From positions 62,001-126,000 of the forward strand of contig JAUYGZ010000008.1 of the NCBI GenBank assembly GCA_030690415.1: a stretch of 64,000 bases of DNA. The letters run 5' to 3'. The stretch comes from a bacterium. GTDB lineage: Bacteria; Patescibacteriota; Gracilibacteria; JAUYGZ01. The position numbers and the translations under genes were made by a program. Shown piece after piece: positions 1-64,000 of the stretch. Every line of letters starts with the position of its first letter. Position 1 is the first letter of the stretch. The notes under the pieces are model-generated. The model had not been told where the DNA came from, ran no database searches, and worked only from the letters and a program-made list of their open reading frames with translations.

Positions 1-619
1 TCTCGAACTATTCATCGGGCACCCCATCGGCTCCGTTAGATCCCTTGGCTGGTTTGGCTTCGCGGCTGATCCTCCGACTCTTGCTCATCGGGCAGTCGTT
101 GATGCTGTCCTGGGATCTGGCCTGGTGGAAAAGGTGATCGTATTCCCATCAGGGCGTCTGGACTACAAGGAATTTCAGTGCACCGACTGGCAACGAGCTG
201 AAATGGTTGAGCTCTGGAAAGCTGCAGCTGACTACGGAGATGATGTCCTCGTGAGCCGCTTTGACCTGATCAGGGACAGGGCTTTTTACTGGTATGATCT
301 TTGGAGACACCTACATCAAATCGCACCGAAAATTGAGCATTTTTTTGTTCTTGGCTCGAAAGAATATGCTGAAATAGAAAGGAAATGGGATAGAGGTGTT
401 GAACTCATGTTTAATGCCCGATTTATCGTCATCCCACGGAGTGGATACCCCCTCAAGAGCATTCAAAGCAAGGATTATCTCCTTCCTCTCCCTCCCATTT
501 CTGGATCCAGTACACAGGCGAGGAAGGGAGAGCGTACCCTCCTCGATGAGCAGGTCAGAAAGTACATTGTAGAACATCATCTCTATAGCTCTCATGCCTC
601 TCTCCTCTCAACAGCTTGA
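1..619 (+). CDS. nadD: Nicotinate-nucleotide adenylyltransferase-like protein (5' truncated by window edge)
   Basis: Frame of ORF 125..619 stays open to base 2; upstream translation LELFIGHPIGSVRSLGWFGFAADPPTLAHRAVVDAVLG resembles the GxFxPxHxGH nucleotidyltransferase motif; C-term LPPISGSSTQAR resembles the ISSTxIR motif; followed by overlapping nadE. Confidence 0.75.
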   Translation, partial: LELFIGHPIGSVRSLGWFGFAADPPTLAHRAVVDAVLGSGLVEKVIVFPSGRLDYKEFQCTDWQRAEMVELWKAAADYGDDVLVSRFDLIRDRAFYWYDLWRHLHQIAPKIEHFFVLGSKEYAEIERKWDRGVELMFNARFIVIPRSGYPLKSIQSKDYLLPLPPISGSSTQARKGERTLLDEQVRKYIVEHHLYSSHASLLSTA

Positions 620-1478
620 ATCTGTCATCACAAAAGCTTCTCACGCACTTGCGGAATACTGCATGAATGCTGAGATTCACACGACGGTGACCGGAATCTC
701 GGGGGGTTTGGACAGCGCGGTAACCCTTGCTCTAGCCAAAAGAGCCAGTCAGAATGCCATTTCTCAGGGTTTTGAGCTGCGAGCACTCGGACTCATATTA
801 CCCTGTCACTCCGATCCGGATCATGCTATTTTGGCCAAACAATTGATTCAACAGGTCGGAGCTGAGTTGATCGAAGTTGATCTGACGGGTGTGTATGATC
901 ACATCGAAGCAGGGGTTCTCAAGCCACTTGCTGAACGATTGCTTGAATATCAGGATACGGATCAGGAGGGGCGGTATAGGACCTCACAGGGGAATGTGAA
1001 AGCTCGACTAAGAATGGCTCTTGGCACCTATTATGTAGCTAATATGGTCAATGGTTTGGTCCTCTCGACCGACAATTATTCAGAATACTGGATGGGTTTT
1101 TGGACATTACACGGTGATGTGGGAGATTTTGGGATGATTCAGGAGCTCTGGAAGGGGGATGAGCTCATTCAGATCGCTGAGTATCTTGATATCCCCAGAG
1201 AAATCCTCGCCGCAGCTCCGACAGATGGACTCGGAGTCCAACCAGGAGGAGACGAAGCTCAGCTTGGGGCCCCTTATCCGATTGTTGATCGGGTTTTGAA
1301 AGATTTATTGGGGAAGGGGATTGATCTGAATGGGGATGAAAAACAACTAGATAAACTCCCTCAAATCGATGGGATTGAATCGGAATTGGTAAAGAAAATA
1401 GCTAAAAGAGCCTTGAATAATGCTTTTAAGAGGAGACATTCGGTGAATTTGAGCAGGAAGGACTTGGGACTAGAGTAA
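594..1478 (+). CDS. nadE: NAD+ synthase (ammonia-dependent type)
   Basis: SGGLDSAVT P-loop of N-type ATP pyrophosphatases; LVLSTDNYSEYWMGFWTLHGDVGDFGMI; overlaps nadD end. Confidence 0.93.
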   Translation: MPLSSQQLESVITKASHALAEYCMNAEIHTTVTGISGGLDSAVTLALAKRASQNAISQGFELRALGLILPCHSDPDHAILAKQLIQQVGAELIEVDLTGVYDHIEAGVLKPLAERLLEYQDTDQEGRYRTSQGNVKARLRMALGTYYVANMVNGLVLSTDNYSEYWMGFWTLHGDVGDFGMIQELWKGDELIQIAEYLDIPREILAAAPTDGLGVQPGGDEAQLGAPYPIVDRVLKDLLGKGIDLNGDEKQLDKLPQIDGIESELVKKIAKRALNNAFKRRHSVNLSRKDLGLE

Positions 1479-1534
1479 GATTGTCATTGAGGACCCTGAA
1501 TCTGATTTCTTCTCTATTTGAGCGGTTTTTCTGA

Positions 1535-1563
1535 TTGACATGGTATATTTTATCATATATAGT
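1535..1563 (+). promoter_or_regulatory. Putative sigma70-type promoter (TTGACA-17-TATAGT)
   Basis: TTGACA at 1535-1540, TATAGT at 1558-1563, upstream of the VanW-like CDS. Confidence 0.5.
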
Positions 1564-1579
1564 AATATGAATTGTTTAT

Positions 1580-3304
1580 TTGTCAATTACCGCCAAAATT
1601 ATGGAAGATCTCTTGCTGCTACCCCCGCCAAGTGGCAAAAAAGAGGAGAGGAGGGTGCTCAAAAATCGTGTCATCGGAGTTGTTTTTGGCCTCCTGGTCT
1701 TCGTCGGAGGAACAGGCACTCTTTATTCAGCCCTGGCCGGTAGACTGGGAGGAGACACAGAGGTATTACGGGCCAATTTTGTCCTCGAGCCGGAGCTAAA
1801 CGACCAGGAAAATATCGCAAATAAGATCGCCGAGGTACTTCCCCCCAATGCACCTTCAAAAACTCTTATTCGAACTTCTGAAGCACCAACCACTCTCACA
1901 TTAGCTGTTCAAAAGAATAATCAACTCGTCACAGTACTGGTCGACGGGAAATCAAACAGCGAACAATCTCTAGATGACCTTGGCATATCTTTCCAACCCC
2001 AGGGGGCAGGGTCTCATGTGGATCTAACTCTTGATCGGACCAAGTGGAATTCATTTCTCGAACAATTGGCTCAAGAGGTATCGGTCCCCTCAGTAAACTC
2101 GGATCTCCTCTGGACTCAGGACAATGGATGGAGTATCCACCAGGGGGTTGCAGGCCGCACCTTGAATTCCAGTCACTTGGCATTAGCCCTTGACCGTCTT
2201 ACTCGTCAACTCGAGTCTCAGCAAACGAACCTGACTCTCCAACTGACAACCACCAGCTTGAAGTCGAGCGCAGGTGAAGAAGATGCGCTCATTCAAGATC
2301 AGCTTCATCACATCCAACGACTCGTTGAAATTCCCATTGTCGTTCGAATCGGTAACGAAGATCATATCCTGGATATGAATACACAAAAGGATTTCATCAG
2401 GATCGATGAACACGGTGTTTCTCTCAATGAAACTCTTGTCCGTTCATGGCTTCAGGAGCTGGAAAAAGGAGCTTATCGGGAGACCAATACCATCCGCATC
2501 ACGGGAAAAAATGAAGTCCGTCCCGGTATTTTCAAGGCCATCACAGATGGTGAGTTTCTAGAAGGACAACGCATTAGCTCAGATGAAATCTACAAGGACC
2601 TGGTCGCCATGCTGGACGATAATGCTGTGGAAGAAAGGGTTATCACTGCAAAAGTCTTCGAAATTCCCCTCAAGGTCTATTCAGAGTTGGAAGGAGAAGA
2701 CTATGATCTCCTCAGTGTCGGGTACTCTGAGTACTCCCACGGGAACGCTCCAAATCGAGTCCACAATGTCAAGAATGGCCTTGCTCTCATTAATGGGTCT
2801 CTGATCGAGCCGGGAGCAGAAATTTCGTTTAATAAAAATCTGGGGAATGATTGGAGCAACTTTCTCATGGGCTGGGGTATTTTCGGGACTGTCGCAAAGC
2901 CGGTCCTTGGCGGTGGACTCTGTCAGGTTTCAACCACTTTTTATAGATCCATCGCCTGGCTCGGAGTACCCGTCACGATGCGCCAGCCGCATAGCTGGGA
3001 TCTCAGCTACTATCGTCAGGGGGGGTATGGTCTGGACGCAACGGTGTATCCGGCAGAAGGACTGGATGTGAAGGCGATCAATGACTATGGTAGCCACCTC
3101 TTCTTTTATTCCTATACCAGACCAGAGACGGAAGAAGCATTTGTCCTTGTCTATGGGAAGAAGGATGGAAGAAAAGTAAATCTCTTCCCGGATGAAGAAT
3201 ACATTCCAAAAAATGGCGCGAAGACGATTTGGTGGACACAGACTATCGAGTATCCTGACGGAGAGGTGAAAGAAAACCGAATCGAGAGTCGTTATCGTTC
3301 GTAG
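1580..3304 (+). CDS. VanW family protein, membrane anchored (ATG at 1601 is an alternative start)
   Basis: N-terminal TM; VanW core NRVHNVKNGLALINGSLIEPGAEISFNK...GGGLCQVSTTFYRSIAWLGVPVTMRQPHSW. Confidence 0.88.
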   Translation: MSITAKIMEDLLLLPPPSGKKEERRVLKNRVIGVVFGLLVFVGGTGTLYSALAGRLGGDTEVLRANFVLEPELNDQENIANKIAEVLPPNAPSKTLIRTSEAPTTLTLAVQKNNQLVTVLVDGKSNSEQSLDDLGISFQPQGAGSHVDLTLDRTKWNSFLEQLAQEVSVPSVNSDLLWTQDNGWSIHQGVAGRTLNSSHLALALDRLTRQLESQQTNLTLQLTTTSLKSSAGEEDALIQDQLHHIQRLVEIPIVVRIGNEDHILDMNTQKDFIRIDEHGVSLNETLVRSWLQELEKGAYRETNTIRITGKNEVRPGIFKAITDGEFLEGQRISSDEIYKDLVAMLDDNAVEERVITAKVFEIPLKVYSELEGEDYDLLSVGYSEYSHGNAPNRVHNVKNGLALINGSLIEPGAEISFNKNLGNDWSNFLMGWGIFGTVAKPVLGGGLCQVSTTFYRSIAWLGVPVTMRQPHSWDLSYYRQGGYGLDATVYPAEGLDVKAINDYGSHLFFYSYTRPETEEAFVLVYGKKDGRKVNLFPDEEYIPKNGAKTIWWTQTIEYPDGEVKENRIESRYRS

Positions 3305-3345
3305 AGAAAATTATGAACCCCTGAGAAAGATATGCCATCTTTCTT

Positions 3346-3366
3346 CCCCTTGTAAGGGGTTAGGGG
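3346..3366 (-). repeat. 21-nt dispersed repeat, copy 1 (CCCCTAACCCCTTACAAGGGG on minus strand)
   Basis: ccccttgtaaggggttagggg is the exact reverse complement of 41826-41846. Confidence 0.8.
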
Positions 3367-3394
3367 TAAAATACGCAGGCTCATAATAGAGCCC

Positions 3395-4336
3395 ATGATG
3401 AAGATCAAAACACCTGACCAGATCTCACTCGAGATCAGATCATTTCTTGATACTGCTAAAAACCCCCTCCTGGTCGTTGTCGGCCCGACGGCTTCCGGGA
3501 AGACCAAGCTTGCGGTGCATCTGGCGAAACAATTCAATGGTGAGATCATCAATGCTGATTCCCGTCAAATCTATGAGGAAATGAAAATTGGGAACGAACT
3601 CACAAAACCGGAAGAGATGGAGGGTATCCAGCATCACCTCCTGGGCTGTTATCCGATCTCGTCGAACATTTCTATAGCAGAATACAAGCGCGATGCTGAA
3701 GCAGTAATTGGAGATGTTCTCAAGCGAGGTAAACTTCCCATCCTCTGCGGCGGCTCCGTCATGTGGATTGACGCGGTGGTGGACAATTATGTCATCCCGG
3801 AAGGGAACCCTGATTGGAAACTGAGAGCTGAACTGGAGAAGAAGGGGATTGATGAATTGCTGGAGGAACTGGATCGGATTGATCAGGAGTCGGCGGAGCA
3901 CTTGCGTGGCGAACGAAACAAGCGATATATCATTCGTGCGCTGGAGATTTACTCTCAAACAGGACGGAAGAAGTCTGAGATCATGAAGAAGGGAATTCGA
4001 AAATATGAAATCTTCAAGCTCGCTCCCTATCGAGACCGGAAAGATATTTATAAGCGGATTAACGAGCGAACAGCCTATCAGGTCGATCATGGAATGATCC
4101 CGGAGGTTCAGGCTTTGGTCAACAAATACTCGAAAGGCGATCCTCGAAAACTTCTTGAACTGGGCTGGCCTGGGATCACTTCGATCGGGTGCAAGGAGGT
4201 AATTCCCTATTTGCTGAACGAAATCACGAAGGAAGAGTTGATTTCAACCCTGCAGCAGCACAATCGAAACTATGCGAAGCGACAATTGACTTGGCTGCGA
4301 AAAGACCAGGAAGTCAACTGGATTCAGAGGATTTAA
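3395..4336 (+). CDS. miaA: tRNA dimethylallyltransferase
   Basis: VVVGPTASGKTKLAVHLAKQFNGEIINADSRQIYEEMKIG; C-term RNYAKRQLTWLRKD. Confidence 0.95.
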   Translation: MMKIKTPDQISLEIRSFLDTAKNPLLVVVGPTASGKTKLAVHLAKQFNGEIINADSRQIYEEMKIGNELTKPEEMEGIQHHLLGCYPISSNISIAEYKRDAEAVIGDVLKRGKLPILCGGSVMWIDAVVDNYVIPEGNPDWKLRAELEKKGIDELLEELDRIDQESAEHLRGERNKRYIIRALEIYSQTGRKKSEIMKKGIRKYEIFKLAPYRDRKDIYKRINERTAYQVDHGMIPEVQALVNKYSKGDPRKLLELGWPGITSIGCKEVIPYLLNEITKEELISTLQQHNRNYAKRQLTWLRKDQEVNWIQRI

Positions 4337-4406
4337 GCTCTCAAGGTCGTGCAAGAAGAACATTTTTCCGCTATAATACTATGAACAATAAAACCAATAC
4401 AAACTC

Positions 4407-5108
4407 ATGCAGTGGAAAGAACTTGAAGGTATTATTCATGATCACAGCAAGGCTCTGAAGAGTGAGCAGGTTGAGGAAATCTCTTCTGAACTCCTGAAGG
4501 ATCTCGGCAATGGCGACAAACCGCTTCAGGCAGCTAAGATTGCATACGTATTGGCGCTGCTTCAGCTCAGGACGCAGTTTCCCAATGCTGAAAAGTGTCT
4601 GCAGTTTATTCAACACCTCAAAACGATTCTGGATCACGAAGTGCAGGATGCTGAGCTGAGTGAATCAGAACATTCTTTGGCCCACCTGGTGTATGTCAGA
4701 AAGCTGGCGGAACATTACTATCACCACCTCATGATGCTGGCGGAAGGTCATCAGGAAGGTAAGATTGTCGCTGAACTCAAGACCCTTAGGAGAAAAAACC
4801 ATATCCAGCTGCTCAAACTTCAAACCAGTTCCAACCCCTTCTGGAGACAGGAAAGAAATGTGATCAGGAAAGCCATGAGAAGCCATTATCTCTTTACCGC
4901 TTTGATCTTCAGCATCGCTCTGTTTTTTGCCTGGGACACCTTCTGGAGCCTGATGGATTATGGTATGGCTCAGATGATCTACAGCGAATATCCGGTTGAA
5001 GCGGTATCGACCATCGTTCAAAAAGTTCTGCTACTGCTCTTTTCTCTGAGCTTTGTCTGGGGATTTGTGAGTTATCAGAGAGGGCATTCAACGGAGGAAG
5101 CGGCCTAG
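4407..5108 (+). CDS. Hypothetical helical protein with two C-terminal TM segments
   Basis: Long ORF; hydrophobic segments YLFTALIFSIALFFAW and VQKVLLLLFSLSFVWGFV; no family recognised. Confidence 0.75.
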   Translation: MQWKELEGIIHDHSKALKSEQVEEISSELLKDLGNGDKPLQAAKIAYVLALLQLRTQFPNAEKCLQFIQHLKTILDHEVQDAELSESEHSLAHLVYVRKLAEHYYHHLMMLAEGHQEGKIVAELKTLRRKNHIQLLKLQTSSNPFWRQERNVIRKAMRSHYLFTALIFSIALFFAWDTFWSLMDYGMAQMIYSEYPVEAVSTIVQKVLLLLFSLSFVWGFVSYQRGHSTEEAA

Positions 5109-5123
5109 ATGTCATTTTACGGT

Positions 5124-5152
5124 TTGACAATTCTGATTAATTGGTCTATTTT
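5124..5152 (+). promoter_or_regulatory. Putative promoter TTGACA-17-TATTTT upstream of small ORF 5180..5437
   Basis: Hexamers read directly in sequence. Confidence 0.5.
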
Positions 5153-5179
5153 GCGTGCCTGAATTTTTGTTAAAAATGT

Positions 5180-5437
5180 ATGACAACGCCAGATTCTGAA
5201 TATCCCCCTTTGCAATTTGATTGGAAAAGAATTCTGCCGGGTGAGGTGAGAAATATCGACGGGGAAATTATCCCGAGAAATATTGTAGAGAGGAAAATGA
5301 AGGGTGCGGTCAATCTGGACACTTTTTTATCTGCATATCGAAGCCTCCTTATCACCGTCTTTCAAGGTAAAAGTTCTGATAAATCTGATGACGAGCTGGA
5401 TGCATTTATTCGTGATGCCTTTAGTCAAAACGAGTAA
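5180..5437 (+). CDS. Small hypothetical protein (FDW motif), divergent homolog of 58132..58419
   Basis: PPLQFDWKRI...GEIIPRNIVERKM...SDDELDAFIRDAFSQNE aligns with SSFDWREHV...GEPLPDIIVQDYLEK...LLEYLRDAIRKNSE. Confidence 0.6.
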   Translation: MTTPDSEYPPLQFDWKRILPGEVRNIDGEIIPRNIVERKMKGAVNLDTFLSAYRSLLITVFQGKSSDKSDDELDAFIRDAFSQNE

Positions 5438-5455
5438 ATATCCTCAATTCTTATT

Positions 5456-7120
5456 CTATGCGGCTCTCCCAAAAGCAAAGTTGATGATTTCATGGGATTG
5501 TTTGGTGTATTTTTTGAGAAAATCTCTGCCTTTCCAGTTCAGGAGGTTCTGATAGGTATCATCGTAGGCCTTTCTAAAAAATTTTTGATCATTAATGTCT
5601 GGCATGTTTCCAGATGTTATTCTTTCATAGATTTCTTTCAGGAGTTCTACTCTGAAGTCTAGGCTAAGATCGTTATAGAATTCCCTTCTTGGAAGATCTT
5701 CAACTTCTACCACCTCAAGTTCGGGAGTCCTTTCCATGAATAGCTTACTGTTAGACACCTTTCGGGCTATTTGAGGATTGAAATGAAGCTCCTTTGCGAC
5801 CGTTCTCAGTATTTCTCCATTATAAGTAGCAATTTCCTGGTCTTTTTTTCCATCCTCTCCTTCTTCCTCTATTTCACCCTTCTTTGGTTCCGTTTTCATT
5901 TTGAAATCGATGCCAAATAGTTTCCAACCGTCTTTCAATTTTCTTTCTATGAAGAGATCGACTCCTCTCAGATCGATTTTCTTACCGACTCGAATGACCT
6001 TTATGTTTTTTTTATTATCGTAAGCTGCTTCTGCCAGGATGTACGACATGATTTTTTCAGCAAATTTTCCCCAGGTGATCTGCTTCATTTTTCTCTCTTC
6101 TTCTTCGGTAGGGAATCGTACATCCTCCAGGATTCTCCCACCAAAAAGCTCTGCATCTCGCGCCAGCAGCTTTGTTCTCACTTTCATCGCTTCTTTATGC
6201 GCTTCAAGAGTCTTCATATCTTTTTCCCATTGCTGGTACAAGGCTTTCATCCCTTCTAAATCAAGCTGCCTTTCGGAAATCATGTCACGATGAGCAATGA
6301 TTTCTTCCCACGGCTGAGTGTTGGATGAGAGCTCCCTCATGAGTGCATCGAATGATCTGTATTTATTCAGTGTTTCTGGTTGAAAAAATGTCTTGAAGTA
6401 AGCATCAATCTCTTCGTTCTCTCCCATGAGAGCAACCATCATAGCTTTGTGCGCGGAATCTATACCAGCCAGTTCATCTTGTTCCTGAGCTTTTTCCGAT
6501 AGTGGTATTGAGATTTGTTCTCTGACTGTTTTTAGCAACTCATTTCGTATCCTTTCTCTCTCTTTTTCTTCTTCTACCCTTAGACTCTTTTCCTTCTTAT
6601 GTTGAATTTCTACAAGCTCTTTTAGCAGAGTAACAATCCTTGGTATGACCCGAATCAGGTCCATCAGGACTTTTTGCCGACTTTTCGGCTTTCCTATTGG
6701 AAGAATTGGATGCTCGCCAGATTGATCTTCAAAAAGAATTTCCTTGTAGGCCTTCATAATCTGTTCATCATCTGTTCCGTTCGGGAGTCCCCGCAGAAGA
6801 GCATCAATTTCCTGTATTCGAAAAGGTGTTCGAAGCTCCTTGAGCAAGTATTGAAGCCTATTCCCATGATCAATCAGAAATCGAAGTGATTGGATAGAAG
6901 TCTCAGAAGGACGATCGTGGGAATAGCTCTTTCCGAACAATTCTTCGAAGATTTTGAACGCATCATTGTCCAATTCTTTTTTGTAAGCACGCCTGAGGAC
7001 AGAGAGGAGATCTGTCCTTTTCTGAATCTCCTGAATCATATCTTTGGCCTCCTGCAGCAGTTGTTCCTCAGATTTTTGAGGAGCATTTTCTAATGTTTTT
7101 TCTAGAGGTATTTTTTGCAT
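5456..7120 (-). CDS. Hypothetical 554-aa protein, putative PD-(D/E)XK-like C-terminal domain; paralog of 58434..59699
   Basis: WEKDMKTLE...FGGRILEDVRFP...ITWGKFAEKIMSYILAE...GVDLFIE...FGIDFKMKT shared with paralog. Confidence 0.8.
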   Translation of the reverse strand: MQKIPLEKTLENAPQKSEEQLLQEAKDMIQEIQKRTDLLSVLRRAYKKELDNDAFKIFEELFGKSYSHDRPSETSIQSLRFLIDHGNRLQYLLKELRTPFRIQEIDALLRGLPNGTDDEQIMKAYKEILFEDQSGEHPILPIGKPKSRQKVLMDLIRVIPRIVTLLKELVEIQHKKEKSLRVEEEKERERIRNELLKTVREQISIPLSEKAQEQDELAGIDSAHKAMMVALMGENEEIDAYFKTFFQPETLNKYRSFDALMRELSSNTQPWEEIIAHRDMISERQLDLEGMKALYQQWEKDMKTLEAHKEAMKVRTKLLARDAELFGGRILEDVRFPTEEEERKMKQITWGKFAEKIMSYILAEAAYDNKKNIKVIRVGKKIDLRGVDLFIERKLKDGWKLFGIDFKMKTEPKKGEIEEEGEDGKKDQEIATYNGEILRTVAKELHFNPQIARKVSNSKLFMERTPELEVVEVEDLPRREFYNDLSLDFRVELLKEIYERITSGNMPDINDQKFFRKAYDDTYQNLLNWKGRDFLKKYTKQSHEIINFAFGRAA

Positions 7121-7277
7121 GTGTATTTTTTCATTTCAAACCAAGGAACCGGGCCCTAGGCTTTCTGCCTATTATATCATATTTTCGATACCTTTGCCAG
7201 CAGCGCTACCAGCTTGAAGATCTCGCTTCAACAGTTCCCGTGCTAGAGTGTTTTTTGAATCATTAATTCTAGGTTCC

Positions 7278-9986
7278 ATGACTGTCCGTCTGTCCTCTGC
7301 TCTTTTCATTTGTCTATTTATTCTTACCCTTTCCGGGTGTTCTCAAACCAACACCATTGTATTTGAAAAGCCCATTCCCGGAGAAGAGGTCTATCGCTAT
7401 CAGCTCCAAAACGGTCTGAAGGTGATACTCCAACCAGTGCACTCCACTCCCGTCGTGGCCATGAATGTCTGGGTCCATGTAGGAGCGAAGAATGAAGACT
7501 CCGATACTCGTGGAATTGTGCATGTTCATGAACACATGGCTTTTCAGGGTACGGATTCTTTTCCCGAAGGAGAAATATTCAGTCTCGTGGAAGGTTTGGG
7601 AGGAGACTTGAATGCCTTTACCGACTTTGATACCACGGTGTACTTCATTACTCTTCCCTCCAGAGGACTGAACCAAGGTCTCGAAATCCTTTCAAGCATG
7701 GTCCAGGAAAGCAATTTCCCAGAGGAATCCCTTAAGAATGAACTTCAGGTGATACTCGAGGAATATCGTGCGGCTCAGGACCAACCAGTCGATATCCTAC
7801 GCAATGCGTTTTTGAAGGAAGTCTTTTCGGTTCATCCGTATCGTGAGCCCATCCTTGGCACTGAGGAATCTATCCCCTCTATCACCCGAGACCAGGTGGT
7901 GGCCTTCAACAAGAAATGGTATGTTCCCTCCAATATGAGCCTTGTTTTGGTGGGGGATTTTGATCCTGATCAGGTCATTGCCCAGATTCAGAAGTTTTTT
8001 GGAGATGCTCCTTTCCACCCCGTTCCGGAAAGGTCTGTGCCTCAAGAACCTCCTCAAACGGAAATGAAAAGCATCATTCTCCAGAAGCCTTTTGACAGTA
8101 CCTTCATGGGTTTTGCCTTTCAAGCACCAGGACTCTCCGACCCTGAGACTCCCGTCCTCGACGTGCTCCTGAGTCTGGTGGGCACCGGACGCAGCTCCCG
8201 ACTTATTCAGAAAATTCGAGAACAGGCGCAACTCGTTCAAAGTATCCAAACAATCCCCTTTACCCCTGAAGACCCCGGGCTTTCTGCTGTCCTGGCTCAA
8301 CTGAAACCTGAAGATATTGAAGAGGCCTTTCGAGCAACCCTAAGGGAATTTTATCTGCTTAAGTATGTCCCCGTACCCGATCATGAACTCGAAAAAGCCA
8401 GGCTTTTATCCGCGTCCGGGTTTATTTATGGGAAGGAGAGCTATAGTGGCCTTGCCGGGAAGTTGGGGTCATTTGAAACCACCGGAGGTGGCCTGGAAAA
8501 TGAACCCTTTTATTTAAACCGGATTCAAACTACGAGTGCCCGAGATATCATGGATTACGCCCTGAAGTATTTTCAAAACGATGCCCTAAGTGTCGGGATC
8601 ATGTATCCCGAATCTCTTCCCGTTTCCGAGCTCATCACTCAAGATCGGATCAAGGAAATCGCAGAATCAGTCGAGGCAGATCTCCAAGTACAGTATGGGT
8701 TTTCAGACGAGATTGCTTCACAGGAATACTTCGTAGACTCAGGAGTCACGAATGTTCACTTCCAGAATGGAATGACGCTTTTAGTTCGTGAGGACCCCAG
8801 TGTAGAGACCGTCGGTATTTCAGCGGTGTTTTTGGGAGGACTCAGGTTTGAAAACGATGAGAATGCCGGAACTTCGGCCTTCCTGGCGGAACTCATGACC
8901 CGTGGAACACAGAGCCGTGACCAGATCCAGATCGCCGAGGAAATAGAATCCATCGCCGGAGGATTGAGTGGGTTTTCAGGACGAAACAGTTTTGGGCTCA
9001 ATGCCAACAGCCTAAGTCGCTACTCTCCGGAAATGCTGAGCATTGTAAGCGACCTCATTCGGAACAGCAGCTTTCCGAAAGATCAGGTCGAAGCCGTTCG
9101 GAAACTGGTCGTTGGAGCCTTGGAAGATGATGAGAGTAATGCCATCCAGCTGGCTTTGGATGCCTTCACTTCGATGCTTTATGGAGATCATCCCTATCAC
9201 TTCAATACTTTCGGAACCCTTACCAATGCACAGTCCTTTACGAGTGAGGATTTTCAAGACTTCTCCCTCCAATATGTCGTTCCTCAAAATCTGGTTCTTT
9301 CTGTCGTAGGAGATGTTTCGACTGAAGATGTCATCAGGAGCGTTGCTCAGGGACTTGGAGATTGGGAGGGGCCTGATCAGTTTGTGGAGCCGGTCCCTGC
9401 GGCACCGGCTTTCCCAAGCCAGTCACAGGAACGGAGGATTCATGTCGTGAAAGAGCAGACGAATACATTTCTCGGATTTAAGGGTATCACCCTTGATTCA
9501 CCTGACCGCTATGCTTTTCAGGTCGCTGATAAAATTCTTTCCGGCACCAGCGGTCGTCTCTTTAGCACCCTGAGAGATCAGGAAGGACTGGCTTACACGG
9601 TGACCGGATTTAGTGTGGAAGGCTTCCGTGAACCCGGCTTTTATGTGGTGTATATCGCGAATGAGCCCTCCAAAACAGAGCAGGCGATCGAAGGGATAAA
9701 GCGAGAGATTCAAAAGCTCATCGACGATGGAGTGAGCGACGAAGAGCTGGAAAAAACCAAGCGCCTGGTTACCGGAAACTTTGTGATCGGACTTCAGACT
9801 TTCAAGTCGCAGGCCAGTGCTCTTGCCACTTCAGAGCGCTATGGGATGGGGTTTGATGACTATTTGAAGTTTGAAGACTCCATCAATGCCGTCACCAAAG
9901 AAGATGTCCAGCGTGTTGCTCAGAAGTACTTTACGCTCGATGAATCCATACTTACCAGTGTTGGGCCACAAAATCCTCAAGAATAA
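7278..9986 (+). CDS. M16-family zinc metalloprotease, two tandem M16 units, predicted lipoprotein
   Basis: Lipobox LTLSGC; HxxEH zinc motif in VHVHEHMAFQGT; second half repeats M16 fold. ORF opens at 7248; ATG at 7278 gives the signal peptide. Confidence 0.92.
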   Translation: MTVRLSSALFICLFILTLSGCSQTNTIVFEKPIPGEEVYRYQLQNGLKVILQPVHSTPVVAMNVWVHVGAKNEDSDTRGIVHVHEHMAFQGTDSFPEGEIFSLVEGLGGDLNAFTDFDTTVYFITLPSRGLNQGLEILSSMVQESNFPEESLKNELQVILEEYRAAQDQPVDILRNAFLKEVFSVHPYREPILGTEESIPSITRDQVVAFNKKWYVPSNMSLVLVGDFDPDQVIAQIQKFFGDAPFHPVPERSVPQEPPQTEMKSIILQKPFDSTFMGFAFQAPGLSDPETPVLDVLLSLVGTGRSSRLIQKIREQAQLVQSIQTIPFTPEDPGLSAVLAQLKPEDIEEAFRATLREFYLLKYVPVPDHELEKARLLSASGFIYGKESYSGLAGKLGSFETTGGGLENEPFYLNRIQTTSARDIMDYALKYFQNDALSVGIMYPESLPVSELITQDRIKEIAESVEADLQVQYGFSDEIASQEYFVDSGVTNVHFQNGMTLLVREDPSVETVGISAVFLGGLRFENDENAGTSAFLAELMTRGTQSRDQIQIAEEIESIAGGLSGFSGRNSFGLNANSLSRYSPEMLSIVSDLIRNSSFPKDQVEAVRKLVVGALEDDESNAIQLALDAFTSMLYGDHPYHFNTFGTLTNAQSFTSEDFQDFSLQYVVPQNLVLSVVGDVSTEDVIRSVAQGLGDWEGPDQFVEPVPAAPAFPSQSQERRIHVVKEQTNTFLGFKGITLDSPDRYAFQVADKILSGTSGRLFSTLRDQEGLAYTVTGFSVEGFREPGFYVVYIANEPSKTEQAIEGIKREIQKLIDDGVSDEELEKTKRLVTGNFVIGLQTFKSQASALATSERYGMGFDDYLKFEDSINAVTKEDVQRVAQKYFTLDESILTSVGPQNPQE

Positions 9987-9991
9987 ATTCC

Positions 9992-11104
9992 ATGCGACGT
10001 CTTATTTCTCTCGCGTTGTTTTCTTTCCTCCTGGTGATCAGCCATTCTCAGGCTTTCGCTCAGGAGGAAATAACTACTCCTACGTATCGGGATGACTACT
10101 ATCGTGGGCAAGTCACGAAAATTCTTGATGAACACGATACGGAAGTCATGGGAGATCATCAGATCACGCAGAAACTCCTGGTAGAAATCACAGAGGGGCC
10201 AGAGAAGGGGAAGGAAGTTGAAATTGATCAGCCCGTCACCTCATCCCAACCCGATGATCTGAAGTTTCGTATCGGAGATACTGTAGTCGTCCTGAGGAAT
10301 CAGGAGTTTGACCAGCCCCTTTACTACATCATGGACCAGTATCGATTGCCCTCTCTCATCTGGCTTTTTGGGGTGTTTTTTATTCTCACGATTATCTTCG
10401 CAGGCTGGACGGGTCTCACTGCCTTGATCGGACTGGCGTTCAACCTTCTGGTCATTGTTTCCTATATCATCCCCCAGATCATTGCAGGAGAAAATCCTCT
10501 TGTAGTCAGCTTCATCGGAGGAGTTGGGATAGCTCTGGTGTCCTTATACTTCGCGCATGGCTTCAATAAGCGTACGTCGATTGCACTGGTGGGGACTCTA
10601 TCGACACTCGTCATTGCTCTACCGCTCTCTATGCTCTTCGTCGGAGTGAGTAGACTGACCGGAGTCGGGACGGAAGAAGCCTTCTTTCTTCAGCTAGGGA
10701 CCCTGGGCAATATCAACCTCAAAGGACTTCTCCTAGGAGGGATCATGATCGGTGTGCTGGGAGTCCTGGATGACGTCACGACAGCACAGTCTGCCGCTGT
10801 GGAAGAATTGAAGAAGGCGAATCCTCGATTAGGATTTGGAGAACTTTACAGGAGGGGGCTCTCAATTGGGAAAGAACACATCACATCGCTGATCAATACG
10901 CTCGCTTTGGCTTACGTGGGTGCTTCATTTCCCGTTCTTCTTATTTTTCATGTCTCGCAACAGCCGGTCTGGGCTATTTTGAACAGTGAGTTTATTGCGG
11001 AGGAAATTGTACGGACATTAGTGGGCAGTGTCGCCTTGATTTTGGCGGTGCCTATTACGACGGCATTGGCGGCATGGTATTTTGGAAAGCAGAGAAATCT
11101 TTGA
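9992..11104 (+). CDS. YibE/F family membrane protein
   Basis: Signal peptide, multiple TM segments, GVLDDVTTAQSAAVEELKKANP motif typical of YibE/F. Confidence 0.88.
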   Translation: MRRLISLALFSFLLVISHSQAFAQEEITTPTYRDDYYRGQVTKILDEHDTEVMGDHQITQKLLVEITEGPEKGKEVEIDQPVTSSQPDDLKFRIGDTVVVLRNQEFDQPLYYIMDQYRLPSLIWLFGVFFILTIIFAGWTGLTALIGLAFNLLVIVSYIIPQIIAGENPLVVSFIGGVGIALVSLYFAHGFNKRTSIALVGTLSTLVIALPLSMLFVGVSRLTGVGTEEAFFLQLGTLGNINLKGLLLGGIMIGVLGVLDDVTTAQSAAVEELKKANPRLGFGELYRRGLSIGKEHITSLINTLALAYVGASFPVLLIFHVSQQPVWAILNSEFIAEEIVRTLVGSVALILAVPITTALAAWYFGKQRNL

Positions 11105-11141
11105 CATTTGGACTGATTTCCTTAGACTTTCTGATGCTCAT

Positions 11142-11216
11142 GGCGCCATCGTCTAGTGGTTAGGACATCAGGTTTTCATCCTGGCAACAGGGGTTCGATT
11201 CCCCTTGGCGCTACCA
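11142..11216 (+). tRNA. tRNA-Glu (anticodon TTC), CCA encoded
   Basis: ggcgccatcgtctagtggttaggacatcaggttttcatcctggcaacaggggttcgattccccttggcgctacca folds as cloverleaf. Confidence 0.95.
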
Positions 11217-11680
11217 TCTTTTACCATCAGATAGTCTAAGAAATATGCTAGTTTCAGCTTTTTTTCGAAGATGAAACCCTGCTTTTCGTAATACGATACA
11301 AGAGATTTCTGACACAGAAGCCAGTTTGCTTTCCCCCGACTGGAGCCTTCGGCAAAATTCATAATCTGTTTCCCATATCCCTTTTTTCTACTTGCCGATT
11401 CAACATAAAGAAAAGCCCAATACACTCCTTGTGATTTCAGGAGTTCATGAATCCTGAGATCCTTCTCTCCTCCTGGTTCAGGACACACCCCTGAAAAAAG
11501 AACCATGCCCCCCCTAATTTTCGCCTTCTCTTGAAGTAATACAAAGCGCATGCTTTCAGACGTGCTTTTCAATAGGTCTTTTATCTCCACCTTCCATGAA
11601 TTGGGAATGATGCGTAAAAAACTCTTGATTATAGAGTCGCCATTCTGTGGTATCAGGAGTTTCATCAGATATATCCCCAA
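11168..11680 (-). CDS. GNAT-family N-acetyltransferase-like protein; 3' end overlaps tRNA-Glu antisense
   Basis: YWAFLYVESASRKKGYGKQIMNFAE...SLVSYYEKQGF resembles GNAT motif A/B; in-frame stop lies inside the tRNA. Confidence 0.65.
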   Translation of the reverse strand: MGIYLMKLLIPQNGDSIIKSFLRIIPNSWKVEIKDLLKSTSESMRFVLLQEKAKIRGGMVLFSGVCPEPGGEKDLRIHELLKSQGVYWAFLYVESASRKKGYGKQIMNFAEGSSRGKANWLLCQKSLVSYYEKQGFIFEKKLKLAYFLDYLMVKDGSAKGNRTPVARMKT

Positions 11681-12978
11681 GAATGCAGTTTGTCTCCCTC
11701 ATCATACCAACGGTTTCCTATATCCGTGCGATAGTACATATTGGGGATCAGAATATGCTGAATCCGCCCATAAGCCTGTTTTTGGGCTTCTCTCATCGTG
11801 GTTCCGGTGCCTGTCACCAGGAGGGCGATTCCTGAACTTCCTGTAATAAGCCATTCTCCCTTGTAGGACCTGAGATCCTGAGGGTGGATTCCCTCATAGT
11901 TTTTTTTCTCAAAGACCACCACTGCGTCCTTGGAAAAGGAGTTAAGAGTTTTGTTATCTTTGTAAGGGAATGGTGGGACGACCAGGAGGACGCCCACCTG
12001 AAATCCTTTTCGGGTCTTGAAGGTGAAGTCTTTCCCCTGTGCAAGCTGATAGAATAGAGCCCCCATCTCATCCAGAATCCCTTCCCGCTGGATACTGATC
12101 TGGGGATGACCAAAACGACAGGTAAACTCTAAAGGGTAGATACCATTATTATTCACAATGGTGTTCAAGTCGATAGATCCGACATAGCCGGTTTTGGCCA
12201 AACGGGGCTCCATTTTGCGCAGGGTTTTTTCGAAGATGGGACTGCTTTTATTCCAGAACATGCTGGTTCCCATTTCTCCTGTCGAGACCCCAAGCTCTCC
12301 AGGGAAAAGCTTTTTGTGTTCAAAGGTGATGTTGATGGGAGCGATGAATTTTTTCCCATTGAAGAAAGCCGCGACGCTGACCTCCACTCCGGTCATCTTT
12401 TTCTGAAGTTGAAAGGTCGAAATTTCATCTCCCCAGGTCTTCTGATAGCTCTTCAGTATCCTGATGACATCTGAGCCGTCTTCCTCCGCCCCGATGAAAA
12501 CAAATTGTTTTTGATGCTGGGCTTCACCGGATGGCTTAATGACGTACTTTCCAGGGTTTGTTTTGACAAAGGCAATCGCCGTATCGAAATCGGAAAACTC
12601 TTCATAGTCCAGAATCTTGATCCCATGTGCTTCGAGCTCGTCCTGTCCAAAGCTGCGGTCATTTTCCAGCTGGTCAGTGTACTGCGATCCCCCCACGACG
12701 AGTTTTCCCTGCTTCCGGAGATTTTCCGCAATCTCACCGTAACCCACATGATCAAAAATAATAATATCGGCCCAATCGATATGTTTTTCCCAGTGTTTTA
12801 CCCGCTGGACAAAACCCGCTCCGACTTCTCTTTCTGACTTCACGTCGATATAAAATTTGACCTTGTGTCCTTCATTTTTGATACACCAAGCAAGATCAAG
12901 AATAACCGCTTCACGGGAGATAAAAAGAAAGTTTTTAGGGGAGAGAGCTTTCAAAAAAAAGGTTTCTGATGGTTTCAT
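11665..12978 (-). CDS. ATP-grasp protein, phosphoribosylamine-glycine ligase (PurD)-like
   Basis: YVIKPSGEAQHQKQFVFIG, GELGVSTGEMGTSMFWNKSSPIFEKTLRKM, YPLEFTCRFGHPQ resemble PurD ATP-grasp. Confidence 0.75.
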   Translation of the reverse strand: MKPSETFFLKALSPKNFLFISREAVILDLAWCIKNEGHKVKFYIDVKSEREVGAGFVQRVKHWEKHIDWADIIIFDHVGYGEIAENLRKQGKLVVGGSQYTDQLENDRSFGQDELEAHGIKILDYEEFSDFDTAIAFVKTNPGKYVIKPSGEAQHQKQFVFIGAEEDGSDVIRILKSYQKTWGDEISTFQLQKKMTGVEVSVAAFFNGKKFIAPINITFEHKKLFPGELGVSTGEMGTSMFWNKSSPIFEKTLRKMEPRLAKTGYVGSIDLNTIVNNNGIYPLEFTCRFGHPQISIQREGILDEMGALFYQLAQGKDFTFKTRKGFQVGVLLVVPPFPYKDNKTLNSFSKDAVVVFEKKNYEGIHPQDLRSYKGEWLITGSSGIALLVTGTGTTMREAQKQAYGRIQHILIPNMYYRTDIGNRWYDEGDKLHSWGYI

Positions 12979-13028
12979 ATTGGAGAATATCCCTTCTTTT
13001 GAAATAATAAAGCTGATTTGAATGGCTT

Positions 13029-13727
13029 ATGAAACCTCTCCTTACCGTCCCCATTGTTACTCACGAACCGAAACAGATTGAAGACCAGCTTCGTTCGAAG
13101 GTTCAGGGAGTAGAAGCCTACGAGATCTGGCTGGATCATCTGAAGAGAAAATATCTGAAACCCGAAATCATCGCTGAACTGGTGAAGAGCTGGAAACGGA
13201 TTACGGATAAAAAGTTGATCTGTGTCTTGAAGAGCAAGCGGGAAAAAGGGAAGTACACTGATGGATGTCGAGGAAGAGCCGATCTACTTTTAGCGGCTGC
13301 TCAGAGTGGAGCTCATTATCTCGATATCGGTTTCCTGACCAGTAAGCAGCAGATCGAGCGCCTGAGAAATGGCAAGGGAAATGCAAAGTTGATCATCTCC
13401 TGGCATAATTTCCTGAAAACCCCTTCCCGAAAAATCCTTGAGGAAAAAATTCAACAGATGAAGGTGTTAGGGGCTGATGTCATCAAGATCGCCACGATGG
13501 TGAAGACTCTTCAGGATAATGAGAATCTTTTGCAGCTCGCGATGGAGTTGACCGTGGACAAAAAAGCTCATATTATCATCGGTATGGGACAGCTCGGGGT
13601 CCTGACTCGTGTCTTCGCAAAGCAATTCGGCAATGAGTTGAACTTTGTAACCCTGGAGAGTCAAACAGCCCCGGGACAGCTTACTCTGAATCAGATGCTC
13701 ACCTTTGAAGAGGTTTTACACTCCTAA
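13029..13727 (+). CDS. aroD: 3-dehydroquinate dehydratase type I
   Basis: EIWLDHL, DIGF, KLIISWHNFLKTPS, GADVIKIATMVKTLQDN, GMGQLGVLTRVFAKQFGNELNFVTLESQTAPGQL. Confidence 0.9.
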   Translation: MKPLLTVPIVTHEPKQIEDQLRSKVQGVEAYEIWLDHLKRKYLKPEIIAELVKSWKRITDKKLICVLKSKREKGKYTDGCRGRADLLLAAAQSGAHYLDIGFLTSKQQIERLRNGKGNAKLIISWHNFLKTPSRKILEEKIQQMKVLGADVIKIATMVKTLQDNENLLQLAMELTVDKKAHIIIGMGQLGVLTRVFAKQFGNELNFVTLESQTAPGQLTLNQMLTFEEVLHS

Positions 13728-14426
13728 ATGGAAACGATTCGACTCAATAAATATATTGCTCAAACCGGATACTGTTCCAGACGCCAGGCGGATGAGCTCA
13801 TCGCGTCCGGAAAAGTTTTTTTGAATGACCGTAAGGTCACTGAGCAAGGAGTAAAGATGGATCCGCAAACAGATCAGGTTCGCGTCAAAGACGGTCCCAC
13901 TCTTCAGATCAAGCAAGAGAAGGTTCTCCTCATGATGAATAAGCCTAAGGGCTATATCTGCACAAAACGTGACCGGCATGCTACACGAACTGTTTACGAA
14001 CTCTTGCCTCAAGCTTATCAGCACCTCAACAGCATTGGTCGCCTGGACAAAGACTCCGAGGGACTGCTCCTCTTCACGAATGATGGGGAACTGGCAAACC
14101 AGCTCACTCATCCAAAATTCGCTAAGGAAAAGGTCTATCACGTGTCGATTCGAGGTACCGTGGATGAAAAAGACCTGGATCGCATGAGAAAGGGGATGAG
14201 ATTACTCGATTATTCGGTGTCTCCTGCAGTCGTCCAGGAAATCAGTCATGATGAGAAAAAGAATAGAACTGTCCTCGAGATCACGATCAAAGAAGGAAAA
14301 AATCGCCAGATTCGAAATATGTTTTTGGCGTTGAAAAAACAAGTGAAGAAACTCGTTCGGCTTCGAGCAGGGAAGTACGAGCTGGGGAAGCTGAAGACAG
14401 GGGAGTGGCAGAAGATAAGAATGTAA
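13728..14426 (+). CDS. rRNA pseudouridine synthase (RsuA/RluB family)
   Basis: N-terminal S4 domain IRLNKYIAQTGYCSRRQADELI; catalytic GRLDKDSEGLLLFTNDGEL; NRQIRNMF. Confidence 0.93.
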   Translation: METIRLNKYIAQTGYCSRRQADELIASGKVFLNDRKVTEQGVKMDPQTDQVRVKDGPTLQIKQEKVLLMMNKPKGYICTKRDRHATRTVYELLPQAYQHLNSIGRLDKDSEGLLLFTNDGELANQLTHPKFAKEKVYHVSIRGTVDEKDLDRMRKGMRLLDYSVSPAVVQEISHDEKKNRTVLEITIKEGKNRQIRNMFLALKKQVKKLVRLRAGKYELGKLKTGEWQKIRM

Positions 14427-14439
14427 GATTTCACCCCTC

Positions 14440-15591
14440 ATGACCATAGGCATCGACTGCAGATTGTATAGTCCGAAATACACCGGCATAGGCCGATACG
14501 TGTTCGAACTGATCAAGAACCTGATGAACCTGGATCAGACGAACCACTATATCTTGTACTTCAACTCTGAGGAATATGACGATTTTGTGTGTCCCAACGA
14601 GCGCTGGGAGAAAAGACTCGTCACCATTCCTCACTATTCCCTGGCTGAACAGACGAAGTTTTTGAAAGTGCTGAACCGCGAGCAAATTGATCTGATGTAC
14701 TTTCCCCATTTTAACGCTCCTATTCGGTACAAGAAACCTTTTGTCGTTACCATCCATGATTTAACGCTGCACCATTACCCGAACAAGTCCTATCATCCGA
14801 GGTGGTCAGCCAAAAAATCCCTCCAGATCGCTGTGTACCGATTCATAATGGGGCGGGTTCTCAAGCATGCCCGGAAGATTATCGCCGTATCTGATAACAC
14901 CAGACAGGATCTCATCAGGGAGTACCTCATACCGGAAGAAAAAATCGTGAAGATCCTGGAGGGGGTTCCTGAATCTTTTCAGCAGGCCTCGGAGGAGCAA
15001 TTGGATCGGGTGAGGAATACTTATGCCATTACAAAACCCTATTTGCTCTATACCGGAGTCTGGCGGTCTCATAAGAATCTTTTGAACCTGATCCAAGCCT
15101 TTCATCAGCTCCTCAAGAGGGGACATGACATTCAGCTCGTTTTAACAGGGAAGAAAGATCCGTCCTATCCTGAGATCCCGAAGCTGATTGAGGATTTGGA
15201 TCTGAAGAATGAAGTTATCCTGACTGGATTTGTCTCCGAGGAGGATCTGATCGCGCTGAACTCCGGAGCCAGGGTCTTTGTTTTTCCTTCCCTGTACGAA
15301 GGCTTTGGCCTGCCTCCCCTGGAGGCGATGCAGCTGGGAGTACCGGTCGCTTGTTCAAAAAACTCCTCTCTCCCTGAGGTCTGTGGGGATGCCGCTCTGT
15401 ATTTTGATCCCCATCAAAAAGACGACATGGTCCGACAAATAGAACTGCTCCTGATCGACGAAGCGTTGAGAGATGAGATGATTCGGAGAGGTCATGAAAA
15501 CCTTAAGCGCTTCTCCTGGAAGACGATGTCGAGCGGAATACTTGACATCTTTAATTCTTTCAGGAATAATACTAACTTAAAAAAAATTTAG
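14440..15591 (+). CDS. Glycosyltransferase family 4-like protein
   Basis: YFPHFNAPIRYKKPFVVTIHDL, GFVSEEDLIALNSGARVFVFPSLYEGFGLPPLEAMQLGVPV. Confidence 0.92.
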   Translation: MTIGIDCRLYSPKYTGIGRYVFELIKNLMNLDQTNHYILYFNSEEYDDFVCPNERWEKRLVTIPHYSLAEQTKFLKVLNREQIDLMYFPHFNAPIRYKKPFVVTIHDLTLHHYPNKSYHPRWSAKKSLQIAVYRFIMGRVLKHARKIIAVSDNTRQDLIREYLIPEEKIVKILEGVPESFQQASEEQLDRVRNTYAITKPYLLYTGVWRSHKNLLNLIQAFHQLLKRGHDIQLVLTGKKDPSYPEIPKLIEDLDLKNEVILTGFVSEEDLIALNSGARVFVFPSLYEGFGLPPLEAMQLGVPVACSKNSSLPEVCGDAALYFDPHQKDDMVRQIELLLIDEALRDEMIRRGHENLKRFSWKTMSSGILDIFNSFRNNTNLKKI

Positions 15592-15992
15592 GGCCCCCTC
15601 CTTTGACACTTGGTTGCTCAGATGAGCAACAGGGGAAGTGTGGAGAAAGGCCCTACGGTACTCAATGGATTGGTGAAAGCGTTTCGCGGTAAAAATTGGA
15701 AATGCTCACATAAGACCATTGAGGGATCGATCTCGCCAGTAGCGTGAGTTCGAATATGTCACTCCCGCTAACGCGGGATGCGCTCCTACTGTTCTTTCGT
15801 GGTTTTAACGAGGTCACGCCCTCGTCCCCATAAACGTGCAGAGCCCGTCCCGCTAAGCGGGACAGGAATGCATCAAAGGGAAATTTGAGAGGCCTGTACT
15901 GGCAGGCCCGGTTCCGACAAGTCGGAACGAGTCGAAAAGTAGGAAGCTCAGGATCATTTCACTCTGAAATAAGACTGGGCTTACTGCTTTTT
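15590..15992 (+). ncRNA. rnpB: Structured ncRNA, candidate divergent RNase P RNA
   Basis: No plausible CDS; at least six stem-loops (ttgctca/tgagcaa, cccgc/gcgggat, cgagg/ccctcg, gtcccgc/gcgggac, gcctg/caggc, gttccgac/gtcggaac); CR-I-like gagaaaggccc pairs with CR-V-like gggctta as a bulged P4-like helix; AATGCTCACATAAGACC resembles CR-II. Confidence 0.55.
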
Positions 15993-16143
15993 TCTTTGTG
16001 CTCTGCGGTCTTTCAAGGTTCATAATATGATACCACTTATTTTTACTAATGTCAATATCAAGGTCGTCATTTACCGGGGGGTTTGACAATCATTATGCAA
16101 TCAGTAAACTGCTGCTGATTTTCATCGAAATTGTATAGACTCT

Positions 16144-16836
16144 TTGTACTCACATTTGAAACCAATCGACGAAAGTAATCAGGAAGATGAGGCTTCTCAT
16201 GAGCTTGTCATTCAGGGGTCATCTGTTCGAATTCTGTGTTCAGTTCTCGAACTCAAGCTCAGGTCTCTCTTGGATGACTACCACTCCCGTTTGAATCAGT
16301 TATTGGGACAGATTTCCTGCGATGGGATTTCGTCTGTCGCTGATAAATCGTACGTCAGAGACGTCGATGGTTTACGAGTACAGCAATTTTTTGCCCAGAG
16401 AAATGAGCTGTTGTCATTCCCAGAAGAGCTTCAGAGCATGATCAAAGCTCAGGTAGGAGTGATTGTGAGGGAGAATCCGGGAGTTAATCTTGATATTACC
16501 CAGGATTTTAGTATCCGACTGACATCAAAGGAGGAAGAGGGCATACCGCTCCTCGTCGATCGACTTGCTCCGGAAAATGAGCGAGATCGATTCGTTCTTC
16601 GCTCTGTTCAGAGAATTATGGATATGATCCGCACCCGTATCGACGAGCTCAATACTCAGCACCCGAAGGCCTCAAGTTATCTCAAGTCACGGGTCATTCT
16701 CCACATGGAAACTGCCCTCAATAAAAGCGTCCTGAATGACCCGTCAGCTACACTGGGAGATCGTCTCTCCGCGGCTCGACGAATCCTGATTGAACAGCTT
16801 TCCCAGTGGGTAGGTTGGGTACTGAGGCCCTCTTAA
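16144..16836 (+). CDS. Hypothetical helical protein (230 aa, TTG start)
   Basis: Long ORF, no recognised family. Confidence 0.65.
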   Translation: MYSHLKPIDESNQEDEASHELVIQGSSVRILCSVLELKLRSLLDDYHSRLNQLLGQISCDGISSVADKSYVRDVDGLRVQQFFAQRNELLSFPEELQSMIKAQVGVIVRENPGVNLDITQDFSIRLTSKEEEGIPLLVDRLAPENERDRFVLRSVQRIMDMIRTRIDELNTQHPKASSYLKSRVILHMETALNKSVLNDPSATLGDRLSAARRILIEQLSQWVGWVLRPS

Positions 16837-17600
16837 ATCGTCATTCGCACATACTCGACCACCTTTGCATCTCCGAGGAATCCTCCTACCGTCATGCTGG
16901 AGTCCTTCACAAAGGCTTGTGAAATGAGGGCGTTTTCTTCACGGAATTTTTTCTCTTTTCCCTTCATGATGTTTTCCAACATATTTTCAGGTTTTCCCTC
17001 GTTTTTGAGCTGATCAGCCCAGATGTCCTTTTCTTTCGCCACCAACTCATCAGTGATTTCATCGGGTGAAACAACTGAAGGATTCATGGCAGCGGCATGC
17101 ATAGCGACATCCCGCGCCTTCTCAGCATCTCCTCCTTCCAGACCGATTAGGACCGCGATCTTCCCGTTACTGTGAACGTAGCCACCAATAATGGGGGATT
17201 CGATCAGGGTATGGCCACCTAGCTGAATGTTTTCACCCAGGGTATTCACCGCACCTTTGACAATTCCCTCATTTTCTTCCTGAGATCCCTCACCCTTGTT
17301 GAAGTAGTTGTCGGTAATGTTCTGAACGATGGCTTTGAAGTCATCGTTTCGGGCGACGAAGTCGGTTTCACACCGAACAACAGCTAAGCAGCCCTTGCTT
17401 CCTTCGATTTTGATCCCAATTGCTCCCTCACCGGCTTGACGATCCGCTTTGTCAGCTGACTTGGCTTCGCCTCGCTTGCGGAGGATCTCAATCGCCTTGT
17501 CTTCATCGCCATTTGCTTCCACTAAAGCCTTTTTAACTGCCATCATAGAGACACCGGTTTTGTCACGAAGGGCCATGACCTGTTGTGCTGTAATTTTCAT
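16833..17600 (-). CDS. tsf: Elongation factor Ts (ORF opens at 17642)
   Basis: ITAQQVMALRDKTGVSMMAVKKALVEANGDEDKAIEILRKRGEAKS; downstream of rpsB. Confidence 0.96.
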   Translation of the reverse strand: MKITAQQVMALRDKTGVSMMAVKKALVEANGDEDKAIEILRKRGEAKSADKADRQAGEGAIGIKIEGSKGCLAVVRCETDFVARNDDFKAIVQNITDNYFNKGEGSQEENEGIVKGAVNTLGENIQLGGHTLIESPIIGGYVHSNGKIAVLIGLEGGDAEKARDVAMHAAAMNPSVVSPDEITDELVAKEKDIWADQLKNEGKPENMLENIMKGKEKKFREENALISQAFVKDSSMTVGGFLGDAKVVEYVRMTI

Positions 17601-17659
17601 ACGTGGAGAATGAAGGAGTAAGCTTTCGAATCGCTCAAGCAAGCGATGGATAATGAAGG

Positions 17660-18424
17660 TTAGGCAAACGCAGTCTCCTGAGCCATTTCTTCAGCCTTCT
17701 CCACCTTCAAAGGCTCTCGGACACTAGTCGTTGGCCTGACGGAAACAGCCGGCTTGACAGACTTGAGGACTTCCTCCACTTTACCGAGCAAATAGGTCAG
17801 TGACTTGAGAGCATCGTCATTTGCCGGCACGAGATGGGTGTAGAGCTCTGGGAAAGCGTTGCTATCGCAGATTCCGATCACCGGAATACGCAGTTTTTTG
17901 GCTTCCTTTACCGCGATCAAGTCTCGCTTGCCGTCTACGATGAAGACGGCGTCAGGAAGTCGTCGCATACTCTGGATACCTCCAATAGCGTTTTCCAGCT
18001 TGGCAATTTCTTTCTCCAGCTTCACGGCTTCTTTCTTCGTGTATTTCTCAAACTCTCCTGTTTGCTTTTGCTCCTTCAGGTTTTTGAAGTATCGAATGCG
18101 TTCCTTCATGGTATCAAAATTGGTCAAAACCCCTCCAAACCACTTCTTGGTGACGTAGGGGAATCCGTGCAGATCAGCCATTTTTGGGATCATCTCTGCT
18201 GTCTGAGGCTTCGTGGAAACAAAAAGAATGGTCTTTCCTTCTTCGACCAGTTTCCTGATGTAGTCGAGGAGGGTCTCCAGACGTTCCTTGGTCTTCTCAA
18301 GATTAAAAAGGTGGACTCCATTCACTTGCCCGTAAATATAGGGCTTCATATTGGGGTTCCACTTCTTGGTCCGATGACCAAAATGCACGGCATTTTGAAT
18401 CATCTCTTCAACTGAAATACTCAT
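17660..18424 (-). CDS. rpsB: 30S ribosomal protein S2
   Basis: MIQNAVHFGHRTKKWNPNMKPYIYG, LPDAVFIVDGKRDLIAVKEAKKLRIPVIGICDSNA. Confidence 0.98.
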   Translation of the reverse strand: MSISVEEMIQNAVHFGHRTKKWNPNMKPYIYGQVNGVHLFNLEKTKERLETLLDYIRKLVEEGKTILFVSTKPQTAEMIPKMADLHGFPYVTKKWFGGVLTNFDTMKERIRYFKNLKEQKQTGEFEKYTKKEAVKLEKEIAKLENAIGGIQSMRRLPDAVFIVDGKRDLIAVKEAKKLRIPVIGICDSNAFPELYTHLVPANDDALKSLTYLLGKVEEVLKSVKPAVSVRPTTSVREPLKVEKAEEMAQETAFA

Positions 18425-18587
18425 AATCCTTGGGGTTAAACACCAGACTCCGTCACTTCGCAGGTGGCTCCGACTGGTCGGAGAGGATGCTGCGATCCGA
18501 AGCCTGACTGGAAATAATATTGCCCGATCATTCTAAGGAAAAATGGTGTAAATGCAAATCTTTTGCTATATTAGTCGAGCTGTAAAT

Positions 18588-18663
18588 GCGCCTGTAGCTC
18601 AGTGGATAGAGCGTTCGGTTGCGGTCCGAGAGGTCGTAGGTTCGATTCCTGCCAGGCGTACCA
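18588..18663 (+). tRNA. tRNA-Arg (anticodon GCG), CCA encoded
   Basis: gcgcctgtagctcagtggatagagcgttcggttgcggtccgagaggtcgtaggttcgattcctgccaggcgtacca cloverleaf. Confidence 0.95.
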
Positions 18664-18684
18664 TACCTATAAATCGCATCTCAC

Positions 18685-20055
18685 ATGCTCAAGCTCCTCC
18701 ACCGACTCCGAGCAAGATACCAATACCGTCACGAAGAAGCGGGTGGCTTCAAAAATCTAATCCTCCACACCGCCTTTGCACTCTCACTGACTTCGGGACT
18801 GAGCTATTTCCTGGGACTGGTCCGGGACAAAAGCTTCGCCTATACCTTTGGTGCTTCCGCTGAACTGGATGTCTACAACGCGGCTTTTGTGATTCCAGAT
18901 CTCTTCCTGGCGGTGCTGGTAACTTCTGCTTTGTCGGCCGCTTTCGTCCCCATCTTCAGCAACTTTGACGAACAGCAGAAGGCAAAGGCGATTCGGTATA
19001 CAAATCAGGTACTGAGCTATGGATTGCTTTTTTTAGCCATCGTATGTGCCGTCTTTGCCCTCATTTTGCCGAACATTGTTGATTTCTTGGTCCCAGGTTT
19101 TAACCATGAGCAGCAGGCTCAGTACATCAGCATCACCCGCCTCATGCTGATCAGTCCCTTTCTGTTTACGATTTCGAATACTTTTGGGAATGCTCTCATC
19201 AGCATCAAGGAATTCCTCTGGTACGGGCTCTCGCCCGTGATGTACAACCTGGGCATTGTGATGGGAGTTATTCTGTTCGTCCCTTCGATGGGTCTGATGG
19301 GCCTGGTGCTTGGAACTGTTCTTGGAGCATTCCTTCACCTGCTGATTCGAATCCCATCGATGATTCGCTACGGGTATCGCCCGCGGGTGGAGCTGGAGAT
19401 TACACCTGAAATCAGAGAAACCGTGCTGCTCATGCTGCCGAAGATCGCTCAGATCGGCATGTGGCAACTCCTACTCTGGTGGTTTGTTCGCTTGGCCAGT
19501 CAACTAGAGGAGGGAAGTGTGACCATCTATTCCTTCGCTAGGAACTTTCAGAGCGTCCCTGTCAGCTTGGTTGGAATCGCAATCGCCCTTGCCGCCTTTG
19601 CCAGGCTCTCCCATGTTGCTTCAAACCGGGATTATAAGGAGTTTGTGAAGACGGTGAAGGAAAAAACCCGGATCATCCTCCTCTATACGACTCCCGCAGC
19701 CCTGGCCATGGGCATTCTGAGTTATCCCATGGTGAATATTCTGCTCGGTGGAGGAAAGTTTGATGCCACTGCCGTATCGGCAACCGCAAGTCTACTGCTC
19801 GTCTACTGCCTCTCAATTCCCCTGGAAAGCCTCATGCACCTGCTCAGCAGGGCTCATTACGCCATGAAAAATACGCTCCGTCCCTCAGCTATTCATGTCT
19901 TTACCATTGCCATGACGATGCTCAGCTCCTCTCTGCTCTTGGGCCCCATCGGTCTCTTCGCCATTCCTGCAGGATTTACGGTGGGTCTCTTCCTTCAGAT
20001 TATTCTGCTGAAGCTGTCCCTGGCTCATCTGCTGCGTCGTCATCGTTCGGCATGA
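18685..20055 (+). CDS. murJ: Lipid II flippase MurJ/MviN
   Basis: SYFLGLVRDKSFAYTFGASAELDVYNAAFVIPDLF; 12+ hydrophobic segments. Confidence 0.93.
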   Translation: MLKLLHRLRARYQYRHEEAGGFKNLILHTAFALSLTSGLSYFLGLVRDKSFAYTFGASAELDVYNAAFVIPDLFLAVLVTSALSAAFVPIFSNFDEQQKAKAIRYTNQVLSYGLLFLAIVCAVFALILPNIVDFLVPGFNHEQQAQYISITRLMLISPFLFTISNTFGNALISIKEFLWYGLSPVMYNLGIVMGVILFVPSMGLMGLVLGTVLGAFLHLLIRIPSMIRYGYRPRVELEITPEIRETVLLMLPKIAQIGMWQLLLWWFVRLASQLEEGSVTIYSFARNFQSVPVSLVGIAIALAAFARLSHVASNRDYKEFVKTVKEKTRIILLYTTPAALAMGILSYPMVNILLGGGKFDATAVSATASLLLVYCLSIPLESLMHLLSRAHYAMKNTLRPSAIHVFTIAMTMLSSSLLLGPIGLFAIPAGFTVGLFLQIILLKLSLAHLLRRHRSA

Positions 20056-20821
20056 TGACAAGGACTCTTTTTTCGCCTTTTACGATTGCTTCGGAGTTCG
20101 TGAACACTTCGGGAACCAGATCGTGAATAGCATTGAGGAGAACATCATATGGGTAGACAAAATTTTCGCCCCGTCTGGTTCCGACATCATTGGTGATGAA
20201 GTGTTCTTCATCGTATCCGCGAACGACCAGCATATGGTAAAATGGCTCAGTGCCATTGAAAAAAGGATTTCCAAGGGCTCGACCTGAAGTCGGGACCAGA
20301 ACAGGAAATCCCTGAACGACCGCCTCTTTAATCTGGTCCACCGTGGGATTATCAATGATGAGATACTCCGTCAGTCCAAAGTACTTGGCTCCCATTTCGG
20401 CCGTCTCAGCAATACTGGTGTGTAAATACTGACCGAAATAAACCTCTTCCCATTCGATAAGCTTCAGGAGGTCCTGATGATAGCTTTCGATATCGGGTGA
20501 TTTCCCGGTTAAATAGTAATAGCCGAGAATCAAACTAGCCTCCTCGCAGGCTTCTTGATAGGGAAGTCCCCAGTCACCATACGGCGACTGAGAGAAAAAT
20601 TTCATATCGAGGTTGAATGACTTTGGCAGATCGGAAGGGGCATTCTTCGAGTCTGTTCTTTCTACAGGACTTCTCTCAATTACCCTTTTGGGAGTACTCA
20701 CCTGAACCTCAGACTTGTAAAAGCCTTCTCGAATATTATCAATCCAATCGCATCCACTGAGGCTCAGAGCGCAGAGGAGAACTAAGAGTAATTTGACGAG
20801 ATGGGGTTGGGGCAGCTTCAT
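20000..20821 (-). CDS. C39-like cysteine peptidase family lipoprotein (ORF opens at 20857)
   Basis: Lipobox LSLSGC; QEACEEASLILGYYYLTGK, FPVLVPTSGRALGNPFF, FYHMLVVRGYDEEHFITNDVGTRRG. Confidence 0.82.
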   Translation of the reverse strand: MKLPQPHLVKLLLVLLCALSLSGCDWIDNIREGFYKSEVQVSTPKRVIERSPVERTDSKNAPSDLPKSFNLDMKFFSQSPYGDWGLPYQEACEEASLILGYYYLTGKSPDIESYHQDLLKLIEWEEVYFGQYLHTSIAETAEMGAKYFGLTEYLIIDNPTVDQIKEAVVQGFPVLVPTSGRALGNPFFNGTEPFYHMLVVRGYDEEHFITNDVGTRRGENFVYPYDVLLNAIHDLVPEVFTNSEAIVKGEKRVLVIMPNDDDAADEPGTASAE

Positions 20822-20841
20822 AGCATATATTATCAGAATCT

Positions 20842-21060
20842 CTACAATAAAATCCACTCTCTCCTTAAAACTCCAGCTTGTTTTAGGATTCTGATGAGAA
20901 GGTCTGTGCTAATATCGGATCTATGAGGGTTAGGTATCCTTACGTCACATTCATCCCTCGACATGAACATGTGTTTTCCCCCTGAGAAAGGACCTTAAAA
21001 TCCTATTTTCTGAAGTTTCTTGATGAATTTTTCTCTGCTAATAGGACCAATTTTTGTCAT
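20842..21060 (-). pseudogene. hicA: HicA-like toxin interrupted by one in-frame TAA codon (20995-20997)
   Basis: Reverse strand reads MTKIGPISREKFIKKLQKIGF*GPFSGGKHMFMSRDECDVRIPNPHRSDISTDLLIRILKQAGVLRREWILL*, same frame throughout; ATGA overlap with hicB stop. Confidence 0.75.
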
Positions 21061-21302
21061 TTCGACAGGAGAGTATTAAGATCAAACTTTTTGGTAGTTG
21101 GCAAAAATTGTTTCTTTCTCAATTTGAGGATCATCCATTCTTCTAAAACCTCGCGGAGAGTTTCTTCACACTCTTTTAAAGTTTTTCCTTGTGCCCAAAC
21201 CCCCTTAAAGCCCTTAATGAATCCGTAATAGGGTTCATCATCTTTAATCAGCTCAAAGACAGCGAGTTTGCTCATCACATATTGGACATAGTCTGTGAAC
21301 AT
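21057..21302 (-). CDS. hicB: HicB-like antitoxin
   Basis: DDEPYYGFIKGFKGVWAQGKTLKECEETLREVLEEWMILKL resembles HicB; adjacent HicA remnant. Confidence 0.75.
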   Translation of the reverse strand: MFTDYVQYVMSKLAVFELIKDDEPYYGFIKGFKGVWAQGKTLKECEETLREVLEEWMILKLRKKQFLPTTKKFDLNTLLSK

Positions 21303-21358
21303 CGAATGGCATTAGTGAACAGATAGATTTTACACTCTCAGGAGATCTTCCACAATCC

Positions 21359-23149
21359 TCAGCCTACCATCTCCGTCTCCTCATTCATAAGCTCTTCGAA
21401 CTCGCGATAGAGCTGATCTGTCTCGTCCTGGATTTCCTTGTCTCTTGATCCGAGGATTTTGATTCGCTCGTAATTTTTTTCCTCGCAGGCTTTTTGAAGC
21501 TCTTTGGCGTTGGTATGGCGTTTCGTTTCGAATTGAGAGAGTTCTTTTTCAATCTGTTTTTGACGACTCTGGATCTTTCTCAGGCGCTTTTGATCCTCCT
21601 TCCGCTTCAGGTACTGTTCCTTGTTATCTGAATCTTTCCTCGCAAACTGGAAAACTCCTTCGTCCTCCTCCTCTGACCATCCTCCGGAGACCAGGAAATC
21701 TGTGTAGGTCTCTTCCCGTACCGTAACCTTCCCCTCGTCAAACACGACCAGTCGATTCGCCAGCCGGGAAATCATGTCTTCATCATGAGACACGAAAACC
21801 ACGGCTCCCTTATACTCCTGCAAGGCCTTGATGAGGGCTTGACAGGACTCCATATCCAGATGATTCGTAGGCTCATCGAGGAAGATCACATGAGAGCTGA
21901 AAAGGATCACTTTACCCAGGCAAACCCTGCTCTTTTCACCTCCTGAAAGTTTTGAAATTTCCTTTTTTGCCGCGTCACCCGTGAAAAGCAGTGAACCGCA
22001 GAGGTTTCGAAGTTCTTGTTCTTTCACTCCCGGGAGCCTTCTGAGCTCCTCCAGGATGGTATTGGATTCATTCAGCTCCTCCTTGCTCTCCGCGCCGAAG
22101 TATCCCACTCTCAGCTCAGGGTATTGCTTCAGTTTCCCGTTTTTAGCCTCCAGTCTACCGCTCAGCAGCCGGAGAAGGGTTGATTTCCCTTTTCCGTTGC
22201 GTCCAATCACTCCAATACGGTCTCCCTGATTGATCGAGAGAGAAAAATCTTCGATCAGCAGTTTTCCCGGTTCGTATCCAAACTGAAGATTATGGGCTTT
22301 GAGAAGGACATTGCCGCTAAAAACCTTGCAGTGAAAGTGAAAGGCAATTTCGGGGATTTTCTCGAGCTTATCTCCCAGGTCCTGTTTCTCGAGCGATTTG
22401 ATGCGGGATTGAACCAGTCCGGCTGATCTGGCCCCGGCCCGGAAGTTGCGGATGAATTCTTCGGTTTTTTTGTTCTTCTTCTCCTGGTTTTGTCGGGTTT
22501 TTTCATAGATTTCTTCATCCATATGGATCTGGTCCATGACTTTCTGAGGCCCTCCAACCATCTTTCTCATTTTTCCCCGATGAACGGCGATCACATGAGT
22601 CACGACGTTTTCCATAAATTGCCGGTCGTGTGTCACCAGGATGAAGGCTCCTTTCCAGTCTCTCAAGAATCGAGAGAGCCAACGAAGGGTCAGGATATCG
22701 AGGTAGTTGGTGGGCTCATCCAGGAGGAGTAAGTGGGGCTCGGCAACCAAAGCTTCCGCCAGTCGGATTCGAATCTGGAATCCTGAAGAAAAATCTTTCG
22801 GTGACTTATCAAAGTCTGCCTCTGTAAACCCTAATCCCGTAAGGATTGTTTTAGCTTTCCAATCCTGGTCCTGGAGGCTGGCTGGAAGAGCGGAACAGAC
22901 TTGACCCAGCAGTGTCCCGTGCTCGAAATCCAGGTGCTGCTCGAGCGCTGAGACAACCAAGGTCTGTGGCATTTCTATCCCGTCATCCCGATCCTGGATC
23001 ATTTTGAGAAAGGTACTCTTTCCGGATCCGTTTCGGCCAATAAGTCCGATTTTTTCTTTCTCCCCAATGCGAAGATTGACGTCGATGAAGAGTTCTTGTT
23101 TGCCGTAGGACTTGCTGAGGTGTGAAACTCGGATCATGGTATGGTTCAC
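21359..23149 (-). CDS. ABC-F family ATPase (two ABC domains)
   Basis: GLIGRNGSGKST and GVIGRNGKGKST Walker A; LLLDEPTNYLD / IFLDEPTNHLD; LSGGEKSRVCLGK. Confidence 0.96.
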   Translation of the reverse strand: MNHTMIRVSHLSKSYGKQELFIDVNLRIGEKEKIGLIGRNGSGKSTFLKMIQDRDDGIEMPQTLVVSALEQHLDFEHGTLLGQVCSALPASLQDQDWKAKTILTGLGFTEADFDKSPKDFSSGFQIRIRLAEALVAEPHLLLLDEPTNYLDILTLRWLSRFLRDWKGAFILVTHDRQFMENVVTHVIAVHRGKMRKMVGGPQKVMDQIHMDEEIYEKTRQNQEKKNKKTEEFIRNFRAGARSAGLVQSRIKSLEKQDLGDKLEKIPEIAFHFHCKVFSGNVLLKAHNLQFGYEPGKLLIEDFSLSINQGDRIGVIGRNGKGKSTLLRLLSGRLEAKNGKLKQYPELRVGYFGAESKEELNESNTILEELRRLPGVKEQELRNLCGSLLFTGDAAKKEISKLSGGEKSRVCLGKVILFSSHVIFLDEPTNHLDMESCQALIKALQEYKGAVVFVSHDEDMISRLANRLVVFDEGKVTVREETYTDFLVSGGWSEEEDEGVFQFARKDSDNKEQYLKRKEDQKRLRKIQSRQKQIEKELSQFETKRHTNAKELQKACEEKNYERIKILGSRDKEIQDETDQLYREFEELMNEETEMVG

Positions 23150-23164
23150 TACTGCGGTATTGCT

Positions 23165-23662
23165 CTACCGACTTCTCCCCGGCCTTCTTCCCCGAGATGG
23201 GGTTTTCTTTTTTCGGGGTTGTGGCTTTCGCGATGGTTCTTCGAGGACATCCGGAGTGAGGATATAGGTCCGGTTTCGAGCTTTTGAATCCAGTGGCTTT
23301 TTGATCATTTCCTTTTGGGGAGGTTTTCGTTCCTTGTCCTTCACCGAAATGACTGTGCAGTCAGGGATTTTTGAAAATTCCGAACGATTGACTTCCTCCG
23401 CGCGGAAAAACAGGTCATGACTGAGTCCATTGAGCACCTTCAGGGTGTTTTCCTTATCATGATATCTGTTTTCCGCCTTGTCAGCCGCTCCCCCAAATAG
23501 CCCGTCATCATTCCATCGTAGCTTGTGAACAGAAAAAAGGGGGCGCTCGTATCCGGTTCGCTCATCAGTCTTCACGGTTTGAATGTCCTTTTTGGTCTCG
23601 ATCTGATCGTCGCCAAGAATACTCATAAGAAATGGAAAATATCGAATTGGAGTATACCCCAA
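23165..23662 (-). CDS. Hypothetical basic protein
   Basis: ORF with Arg/Lys-rich tail; no family recognised. Confidence 0.5.
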   Translation of the reverse strand: MGYTPIRYFPFLMSILGDDQIETKKDIQTVKTDERTGYERPLFSVHKLRWNDDGLFGGAADKAENRYHDKENTLKVLNGLSHDLFFRAEEVNRSEFSKIPDCTVISVKDKERKPPQKEMIKKPLDSKARNRTYILTPDVLEEPSRKPQPRKKKTPSRGRRPGRSR

Positions 23663-23686
23663 CAGGAGGGCATCAAAAAGCGTGAA

Positions 23687-24649
23687 TCATTCTGAATCGG
23701 ATTGGGAAATCATTTTGACTTCACCAATTCCCTTTAACGGCCTGATACTGCCGGCATTTCCGATGGATAAGAGCCGCTCATTGATTTCCTGCCCCGTTTT
23801 CGAGACCGCGAGACCTCCTGTTGAGGTTTCCCGGATCGCAGGCGACATGTTTTTCGCGATGTTATTCATCGCCATCACAACCTCATCGAAGGGAACTACG
23901 GACTCGATACCTGCGTAGCTCATGTCACTGGCCGTCATGGCGTGACAGACTCCGATCGCGTTTCGTTTGGCGCAGGGGACTTCAACCAGTCCCGCGATGG
24001 GGTCACAGGCCAGACCCAGCATGTTTTTTAGGGCGAGAGCTGAAGCATTGATGCTCTGCTGAGGAGTCATGCCTCTCAATTCGGAAATCGCCGCCGCCGC
24101 CATGGCACTCGAAGCTCCAACTTCCGCCTGACACCCTGCCTTGGCTGCTGAGAAGGTGGAAATATGAGCAATCACCATACCAACTCCTGCGGAAGTCAGC
24201 AGTGCCCGTGCAATCGTTTCATCGTCAAATCCCAAATCTTCCTGCATGGCAATGAGAAGTCCGGGAATAATACCTGAAGATCCTGCCGTGGGTGCGGCGA
24301 CAATGGTGCCCATGGCCGCGTTACAGCCCATCACCGAAAGCGCGTACGCGCAGGCTTTGACCATCAGTGGACTGAGGAGCATCTGATCATTTCCGATTTT
24401 TTCCGACATTCTCTTCGCCTCATCTTTGATCATCCCACTCTTACTCTCCTTCACCGTCATTCCCATATCTCGCGACTTCTTCATCACCTGGAGACGGTCA
24501 ATCGCATTGCTGATGACATCTTCAGAGGAGTGACCTGTCAGCTCCTGCTCCGTCTTGATGACCAGGTCGGAAATGCGACTCAGATCAGACTCTCGACTGA
24601 TGAGAGTGAGCATCCGTTCCGATGAATAGAAGAGGTAGCTATCAGCCAT
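23687..24649 (-). CDS. sdaAA: L-serine dehydratase, alpha subunit
   Basis: APTAGSSGIIPGLL, GCQAEVGASSAMAAAA, GLACDPIAGLVEVPCAKRNAIGV. Confidence 0.95.
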   Translation of the reverse strand: MADSYLFYSSERMLTLISRESDLSRISDLVIKTEQELTGHSSEDVISNAIDRLQVMKKSRDMGMTVKESKSGMIKDEAKRMSEKIGNDQMLLSPLMVKACAYALSVMGCNAAMGTIVAAPTAGSSGIIPGLLIAMQEDLGFDDETIARALLTSAGVGMVIAHISTFSAAKAGCQAEVGASSAMAAAAISELRGMTPQQSINASALALKNMLGLACDPIAGLVEVPCAKRNAIGVCHAMTASDMSYAGIESVVPFDEVVMAMNNIAKNMSPAIRETSTGGLAVSKTGQEINERLLSIGNAGSIRPLKGIGEVKMISQSDSE

Positions 24650-24655
24650 AAGGTA

Positions 24656-25345
24656 TTATGCGAAGTGTTGGTAATTGGAAATATGATTGAGAAAACGCAA
24701 AAAAATCACACCTTCTGTCGTCTCCAGGTCTTCGATAATCTTCGAATCAAAGTGTTCAAAGGTTTCTACCGTAAGCATCGAGAGTTCTTTGTAATGACTG
24801 ATATCAAATTTTACGATGTTCATATTCATCTGCTTCACCTTGTCCAAAATGCTGAGGGCGTCAGTCGTACGATTGCTCAGCATCACAATGAGACAGGAAT
24901 AAGACATATCGATCTGACAATCCACCTTGTCGATTTCCCGGATCACAATTTTCCCGCCCCCAATTGATTTTCCCCTCACGCGATGAAACGAACCGTCCGC
25001 ATTGGTCATCTCGATGCGCACTGAATTAGGATGAACCGTGTCCCCGAGATTTGAGGGGGATATGATGACCTTCATGCCCACCTGCTCGGCAAGTTCCGCG
25101 GCATTTCGTATCTGATCGGAGTGGGGAAGGAGTCCCAGCAAACCCCCAATGATGGCTTTATCGGTACAATGGCCTTCGTAGACCTGCCCAAAAGAACCAT
25201 GCAGGAGAAGCTTGACCTCTTTAGGCTGCTGACCATTGATAATCCTCGCGAAATACCCAATCTTGGCAGCGCCAGCGGTATGGGAGCTGGATGGGCCAAC
25301 CATGACCGGACCTATGACGTCAAAAACGCTCCAAGATTCAGACAT
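24656..25345 (-). CDS. sdaAB: L-serine dehydratase, beta subunit
   Basis: FDVIGPVMVGPSSSHTAGAAKIG; HGSFGQVYEGHCTDKAIIGGLLG. Confidence 0.95.
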   Translation of the reverse strand: MSESWSVFDVIGPVMVGPSSSHTAGAAKIGYFARIINGQQPKEVKLLLHGSFGQVYEGHCTDKAIIGGLLGLLPHSDQIRNAAELAEQVGMKVIISPSNLGDTVHPNSVRIEMTNADGSFHRVRGKSIGGGKIVIREIDKVDCQIDMSYSCLIVMLSNRTTDALSILDKVKQMNMNIVKFDISHYKELSMLTVETFEHFDSKIIEDLETTEGVIFLRFLNHISNYQHFA

Positions 25346-25416
25346 TTATCAGGGTAAATGATGCACCAACTATACCGTCAATGTACTATTTTTCAATTCA
25401 ATTTAGCCTCTTTGGA

Positions 25417-26379
25417 TCATCTGTAATCATCCGAACTCGTCTCCCGAATCCGATCCTTCCGGAGATTCTCCACCTGGTCTCTGATCCCATCCTCCAGCTG
25501 AACTGTCGGCACGTAGCCGAGGACTGAGCGAATTTTGTCGATGGAAGCGTGTTGGCCTTGGATATAGCCTTCTTTTACGGGGTTCTCGATGTATTGGGGC
25601 TGGACTGGCTTTCCGAAGGCTTTCGAAAGGGCTGAAACAATGTCGTTCAGGGAAGTTCCCTTTCCCGTGCCGATATTGAACACTTCGGCTCCTAATAATT
25701 GGGGATGCTCGATCGCTTTCGTAATACCCTGAACCACATCGCGAACGTTGGTGAAGTCACGAGTCTGAGATCCGTCACCGTAGATCACGGGAGCTAAATC
25801 ACGAGCGACATCCCAGGCGAACTGAGAAATGATGTTCGCATATTTCCCCTTGGCCTCTTCGTTGGGCCCATAGACACTCATAAATCGGAAGCCAATGATG
25901 TCCATCTCGGGGTACACCCGGTTGTAACACTCACCGCAGTGCTCATAGACTTCTTTCGTCACCGCATAGTGATTGAGAGGTCGCACCTGCTGGTCCTCGG
26001 TCAATGGCATGGGGTTGTTTCCATAGAGAGAAGATGTGGAAGCATAAAGCACTTTTTTCGTCCCATTTTTTCTGGCCCAGTCCAGGACCGTGACGAAGGA
26101 TTGGACGGAATTGACATAGCCCTGTACGAACCCGTCTCCCATAAACATCGGGGCTGATGAAGTGCCAGCAAGATGGAGTACAGTATCCACCGGATCAACC
26201 TTATTCAAATCGTCGGTATTGCAGGCATCTCCTCTTATGAATCTGATGTGCTGATCAAGGTTTCTTTCGTCACCGAGGAAAAGGTTATCCAATGCAGTGA
26301 TCTCAAAGCGTTCTTTGTTGAGATTGCAGAAGTTGGAGCCGATGAAACCGGCTCCGCCGGTGACGAGGATCTTTTTCAT
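25417..26379 (-). CDS. NAD-dependent epimerase/dehydratase (UDP-glucose 4-epimerase-like); ORF opens at 26439
   Basis: MKKILVTGGAGFIGSNF; YxxxK motif HYAVTKEVYEH; GDGSQTRDFTNVRDVV. Confidence 0.93.
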   Translation of the reverse strand: MKKILVTGGAGFIGSNFCNLNKERFEITALDNLFLGDERNLDQHIRFIRGDACNTDDLNKVDPVDTVLHLAGTSSAPMFMGDGFVQGYVNSVQSFVTVLDWARKNGTKKVLYASTSSLYGNNPMPLTEDQQVRPLNHYAVTKEVYEHCGECYNRVYPEMDIIGFRFMSVYGPNEEAKGKYANIISQFAWDVARDLAPVIYGDGSQTRDFTNVRDVVQGITKAIEHPQLLGAEVFNIGTGKGTSLNDIVSALSKAFGKPVQPQYIENPVKEGYIQGQHASIDKIRSVLGYVPTVQLEDGIRDQVENLRKDRIRETSSDDYR

Positions 26380-26383
26380 GTCA

Positions 26384-27766
26384 CTACAATTCTTTAACCG
26401 ATTCGAGAATTTTCTCAGCCGTCTTTGGCCCGACTCCATCGAGTGATTCTAGATCCGCTATCTTTGCCGCCTTCAGTTTTTCCACCGTGTCAATTCCAGC
26501 GGCAGTTAATGAACCTGCGATTTTTTCTGAAACGCCATCAACAGAAGTGAGGTCATCTCCTGGTAAAGCTTCCTCCTTATCATCCTTATCATCCTTATCG
26601 TCCTTCCCCATATCGTCCTTCTTCATAACATCTCCGAAAGCTCCCGGCGCATTATTCATTTCTTCATCCATATTTTCCATCCCGGGTGGAACCGGAAGCA
26701 GTTTTTTCATGGAAAGTCCGATTCGGTGGTCCTTAAGATCAAGCTTTATGACTTCGGCTTCGATTTCCTGGCCTACTTTCAGAACTTTGTCGATATCATC
26801 GATCTTTTCATGAGAAATCTCGGACAGGTGAATCAGTCCATTGATCTCATCCTCAAGCGTGACAAAGGCTCCGAAGGTCGTCAGTCGATTGACCTTGCCT
26901 TTCACCTTGGCTCCCATATCATACTTCTTCGCGGCCTCCTGCCAGGGGTCTGCTTGTAAACGCTTGACGGAGAGTGAAATCTTTTCTCCTTCCATACCGA
27001 TCACCATGACTTCTACCGGGTCGCCGAGTTTTCCGTAATCGGATGGATTGCGAACATGGCCCCAAGCGATTTCTGAGATATGCACCAGTCCCTCCAGACC
27101 ATCAAAAGCCACGAAGAGTCCAAACTTGACGATACCGGAAATCTTTCCCTTCACGACATCGCCCGCCTTTAGCTTGTGCAAACGATCAGATCGTCCTTCT
27201 TCTTCTGCTGCTCGTTCAGAAAGAATAAGTTTGCCGTTTTCTCGATCAATAGAGATAATTTTGACTCGAAACTTCTCCCCGATCAGATTTTGGAGACGTC
27301 TCAGGATTTCCTGTGAATTTGCTTCATTCACTCTAGGATAGTGCATTGGTGCCAACTGAGAAACGGGAAGAAATCCTTTGATCGAATCGATCTCCAGAAG
27401 CAATCCTCCCTTATTGGCCTCATCCACTTTGACATCGAAGACTTTTCCTTCGTTATACATTTTTTCGAATCGATCCCAGGCTGTGTTTTGAGCTGCTTTT
27501 CGGAGTGAGAGGACAAAAAAACCTTCGTCATTCTCATCTTCCACGACAACCGCTTGTATTTCGTCTCCTTTCTCAACAGTTTTGTAGGTCCCGGCACTAT
27601 CGTGGGTTTCACGACCGGAAATAATTCCAACGGCCTGTCCCTGACACAAATCAACCAGGCAACGATTCTTGGATCGATCGAGAACAATACCGGTAACAAG
27701 GTCTCCCGGCTTGGGAAAAGGATTTTCCTGGGCGGCCGTAACCGCCATGAGCATGACATCATCCAT
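26384..27766 (-). CDS. S1 RNA-binding domain protein (four S1 repeats, RpsA-like) with C-terminal helix-hairpin-helix domain; ORF opens at 27850
   Basis: Repeated KLKAGDVVKGKISGIVKFGLFVAFDGLEGLVHISEI units; tail SVDGVSEKIAGSLTAAGIDTVEKLKAAKIADLESLDGVGPKTAEKIL. Confidence 0.9.
   Translation of the reverse strand: MDDVMLMAVTAAQENPFPKPGDLVTGIVLDRSKNRCLVDLCQGQAVGIISGRETHDSAGTYKTVEKGDEIQAVVVEDENDEGFFVLSLRKAAQNTAWDRFEKMYNEGKVFDVKVDEANKGGLLLEIDSIKGFLPVSQLAPMHYPRVNEANSQEILRRLQNLIGEKFRVKIISIDRENGKLILSERAAEEEGRSDRLHKLKAGDVVKGKISGIVKFGLFVAFDGLEGLVHISEIAWGHVRNPSDYGKLGDPVEVMVIGMEGEKISLSVKRLQADPWQEAAKKYDMGAKVKGKVNRLTTFGAFVTLEDEINGLIHLSEISHEKIDDIDKVLKVGQEIEAEVIKLDLKDHRIGLSMKKLLPVPPGMENMDEEMNNAPGAFGDVMKKDDMGKDDKDDKDDKEEALPGDDLTSVDGVSEKIAGSLTAAGIDTVEKLKAAKIADLESLDGVGPKTAEKILESVKEL
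26571..26610 (+). repeat. Short nonamer tandem repeat (tccttatca-type) coding DDKDDKDDK
   Basis: tcctccttat catccttat catccttat cgtccttcccc; related tract at 38411-38441. Confidence 0.7.
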
Positions 27767-27901
27767 AAAACATTCACGCGATCTTGAGGAGTACAAAGGC
27801 CTTCCAGCTATGGCTCCGATCGCATGAGTGATCACAGCAAAGAAAGCCAAGGTATTATAATGAATATGGGAGTGGAGTAAAGGAGAATTGATAGACTCTC
27901 A

Positions 27902-28972
27902 TCATCTAGCCCCTTGTGCCATCTTCTTTGCCTGATCCTCGATCATAAGACTCTCCATGATGTCATCAATATCGCCATTCATGATCGTGGGAAGGTTTGA
28001 CCAGCTCTGCTTGATCCTGTGGTCGGTCACCCTGTCCTGGGGAAAATTGTAGGTTCGGATTTTTTCCGAACGATCTCCTGAGCCGATCTGAGCCAGACGT
28101 TCTTCTCCTCTTTCCTTTGCCGACCGTTCTTCTTCCGCGGCCAAAAGACGGGATCGAAGAATTTTCATAGCCTTTACCTTGTTCTTCAGCTGGGATTTTT
28201 CGTCCTGGCAGGAGACCACCATTCCTGAGGGAATATGGGTAATACGAACCGCGCTATCAGTCGTGTTTACGCTCTGCCCACCATGACCACCGGCACGGAA
28301 CACATCGATACGCAGGTCTTCCTGTTTGATATCGACATCCACTTCCTCAGCCTCCGGGAGCACCGCCACGGTAATGGCTGAAGTATGGATTCGTCCCTGA
28401 CTTTCCGTCACGGGGATACGCTGGACCCTGTGGGTTCCCGACTCGTATTTGAAAATGGAATAGGCTCCATCTCCCTCAATCCGGAATGAAGCTTCCTTGA
28501 TCCCCCCGGCCTCCGCGTCACTTTTTGACATCATTTCAGTTCGAAATCCTTTTTTTTCCGCGAACCGTAGGAGCATGCGCATAATCTCCGCCGCGAACAA
28601 GGCCGCTTCTTCTCCGCCAGTCCCGGCCCGCACTTCGACAATGACATTCTTTTCATCGTTAGGATCCTTCGGCAGCAGGGCTATCTTGATTTCTTCTTCC
28701 AGTATCTCTTTTTGCTCTTTCGCGTTCGCCAGCTCTTCTCTCGCCAGCTCCAGCAAATCTGAATCGGATTCCGTCTCGATCACTTCTTCGCTTTCCTGAA
28801 GGCTCTTCAAACACTGCTCATAGCGTTTGGAGAGACTAACAAGAGGCTCTAGTCGTGCTCGACGTCGCGTCAGCTCAACGTATTGTTTTTGATCAGAGGC
28901 TATTGATGGCTGCATCAGCTGTTGGTTGATCTCTTCGAATTCGGCGACGATCTGTTGGAGTTTCTTGAGCAT
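27902..28972 (-). CDS. prfA: Peptide chain release factor 1 (ORF opens at 29020)
   Basis: [38 protein letters not shown]. Confidence 0.95.
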
Positions 28973-29086
28973 AATGATGTGATTCCGGACCAGAGTAGTG
29001 GATTTTCGAGCTCTTTTCAAGCACAGCCCTTGAAAGGCTCATTTTCTCATGCTACTTTTGGTGTACTTGTTTTCTTTACTCTTATT

Positions 29087-29443
29087 ATGAAAAAAATTGC
29101 TGTGTTTTCTTTTGCTCTTTTCTTGGCTTTGAGCCTGACAGCCTGCACACGTACTGCTGGAAAATACGATCAATTTGCCCAATGTCTGACAAAAAAAGGC
29201 ATCACCATGTACGGATCGGACGAGTGTCCTCACTGTATGGATCAAAAGGCTTTATTTGAAGGATCCTTCGATATGGTTGATTATGTGAACTGTCTTGTGG
29301 AGGGCGGCAAGTGCCAGAAAGCCGGTATCGAAGGTTATCCCACCTGGGTTGGGCCTAATAACAAGCGAGTGGTCGGGACACAAAGCCTCAGCAGCCTCTC
29401 AGAAGAGTTTGATTGTCCACTGGAAGTGGAGACGGCCGGGTAG
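29087..29443 (+). CDS. Thioredoxin-fold lipoprotein with CPHC motif
   Basis: MKKIAVFSFALFLALSLTAC lipobox; ITMYGSDECPHCMDQKALF; IEGYPTWV. Confidence 0.85.
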   Translation: MKKIAVFSFALFLALSLTACTRTAGKYDQFAQCLTKKGITMYGSDECPHCMDQKALFEGSFDMVDYVNCLVEGGKCQKAGIEGYPTWVGPNNKRVVGTQSLSSLSEEFDCPLEVETAG

Positions 29444-29550
29444 CTGGAAAAATCATCCTGATTAAAAAAAACCTTGTTGTTGCTTGACATACGACAGGGT
29501 TTTGTTTTATGATGATGCACTATTATCGCTTATTGACTAGCCGTTTTAGG

Positions 29551-29616
29551 AAGATTTGATTGGCCGTGGAGATTGACAATCAAGCCTTTTCACATAGAAT
29601 GGCGGCCTCAAATCTT
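29551..29616. promoter_or_regulatory. Inverted repeat enclosing a TTGACA-16-TAGAAT promoter
   Basis: Arms AAGATTTGA-tt-GGCCG (29551-29566) and CGGCC-TCAAATCTT (29603-29616); -35 at 29573-29578, -10 at 29595-29600. Confidence 0.6.
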
Positions 29617-29633
29617 GCCCATTTTGGTTTATC

Positions 29634-30797
29634 ATGAGTCATCCCAACCATATTTCTTCAGAACACCTCCCCTCGAAGAATGGAGCTAACGGTTTGAGTG
29701 GTATTGATCCCGAAGAGCTTGAAAAAGCTGTTCGGTGTGGAAGCATTGATGAAAATCTTGATACCAAGCATATCGCAGAGGTCGCTCGATTTCTTTTCAG
29801 TCATAAGGATATCCTCACCCAGGGAGGATTCCCTAATATCATCCGAGCCAATTATAAGGGGCTTAATCTTGAGGCTCATGGCAGACCTCATTTTATTACA
29901 GATTCTTTGCTGGTCATTGAATGCCTGAATAATGCCATTAATACCGGTGAACAAACCTCTGAACAAAGACCAAAAAAGGTGCTCATACTGGGGCCTGGCC
30001 CAGGTCGATTGGTCATTCCTGAAATTGAAATGGCTATAAAACTTGGCGTGAAGGAACTTCTCTTCAATGATTTGAGCCCCGATCACATTGACCAGCTTCG
30101 AGAAAAGATTGCGGAGAGCTATGGTACTCGAGACCAAAAAATTGGAGGGGTAGAACTTAAGTTTGAAGTGGGTGACTTTGTTGATGTTGCTGGGAAATTG
30201 GAAAACAACTCGTTTGATGCTGTATCAGCCATGTGGTTCGTAACTCCTGAAATCGCCGATTTCAGTTCTGTTGAGGCTTTGAGAGCAAAGCGAGAAAAAC
30301 TTTACGGCCATATTCGCAGACTCCTCACGAAACAAGGGAGCTTCATTGAAGATGTTCCGCTTAGCGATAGCCGATTGGGCGGATTTTATTATCTGGTAAG
30401 ACTCAAAACATATAAGGTCTTACATGATCTTGATATCCTTGAAGGGGAAAATGAACACTGCATTATTACAAGCTACAGCTCTCAGAAGGGTGGACTTCCA
30501 TACCATATTCGCTTTGCCCCTTCGCACATCAGACATAGCAAAGAAATGGAAGATGCCCAACTCAGGTTTGTTAAAGCTATTGATACCCTTCAACCAGTGG
30601 GGATTCGCACTGATGGAGAAGAGGCGTTTAAGATGAAATTTGGATCTGCTAGTAACATCATAGACCTCTTTCGCAATAATACGATCGAAGCGATTCAGGC
30701 TTGTTTCAATGAAGGCAGTGCTAAATTACTTCTCCGCCCTAGCTCAAATGACCCGTTGAGAAAAGTGAAGCGAACGTACATGTTCGAAAGCCACTAG
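29634..30797 (+). CDS. Class I SAM-dependent methyltransferase-like protein
   Basis: KKVLILGPGPGRLVIPEI...ELLFNDLSPDHI...NSFDAVSAMWFVTPEI. Confidence 0.75.
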   Translation: MSHPNHISSEHLPSKNGANGLSGIDPEELEKAVRCGSIDENLDTKHIAEVARFLFSHKDILTQGGFPNIIRANYKGLNLEAHGRPHFITDSLLVIECLNNAINTGEQTSEQRPKKVLILGPGPGRLVIPEIEMAIKLGVKELLFNDLSPDHIDQLREKIAESYGTRDQKIGGVELKFEVGDFVDVAGKLENNSFDAVSAMWFVTPEIADFSSVEALRAKREKLYGHIRRLLTKQGSFIEDVPLSDSRLGGFYYLVRLKTYKVLHDLDILEGENEHCIITSYSSQKGGLPYHIRFAPSHIRHSKEMEDAQLRFVKAIDTLQPVGIRTDGEEAFKMKFGSASNIIDLFRNNTIEAIQACFNEGSAKLLLRPSSNDPLRKVKRTYMFESH

Positions 30798-31531
30798 TCT
30801 TTCTTGAGTTCCCAAATAAATTCAAATAGGGTTCTCCAGGTGTTAGCTTCTGCTTTGTTTCTCCTCAATGTACCTTGCTGAGGGCTCACTGAGAAGGCCA
30901 TCACCAGATCGCCCACAATATTGATGTTGGCATCGACATTAAAATCTTTGATGAGTTTCACTTCCGTAAACTCTCCCTGATTTTTTTCTTTGTACTCCTT
31001 ATCCTCCTCGTTAAAGGGACAAATGACAAAGGCCTTCACCTTGTTCATTTTTCTCTTTTCAACATAGTTGTTGAGAAAGATTTCTCCAATTTCGCTACTA
31101 CTCAGTTTGTTCTCTAAGGCATAAATGGGTTGTCCTGTTCGTATCGCTTCATCCAGTATTTCCATATACACCCTCCGAATTCCTTCCCATCCTTCGTATT
31201 TCATGATCCCCAATTTTTCCTGCTGCTGAAACTGTGGGATTAATTTTTTCAGAGCTGTGATTGATTTTTTTTCCCTCTCTAGGCGTTCTTCAAGCTGGAG
31301 TACGGAAAGTGCATGAAAGATTTCTTCACCTGTTGTCCCTTCGAAGGAAAAAATAAGTCCTTTTTCAAGGAGTTCATCAATTCCCATTTGAATCGTGTCC
31401 TGGGGTTTATCCATGAGCTCCTGAAGTTTTTTGTGAGTCAATTCTCCGTGAACCAGGAGTTCCACATACAAATCAGCACTTGCTGATTGAATTCCGAGAG
31501 TCTGTCCAAGATCTGTTACATCAAGAGCCAT
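30794..31531 (-). CDS. TrmB-like transcriptional regulator
   Basis: N-terminal winged helix (GIQSASADLYVELLVHGELTHKKLQELMDKPQDTIQMGIDELLEKGLI) plus TrmB-type C-terminal region (GIRRVYMEILDEAIRTGQPIYAL). Confidence 0.7.
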   Translation of the reverse strand: MALDVTDLGQTLGIQSASADLYVELLVHGELTHKKLQELMDKPQDTIQMGIDELLEKGLIFSFEGTTGEEIFHALSVLQLEERLEREKKSITALKKLIPQFQQQEKLGIMKYEGWEGIRRVYMEILDEAIRTGQPIYALENKLSSSEIGEIFLNNYVEKRKMNKVKAFVICPFNEEDKEYKEKNQGEFTEVKLIKDFNVDANINIVGDLVMAFSVSPQQGTLRRNKAEANTWRTLFEFIWELKKD

Positions 31532-31540
31532 ATATTGTGG

Positions 31541-32107
31541 TTATCGATGGTGATTACTGGCTTTTCTAGTCTCTTTCTCAAGTCGATCATAGAGGCTTAG
31601 GAGGCTTTTTTGGAGATAGGACAATCTATTGTTTTTGATTATCCGTTCGAAGAGAGGAAGCAGCATATCATTTGTTTCATCGATATACTCATTCTGTTTT
31701 TCAGGGCTAAATCCATGAATCGTCTGAAGATTGTGGAGCCGATCAGCCATTTTGATGAGGACGGATTCAGGATGCACTGACCAGGCTTGCTCCATATCAT
31801 CCAGGCTTCCCTTCATCTTGCAGTAGGAGGTATTCCATGAGGAAAGCTTGGAGACAAGATCCACCAGCTCAGCTACCTTGTCGCCGAAGCGGAGCCTGAG
31901 ATATTCCTTGGTAATCGAAGTGTCTTCCAAAACATCGTGGAGCAGCGCGGCGTTCAAAATAGCTTCTTCCTTGATCCCTTCGTCCACCAGGATTTTTCGC
32001 ACGGCAATAGGGTGACTGGAGGCCTTGGCTCCTGTCTTTCGCTTCTTGCCTTCGTACACGTGTTCGAGAAAGGCTCTGATATTCATAATACGATGAAACG
32101 ATGTCAT
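31541..32107 (-). CDS. HD-domain phosphohydrolase (SpoT/MESH1-like HD only)
   Basis: SHPIAVRKILVDEGIKEEAILNAALLHDVLEDTSITKEYLRLRFGDKVAELVDLVSKLS...LIKMADRLHNLQTI. Confidence 0.88.
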   Translation of the reverse strand: MTSFHRIMNIRAFLEHVYEGKKRKTGAKASSHPIAVRKILVDEGIKEEAILNAALLHDVLEDTSITKEYLRLRFGDKVAELVDLVSKLSSWNTSYCKMKGSLDDMEQAWSVHPESVLIKMADRLHNLQTIHGFSPEKQNEYIDETNDMLLPLFERIIKNNRLSYLQKSLLSLYDRLEKETRKASNHHR

Positions 32108-32152
32108 TCATCATATCGTGTTTTTGCCTTTATTCCAAGCGATTTCGTGCTT

Positions 32153-32584
32153 TTACCCCTTCTGATTGTAGAAGGGGTCTTTCCAGACACTCACGCCAAG
32201 GTAGACCACGAAGGCATTGATGGCAATGCCTACCACCTCGCCCATGGAGAGAGACTGGAGGAGGCCCAAGACAGAGAATACCAGCACTACGATCAGTGCC
32301 CATCGGGCTCCCGCGAATAGGCCTCTGGTCATAAAGAAAGAAAAAACGGCTATACCTATCAGAATCAACGCGAAGACCCAAAACATACCCTGAAGCATGC
32401 CGGTGACTCCTCCCGCCACCAGAGGATCCATTCCGGGTGCCCCCTGAAGCATTCCCCCCATCAATCCGAACATCATACCTTGTCCAAAGAGTGCCAACAC
32501 GCCACCGATTGCCGCAATCGCGGTTCCAATAGCGGCAAGATAACCCAAGACGGTACCCTGCCAAGGACGAACTACTTTTACCAT
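32153..32584 (-). CDS. Small integral membrane protein (about 4 TM)
   Basis: Hydrophobic ORF with several TM segments. Confidence 0.7.
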   Translation of the reverse strand: MVKVVRPWQGTVLGYLAAIGTAIAAIGGVLALFGQGMMFGLMGGMLQGAPGMDPLVAGGVTGMLQGMFWVFALILIGIAVFSFFMTRGLFAGARWALIVVLVFSVLGLLQSLSMGEVVGIAINAFVVYLGVSVWKDPFYNQKG

Positions 32585-32741
32585 AAAAAATAATTAGGAA
32601 TTAAGCTGATTGTATCATATCTCGAACATCAGTGTCCAAACTGTGAGAAGAGTTGTAATAAGAACGTCATAAATTCTCTTTGATTTATAGTCAAGTTTCT
32701 TTTATAGTACACTCCTTTGTGTATTCATAATCTCTTCACTT

Positions 32742-35033
32742 ATGAAGAAGATCCTTTCTTTGCTCCTCATTGGGTTTTTTGGAGTCCTCTTTGTTTCAAC
32801 TCATTCTGCTCATGCTACCGGTCCAATCACTACCTCACAAATCTTGTCGCCGACAGTCAAGATTTTTTCGTTGAGGCTGACCGCCAATAATAATGTTTCG
32901 TCGCAGAGCCTGGCTTCAGGGACACTCATCAGCGCGGACGGGAAGGTCATGACGAATGACCATGTGGTGAAGAATGAGTATGATGAGATCCAGGAAGCAT
33001 TCCAGATCTGCGTGGTCCTCAATCTCCAGGAGAAACCCCAATGTCTTTTCACCGCTTCGCTCATCTCCACGAGTAAGAGCCTCGACATCGCCGTGCTGCA
33101 GATCAACCCTCAGGATATTTATGGGAACCCTATTCCGACCTTTCCTTTTTTGAAGGCTGATACTGATTATCTCCCCGCGGAAGGGGACAAGCTGAAGGTC
33201 TGGGGTTATCCCGGAATCGGAGGTGATACCATCACGCTCACCGAAGGAACAGTCGGAGGCTATGATGAACGCGAAGGAATTAAGCAAATGAAAACGGATG
33301 CGAATATCAGTCCCGGAAACTCCGGAGGGACCGTCATCGATAGTCAGGGAAATTTTATTGGTGTCCCATCATATCTGCGCTCCAATTATACTTCTCTCGG
33401 TTTCGTGGTCCCCATGGCTGAAATCTTGCCATGGCTTACGCTTCATATCGATAATGCTCCGGATGTGAATGAGTTTGCTCGTCTCCTAACCAATGAGTCC
33501 GCACAGGTGGAAGTGGAAACCGACAAAAGCCTCCGTTACCATTCAACCCTTTTTCCCCAATACCGGATCGATATCCCCAAACCCTGGAAAACCATTTTTA
33601 TCAATCGCAATAACTTTGTCGCCCTGAATACGGTAGAGGGACAGGACCTCTACATCGTCATCACGGTGAACAATATGCCCTTCGAAGTGGATCAGAAAGT
33701 CATGGACTTTCTCCTGGGAAAGATGGAGAAGGATCAGCATGAATACACCAATTACAAGCGAGAGAAGGCCAGCTTCAAGGGCCTGGATGGATTCCTGATC
33801 CAATATGATGAAGGACAGGTCCGTCACTATCAGTTTATTGCCCCCAAGGAGAATACGACCGTGACCTACCGCTATCGAGTCATTCTCGAGAATCGGGACG
33901 TTATGGAGCAGGCAGCCCTGGATTTTTTGGAGACCTTCGAACTGATGGATGGAGTGAATAATACGCTCCCCATGCTCCGCGAGTACTCCCAATCGCATCC
34001 GAATATCTCACTCAAGGCATTTGATGATTTCCTGATCAATCCCGTCTTCGACAGCCAGTATGAGGAAGAAATCGTGCGCCTGGAAAATCCGAAGTCTTTC
34101 GAACAAAATTTCCGTATTTTTGAAAAGCATCTGTCCAAAGACTACTGGGATCTAAGTATTCCGGAAATCCTGGAAGAAGAAACGAAGGAGATCGGGACAC
34201 GATTGGTCAATAGCTTTGACGATGTCGTCATCGATGGACTGGAAGGATATGCCTACACCTACACCTACCAGGGCGATGATTTTAATCAGCTCAGGAAACG
34301 AACCGTCGTAGTCCTCCTCACGGCGAATCATCGCTATCTGGAAGTTCAGTATGATGATCTGGTGAAGAATTATGAGCAGAATATCGAGACCACTCTCAAG
34401 GTCCTCAAAAGTATTCAGTATGATGGTCAGGATCCGCCGCGGCGGACTGAACAGAAGGGTGTCTACCGTGTGCCGCATTTTAAGCCTCTCTTTGAAGATA
34501 TTGAAAACCATCTCTACGAGCGTGAGATCAATGCTCTGGCTAGCAAGAATCTGTTGAGTCCTGAGACGGATCTGTTTTTACCTGAGGAAAAAATCACGCG
34601 GCTGGAAGCTCTCAAGGCCATCGTCGATGCCAAGATCTTTGTCGAGAAAGGCCGCAACCTGAATACCACCCAGGATGCTATTGATGTGTCCCCGGTTTAC
34701 TCCACTTTTACCGATCTTCCCGATGGAGGCGCCAATCAAATGCTGCAGTTCGCGGTGGAGAAGGGCATCGTGGGAAGCGGTAAACTCTTTCATCCGGAGG
34801 GAGCCGTCCATCTGACCGATGCTCTGCGCATGCTCTGCGAGACCTTTGAGCTTCCGATGTGGAAGCCACCCTATGAAATTGAAATTCCCTGGTTTGTTCC
34901 GTACATCTACAAGGGTATTGAGCTCGATGTGATTCCGGTCAATGTCAAATTCTATGACCAGCTCACCCGAGGACAATTCGCACACCTACTCTATAAGTTT
35001 GTGAAAATCGTGGGGGAAAGAGAGGACCTTTAA
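32742..35033 (+). CDS. Secreted HtrA/trypsin-like serine protease with C-terminal SLH-like repeats
   Basis: Signal peptide; MTNDHVV (His), SKSLDIAVLQI (Asp), ISPGNSGGTV (Ser); FTDLPDGGANQMLQFAVEKGIVGSGKLFHPEGAVHLTDALRML resembles SLH. Confidence 0.85.
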   Translation: MKKILSLLLIGFFGVLFVSTHSAHATGPITTSQILSPTVKIFSLRLTANNNVSSQSLASGTLISADGKVMTNDHVVKNEYDEIQEAFQICVVLNLQEKPQCLFTASLISTSKSLDIAVLQINPQDIYGNPIPTFPFLKADTDYLPAEGDKLKVWGYPGIGGDTITLTEGTVGGYDEREGIKQMKTDANISPGNSGGTVIDSQGNFIGVPSYLRSNYTSLGFVVPMAEILPWLTLHIDNAPDVNEFARLLTNESAQVEVETDKSLRYHSTLFPQYRIDIPKPWKTIFINRNNFVALNTVEGQDLYIVITVNNMPFEVDQKVMDFLLGKMEKDQHEYTNYKREKASFKGLDGFLIQYDEGQVRHYQFIAPKENTTVTYRYRVILENRDVMEQAALDFLETFELMDGVNNTLPMLREYSQSHPNISLKAFDDFLINPVFDSQYEEEIVRLENPKSFEQNFRIFEKHLSKDYWDLSIPEILEEETKEIGTRLVNSFDDVVIDGLEGYAYTYTYQGDDFNQLRKRTVVVLLTANHRYLEVQYDDLVKNYEQNIETTLKVLKSIQYDGQDPPRRTEQKGVYRVPHFKPLFEDIENHLYEREINALASKNLLSPETDLFLPEEKITRLEALKAIVDAKIFVEKGRNLNTTQDAIDVSPVYSTFTDLPDGGANQMLQFAVEKGIVGSGKLFHPEGAVHLTDALRMLCETFELPMWKPPYEIEIPWFVPYIYKGIELDVIPVNVKFYDQLTRGQFAHLLYKFVKIVGEREDL

Positions 35034-37618
35034 ATTCCTAACGGATTACTCATCGGTCCGCTATCAGCCGAGATATTGACTCCGATCCGACGGATGATTT
35101 CGCGACTGACAAATTCTTTATCTCGACCGTATTTGAGCCGCGAGAGCTGAACCAGAGCTTCTCCGACTTCCTTGTCGGGCTGAAGCTCAGGGTGTTCCTG
35201 CCACCACTTGTAGGTCTTCATACTGAACGGACGGCTGATCTGGTTGTGAATACTGAGCTTAATGCAGGCATTGAATCCCTCAAGGTTGATCACGTCGGTT
35301 TCCGTGAAAACGGGGGCCATTTCTTTAGCCATGTACTCAGCATCTTTGGCTCCTATCTTGAGGTTTAGCATGGTCCCAACGTTTCCAAAGACGGCATTCT
35401 TAATCTTTTCATCACCACCCCCTCCAGCGCTTTTTTTGATCAGCTGATCGATGTACTGGTGAGCGATGACAAGGCCCAGCTTGTACTTGCGCGCCTCGGA
35501 AAGAATGGACTCAAAGCTATCCGTGATAAAGTTTTGAAACTCATCCACGTAGAGGAAGAAAGGCTGTCTTTCTGATTGGTCCGCGATGCGCTGGCGCTTC
35601 ATGGCGGCCACCTGGATCTTATTAACGAAGATCGTTCCCAGAAGGTTCGAATTGATGTCACCAATCAGTCCTTTGGCCAGCTTAACCAGCAGGATCTTTC
35701 CACTGTCCATGACCTCGTCAAATTTGAAGGCGGATTTGGTCTGACCGACAATATTGCGCATGAGGGAATTCGTGATAAAACACCCGAACTTTGCAGCAAA
35801 GTAGGGGATCATTTCCTGTCTCTCCCGTTGTCCCGTCTGAGCCATCTGATTGACCCAAAATCCCTTCACGATAGGGTTCTTGATGTGTCTGACTTTCTCC
35901 TGTTGCCAAGCTTCATCCGTAAAAAGACGAACAATATCGGTCAGGGCACCCCCGTCGGGATCTTCCATAAGGGTCAGACAACCGTTTCGGAAGTAGTCCT
36001 GGATACGTGGTCCGAAGATCTCGTCACCGAACATCCCGATCATCATGTTCATGGCTTCCAAAGCGATGTAGTCGCGCTCTTCAGGATTGTCCGCCTCCAG
36101 CATATTGAGTCCCATAGGACGCTCGGTGTCTGAAGGGTCGAAGACAATGACGTCGTCAGCCCTCTCCCGTGGGATCCAACCCAGAATCCCGTCAACCAGA
36201 TCACCGTGAGGATCCACCACACAGATTCCTTTCCCATTTTTGACATCCTGCTTGATCAGGGACTGAAGAAAAACGGATTTTCCCGTACCGGTCTGACCGA
36301 TCACGTAGAGATGACGAAAGCGATCCTCCAGCTGCATGGGAATATCCGTTCGTTCACTGCGGTGAAGATTGTAGCCCAGCCAGATATCTCCATCCTCCGG
36401 CAATCCATCAGGGGGAGGAGTGATCCGAAAGCGTTGCCAGGCGAGGTTTGGAATATTGTTGTACTTGGCTGCCGGGACATGCCAGATCGAGGCGATTTCT
36501 TCGGAACTCATGATCATCTTATGACCTTGGAGCCAGGCTGTCAGATGTCTCCAGAGTGATCTGTAGATGAAGTTGATAATTAATCGCTTTTGAGAGGCAT
36601 AGAGCACTCCCACAAATCCGTTGAGTGAAGGGGAATTGTATTGTCCAAACGCCGTGGATATCCCATTGACGATTTCCTGAGCGTGCTTTTTGCTTTTTGA
36701 GCTCCCTACGATGCGAAGAACGGTTTCCCATCCCGCGTGCGAGGCTTTTTCGCCAATTGATTTCACGATTTCATCAGTTTGGGGGGTGGTTCTGGTCGTC
36801 CCTTTCGCTAGGTCAACATTGTCAATAGACTCATCCGTCCCCAGGGCAAAGATCCTGACGAGCATCCGAAGCCAGGAGAGGGGATTAATATAAGTTAAGA
36901 TGCTTCGTTTTGCTTTGTTTTCAAAAAGGTCTTCTGAAATAGCCTTACTCTTCTCCTGCCAGCCGTTTTCACGGGGGCGAATGACCAGCTGCACCCCTGC
37001 GGAATCGGTGAGGCCCAGCTTGGCCATGGCATTGAGCACGGCGTTCATGGGCTCAGTATTCGTGTGCTGATAGGTTTTGATGGGGTAAGCATAGTGCTTG
37101 CTGAGCTTCAGGTATCTTCCGACAGCATGTGTCCCGGGCTTGAACAGATTGTATTCCTCGACCTCTTCGATCAGAGCGTCAGGATAAAATGAAGTCAGCG
37201 TTTTCTGGAAAACAGATTTTTGGCTGTGTGGGATCACCACGTAGAAAAATATCTGCCCGTCCGTGGCAACGATCTCCAGGGAGTAAAAGTTTTGACCGGC
37301 AAAGTAACGGTACCAGTAGCGGGAAGAAGAAAGAGCGCTGAGTGACTCCAGACACTGGGTCATAATCCCGACTTGTTTGATGAAGTCCTTTGACGAACCA
37401 AACATTTCTCCTTCATCTTCTTTTTCTTGTTTTCCCTCTTTTTTCGGCACGAGAATCTTCAAAAAGATCATTTCGAGACTCCTTTTTCGATTATAATACC
37501 ATTCGATCAGATAGCTGAGGAGAATGATCAGCAATACTCCCAGAACAAGCCCCAGTATCAAGGAAAGAATGGGGTGAAGAGAGAGCCAGCCGAAAAGGGA
37601 AGACAACCATTGGATCAT
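35030..37618 (-). CDS. Membrane-anchored VirB4/TraD-like (DUF87/TraG-type) ATPase
   Basis: N-terminal TM; Walker A YVIGQTGTGKSVFLQSL; Walker B FFLYVDEFQNF; DPHGDLVDGILGWIPRERADDVIVFDPSD. Confidence 0.9.
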   Translation of the reverse strand: MIQWLSSLFGWLSLHPILSLILGLVLGVLLIILLSYLIEWYYNRKRSLEMIFLKILVPKKEGKQEKEDEGEMFGSSKDFIKQVGIMTQCLESLSALSSSRYWYRYFAGQNFYSLEIVATDGQIFFYVVIPHSQKSVFQKTLTSFYPDALIEEVEEYNLFKPGTHAVGRYLKLSKHYAYPIKTYQHTNTEPMNAVLNAMAKLGLTDSAGVQLVIRPRENGWQEKSKAISEDLFENKAKRSILTYINPLSWLRMLVRIFALGTDESIDNVDLAKGTTRTTPQTDEIVKSIGEKASHAGWETVLRIVGSSKSKKHAQEIVNGISTAFGQYNSPSLNGFVGVLYASQKRLIINFIYRSLWRHLTAWLQGHKMIMSSEEIASIWHVPAAKYNNIPNLAWQRFRITPPPDGLPEDGDIWLGYNLHRSERTDIPMQLEDRFRHLYVIGQTGTGKSVFLQSLIKQDVKNGKGICVVDPHGDLVDGILGWIPRERADDVIVFDPSDTERPMGLNMLEADNPEERDYIALEAMNMMIGMFGDEIFGPRIQDYFRNGCLTLMEDPDGGALTDIVRLFTDEAWQQEKVRHIKNPIVKGFWVNQMAQTGQRERQEMIPYFAAKFGCFITNSLMRNIVGQTKSAFKFDEVMDSGKILLVKLAKGLIGDINSNLLGTIFVNKIQVAAMKRQRIADQSERQPFFLYVDEFQNFITDSFESILSEARKYKLGLVIAHQYIDQLIKKSAGGGGDEKIKNAVFGNVGTMLNLKIGAKDAEYMAKEMAPVFTETDVINLEGFNACIKLSIHNQISRPFSMKTYKWWQEHPELQPDKEVGEALVQLSRLKYGRDKEFVSREIIRRIGVNISADSGPMSNPLGI

Positions 37619-37647
37619 GATATGAGATCAACCGGGTCGAGGTAAGA

Positions 37648-38160
37648 CTAGAGAAAAAGGAAGAAAGGGACTTTGAGCAGGTCGGTAGAGTCCGCAAGAA
37701 AGGTACTGAAAACGATAAACAGGATATAAAAGAGGCTCAGTGATCCGATAACCCCGATCAGCGTCCCCAGCATAATATTTTTGACGGGATAGCGGGTAGC
37801 AATGATGAGCAGCAGAGATTGAAGAAGGGTGTAGAGAGGCACGACGACGAAAATGACGATGATATTGCGGTAAACCCAATAATACTCCGTCGCAGTCTCT
37901 CCCCCCGGTAAGAAAACAGAATCCGCAAGAAAGCTGACACCGTATCGTGCCACTGCTGCGAGTAAAATGCCGAGGACAAAGGTACCCAGGAACAACTTAA
38001 ATGACAGCCAGGCTGACTGAAGCCACTTGAGCTGAAACTGCCATCGAAAAACGATGATTTCGATGAAGAAGGCAAAGAAAAAAGGAGCTACGAACCCGAA
38101 GGTCACGGAGAGGAGGGCGGGAGCAACACCACCCAGCATGTCATTGAGATTTTCGAACAT
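37648..38160 (-). CDS. Hypothetical multi-TM membrane protein next to the VirB4-like ATPase
   Basis: Hydrophobic ORF, several TM segments. Confidence 0.7.
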   Translation of the reverse strand: MFENLNDMLGGVAPALLSVTFGFVAPFFFAFFIEIIVFRWQFQLKWLQSAWLSFKLFLGTFVLGILLAAVARYGVSFLADSVFLPGGETATEYYWVYRNIIVIFVVVPLYTLLQSLLLIIATRYPVKNIMLGTLIGVIGSLSLFYILFIVFSTFLADSTDLLKVPFFLFL

Positions 38161-38305
38161 AAATAAGGGGGCTAATGGTCAGGACAAGGGTCCAAATGTT
38201 TCTCCATCAGTGTAGCACCATCTCAGGGGCTTGTCCTCAGAATGAGATGAGATGATTTAATAGGGATTGCGGTGTTAAAAAAATTCTCTACAATGACTTT
38301 GCTGC

Positions 38306-38398
38306 GGAAGGATACTCAAGTGGCTGAAGAGGCGGCTTTGCTAAAGCTGTAGGGGGGTGCAAGCCCCCGCGAGGGTTCGAATCCCTCTCCTTCCGCCA
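38306..38398 (+). tRNA. tRNA-Ser (anticodon GCT), long variable arm, CCA encoded
   Basis: ggaaggatactcaagtggctgaagaggcggctttgctaaagctgtaggggggtgcaagcccccgcgagggttcgaatccctctccttccgcca. Confidence 0.95.
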
Positions 38399-38462
38399 TC
38401 CTCAGCCCCCTTCCTCCTTATTGTCCTTATCGTCCTTCCCCTCCTAACAGTCCTTCTTCCCC

Positions 38463-39446
38463 TTGTCCAATCTCTTCCTTTTTACCGGCGAGAACCATCA
38501 GGCTCTTCAGGAAAAGCTGAAATTTTGGGAAAAGGCCTTTATCGAAAAGCATTCCGATAACAATCTGGAAGTCTTCGATGATGTCCAACAGGGGGATCTT
38601 TCCCGCATTATCAACGCTGTCGACTCCCAGCCTTTTCTTGCGGAGAAACGAATGATCATCATAAAAGGTCTTCCCCAGGGGGCCGACGTGAAAAAGAAGA
38701 TTGAGCTTGAGAGTCTGGAACCACTCTTAGAAAAAGACAACATACCCGAGAGCAGTGTGGTCATTTTCGTCAGCCCCCGGCCGGATAAGCGATCCCGTTT
38801 TTTTAAGCTCCTGAGCAAGGCTGCGCAAGTGGAGACCTTTGAGCTGCCCAAAGGAGCCGCGTTGCGGCAGTGGGTCCAGCAACGCTTAGCGGCTCAGGAG
38901 AAGAAGATTACTCCTCAAGCCATTGACTTGCTCCTCCTCTTTTGCGCTGAGGACGTCAATCGCATGGCGAGTGAGATAGAGAAGCTGGGACTGCTTCAAC
39001 GGGATCTTATCGACGAAGAGGCCATAGAGCTGATCGTGAGTCCCAATCCTGAAGCGAAAATCTTCAAAGCTCTGGATCAGATCGGAAAACAGAGTCTGAG
39101 TGAGGTCCTGAAAAGCTTTGAGGAACTGGTCAGAGGAGGTGAAGAGGTCATGCTCATCTTCTTTATGATCGTTCGGCAGTTTCGACTTCTCATCCAGATC
39201 CGATCCCTTCTGGATAGAAGATCCCCCCAGGGACTTATCCAAAAGCGATTGAAACTGGCTCCCTTTCAGGTCGCCATGCTGGAAAAGCAGGCCTCTACTC
39301 AAAGCCTGGACACCATGAAAAAAGCCTACCGTCAGCTTGTGGAAATTGACTGGCAGCTGAAAACCGGAAGGATTCCAACCAGTGTCGGACATGAGGAATT
39401 GTTTGTATTGAAGATTGATCAATTTTTGTGTTCTCTCTATGAATAA
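38463..39446 (+). CDS. holA: DNA polymerase III delta subunit (TTG start)
   Basis: NLFLFTGENHQALQEKLKFWEKAF, FLAEKRMIIIKGLP, ELPKGAALRQWVQQRLAAQ, C-terminal HolA helical bundle. Confidence 0.88.
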   Translation: MSNLFLFTGENHQALQEKLKFWEKAFIEKHSDNNLEVFDDVQQGDLSRIINAVDSQPFLAEKRMIIIKGLPQGADVKKKIELESLEPLLEKDNIPESSVVIFVSPRPDKRSRFFKLLSKAAQVETFELPKGAALRQWVQQRLAAQEKKITPQAIDLLLLFCAEDVNRMASEIEKLGLLQRDLIDEEAIELIVSPNPEAKIFKALDQIGKQSLSEVLKSFEELVRGGEEVMLIFFMIVRQFRLLIQIRSLLDRRSPQGLIQKRLKLAPFQVAMLEKQASTQSLDTMKKAYRQLVEIDWQLKTGRIPTSVGHEELFVLKIDQFLCSLYE

Positions 39447-39580
39447 TTTTTTTATTCTTTTTGCTTAAATTGAGAGCAAAATGCCTTCTGAGATCGAATT
39501 GAGTTATCTCAGGCCCTTGTGTCTTTTTCACAATAGTGGTTTTTTTGCTTGAATAATTTTTCAGGACATGTATAAATCAT

Positions 39581-40177
39581 GTGTACGTAAATGTGACCAT
39601 GCTGAAAGCGCTCTTCAGTTCCAATACTCGAGTAAAGCTTCTCATTGCCTTTCTCTCAACACCGGGGGAAGAGTTTTTTATAAGGGAACTTACCAGAAAG
39701 CTGAACGAGCAGATTAACTCCATTCGTAGAGAGCTGAATAATCTGAAAAAAATTGGACTCCTCAAGTCCCGTTCGAAAAACCGAAAGAAGTATTATTACG
39801 TTAACGAGGATTTCCTAATCCTTGATGAGCTGCGGTCCATGGTCAACAAGTCAACGGATCCCAAAAAAGAGCTCATCAAGAAGCTCCAGAAGCTTGGGAA
39901 TCTTTGGTTGGTTATTTTTTCGGGTGTTTTTGTCGATAAAAAGGATAAACCTTTGGACTTTCTGGTCATTGGGGATATCAGCAAGCAGGATCTCAGTGAT
40001 TTTTTTGCGTCTGAAGCCAAGGAATACCGAGATGTGAAATTTGGTATCCTGAGTAAGGATGATTTCATGTACCGCCTCCGTTTGAACGACAAGTTTATCG
40101 TTGACATGCTCAAAGACCCTGATAATATCATTGGGCTCAATAAGCTGAAAGGTCCGCTCAACAAGATCGTCAGCTAG
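39581..40177 (+). CDS. Winged-helix regulator fused to a nucleotidyltransferase-like C-terminal region
   Basis: ALFSSNTRVKLLIAFLSTPGEEFFIRELTRKLNEQINSIRRELNNLKKIGLLKSR; KPLDFLVIGDISKQDLSDF. Confidence 0.75.
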   Translation: MYVNVTMLKALFSSNTRVKLLIAFLSTPGEEFFIRELTRKLNEQINSIRRELNNLKKIGLLKSRSKNRKKYYYVNEDFLILDELRSMVNKSTDPKKELIKKLQKLGNLWLVIFSGVFVDKKDKPLDFLVIGDISKQDLSDFFASEAKEYRDVKFGILSKDDFMYRLRLNDKFIVDMLKDPDNIIGLNKLKGPLNKIVS

Positions 40178-40203
40178 TTTGAGTCGCATTCTAAGCCACT
40201 TTC

Positions 40204-40773
40204 ATGGATTCAGCACTCGCCCTTATTGCCCAGTCAAGTCTCAAACAAGGTCTCCCAACTTTCAAGGTGGGACAGACCGTCCGTGTTCATCAGAAGATTA
40301 AGGAAGGAGGAAAAGAACGCGTCCAGGTTTTTGAAGGCTTAATCATTCAGACCAATAAAGGAACCGGAATCAGCGGCACTGTCACAATTCGAAAAATCGT
40401 TGATGGCATTGGCGTTGAGCGTATTTATTCGATTCATTCTCCGAATATTGCCAAAATTGAAATTACCAAGGAAGCCAGGGTCCGACGAAGCAAACTCTAT
40501 TACATGCGAGATTTGACCGGCAAGTCAGCTCGTATGAGGACGACTATACTTGAGGGACAGGTCTTCGAACCAAAGTCTGCCGCTCAGATTCAGGCTGAGA
40601 AAGATGCTGTAGAAGCTGAAAAGCAGGCTCAGAAGGACGCTGCTGAGGCTAAAAAGGCTGCTGAGAAGGTTCAGGATGCTGCTTCGGAGAAAGAAGTACA
40701 GAACGATGCTCCTGCTGACGAATCAGGTAAAGATGAAAATAATGCTGTAGAGGCAGAAAAAAAGAGCGAGTAG
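40204..40773 (+). CDS. rplS: 50S ribosomal protein L19 with long Ala/Lys/Glu-rich C-terminal extension
   Basis: FKVGQTVRVHQKIKEGGKERVQVFEGLIIQTNKGTGISGTVTIRKIVDGIGVERIYSIHSPNIAKIEITKEARVRRSKLYYMRDLTGKSARM. Confidence 0.95.
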   Translation: MDSALALIAQSSLKQGLPTFKVGQTVRVHQKIKEGGKERVQVFEGLIIQTNKGTGISGTVTIRKIVDGIGVERIYSIHSPNIAKIEITKEARVRRSKLYYMRDLTGKSARMRTTILEGQVFEPKSAAQIQAEKDAVEAEKQAQKDAAEAKKAAEKVQDAASEKEVQNDAPADESGKDENNAVEAEKKSE

Positions 40774-40821
40774 AGTCATCTTCACTCGGGTTTAAACCCT
40801 TCATCATGCTATGATGAGGAC

Positions 40822-41805
40822 ATGAAACTCGCACTATTCGGCAACTACGGTGTCAATAATCTCGGGGATGACCTCATCCTGAAGGGATTTTTGAATCAGC
40901 ATCCGGACGATGAAGTGATGGTTTTTTGTGGGAACCCCGATCGGGTCCACAAGCAATTTGGGCTGGAAGCTCATCCCTTCTTTCCGGGAGGCTTCAGATC
41001 GATTTGGAAGTATTTGATTTCCTCGCCTTATCGGCGGCTCTTCAAACGAGGCTTGAGAGAACTGAAATCGGCTGATCGAATCTTTGTCGGTGGAGGAGGG
41101 ATCCTTGTGGACCGGCATTTCAAGGCGGTTTTTCTTTGGTGGAGGCAGTTAAGAAATATTTCCCGAAGCGGAACTCCCTTTGCATTCGTAGCGAACTCGT
41201 TTGAATTGAAGCACTGGTGGAGCCAATGGCTTTTCAAAACGTATCTGAAAAGTGCTGAACAGGTCACGGTAAGGGACAGCGCTTCTCTCCGCCTCGCTCA
41301 CTCGCTCGGCGCGCAGGCTAAACTGGTGGAGGACCTGGCGATGGAGAATGTAGGAGTGAAATTTAGAATGAAGGATCCAAAGAAAACTATCGTACTGGCT
41401 CTTTGCAAGTGGGGCCTGGACAAGCGGAAGATGGCTGAACTGAGGAACTTCGTTCGGTCGCGACAGGAGGAAGGCTTTGAAGTTATCGGCCTGGCCTTCC
41501 AGACGGAAGGAGATGATGATCGGGAAGTATTCGCTGAACTGGACACGGGAATCCCTGTTCGGAGTGGGATGGAGGAGGTTTTGACTGAACTCGGAAATTG
41601 TAATCTGATCGTCGGCATGAGATTCCACTCCGTCCTCCTGGGCCTGAAAATGCAGAAGCCTGTCATCGCCATCGCATATCAGAAGAAGGTCAGGCACCTC
41701 ATGGAGGATGCCGGCAAAGAGATGCTGTGTCTTGAGATTCAGAACCTGAATGGGGAAAAGCTCCAATCGGTTTTTGAGAAAGCGGTTGAAGAAGGGGATG
41801 GGTGA
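40822..41805 (+). CDS. Polysaccharide pyruvyl transferase (CsaB-like)
   Basis: LFGNYGVNNLGDDLILKGFL, FVGGGGILVDRHF, LIVGMRFHSVLLGLKMQKPVIAIAYQKKVRHLMEDAG. Confidence 0.9.
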   Translation: MKLALFGNYGVNNLGDDLILKGFLNQHPDDEVMVFCGNPDRVHKQFGLEAHPFFPGGFRSIWKYLISSPYRRLFKRGLRELKSADRIFVGGGGILVDRHFKAVFLWWRQLRNISRSGTPFAFVANSFELKHWWSQWLFKTYLKSAEQVTVRDSASLRLAHSLGAQAKLVEDLAMENVGVKFRMKDPKKTIVLALCKWGLDKRKMAELRNFVRSRQEEGFEVIGLAFQTEGDDDREVFAELDTGIPVRSGMEEVLTELGNCNLIVGMRFHSVLLGLKMQKPVIAIAYQKKVRHLMEDAGKEMLCLEIQNLNGEKLQSVFEKAVEEGDG

Positions 41806-41825
41806 TCGTAGAGTGATTGCATGAA

Positions 41826-41846
41826 CCCCTAACCCCTTACAAGGGG
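41826..41846 (+). repeat. 21-nt dispersed repeat, copy 2 (CCCCTAACCCCTTACAAGGGG)
   Basis: Exact reverse complement of 3346-3366; partial third copy at 42434-42448 inside the next CDS. Confidence 0.85.
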
Positions 41847-41856
41847 AAAAAGAATT

Positions 41857-43098
41857 ATGTCCTTTTTTAAAAGACGACATCGCCGACGGAGCACGGGAGT
41901 CTCTAAACCCCGCTGGAATATGCGCCATAAGCGCACCAGTCTGCTGAAAATCACGCAACTCTTTCGGGGCAGTCGTCTGGCTTTTTTAATCAGTTTTGTG
42001 CTCATCTTCCTCGGAGTGTACGTTGCTTTTTATACTCCCATCCTGCTCGTCCAGACCGTGGAAGCCACGACGGAGTACCAGGACATCAATATTGAAGAGC
42101 TCAGACAGACGGTTGGCGAAAAGGTGGTCAATCAGAATGCTCTCACCATGGATCTGCACGGTATCGAGATGGAAATTTATGAGCGTTTTCCTGATATTTC
42201 AGCCCTAAACTGTGATCGACACCTCTTCACCCGCTCAATCACCTGTGAGGTCATCGGGTACGAACTGGTCGCGGTGGTGAAGAATCTCGGAGAACGCTAT
42301 TACATCAACGAAAACGGGGTTGTGATCACTTTTGACAACCGGAAAATCGGACTGCCGATCTTTGATCTGGTCCTGAATCCCGTGTATGCAGACCTGGAGC
42401 CATCAGAAGCATCTCCCCTCAGCGCCCTTCAAACCCCTAACCCCTTACCGTTCGGTCCCGAGCTCACGGTCGAGGGACATGGGGAACCAACACCTCCCGC
42501 TTTGGTGAACACTCCTTTGGATCCATCATCCGGATCACTGACGGGGAGTATTTTGCTAGAGAGGGCTAGGGGAGTGAAGAAGGAAGATAATCCCCAGGCT
42601 CTCGACCCTCAACCCATAACTCTGAACTCTGAACAAGATGCCATTACCTTCATTTCTCCCTTTGATGCCCCGCCCGTAGAACCCGTGATCAAGGCTCAGA
42701 GAGAAGTTTTTGATATTGTTGTGGGCAAAAAAATTCTCGATCCTGAAGAATTGAAGAAAATATTGGACACGATCAAGGAATTGGAAAAGGTCTTGGGTCG
42801 TAAAGTGATTCATGTCCAGTATGTACAGGTAGCAGCGGAGTTGAGTTTGACAAGCAGGCCACAAACCCTCGACCCTGAACCCTCAACTCTCAACTCTGAA
42901 CCATCGACCCTCAACCCTGAACCCTCAACTCTGAACACCTCTGAAGCTCCGGACCATGAATTTACCATTTTCCTGGATTTGCGGCGCAATCTGGAAGACC
43001 AGTTTACGAAGCTCAAAAAAGTCAAAGAAGTCATTGATTTCAGCATCGTGGAGCGGATTGACCTGAGTATTGACGGGGAGAAAGTGTTTTATAAATAA
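41857..43098 (+). CDS. FtsQ-like POTRA-domain protein with repeat-encoded linker
   Basis: Single N-terminal TM then POTRA-like VQTVEATTEYQDINIEELRQTVGEKVVNQNALTMDLHGIEMEIYERFPDISALNCDRHLFTRSITCEVIGYELVAVVKN; long low-complexity linker. Confidence 0.75.
   Translation: MSFFKRRHRRRSTGVSKPRWNMRHKRTSLLKITQLFRGSRLAFLISFVLIFLGVYVAFYTPILLVQTVEATTEYQDINIEELRQTVGEKVVNQNALTMDLHGIEMEIYERFPDISALNCDRHLFTRSITCEVIGYELVAVVKNLGERYYINENGVVITFDNRKIGLPIFDLVLNPVYADLEPSEASPLSALQTPNPLPFGPELTVEGHGEPTPPALVNTPLDPSSGSLTGSILLERARGVKKEDNPQALDPQPITLNSEQDAITFISPFDAPPVEPVIKAQREVFDIVVGKKILDPEELKKILDTIKELEKVLGRKVIHVQYVQVAAELSLTSRPQTLDPEPSTLNSEPSTLNPEPSTLNTSEAPDHEFTIFLDLRRNLEDQFTKLKKVKEVIDFSIVERIDLSIDGEKVFYK
42864..42936 (+). 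repeat. Heptanucleotide telomere-like repeats (ACCCTSA/ACTCTSA), in frame
   Basis: aaccctcgaccctgaaccctcaactctcaactctgaaccatcgaccctcaaccctgaaccctcaactctgaac; shorter related tract 42601-42634. Confidence 0.85.
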
Positions 43099-43181
43099 GG
43101 GGGTGTAACCTCAGGCCGGATGGGCTTGATAAATACTGGATTTCAGTATATCATAATTACCGTAATTCAGTAATTTTTACC

Positions 43182-43532
43182 ATGGACATCATCTCACAGA
43201 TCAATGAAAGAGGAGTTCTTACGTTGCCATTGAAGGTAAGGAAACAGTTTCCCGGACTTCAGGTGGTTCATATTCGAGTCGTGAATAACGCTATTATGCT
43301 CCAACCACTTGAGATCAAGAAAGATGTGACCCTTGAACTCAATAATCGATCTCAAGAGGCTTATGAAAAGGGAACGCTCACTCTGAATGAAGTTGATAAG
43401 ATCATGACCAGGCATCAGACTCTCGAAAAGCAGATTAATGATGGGATTGATGAGATGCTGGAGGCTGGTGAAGATCAACAGATGATTGCGGAAAGTGGCT
43501 TCAGTCCTCGAATCGGTAATGAATTGCTCTAA
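43182..43532 (+). CDS. AbrB/MazE-like antitoxin
   Basis: MDIISQINERGVLTLPLKVRKQFPGLQVVHIRVVNNAIMLQPL swapped-hairpin domain; overlaps MazF-like CDS by 1 nt. Confidence 0.75.
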   Translation: MDIISQINERGVLTLPLKVRKQFPGLQVVHIRVVNNAIMLQPLEIKKDVTLELNNRSQEAYEKGTLTLNEVDKIMTRHQTLEKQINDGIDEMLEAGEDQQMIAESGFSPRIGNELL

Positions 43533-43891
43533 TGATCTCAAAAAAGATCTCTTATGAGAGAGGAGACGTTGTTCTCGTGGCATTTTCTCCCGTTGTGGGT
43601 TCGGAACAAGCCGATACCAGGCCAGCTATTGTCGTCAGCAATGAGCTTTTTCATCGGCTCCGGATTGTCACGGTGGCGGCTGTTACCTCGCGAAAAAGAG
43701 CCTTCCCGGGTCGCGTCAGTATCGATCCCGATTCCTCAAATGGTATCTCAAAGCCCTCAGATGTACTGGCCTTTCAGCTTCGAACGATCTCTACCAATCC
43801 GAAAAGGATTCTGAAAAAACTCGGGAAAATTGCCCCTGAGGATCTCAAACGATTGGATGTGGCCTTAAGGGTGGTTCTGAAGCTTGGGTGA
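43532..43891 (+). CDS. MazF/PemK-family toxin
   Basis: YERGDVVLVAFSPVVGSEQADTRPAIVVSNELF...VTVAAVTSRK...SDVLAFQLRTIS. Confidence 0.9.
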   Translation: MISKKISYERGDVVLVAFSPVVGSEQADTRPAIVVSNELFHRLRIVTVAAVTSRKRAFPGRVSIDPDSSNGISKPSDVLAFQLRTISTNPKRILKKLGKIAPEDLKRLDVALRVVLKLG

Positions 43892-43983
43892 AGTGAGAAC
43901 GGTAAAACAAGATTTGACCACTAGTAAAAAGGGCTGTTTTTTGGTATAATGAAGAGATTAAAACCAATATAAACACCAAAATA

Positions 43984-44388
43984 ATGCAGGACGAATACGC
44001 CCAAAATCCTTTCAAAGGTATCATCCCCACAGACGAGATCGACTTCGGCGAACTGATCGAGGTGATCAAGAGATCTGAGCTGTCTGAAGGCAAAAAGATT
44101 GCCTATTTGTATATGATCGCGGAAGAGACCTTCACCCTGGCCGATCTGGAAGAAATCGAGAATGAGATGATCATGGCGGGAAGAGAACTGGAGAAAGAAC
44201 AGGGAAAACAGATGAAGAAACTGCAAGAACTGAAGGCAAAGGAAGCAAAACTCCGCGAAAAGGTGGCCAAAGCACAAGTCAAATCCGCCCGGGAAATGGA
44301 GCGGAATTTCTCCAAACTGGAGGATGCCATGCTGGAGGAAGCCAACGCGAGCCAATTGGAAAAGGTTTATCAAAAGCTGACCAGGTAA
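43984..44388 (+). CDS. Hypothetical helical protein; module A small gene (left copy)
   Basis: SELSEGKKIAYLYMIAEETFTLADLEEIENEM resembles SPILDEHKALFLFLIAQGTFDLPHYQLFIDLL of 62745..63173; extended -10 TGGTATAAT at 43942-43950. Confidence 0.7.
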   Translation: MQDEYAQNPFKGIIPTDEIDFGELIEVIKRSELSEGKKIAYLYMIAEETFTLADLEEIENEMIMAGRELEKEQGKQMKKLQELKAKEAKLREKVAKAQVKSAREMERNFSKLEDAMLEEANASQLEKVYQKLTR

Positions 44389-44389
44389 C

Positions 44390-46639
44390 ATGACCTTTCG
44401 TTTTTCACAGAGCGAGCTCTTTTTCCCAAAACGATTGGCGTACGTCAGAAGTGCTGGGACAGACCCAGGTGCTGAGGCAGGGGAAGAAGCGGAGAGCCGA
44501 CGCCGAGCTCCGGAAGCTGAGGAAACGCGTCGGACTTCCGATGAAACCCGGTCGAAGATTAAGGATCTCTTTGATCAGGGAAAATTTGAAAAACTCAGGG
44601 GGAGGGAAGGCGGAGAGGAGGTCAGCATCGCGCCAAAAGAAATTTATGAAAACCTGAATAAGATCCTGGATGAAAAACAGTCTCCGGTAGAATGGGTCAT
44701 CAGCACCTATCGACACCTGTATCCTGCACTGGTAGGGCGGCCCATTGATGCCCGCGTACGACAGGATATTGTCGACGCAGAATGGCAACGTTTACGGGAT
44801 CTTCTGCCAGCAACCATTCTTGATCGCGTGAATCAAATCCTCGGCACTGAGGCTGCCCCTTCCTATACTGATGCCGTCACCGGCATCGTCGGAGGAAGTT
44901 TTTCTGACATCTCACCTGAAGGCCAACTCCTGGCGCAGAGGCTGCAGCTGGACACCACGGAGGTGATTTCCTGTCATGAGAATATGGAAGCTTTGAAGTT
45001 GATTGAAGCTGATATCAAGGCAATTGAAAATCGAACAGTTGATATCACGAAGCGTATTGAACAGCAAAAGGTGGATACGGGAAACATTACGGAATGGAAA
45101 AATAAGTGGGAGAAGAATAAGTGGGGATGGATCAAAAAGGGCTTCGGACTTGCCGCCAAAGGAACACTCATCGGGCTTGGAGTCACTGCTCTGGGAGGTG
45201 CGGTTGTTGGAGGTACAATGGCATTGGCGGGATATGGTTCTCTGTTTACCGGCGGTGTTGGAGCAGTTGGCAAGTATATTGGAGGAATGGGGATCTGGGG
45301 TGGAGTTGCCAAAATAGTATCCTCAACAGCCTTTGGGGTAACCGGTCTGGCTGCGATAAGCAACTGGGTATATGCCCCCGGGAAAGAGTGGTGGCTCAAA
45401 AGAAGGCATAAAAAAGAAACTGAGCGTCTGGAAGCAGAAAAAGAAGCTACTGAAGAACAGCTGGGTTTGAAACAACTCCGCGAACAAGAAAGCGAAACCA
45501 AAAATATTATTGACCGTAAAAAGGCCCGATCTAAACAGATCGTCACGGATATGACAGTGGAGAAAACTAAGGCTGAGAAACTGGAGAACACCTATCAGTC
45601 AGAGCTCAAGACCGCCGTCGATCCTCGACGAGGAGAACTTCAGACCCTGCTCGAGCAGCTGAGGCAATACATCACATACCTCCAGACTATCATCAGCGTA
45701 CACGAGTCCGTAAAAAATCCTGAAAAGTATCCCGCTGCCGTGAGGGCTGATGAGAATGCCATCGCTGCCCATATTCACGCCATGAATGCCGGAAAGAAAC
45801 GCACCGAAGCGATGCTGAAGCTCTTGGGTGAACAGCAAAAAGAATGGCAGGAGCAGATGGGGAAGGCGGGGGAGGCTGGGTATAAGGAAGGGGTTCACAG
45901 AGAGATGTCCAAGGGACTGCTTGATGAGCAGGATCTCCTCGACGCGGTCAGCAATTTTTTTGATCCGGCAGGAGCCCGAACAGCAATCGACTCTGGCACC
46001 CTGGGCCGCATCAAGCTCAAGGCTCCGGAGATTGAGAAGTTGATTCGATCACTGCAAAACCTTTCCACTCAATCTGTGCTTCAGACAGAGATACGGGAGA
46101 CGATTTATCCGGTGTTTAGGAAAGCGAGGAGGGAATATGTAAGGGCGCCGGCGAGGGAAAAAGTAGATGATTCTCTAGCTGAATTGTCTAAAGACGTTCA
46201 GCGTCAATTTAAGAAAGATCCAGTGCAGATCTTCAACTTTGCGGACAATTTAAGTCCTCCAATTTCGCTTCTTCGACCGCGTCGTCGTCAGCGTTCCAGC
46301 TTTAAGATCTGGGCTGACGCGATGACAAGAAAACAGCTTGAACAACTCAATGATGTGCTTCAAAAAATCAAAGCGTCATTTGCGACAGGGCCAGCAGTAC
46401 CAGCAGCACCTGCAGCACCAACGGCGCCAGTAACGCCAGCTGCTCCTGTTCCACCGGCACCAATTCCCACTCCTGTTCCTCCTCCTGCTGCTCCTGGTGC
46501 ACCAGCAGCACCAGCAGCACCGGCTGCTCCAGCTGCACCAGCGCCGGCGGCAGCACCTCCAGCAACACCAGCTGCAGCGGTGCCAGGAGCGACGGGGGCA
46601 GGGCCAGCAGCGGCACCGGCGGCAGCAGCAGCGCCATGA
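44390..46639 (+). CDS. Large hypothetical coiled-coil protein, two Gly-rich hydrophobic segments, Pro/Ala-rich tail; module A large gene (left copy)
   Basis: N-term FFPKRLAYVRSAGTDP resembles LLPKRCIWYTSKGKGPDE of 59787..62735; GTLIGLGVTALGGAVVGGTMALAG; tail (PAAPAAP)n. Confidence 0.75.
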   Translation: MTFRFSQSELFFPKRLAYVRSAGTDPGAEAGEEAESRRRAPEAEETRRTSDETRSKIKDLFDQGKFEKLRGREGGEEVSIAPKEIYENLNKILDEKQSPVEWVISTYRHLYPALVGRPIDARVRQDIVDAEWQRLRDLLPATILDRVNQILGTEAAPSYTDAVTGIVGGSFSDISPEGQLLAQRLQLDTTEVISCHENMEALKLIEADIKAIENRTVDITKRIEQQKVDTGNITEWKNKWEKNKWGWIKKGFGLAAKGTLIGLGVTALGGAVVGGTMALAGYGSLFTGGVGAVGKYIGGMGIWGGVAKIVSSTAFGVTGLAAISNWVYAPGKEWWLKRRHKKETERLEAEKEATEEQLGLKQLREQESETKNIIDRKKARSKQIVTDMTVEKTKAEKLENTYQSELKTAVDPRRGELQTLLEQLRQYITYLQTIISVHESVKNPEKYPAAVRADENAIAAHIHAMNAGKKRTEAMLKLLGEQQKEWQEQMGKAGEAGYKEGVHREMSKGLLDEQDLLDAVSNFFDPAGARTAIDSGTLGRIKLKAPEIEKLIRSLQNLSTQSVLQTEIRETIYPVFRKARREYVRAPAREKVDDSLAELSKDVQRQFKKDPVQIFNFADNLSPPISLLRPRRRQRSSFKIWADAMTRKQLEQLNDVLQKIKASFATGPAVPAAPAAPTAPVTPAAPVPPAPIPTPVPPPAAPGAPAAPAAPAAPAAPAPAAAPPATPAAAVPGATGAGPAAAPAAAAAP

Positions 46640-46777
46640 AGACGATGAACAGAAATGAACCGATTCGTTTATTCCCATCAACGAAAGGATGACCCTTGAT
46701 GATGAATTAGATGAGATAAGATAAGATGAGATGAGCAGGCGTGAACTTTGCCGATGTCGGAAGTCAATCTATCGCCA

Positions 46778-48427
46778 TCAAATCTTAGTTTCCTCCTCAT
46801 CGTCAAAACGCATATATCCGCCTGGTTCGTCATTCATTGTTACATTGCTTAAAGATCTGGAACTAGAATCAGTTACCTCTGATTCCCAAACCACCTCACC
46901 AGGAAATACCCCCACAAAATCCTCTCCATGATAAACATTATATGTTTTCCCCGGGACCAGCTTTTTTTCCCATTCCAATTCTCTATATTCAGGCCACGAT
47001 ATTGTTTCTCCGCTTGCATCAGGAGTTTCCATATTTGCATCAGGAAAAAACTGCTCCGGTTTTTCCCATTCTAAATATTTCGCGACATGTTGTGGGGGCG
47101 GCGGGGGGAGAGGTGGCAAAGAAAACGATTCCGAAAACGATGGTGCGCTTTCTCCACTTGACTCTGCTACAGACTGAGTCTCTGACGCATCCTCAAGAAG
47201 ATCAAAAAGATCAGTTGGAATTGATTGAGATTCGGCTCTCATATTCTCTTTATTACCAACCCGTCTCGTTTGCTCATCAGGCTTTTTTTTTTGAATCTGG
47301 GCGGCCCATTCGTCCCAATGAATCGCAGCCTGACATAACTGATTTTTCAGCGGTATGGCGAACATGCATTGGGAAGCTCCATAGCTTCCATCTTCTTTTC
47401 TCAACTTATAATCAATCATATTTTGTCTATTTTCGGCTTTACCCGTAATGACAATCGTCTCAATCTTTCCTCCTTTTCCCATCATCGGCAGCAGACAGTT
47501 CATTGGGAACGTGTACCCCTGGATGAGTTCAGTCAACACCACATCCTTTCCTTCGTTCGCTAGGGCGATTTTCCCTCGATCCAATTCTTCTGGAAGTCTT
47601 TCTGCAATCTTCAACGAGCTTACCTTTTTTTTAAATTCTCTTGCGGGTCCTTTTTCCTGAAAATTAAAGCTTCCTTCATCCATGTTTTCATGCCGTACTT
47701 GTGGTTTCTGATCAACTGATATCTCAGTTTTTTGAGTAGCTTTCGGCGCTTCTGGAGAAGACACCCCTCCTTTATCCGAAGCAATTTGGGGTGATTCTGA
47801 TCCTCGAGAGAGTGGTACTTGGAGAGCTTCGATTTTGGTACGGTGTTCTTCAGTCTGTATAATCAGGGATTTGTTGGTCTCTTCTTTTTGCAATGGCGGA
47901 ATATTACTTATTTTCAGGCTTTCTGCGATTCCTTTCTGAAAGCTGGATGCTTTGAGAAGACTGATCAAGTCGCTGAAATATGGAACCAGAATTTCTCCCT
48001 GTGCCTTCAAAACCTTTCCGTGAACCCATTCAGCCTCTTCGACCAGGAAGTACAAGAGGTCAAGGGTTGTCCGCTGCTGATCAGGTTTTAGATCCCGAGA
48101 AATCAGCATGAGAAGAAGGGCTAATGCTTCGAGACTCTTATCTTCCGATGGCAAACCCAGGGACTTGAGATGATCAACATAGGATAGATGATAGCTCGTC
48201 AGATCATGGTAAAGGGAATTGGCCGCCGTATAAAAGGGGATGAAGTCAGCCTGATTTCTTGTCATGAGGAGCTCAGGAAGCTGCCCTGCGATGTTGAGCG
48301 CCTGCTGAACTTTGTCGAGGTTGCGAAAAAGTCGCTCAGAATCGGTTTTCAGTACTTTGGAAAATACTATCATGAGCTGTAGCTCAGGACCTTTGAGAAA
48401 AATGCGTCCCTGCTCTTCTGGAATCAT
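46778..48427 (-). CDS. Large hypothetical protein sharing N-terminal helical domain with the two neighbours
   Basis: FYTAANSLYHDLTSYHLSYVDHLKSLGL vs LFTAASTLYKDLVSALQYCKNGLKALGL (48437..50869). Confidence 0.7.
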   Translation of the reverse strand: MIPEEQGRIFLKGPELQLMIVFSKVLKTDSERLFRNLDKVQQALNIAGQLPELLMTRNQADFIPFYTAANSLYHDLTSYHLSYVDHLKSLGLPSEDKSLEALALLLMLISRDLKPDQQRTTLDLLYFLVEEAEWVHGKVLKAQGEILVPYFSDLISLLKASSFQKGIAESLKISNIPPLQKEETNKSLIIQTEEHRTKIEALQVPLSRGSESPQIASDKGGVSSPEAPKATQKTEISVDQKPQVRHENMDEGSFNFQEKGPAREFKKKVSSLKIAERLPEELDRGKIALANEGKDVVLTELIQGYTFPMNCLLPMMGKGGKIETIVITGKAENRQNMIDYKLRKEDGSYGASQCMFAIPLKNQLCQAAIHWDEWAAQIQKKKPDEQTRRVGNKENMRAESQSIPTDLFDLLEDASETQSVAESSGESAPSFSESFSLPPLPPPPPQHVAKYLEWEKPEQFFPDANMETPDASGETISWPEYRELEWEKKLVPGKTYNVYHGEDFVGVFPGEVVWESEVTDSSSRSLSNVTMNDEPGGYMRFDDEEETKI

Positions 48428-48436
48428 ATGGGTGCG

Positions 48437-50869
48437 TTAATCAAAAATGTCCTCTCTTTTTTTTGCTTGTGCCGTCTCTTCCATTTCCGCAGCCTGGTCC
48501 TGAGTTGGGAGATCTTCGTCTTCGCGGTCTAAGGATTCTGGGGTTTTTCCTGCTGTGTCACTCCATTCCATATTCGGCACAAAAAAATCCCATCTGTCTC
48601 GTCCAATATCGTAGACCATCTCATATTCCGGTGTCTTTTCTTTGACTAAAGGAAAAGCCTGAACTCCATTTTTCTTCTTTGGCGTCAGGGTAAAGCGACA
48701 GGTAACATGGAGAGATACGTCGCTTGTTACCTTATAATCACCGAGGCATTTGCTTGCGGTGACATCGTGCTTTCTCAGATCCCACTGATCTGAAGCAAGG
48801 TCAGCTTCACGATAATCAGGCTCTTTAATACCAAACTCTCGCATTGCTAATCCAAGATAAGTGCTACATTCGATATTCGGTAAAAGAATATTGATCCGTT
48901 GCAGTTTAATCTGAGATCGCTGTTCATTTACCCGTTTTTTCAAAGCCCCTTCCAGTTTTATTGTTTTAAGAGGTATTGATGACTGTTCAGTGCGATATGG
49001 GTCATCGCTGTTCTGAGCTGACAAATGATCAACATCTATTGTTAAAACCCGATCTTCATCATCCTCAGGACTCCGTTTCCAGACGATAACGAGCTCGTCT
49101 TTAGTTCCCGCTTCAGCCCCGGACTGCTTTGATACGATGAGGTGGTATTTGGGTTCGGGCGCAATGACTTCGAGGGCGTTCAGGAGATGAGGGTCAGTGA
49201 TGATCCCCAGCTCCGTGACGACATCTTCCTCCCTGATGTTTTGCTGGATATAGTCAAAGGCTTCCAGATAATCCTGCCTATTTCGTAATAATGTGGGTTT
49301 TGAGAGACCGGTAAATTCTCCATTATTCCACCGGAGGAGTATCTCCCACCGGCCGGAACTGGTATTCTTCTCCAGATCATACGTTCGCTGGTGCCACATG
49401 AGTTGATCTTCTTCACCTGGAACCTGTACTTCAAGTGGCAAATATTTTGCATTCGAACCTCTGCGGATGGTCTTGTAATACACTTCTGCCGCTTCCGCAA
49501 CTTTGCCGTCGCTGATGAATAATCGATCGTCATTTGATTCTAAGGAGGCCTCTAGATTCTCTTTGAGGGTTTTTTGAGCGGTGTCGAAGTCCATCTCAGG
49601 TTTTTCGGATTCCTCGGTTGAGGGAGTTTGTGCGTCATTATCGAGGATGACGATAGGCTCGATCTGAGGTTCTTCGGGTTCGCTTCTCTCTTCCTGAGAT
49701 TGTTCTGTGGATTCAGTCTGAATTTTGCGGAGTGTTAGTTGCTGCTCCAGCTCAGCAATGCGTTTCTCAAGCACTTCATTCTTTTTCGTTTCTTTATCAA
49801 CAAGTTGCTGAGCGCTCTCTAGTGCATTCTTGGTCCTTTCATTTTGCTCCTTTATGTGAGTCTCTAACCTTTGCAATCCTGAGCGCGTATTCTCGATATT
49901 CTTTCTGAGATCATCGTTCTGACTTTCAATGAAACGAATGTGTTTCACAGCATCTTCCTTTCTACTTATTGCTTGTCTCAGAAGTTCCTCAAGCTCCAGC
50001 ACTTTCTTATTAGCGTTTTTCTCACTATTAATATTTCTATCGAGCGTAATACCAAGTTTTATATTGTCATCTTGCAGCTTACTGTATTCAGCTTTTAGCT
50101 CTTTGACGGTGTTTTTAAATTCCTGTTCCACTTCAGATCTTACTGTTTCAAGACTCAATTCTACCGCTCGGAGTTGTGCCGTGAGGGCCCCGATTTGCTG
50201 ATCTTTTTCATCTTCAGTCGGTTTTTTCTCCAGAGTTTTTTCAACTTCGCCTCTTGTTCCAGTTACAGCAGCAGATGCCGGTTCCGCTTTCTTCGCCAGC
50301 ACTTCACTTCGCGTCTTCTCCAGCTCAACTCCAAAACCACCTTTGAGCTCGTTAACCAGAGGTGTGAAAAGGGGAGTAGAGTCACGTTTTGCCCGTGTCA
50401 TGAGGTATTTCCAGGTCTGCTCAAGAAAGAGAAGCCGTGAATGGATCTCCTGTGGAGTTTCCTGGTTAGTTGAGCCACTGTCCGCCGAAGCCGTCAGAAG
50501 ATGAAAAGCAATCGTATCGAAATGAGGAGTATCAGAAGCGAGCCCAAGAGCCTTCAGCCCGTTTTTGCAGTACTGCAAAGCGCTCACAAGATCCTTGTAG
50601 AGCGTTGAAGCTGCCGTGAAGAGTTGCTCTCCTTTTTCCTTTATCCCATCCCTGTCTCCTTCTTTTTTGCATTGTTCAATCTCACTTTTCAACTCAGCAA
50701 TCCTCTTCAGTCCGGCAAAGAGCTTCATATTCGCCTGCCGTCCAACGATCATGCCAAAGAATTTTGCCTGTTTCTCCGGACTCTGACCCAATAGAGCCTT
50801 CCGAAAAGCTTCGAGAGCCTGGTCTTCAGAGGAATTGACCTGTGAATCGTTTTTTTGAAGTGCTGTCAT
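48437..50869 (-). CDS. Large hypothetical coiled-coil protein (810 aa)
   Basis: N-terminal helical domain shared with 46778..48427; central coiled coil; C-terminal globular region. Confidence 0.7.
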   Translation of the reverse strand: MTALQKNDSQVNSSEDQALEAFRKALLGQSPEKQAKFFGMIVGRQANMKLFAGLKRIAELKSEIEQCKKEGDRDGIKEKGEQLFTAASTLYKDLVSALQYCKNGLKALGLASDTPHFDTIAFHLLTASADSGSTNQETPQEIHSRLLFLEQTWKYLMTRAKRDSTPLFTPLVNELKGGFGVELEKTRSEVLAKKAEPASAAVTGTRGEVEKTLEKKPTEDEKDQQIGALTAQLRAVELSLETVRSEVEQEFKNTVKELKAEYSKLQDDNIKLGITLDRNINSEKNANKKVLELEELLRQAISRKEDAVKHIRFIESQNDDLRKNIENTRSGLQRLETHIKEQNERTKNALESAQQLVDKETKKNEVLEKRIAELEQQLTLRKIQTESTEQSQEERSEPEEPQIEPIVILDNDAQTPSTEESEKPEMDFDTAQKTLKENLEASLESNDDRLFISDGKVAEAAEVYYKTIRRGSNAKYLPLEVQVPGEEDQLMWHQRTYDLEKNTSSGRWEILLRWNNGEFTGLSKPTLLRNRQDYLEAFDYIQQNIREEDVVTELGIITDPHLLNALEVIAPEPKYHLIVSKQSGAEAGTKDELVIVWKRSPEDDEDRVLTIDVDHLSAQNSDDPYRTEQSSIPLKTIKLEGALKKRVNEQRSQIKLQRINILLPNIECSTYLGLAMREFGIKEPDYREADLASDQWDLRKHDVTASKCLGDYKVTSDVSLHVTCRFTLTPKKKNGVQAFPLVKEKTPEYEMVYDIGRDRWDFFVPNMEWSDTAGKTPESLDREDEDLPTQDQAAEMEETAQAKKREDIFD

Positions 50870-50891
50870 GATATGGGGCAGTCAGGGGATA

Positions 50892-53171
<2,280 letters not shown>

Positions 53172-53199
53172 AGTGTAAAAAGTAAAAGAGATGAAATGC

Positions 53200-55407
53200 T
53201 TATTTTTTATCGAATAATCTCAGGTGCGCGGAAATGGGGTCAAGGATCTCGACAGTATTATCCATGGTCCCAGGATTTGTCTGCAGCCAACGGAAAATTT
53301 CCTCTTCAAGAGCTGTCCGTTCCGGTTTTTCCATTGAAAGTCCTGGATGCCCTTGCCCTGAATAGAGAGCAATCTGCAGCTGTAAATCCTGAGGAAGGAG
53401 AGAAATCGCATTGACCAACTGAAAATCCGTTACCACAGCTGTCCACTTTTCCCATTCTTCCGTATGACGTTTCTGATGGCTCTCTTCCATGGTTCTTTTG
53501 GCATAATTGAAATCATAGGCATATCCCTCAGGTGCTTTCGGAGTAAGACTATCCCGTAGCGCCATGATCGCTTGATTCATCATGGCCTTCTCGACAAGCT
53601 TACCGATTCGTCCAGGATACAGGAGTGCCTGATCAACTATATCTCTCATGTCCTCAACAACTTCTCTTGGCTTCTTCACCAGAGTGTTGAGTTTCTCTAT
53701 CGTCCGCTTAAGTGCTTCAACGACCCGAACTGCCACTTCGATCTGATTGGGATCTGTGGAAAGGACTTTAATCGTTTCTTTTTTCAGCTCTGCTTCATAA
53801 ACAATCCTGACAACCGAATCCAAAACCGTATTGAGATGTTGCATTCCTTCCTGAACATGCCCCCAGGTGGCCGTGACTGCATTTGCCAATTCATTCAGCT
53901 CGCTGACGGCGAGATATGCCGCGGACAGATCGCCGCTACTTGAAGCGGTGTGGCCGTCATCATACTTTTTCGTAAAGGTTACCAGCTGTTCCCGCGTTTG
54001 CTGTAATGAGGTATTTAATTGAACAAGTGTTGTATCGATCGTATGTGACGCGATGCGGAGCGAATCGGAAACGTATCGATCGAGCTGTGTAAGATTTTCT
54101 GAAACCAGTTGACATGCCGTTTGGGGAGCTGATGTTTTCGCGGCAGTGAGCAGGACATTGTAGGTAGTGTTTGCTGATTGAGCACTAATATTCACCTCTG
54201 TAGCAATGCCGTTGATCTGAGTGATAAACTCCTTCGCTTTTTCCACTTGCTCCTGAACCTTCGCAGACATACTTGCGTCAGCAGCTTTAGCAGCTTTATC
54301 CTTCGCCTTGTTTATATTCTCTTCTGACGGGGTAACCGTGTCCTTCTTCATGGCCCCCAGAGTGCTGACCCCCTCATTCACGATGTTCATCTGTGCTTCA
54401 GCTTTTTGAACGAGTTCTCTCAAAGCCTGAGAAGCCATGGCGGTCGCGTCTCTCAGGGTAATCGCTTCATTCAGCCCGTCCAGAAGCTCCTGAAGCACAC
54501 CCTCTGCCGTCTCTACTCTTTCCGGCCACCCTGTGGCAGTGTTCACCGCTGTCGTTAAATTTCCAACAATGTGTTGAGCCTCTGTGAGCGCGTTTTGCCC
54601 ATCTTCCCGTGAAGGGACGATTTTATTGACCATCTCAGTTATTCTGGCACGAAGATCAGTCGCCTGCTTTCGTAGTATTGTAATCTTCATGTTGTCCACA
54701 ACAACCTGATCGGCATTTTTTATAGCAGGATTGAGGATGCTGTCACTGAGATCGATGGCCTGTCCCATCAATACGAGCGCGCTGTCGGCGCCGACCTGGT
54801 CCGGTCTGGCGGCTGCGAGCAGATCTCTTTTCGCATTTTTTACCGCCTCCAGCGCTTTCCGCGCTTCCGCAGGCACAGTCTCAACCGCATTCATGGCCGT
54901 GAAGGCCGCGTTTAGGTGTTGCTCAGCATCGCGAATAAGCTGTAAGAGGGGAGCGATATCCTTTCTTCCTTCGGTATTGATGGTGCCCTCAACCTGATCC
55001 AATTTTGTCTCTGTCTCGTCTAACCATGCGGCACAGGAAACAGCGGTCGTTTCAAGTCGTCCGGCGTATACATGGAGAGAGTCGGCACCAGCTTTGGCCA
55101 AATCCAGCGGGCCGGACCCCTGAGTGGGCGCAAGGCCGTCCGTGGCAGTACCTTGGCCAGTGAGAAATCCACGGAGAGCGTATCCAGCCCCAAGTTTAAT
55201 GTATTTCCTGAGAGCTGATGGAGAGCCGGTAAGGTCAAGAGACTGCTGCCTAAGCTGAGGAGCTACTTGTTGATCATCTGTATCAGGTCTCCTTTGGCTT
55301 AGTTCAGTAGCACTTATGCCTCTTCTCGAGCCTCCCTTTAAGTCTCTTAACTTTCTCAGCGCATCCGATTCTCTGCCTTCTGGACGTCTTGGTGATGGAT
55401 TATTCAT
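53200..55407 (-). CDS. Large all-helical hypothetical protein (735 aa)
   Basis: Long ORF with heptad-like helical content throughout; no family recognised. Confidence 0.7.
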   Translation of the reverse strand: MNNPSPRRPEGRESDALRKLRDLKGGSRRGISATELSQRRPDTDDQQVAPQLRQQSLDLTGSPSALRKYIKLGAGYALRGFLTGQGTATDGLAPTQGSGPLDLAKAGADSLHVYAGRLETTAVSCAAWLDETETKLDQVEGTINTEGRKDIAPLLQLIRDAEQHLNAAFTAMNAVETVPAEARKALEAVKNAKRDLLAAARPDQVGADSALVLMGQAIDLSDSILNPAIKNADQVVVDNMKITILRKQATDLRARITEMVNKIVPSREDGQNALTEAQHIVGNLTTAVNTATGWPERVETAEGVLQELLDGLNEAITLRDATAMASQALRELVQKAEAQMNIVNEGVSTLGAMKKDTVTPSEENINKAKDKAAKAADASMSAKVQEQVEKAKEFITQINGIATEVNISAQSANTTYNVLLTAAKTSAPQTACQLVSENLTQLDRYVSDSLRIASHTIDTTLVQLNTSLQQTREQLVTFTKKYDDGHTASSSGDLSAAYLAVSELNELANAVTATWGHVQEGMQHLNTVLDSVVRIVYEAELKKETIKVLSTDPNQIEVAVRVVEALKRTIEKLNTLVKKPREVVEDMRDIVDQALLYPGRIGKLVEKAMMNQAIMALRDSLTPKAPEGYAYDFNYAKRTMEESHQKRHTEEWEKWTAVVTDFQLVNAISLLPQDLQLQIALYSGQGHPGLSMEKPERTALEEEIFRWLQTNPGTMDNTVEILDPISAHLRLFDKK

Positions 55408-55459
55408 ACGTATAGTATAAGAAAAATGAAAAAAAATGATTATAAATAAAAATGACTAA

Positions 55460-57913
55460 TTAATTGGGAAGTTTGGCCTCAATTATATTTAATAAATCTT
55501 GAGCAAGATCCTTTTCACCTCCAACCCCTACCTTAGCTCTCTCTTGAGCAGTCTTTGTAGTAGTACTCAAAAGCGCTTCAGCAACTTCTTTAGGGGTACC
55601 CAATGATACTTCAGGCAACGCTATGTTGAATGTATCCATCCAATGTCTGACCTGATCATCTGGACTCTTTTTTCCTTCCACGTCCTTTATTATCTTTGCA
55701 ATCGCTTTCGTATCAGCACCTTTGTCTGAGTTTTCCAACAGGAGGAGCTTGTCACTGATTTTCTGGTCCAAAGCATCGGATACGGTCCGGACCCGTGAAC
55801 GGATCATGCCGCTGACAGCCTGCAAATGTCTGCCAAGAGATACCTGCCTGCTAAGCGTCTCGGCGACGAGCTGGACTTTTCTTTCCCAGACGGGGATCTG
55901 TCGCTCGTATTCCTGAGCTCTCCTTTTCTGGGCTGCTATCCTGCTCTTGTAGACAGCTTTTTTAATCTCCCAGGTGGATTCGATACCAGCTCTCTGCTCA
56001 TCAATCATGGCTTTAAATTTAGCCTGGTATTGCTTTCTATAGGCTTCCCTCGCCGCGTTGATGCCCATGGTCGCGTCACCATCAAGGGCTTCACCATTTT
56101 CCAGTTTTCGTTGTTCTTCTTTCGTAAGAAGAATTTCTTCGCCTGCTTCATCTCTAAAATACCCATTATTGAGCTTATCGATCACGAAGAGCAATCTTCC
56201 GGATTCCAACTCAGCCTCCGAATACGCGGCAGCATCATCATTATTGTTTTGTGTTAATTCCTCTAGTCTCGCTTCTTGCGCCTTGATTCTCGCTTCATAT
56301 TCCAGCACAAACTCACCTTCGACATCATCCAATCTTTCCTGAACCCAAACTTTCATGGAATCCTCACCGCTCGCGGCGTCGAGTTTTTGGAGCTGTTGAG
56401 CTTTGAGAGAAAGGGCGGCTCTTTCTTCTTCCCTGTATTGTTTTTTCATCTCCTCCAGCACTGCTTTCGCGTGCACAGCCGTCTTTGCCGCAGTCCAGTA
56501 ATCCAAGAGGGTCTTCGTGAAGATCGGCTGCAATTCAGTTCCGATGATCTGACGATCGATCGTGGCGACCCATTCATCAATGCCTTTTTCCGTCATGAGG
56601 CTGGCCATCTTCGCAAGCGCCTGAAATTGTTCTTTTTTCTCGTCACGTTGAATGGCGGCGGCTCTTCGCTTGTCATCGCTGGCGGACCGCACCATGGCTC
56701 TGGCCACAATTTTTCTGGGGGTCTTTTCAAAGCGCTCCGCGAGAGGCTGGTAAAGCTCCGAAAGGTCATCCCTCACTCCTTTAATAATCTCATGGTCTTG
56801 CTGTGGCGTGTCAGGAGTATCCGTTAATACTGCTGGTATGAGTTTGGTGAAAGCCTGAATCTCATTTTCGTCCGAAGGCAACGCGTCCAGAAATACCTTG
56901 ATAAAGGCAACTCTGGCGGCAGCCATATCATGGTCTTTCATCACCTCCAGCATGGTACCGACCTTCTCAAGTACCGCGTTGAAAACGCCATTCGCCAGCT
57001 CTCTGGCGGTATGCTCCTCATCATCCATCAGCTGGATCGTTTCGTCATCGTGTCGGTGCAAATTCGTTTCGTTTTCTCCAATGATACGTCCATTTTCTTC
57101 GATCAGCCCTTTCGCGAGCTCCTTCTCAGCCTCATAAATCCGGTCATCGATGCCCTGTCCATTGAGGTGCCTTCGGTAATCGTCAACAGCTCCAATAAGC
57201 TTTTTGTAGGCTTCAGCCGTGTCACGGAGGCTTTGAAGGCGTTTGGGCATGCTTTTGAACGGTTTTTCGTACCAAGAAATATCGACTGGAAAGCCTTTCG
57301 CGTTCAATCTCTCAGATTGTTCCCTGTCTGGTAAATCTGATATTTCTGAAAGCAGAACAGTAAGCTCTAGTGACAATTGAATCGTCTCGTCCAAAAGAAG
57401 GTCGTTCGGATCGGTTTCCTGTTCGCACCCAATCGAGTTCAAAAGGGAAAAAAACTGCAATGAATCAGGGAAAAGACCCTTAACCCCGGCATCAAGACGA
57501 AATCGTACATTATCGTACCATGTCGCGTTCTTCCGTATCGACAGGATAAGATCCTCCTTTGAGGCATCAATCAGCTCTTGATCCTGCTCTTTTTGTTGCT
57601 TTAATTTTTTTACCCTTTCACCGGTATCAGTGAGTTGAGGCGAAATGTTTCCTTCACCCTTTCTTTGTTCATACAACCGTCCAACAAGAGGGGAGAGGGG
57701 AGCATCGGACTTCAGCGCTCGCTGAAGCTCGTCGATTTCCCGTCTCAGTTCGATGTTATTATCAGATCCGGTATGCCCGGGAAGCTCTTGTGCTCCATAG
57801 CTGGCAACCAGATCAATGACAGAGTGGAGGTCTTCAAAGTATGCTGTTTTTTGAGCTTCCAGCTTCGCGGGGATGATTTCCTGTCTGTCCAGTAGCTTTA
57901 ATTTCATAGACAT
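55460..57913 (-). CDS. Large coiled-coil hypothetical protein (ORF opens at 58108; MSMKLKLLDRQ start at 57913 preferred)
   Basis: Long ORF, charged helical content; first 65 residues of the ORF look like untranslated upstream sequence. Confidence 0.7.
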   Translation of the reverse strand: MSMKLKLLDRQEIIPAKLEAQKTAYFEDLHSVIDLVASYGAQELPGHTGSDNNIELRREIDELQRALKSDAPLSPLVGRLYEQRKGEGNISPQLTDTGERVKKLKQQKEQDQELIDASKEDLILSIRKNATWYDNVRFRLDAGVKGLFPDSLQFFSLLNSIGCEQETDPNDLLLDETIQLSLELTVLLSEISDLPDREQSERLNAKGFPVDISWYEKPFKSMPKRLQSLRDTAEAYKKLIGAVDDYRRHLNGQGIDDRIYEAEKELAKGLIEENGRIIGENETNLHRHDDETIQLMDDEEHTARELANGVFNAVLEKVGTMLEVMKDHDMAAARVAFIKVFLDALPSDENEIQAFTKLIPAVLTDTPDTPQQDHEIIKGVRDDLSELYQPLAERFEKTPRKIVARAMVRSASDDKRRAAAIQRDEKKEQFQALAKMASLMTEKGIDEWVATIDRQIIGTELQPIFTKTLLDYWTAAKTAVHAKAVLEEMKKQYREEERAALSLKAQQLQKLDAASGEDSMKVWVQERLDDVEGEFVLEYEARIKAQEARLEELTQNNNDDAAAYSEAELESGRLLFVIDKLNNGYFRDEAGEEILLTKEEQRKLENGEALDGDATMGINAAREAYRKQYQAKFKAMIDEQRAGIESTWEIKKAVYKSRIAAQKRRAQEYERQIPVWERKVQLVAETLSRQVSLGRHLQAVSGMIRSRVRTVSDALDQKISDKLLLLENSDKGADTKAIAKIIKDVEGKKSPDDQVRHWMDTFNIALPEVSLGTPKEVAEALLSTTTKTAQERAKVGVGGEKDLAQDLLNIIEAKLPN

Positions 57914-58131
57914 TACATAAAAAATTTGAGATTGTATTTTATCTCCTGTTCTGCGATTTGTCAAGCGTGTTTTGACTTTTCTTTTGTTTGTGGTTTCGTG
58001 GGTGGAAAAGGAAAAAAAAGCCGGTAGTGAACCGGTTCCACAAGCTGACACTTGCGAACAATACAAAATCATGATACCGTAAACTCTCCCGTGTGCTCGA
58101 ACGGGCATCTCTTTACAAATAACTCAAGCTT

Positions 58132-58419
58132 ATGCAAGATTCACTCACCATGTATTCGCATCCCATGCCAGAATCAGCCCCCTCATCATTTGACTGGAGA
58201 GAGCACGTTACGTTTCCTGTCAAAAACAACTGGGGAGAACCTCTACCGGATATCATCGTTCAGGATTATCTGGAGAAATGTCGGTCTGAAGAGGAATTTT
58301 CCTGCGCGTGGGAAGAACTGATGACCCACCGAAGTGATCCTGAAAGTCCTTCCGATGTGCATGATTTAGTAGAACTCCTTGAATATCTTCGAGATGCTAT
58401 CAGGAAGAACTCGGAGTAA
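58132..58419 (+). CDS. Small hypothetical protein (FDW motif), divergent homolog of 5180..5437
   Basis: Alignment listed at 5180..5437; same convergent arrangement with downstream paralog. Confidence 0.6.
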   Translation: MQDSLTMYSHPMPESAPSSFDWREHVTFPVKNNWGEPLPDIIVQDYLEKCRSEEEFSCAWEELMTHRSDPESPSDVHDLVELLEYLRDAIRKNSE

Positions 58420-58433
58420 GAGCCTGAAGAGGG

Positions 58434-59648
58434 TTACCGCGATTCTCTTTTCAGCTTATTCACCAGTTCATCGAGAATGTCCGCGAAGGCTGTCAGTATT
58501 CCATGATCACGAAGTGTTTTTTGAAATATATTGGTAAAGAACTGGTCATGATCCTGATGGGGATCATATTCCCTGAGCCCAGTGAAGAGACCGCTCAAGA
58601 GATCCTCTTTAAATGAGTGCTCAGTGAGATGTCGAAACAGGGCTCTTTTGAAGTCAGTTGGTCCTGTATATCGTTCAGGGTATTGCCGGAAATATTCTTC
58701 AGGAAAAATTTCTTTGGCAGATTCTTCTGTGAGTTTCAGACGCTTTGTCCTAGGCCTATCATCCCCTGATTCATAAGGTCTCGTTTTAACATCAATTGCC
58801 ATATATTTATATATGTGCTTTTTCCCCTTTGTTTTCTTGATTTCCACCATCAGATCGACTAAGCCATAATAATCCATCACAGCATCGACGGGGATCACAC
58901 GCCACCTGGTGCCTTTCAGATATTCCGCCAGGACGAGGGTAATAATCCGCTCCATGAACTTTCCCCAGGTCAGTTTCTGATAGGCTTTTTCACCATCAGT
59001 GTCCAGATTTCTTCTGTCTTCGAGGACTGCCCTTCCGAGCAGCTCCTCTTTCAGCTTTTGGAAAGCATCATGAACAGGCTTCAGTTCCTCGAATGATTTG
59101 AGAGTCTCCTGGTCCTTCTCCCAGAGTCTTTTCAACACGGACTCAGGCGATTCAGAGGGATCCACCTCGAATGGAAAAAGGTTGATAGCATCAACAAGAC
59201 CGCTGTGGCCCAGTCGGGCAAATTGACGTATCGCGTTTTCCATGGAGAGTCCTTCAAGAATTTCTCTTCGGAAAAAGGTTCTGGACCGGTAATCAAATTG
59301 TTCTTTGCTCGCGGATATCGCGATCATCTTTTCTTTGAATTCCGGTTCACCAATGTGTTGCAGATCGATCAGTGGCTCTGGCTGGCGGGACTTCTTTCTT
59401 TTATCCTCTTCTTCACGAGCTTTCCGAATAAGTTCCACCCATTTCTCATTTCGAAGATCCAGCAGTCGCTGAACCTGTTTTGAAACCCCTGATGTAAGAA
59501 TCTCAGATAGCTTTTCTCTGGATTCTTTAATCATCGATTCGAGTCTTTTCTGGTTTTCTGGAGCGATATCTTCCTGATGATTCGATCCTACTGGTCCTTG
59601 CTCCGCACCACTTTCAAATGGTGTTTCATTGGGAACTGGAAGCGTCAT
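58434..59648 (-). CDS. Hypothetical protein with putative PD-(D/E)XK-like domain; paralog of 5456..7120 (ORF opens at 59699)
   Basis: LWEKDQETLK...LGRAVLEDRRNL...LTWGKFMERIITLVLAE...LVDLMVE...MAIDVKTRP. Confidence 0.8.
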   Translation of the reverse strand: MTLPVPNETPFESGAEQGPVGSNHQEDIAPENQKRLESMIKESREKLSEILTSGVSKQVQRLLDLRNEKWVELIRKAREEEDKRKKSRQPEPLIDLQHIGEPEFKEKMIAISASKEQFDYRSRTFFRREILEGLSMENAIRQFARLGHSGLVDAINLFPFEVDPSESPESVLKRLWEKDQETLKSFEELKPVHDAFQKLKEELLGRAVLEDRRNLDTDGEKAYQKLTWGKFMERIITLVLAEYLKGTRWRVIPVDAVMDYYGLVDLMVEIKKTKGKKHIYKYMAIDVKTRPYESGDDRPRTKRLKLTEESAKEIFPEEYFRQYPERYTGPTDFKRALFRHLTEHSFKEDLLSGLFTGLREYDPHQDHDQFFTNIFQKTLRDHGILTAFADILDELVNKLKRESR

Positions 59649-59786
59649 AGATGGAAGAAAATATCCTTTCAGTATATCAAAAAATGGCTCATTAATCAAT
59701 GAAAGTGCTTATCCCGAGGATCCCTACGATCGGATGGAAGAGAGGAATCAACGCTCAACTTTTCATCAAGATTAAGATATTAGGTC

Positions 59787-62735
59787 TCAACTCGCTCCCT
59801 GCAGAAGTATTTCCTTATAATCCCCATTCTCTTCTACATACACAAACCGCTCTTTGTTTCCTGTATCACTTTTGTTCGGAGGGTTGGGTGCCACGATACT
59901 CCATTTATTATCAACTTCATCAACTTTCATCAGAGCATTTCCATTATCAGGTTTCTTCAGCAATTCGATGAGCTTCCTAAAATTGTACCGAAATGCCTCG
60001 AGATACTTGGCGTTGGCATTATCGGTAAGAAGGGGTGGGTTCTCATTTTCCCCCTTCATGATCGCTTGTGGATTTCCATTGGCTTTCACAATGAGGAGAT
60101 CGTCGAAGAGACAGGGGGTATTTGGATCATTGTCCTTGAGGCACTTTAAGGGTCCCTTGCCACCTTCTGAAGAATCGATAGAGATGATCTCTATTTGAGA
60201 GAAGTCAAGTGGATTGTTGAAGTCAGTAGTATTTGTATTAGCTAGTTCTTTATCCAGCTCCGACAGCTGAGTATTCACATCCGAATACATCTTCTCCTTC
60301 GTCTCCAGTCCAAATTTCCCATCTCCTCGTACTTTTCCTTTCTCATCCAGCCGTGTCACCACGCATTTCTCTTTGATGGCTTCGAGCAGGGATTTCCATT
60401 TGCCGAGTTCTTTTACATCTTTGTGTTTCTCGATATATTTTTTGAAGCCACCTTTGTTTCTAATTAAGGTTGGATAGACAGTTGGATTTTCGCCCCCTCT
60501 ATTTTGGCTTATAAATTCTTTAATCGCCTCAAAATTCTTATCCAACACATCCTCAATGCCCTTGAGGTGGGGGAGAGTTTTGGCTGCTGTCGTGAGGGCT
60601 TCATAAGCTGTGATGACTTCCTGTCGCTTTGTATTCAACGCTTCATTTCTTTCACCCTCTTCTTCATTTTCCTCATCTCCTCCTTCTTCTTCCCTTCCTT
60701 CCTCCTTCGCGGCAGCGCCCTCCCACATCTCAAGCATCTTGCCCGCCATATCGTCATACCCCGCCGGCCCCTTCGGGTACCGTGACTCGAGGGTCAGGCG
60801 TGGCAGGCTGATGAGCATTTCGTAGAGGTCTTTGTGGTAGCGCTTCATCTCCCTCAGCAGTGGGAACTCCCTCCCCAGCTCGAAATCCGACATTTTGCCC
60901 CAGAGCTTTTCGTCTGCGGTGCCGGCGTTTTGAATTTCCTCCAAATAGTCATGAACTCCCGTTCGATCGTCTGCACTGAGTTCCTTATACCATTTATCAA
61001 CCTGTTTCTGGTTCACTTTGCCCAGGACCTCTTGGGCTTTTTTCGTCCGTTCATCCTGCTCTTTGGCGAATTTTTTGATGGTATCGAGAAGCTCGGGGTG
61101 AAAGCCCTTGTAGAGAGATTCGAGGACTTCTTTCGTCACGGGTGTTTTTTGGAACTGGTCATTGAGTTTAAACAATGATTCGACCTTTTCCATGGCTTTG
61201 AGGGCGTCCTCGGATCGGCCAAGTGTGATACGGGCAGCGCTAAGGATCCTTTGTTCTTGTTCAAACTCATTTGTGATTGCAGTCTTTTCAGGCTCTTCTG
61301 CTTTTGCCAGCTTCACCTGTAGGCTCATGAGCCGCATGCTCGACTGGTCCACTGCGGATTTGTTATCCTTGATCTGGGCTCTCAGGTCTTTTATGGCCGC
61401 GTCGAAATCTTTTTTATCTTTGGTGATGCTGGACTGGTGCTCACGGAGCTCTTTCTCGACGAAAGTTTTTTCTTCGGTTTCTTTGGTTTTTTGTGCCAAG
61501 AGGGCTTCCTCTTTTCTTTCGATCTTGAGAGTAACACCCCCTGCCACTGTTCCCGAAACCAGTTGCCCCGGCTTGGCTTCTATCACTTCAGTTATCGGTT
61601 TTTTATCGATGAATCCTCCGGGAGCAATTTTTATTGTATTCGGCGCTTCACCCGGCCCGCGTTTTGGGATTCGAAAGTCTTTGAGTTCGTCTCCAGCTGA
61701 GATTGTGACTATTCCCTTCTCGAGCAGATCCTGCTGGAACTTGAGGCTTTTTCTCAGCACGGATGGGATTTTCATATTGTTTCTCCATCGGTCGAGAAAA
61801 TTCCCGACCCTGGTCCATCTCAAGATACCTCCAGTGATGGCAGCCCCTAATGCGGCCCCTCCAACAATTGGCCAAAAAACCGGAAATGTGACACCCGCTA
61901 GTGCCAGGGATCCTACTGTTAAAGAACTACCGAGTACACCGACACCGCCCGACAGGAGCCCTGTATTAAACTTTTGCCAAATCCATGCTCCAGCCTTATC
62001 ATACCATTCGGCCTTATTAATCGCCTCATCCCTCATTTTCTTCACCTCCTTCGCGTAGTCCTGAACCCTGTTCAGCCGTCCGTTCAGGGCGTTGATCCTC
62101 CGCTCGAGGTTTTTCTTTCTATTGGTAAGCTCATTCACCCGCTCGAGGTCTTCTTTCTTCATGCCCAATGCGCCTACGGTATCCGCGAGGGATCGGTAAA
62201 AGGTTTGTTCTTCTTCAGAGACTTCTTGTAATTCATATGTAGGCTCTTCATTTTCATCACTTATCCAAGTGCCCACTGCTAAACCCTCAAGCTTTTCTTT
62301 CGCAAGCTCCGCGACATCATTCCCCTCTGGTGTCCCAACCCTTGCTGATAATTCGTCAATGGCGTCAAGGGCCTTCTTAGACGCACGCTTGCGGAATTTA
62401 TCCATGAGGTACTCGTGGATTATCCATTTTAGGTCTTCTCCGATTTTCCTTGATGACAATATGATGCTAATAGCATTTTCTTTCCCCATCTCATCCAGCA
62501 CGTCCTCATACTTTTCGGCAAAAGCTTCGGGATCCGTGGTCGTGAAGACTCCGCTCAGCTGGTCAAAGATAGCCGCCTGGCTGTCGACGGGGTGGACTTT
62601 TCCGGGCTCTTCAAGACCCTTTTCTTCACTGAGGGTTTTTTCATCAGGGCCTTTCCCTTTGCTGGTATACCAAATACATCGTTTGGGGAGCAAAAAATGA
62701 TCGTTTTGATGCTGAAATGTGCTCTGAAGCTCCAT
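59787..62735 (-). CDS. Giant hypothetical coiled-coil protein (982 aa) with two hydrophobic Gly-rich segments; module A large gene (right copy)
   Basis: LLSGGVGVLGSSLTVGSLALAGV and IVGGAALGAAITGGIL; N-terminal similarity to 44390..46639. Confidence 0.75.
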   Translation of the reverse strand: MELQSTFQHQNDHFLLPKRCIWYTSKGKGPDEKTLSEEKGLEEPGKVHPVDSQAAIFDQLSGVFTTTDPEAFAEKYEDVLDEMGKENAISIILSSRKIGEDLKWIIHEYLMDKFRKRASKKALDAIDELSARVGTPEGNDVAELAKEKLEGLAVGTWISDENEEPTYELQEVSEEEQTFYRSLADTVGALGMKKEDLERVNELTNRKKNLERRINALNGRLNRVQDYAKEVKKMRDEAINKAEWYDKAGAWIWQKFNTGLLSGGVGVLGSSLTVGSLALAGVTFPVFWPIVGGAALGAAITGGILRWTRVGNFLDRWRNNMKIPSVLRKSLKFQQDLLEKGIVTISAGDELKDFRIPKRGPGEAPNTIKIAPGGFIDKKPITEVIEAKPGQLVSGTVAGGVTLKIERKEEALLAQKTKETEEKTFVEKELREHQSSITKDKKDFDAAIKDLRAQIKDNKSAVDQSSMRLMSLQVKLAKAEEPEKTAITNEFEQEQRILSAARITLGRSEDALKAMEKVESLFKLNDQFQKTPVTKEVLESLYKGFHPELLDTIKKFAKEQDERTKKAQEVLGKVNQKQVDKWYKELSADDRTGVHDYLEEIQNAGTADEKLWGKMSDFELGREFPLLREMKRYHKDLYEMLISLPRLTLESRYPKGPAGYDDMAGKMLEMWEGAAAKEEGREEEGGDEENEEEGERNEALNTKRQEVITAYEALTTAAKTLPHLKGIEDVLDKNFEAIKEFISQNRGGENPTVYPTLIRNKGGFKKYIEKHKDVKELGKWKSLLEAIKEKCVVTRLDEKGKVRGDGKFGLETKEKMYSDVNTQLSELDKELANTNTTDFNNPLDFSQIEIISIDSSEGGKGPLKCLKDNDPNTPCLFDDLLIVKANGNPQAIMKGENENPPLLTDNANAKYLEAFRYNFRKLIELLKKPDNGNALMKVDEVDNKWSIVAPNPPNKSDTGNKERFVYVEENGDYKEILLQGAS

Positions 62736-62744
62736 ACTCCGGTG

Positions 62745-63173
62745 TTATTTGTTTTTAATTTTTTGTGCCATTTCGCGGGCCTGCTTAGCTTCCCCTTTTT
62801 TCTGAACTTCGTGGAGCTGCTCGACCGTACGAATCTCGATGTGCTCGCATGCCGCCTGAATTTCTTTGCAGGCTCCTATGGAGACAGCCGTCAATTCAAC
62901 ATTAGTCTGATCCAGTTCTTTATTCAGGCCATCTATTTCCTCTTCCAGAGACCTTGCCTCCTCCAAACGGGACTGATAGTGGCGTTCCAGAAGGTCGATG
63001 AAGAGCTGGTAATGAGGCAGATCAAAGGTTCCCTGCGCGATCAGGAAGAGAAAGAGCGCTTTGTGTTCATCAAGAATGGGACTCACCGCGATATCCGCGG
63101 CGATTTTCCCGATGAATTCGGGGGTGAGTTCGGGGGGAGTTGCATCCGTCTTTTGGGTTTTGGTTTTTGACAT
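62745..63173 (-). CDS. Hypothetical helical protein; module A small gene (right copy)
   Basis: See 43984..44388; 9 nt between it and the large gene. Confidence 0.7.
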   Translation of the reverse strand: MSKTKTQKTDATPPELTPEFIGKIAADIAVSPILDEHKALFLFLIAQGTFDLPHYQLFIDLLERHYQSRLEEARSLEEEIDGLNKELDQTNVELTAVSIGACKEIQAACEHIEIRTVEQLHEVQKKGEAKQAREMAQKIKNK

Positions 63174-63196
63174 ATTTTTATTTTTTTATTCCTCTC

Positions 63197-63244
63197 ATTA
63201 TAGCGGAAAAAGGGGTTTGATGCAATGGCCAGGATGGGTATAAT
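63197..63244. promoter_or_regulatory. Divergent promoter pair with overlapping -35 hexamers
   Basis: + strand TTGATG (63217-63222) -16- TATAAT (63239-63244); - strand TTGCAT (63225-63220) -17- TATAAT (63202-63197). Confidence 0.6.
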
Positions 63245-63273
63245 GGGTTTAGACATTTTCCTCTCTTCAGTTC

Positions 63274-63546
63274 ATGAAAAAAACAGTCCGGCAAAACATT
63301 TCTCATTACACCGTCGTCTTCACATCCGATGAAGAGGGGTTTTACCATGTGAGCGTTCCTGTCCTTCCTGGCTGTGTGACGTTTGGAAGCAGTTTTCAGG
63401 AAGCTCAGGAGAAGGCTCAGGAAGTGATTGAGCTCTGGCTGGAAGAACTGGCGGGTGAGAAACAACCTTTACCTCAAGAGACGAAACGGCCCTGGATAGG
63501 AGATATTGCCGTCAAAGTTCCGAAACTAAAAAGTTATTCCGTGTAA
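63274..63546 (+). CDS. hicB: HicB-family antitoxin
   Basis: YTVVFTSDEEGFYHVSVPVLPGCVTFGSSFQEAQEKAQEVIELWLEEL. Confidence 0.93.
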   Translation: MKKTVRQNISHYTVVFTSDEEGFYHVSVPVLPGCVTFGSSFQEAQEKAQEVIELWLEELAGEKQPLPQETKRPWIGDIAVKVPKLKSYSV

Positions 63547-63556
63547 GCCCTTCCGA

Positions 63557-63763
63557 ATGCCCCAGTACTCTGCTGATCGAATTATCAAGGCACTCCTGAA
63601 ACATGGTTTTCAGCTTGTTCGGTCAAAGGGGAGTCATCAGATCTTCAAGAATCAGGAAGGCTTCATGGTCCCGGTTCCCTTTCATGGGAAAAAGAAAAGC
63701 ATACCCCTCGGGACTGCCCTTGCCATTATCAGGCAGAGCGGGATCGCGAGGGAGGAGTTTTAA
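63557..63763 (+). CDS. hicA: HicA-family toxin
   Basis: YSADRIIKALLKHGFQLVRSKGSHQIFKNQEGFMVPVPFHGKKKSIPLGTALAIIRQSGIAREEF. Confidence 0.93.
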   Translation: MPQYSADRIIKALLKHGFQLVRSKGSHQIFKNQEGFMVPVPFHGKKKSIPLGTALAIIRQSGIAREEF

Positions 63764-63928
63764 AAACGGTCAAGGAAAAAGATTTTCATAGCGGAAAGAA
63801 ATCGATAAAATAGAGATTCCCTGGTAATGACATCGGAGAAACATCATGTCCTTTTGTCCATCTGAACCACTTTCCACATATATATCCTTGTTTATACTTC
63901 ATTCGAATCTAGTCTATATTGATGAACT

Positions 63929-64000
63929 ATGGCGCTTACGAAAAAAGACATATCAATAATTTCTCAGCTCTTCAATCAGGGGTATGAGCATATTATTTTG
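63929..64000 (+). CDS. Start of hypothetical CDS truncated by window end
   Basis: Open frame MALTKKDISIISQLFNQGYEHIIL to the window edge. Confidence 0.4.
   Translation, partial: MALTKKDISIISQLFNQGYEHIIL

What the first reader, a model, noticed from the sequence alone, without database searches (positions are those of the whole stretch)
43984..63173. Mirror-image two-gene modules framing a roughly 19-kb island of giant unknown proteins
A small helical gene followed immediately by a large membrane coiled-coil gene occurs at the left edge on + (43984..44388, 44390..46639) and at the right edge on - (62745..63173, 59787..62735), both pointing inward. Small proteins share S.L.E.KK...L.(M/L)IA..TF.L; large ones share an N-terminal (F/L)(F/L)PKR....S.G..P motif and paired Gly-rich hydrophobic segments flanked by long coiled coils. 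Everything between is unannotatable by eye. This looks like an expanded, rearranged multi-gene system, possibly a membrane-associated or cytoskeletal/surface apparatus. Function is unknown.
Basis: partly seen in the sequence, partly recalled or inferred. Interest (0 to 1): 0.75.

Follow-up and report, generated by a model that had tools for sequence, protein, structure and literature searches.

The report
Class-wide paired helical genes, locally expanded
The two mirror-image gene pairs are real relatives, and they belong to an undescribed two-gene family found in several families of one class of tiny uncultured (Patescibacteria-type) bacteria; at this locus the family has grown into fast-changing giant proteins of unknown function.

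Summary
Coordinates and left-right kinship hold, but the picture needs redrawing. Small proteins: left and right families match by profile (hhalign 96%, E 3e-9; shuffled controls no better than 0.09). Large proteins: weak (E 3e-5 pairwise; coiled-coil/hydrophobic block plus an N-terminal 'PKR..[YW]' peptide). The right pair heads one eight-gene, one-strand run (63173 to 46778); the left pair is separate and convergent. The locus holds the same chromosomal position in two other genera of the family, with almost unrecognisable content: resident and fast-diverging, not a recent insertion. Profiles of the small protein recover the pair (large helical protein touching small helical protein) across the class, and a second pair in this genome. 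In most families the large partner carries an N-terminal [KE]xR-hydrophobic-hydrophobic-aromatic peptide and an acidic/Pro linker, although the bodies are otherwise dissimilar. Pfam, NCBIfam, PHROGs, PADLOC and PDB give nothing for the core pair; D has an excisionase-type HTH, G a PD-(D/E)XK-like signature. Function is inferred: most likely a peptide-docked helical scaffold with the small protein as adaptor; export by a T4SS-like system is the main rival. Both AF2 models failed.

The parts
43945..43950 (+). TATAAT box upstream of the left small gene
   Evidence: read from sequence; similar boxes upstream of the right small gene and of the G002 and G003 counterparts; not tested functionally
43984..44388 (+). 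A1, left small helical protein (134 aa), founding member of the small family
   Evidence: (54% identity over 55 aa to the G002 counterpart)
44390..46639 (+). A2, left large helical protein (749 aa): N-terminal PKR peptide, coiled coils, Gly-rich hydrophobic block, Ala/Pro tail; starts 1 nt after A1
44417..44446 (+). N-terminal peptide LFFPKRLAYV of A2
45161..45379 (+). Gly-rich hydrophobic block of A2 (residues 258-330)
46778..48427 (-). B (549 aa), last gene of the right-hand run; N-terminal domain related to C
48437..50869 (-). C (810 aa), N-terminal domain related to B, coiled coil
50892..53171 (-). D (759 aa), long Glu/Asp-rich stretch and a helix-turn-helix
51138..51272 (-). excisionase-type HTH in D (residues 634-678)
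   Evidence: Pfam HTH_17 1e-5 (26.2 bits, just under the 27.0 cut-off), PHROG 66 2e-5, TIGR01764 2e-4, PADLOC mad1 7e-5
53200..55407 (-). E (735 aa), helical, no family
55460..58108 (-). F (882 aa as ORF; likely starts near 57913), helical, no family
   Evidence: start judged from sequence
58132..58419 (+). small opposite-strand ORF (95 aa) between F and G; status open
   Evidence: coding-like codon score, no family
58434..59699 (-). G (421 aa), putative PD-(D/E)XK-like domain; paralog at 5456-7120 (-)
58782..58970 (-). putative nuclease core of G: TWGKFxExI, VDL, IDxK (residues 244-306)
   Evidence: conserved between two paralogs; structure model too poor to confirm
59787..62735 (-). A2', right large helical protein (982 aa)
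61821..61964 (-). Gly-rich hydrophobic block of A2' (residues 258-305)
62667..62696 (-). N-terminal peptide FLLPKRCIWY of A2'
62745..63173 (-). A1', right small helical protein (142 aa), head of the eight-gene run
63197..63202 (-). TATAAT box upstream of A1'
   Evidence: read from sequence

Best explanation
Shown: the two pairs are copies of an undescribed two-gene module (a small helical-hairpin/coiled-coil protein and a touching, much larger helical protein) found in several families of this class. In the window's family one such locus lies in a fixed chromosomal slot and has grown into a fast-diverging giant-protein cluster; in this genome the slot holds two copies, a lone left pair and, inverted, a right pair heading an eight-gene run. 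Inferred: the large protein is tethered by its N-terminal basic-hydrophobic-aromatic peptide and flexible acidic linker to one common partner (a membrane patch or a shared receptor); its long helical body acts as scaffold or spacer, in A2/A2' also inserted in the membrane by the Gly-rich block; the small protein co-folds with it as adaptor or chaperone; the genes B-G are clients or effectors of that scaffold, some acting on DNA (HTH in D, nuclease-like core in G). The architecture part I hold at about 0.85, the mechanism at about 0.4; the stated confidence is for the mechanism.
For: Left-right small-protein homology. Same slot filled in G002 and G003, with the 1-nt small/large junction conserved in G002. 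Small-family profile finds pairs in other families and a second pair in this genome that is conserved in G002 and G003. N-terminal peptide in 12 of 16 large partners vs 15 of 754 other ORFs (pattern was loosened during the work); it is the only part shared by the large-protein profiles. No N-terminal hydrophobic signal in any island protein. HTH, AAA-type ATPase and nuclease-like signature among slot genes point to an intracellular setting. Host-like codon usage.
Against: No structure, localisation or interaction data; both AF2 models failed. The strict peptide pattern is missing in the G003 slot copy and, in genomes fetched later, in G234, G190 and G285, so it cannot be essential to the pair everywhere. 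Middle genes B-G show no detectable kinship with the G002 slot genes. Large-protein homology across the class is not demonstrated.
Confidence: 0.4

Rival explanations
1. Exported effectors: the N-terminal peptide is an uncleaved export signal, the small protein a dedicated chaperone and the large protein a cargo (in A2/A2' with a membrane-inserting block) delivered by T4SS-like machinery of these bacteria.
For: In family f23 (G125, G073) the pair lies directly between a T4SS-coupling-protein/HerA-like ATPase gene and a gene with peptidoglycan-binding domains (plus a weak 3D domain in G125). In the window's family the same type of ATPase gene lies about 6 kb from the slot in all three genera. 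Small touching partner gene, disordered linker and rapid divergence are usual for effectors (general knowledge).
Against: In the other families whose surroundings were read no such ATPase was noticed beside the pair. Export signals of T4SS cargo are usually C-terminal (general knowledge). DNA-binding, AAA and nuclease-like domains in slot genes fit an intracellular role at least as well.
Confidence: 0.25
2. A defence or conflict system: DNA-sensing helical proteins with a nuclease, diversifying under pressure from phages or rivals.
For: Rapid divergence in a fixed slot, nuclease-like signature, toxin-antitoxin genes at both edges, weak EAD9 match (4.5e-5, below cut-off) in a peptide-bearing protein of the second locus of G002.
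Against: No convincing PADLOC match (the hit of E to LmuB is coiled coil). The core pair has no nuclease or ATPase. G was found in no other genome of the class sampled.
Confidence: 0.12
3. A mobile genetic element or prophage remnant with tape-measure-like proteins.
For: Long coiled coils with hydrophobic segments; excisionase-type HTH in D; TA modules at the edges.
Against: No relative of A2' in phages or plasmids; no PHROG match except the HTH; no integrase or tail gene in the island; same slot in three genera; host-like codon usage; no flanking or inverted repeats of note.
Confidence: 0.05

Closest known systems
Giant membrane proteins of Vampirococcus lugosii (CPR; PMC8080830)
   Same: Very large proteins in a reduced Patescibacteria-type genome, thought by the authors to be membrane-located and to serve host attachment
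   Different: The paper's text describes giant cell-surface proteins; the island proteins have no N-terminal hydrophobic signal and only A2/A2' have predicted hydrophobic segments; no pairing with a small helical gene is described in the passages read
T7SS LXG/WXG100 effector-partner pairs
   Same: Works-like resemblance only: a small helical gene beside a large helical protein with a Gly-rich hydrophobic block (recalled, not tested as homology)
   Different: No W residue in A1 or A1', no LXG or WXG profile match in Pfam
Alpha pore-forming toxins of the HBL/ClyA type
   Same: Long helices around a hydrophobic segment; weak Pfam hit of A2' to Bacillus_HBL (E 0.0098)
   Different: 16.2 bits against a cut-off of 29.1, no signal peptide
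PD-(D/E)XK nucleases (for G only)
   Same: Helix-E / D / D-x-K signature conserved between two paralogs of 29% identity; helix then strands in the (poor) model
   Different: No profile or PDB match

Membership tests
Class-wide small/large helical pair (defined here) | small protein matches the family profile | tested here: met
   A1 and A1' match by construction; independent test: profile of A1' plus G003 small vs profile of the other families, 96%, E 2.2e-9; A1-type vs the same profile weak, E 0.0035
Class-wide small/large helical pair (defined here) | larger helical gene touching on the same strand | tested here: met
   1-nt gap left, 9-nt gap right; gaps of about 1-52 nt elsewhere
Class-wide small/large helical pair (defined here) | N-terminal [KE]xR-h-h-aromatic peptide on the large protein | tested here: met
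   A2 PKRLAY, A2' PKRCIW; not universal in the family
Class-wide small/large helical pair (defined here) | large protein homologous along its body | tested here: inconclusive
   profile comparison aligns only the peptide, E 0.3
T7SS LXG/WXG100 pair | WXG motif / LXG domain | tested here: not met
   no W in A1 or A1'; no Pfam match
HBL/ClyA alpha pore-forming toxin | profile match above cut-off | tested here: not met
   16.2 of 29.1 bits
HBL/ClyA alpha pore-forming toxin | secretion signal | tested here: not met
   no N-terminal hydrophobic segment
Phage tail tape measure / prophage | phage profile or phage record match, tail genes nearby | tested here: not met
   no tail gene among island ORFs
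Recently acquired mobile island | absent from the same position in relatives, foreign composition | tested here: not met
   same slot filled in G002 and G003; host-like codon usage
SMC/MukB-like or Lamassu system | P-loop ATPase with long coiled coils | tested here: not met
   no ATPase family match in window genes; the G002 slot has an AAA-type P-loop protein
PD-(D/E)XK nuclease (G) | fold | tested here: inconclusive
   pLDDT 38
PD-(D/E)XK nuclease (G) | nuclease activity | not testable with these tools
   needs assay

The most novel reading that the evidence does not exclude
A class-specific N-terminal sorting peptide loads many otherwise unrelated large helical proteins, each with its own small adaptor, onto one dedicated membrane or export machine that has not been described; the window shows its most expanded, fastest-evolving cargo locus.
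Probability: 0.2. Interest if true: 0.85.

Novelty: categorically new. Interest (0 to 1): 0.6.

Why it matters
The finding turns a set of unannotatable giants into members of a family that can be tracked: the small protein and the N-terminal peptide are handles for finding partners across a class of uncultured bacteria. If the peptide is a sorting or docking signal, it would point to a cellular machine that is in none of the libraries searched. 'Categorically new' here describes the absence of any known family or system match, not a demonstrated new function.

Tried and rejected
Direct BLAST/phmmer of the small proteins left vs right (weak or nothing; relatives were needed as bridges). The search for related loci with A2' in named genomes (nothing); BLAST of A2, A2' and G and a profile of G in order or class (only own genome): similarity search fails and synteny is needed. 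AF2 of A2 and of G (pLDDT 38-39): no fold search was made because it would be meaningless. Single-sequence hhalign of B-G against the G002 slot genes: no match, so orthology of the middle genes is unproven. Class-wide large profile vs A2 profile: only the N-terminal peptide aligns. Phage/plasmid origin; duplication by DNA inverted repeat. LapB hit of the large profile in PDB (E 1e-5) judged generic helical composition. Small-family hits beside GreA and HolA-like genes (L128, L132, L135, L136) judged a different helical family with a similar hairpin. Literature searches found no description. A viral-contig scan with the small profile could not be run (no conserved stretch).

Full report
OBSERVATION. 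Left and right small proteins do not match by BLAST, but relatives link them, and the two two-sequence profiles match at 96% probability, E 3.4e-9; a rerun in my own script gave E 9e-8 against a best of 0.09 from 60 block-shuffled controls. The large proteins match at E 3e-5, 21% identity, z 5.4 against locally shuffled sequence, but only 29% probability by profiles; the match covers the coiled-coil plus Gly-rich hydrophobic block, and the N-terminal PKR peptide is shared in addition. I treat the small-protein homology as established and the large-protein homology as probable.

ANATOMY. The right pair is the head of a single co-directional run: A1' (62745-63173), A2', G, F, E, D, C, B (ending at 46778), with short gaps except between G and F, where the opposite-strand ORF 58132-58419 also has coding-like codon statistics. 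The left pair (43984-46639) is separate and convergent. TATAAT boxes stand upstream of both small genes and of their G002 and G003 counterparts (inspection only). B and C share an N-terminal domain (E 2e-6). D carries an excisionase-type HTH (just under the Pfam cut-off). G and the ORF at 5456-7120 are paralogs (E 2e-12) with a conserved TWGKFxExI / VDL..E.K / IDxK pattern that reads like a PD-(D/E)XK core, which I could not confirm structurally.

THE SLOT IS CONSERVED, THE CONTENT IS NOT. Its small protein is 54% identical to A1 over 55 aa, and the 1-nt small/large junction is the same. In G003 the contig ends inside the slot after a small (157 aa) and a large (at least 513 aa) gene. BLAST searches of genomes with A2, A2' or G found no match in either relative. 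The slot is therefore old and its genes diverge very fast. A tree of small proteins groups the four slot copies (89/90) apart from the copies at a second locus (93/91), which suggests that A1 and A1' arose by duplication within this locus lineage (branches are long and most forks weak).

A WIDER FAMILY. Profiles of the small protein find strong matches in other families of the class, for example G160, G195, G206, G245, G074, G068, G125, G346, G234, G190 and G014, and a second pair in the window's own genome on contig C13 that is conserved next to a PurL-like gene in G002 and G003. In every strong case examined a larger helical gene touches the small one on the same strand. Elsewhere the order is large then small; in the FtsQ slot it is small then large. 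The small family has a helical hairpin 'L....K..Y...I..G..T', a coiled coil and a C-terminal 'Q...IR..LKKK' tail. Weak matches appear in other classes of the phylum (G460, G446, G631), beside a larger gene but without the peptide.

THE N-TERMINAL PEPTIDE. Large partners in the window's family and in f5, f6 and f23 begin, within about 5-45 residues, with a polar or basic residue, R, two hydrophobic residues and an aromatic: PKRLAY, PKRCIW, PKRMLY, NKRLVF, ERRVVY, EQRLLF, QKRVVW, NRRFVW, ERRLLF, ENRLVY, PVRLVY, followed in most by an acidic or Ala/Pro-rich stretch. Scored with one pattern it occurs in 12 of 16 module proteins and 15 of 754 other ORFs; three of those 15 are other proteins of the second locus. 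The pattern was loosened while members accumulated, so the p-value (4e-16) is descriptive. In genomes fetched afterwards the strict pattern held in G068, appeared as a variant in G014 (EKNFLF) and was absent in G234, G190 and G285. Islands of large proteins beside a trigger-factor-like gene in other families (L039, L041, L042, L045) begin with related peptides such as KENRFLW and KEHRFVF. Aligning class-wide large proteins with the window's large proteins recovers only this peptide.

KNOWN KINDS. Pfam, NCBIfam, PHROGs, PADLOC and PDB give no convincing family for the core pair. Phage and plasmid collections hold no relative of A2'. Literature searches found only the note that another CPR bacterium, Vampirococcus, has giant proteins inferred to be in its membrane (PMC8080830).

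MECHANISM. What is shown is architecture, conservation of place and pairing, and the recurrent peptide. What is inferred is that the peptide docks large helical bodies to a common partner and that the small protein is adaptor or chaperone. Absence of N-terminal hydrophobic signals and the HTH, AAA and nuclease-like features of slot genes favour an intracellular, membrane-associated scaffold (about 0.4). Linkage in family f23 to a T4SS-coupling-protein-like ATPase and a peptidoglycan-binding protein keeps export as a serious rival (about 0.25). A conflict system (0.12) and a mobile element (0.05) are less likely; the remainder is something not thought of.

LIMITS. Genes were called mechanically as longest ORFs, so some starts are uncertain (F, the G002 875-aa ORF, the G074 472-aa ORF). 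About half of the 1.45-Mb genome was read. Only three genera of the family were available, one broken at the slot. Both structure models are unusable.

Noticed in passing
window 5456-7120 (-): 554-aa paralog of G, alone among genes on the other strand, with the same putative PD-(D/E)XK pattern; no match elsewhere in the class sample.
   Followed up: partly
window 43182-43891 (+) and 63274-63763 (+): PemK/MazF-like and HicBA toxin-antitoxin pairs sit at the two edges of the island; a HEPN gene follows at L003 229-714. G003 has only 37 nt between the FtsQ-like gene and the small gene, so the left TA pair looks inserted.
   Followed up: partly
L063/L069 (contig C13 of the genome, 6867-27240): Second cluster: proteins of 145, 488, 385, 1340 and 2121 aa with small helical genes; four begin with the KR-type peptide.
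   Followed up: partly
L037, L039, L041, L042, L045, beside a trigger-factor-like gene: Other families of the class carry further islands of large unannotated proteins with related N-terminal peptides (KENRFLW, KEHRFVF, KERFFVF).
   Followed up: partly
L154 2535-6086 (+), G346: 1183-aa protein with a peptide-like start (ASKFVFAG) and a thioredoxin domain (E 1.5e-16), two genes before the pair.
   Followed up: no
L161, G014: The small gene is open only if TGA is read as a residue (code 25), as expected for some members of this class.
   Followed up: no
L003 12946-15072 (+): 708-aa protein with a weak RIO/kinase-like stretch (E 0.016) after folate genes; a 303-aa ORF lies at that place in G002.
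   Followed up: no
window 46391-46639 (+): Ala/Pro-rich tail of A2 built from short imperfect DNA repeats; not seen in A2' or the G002 counterpart.
   Followed up: no
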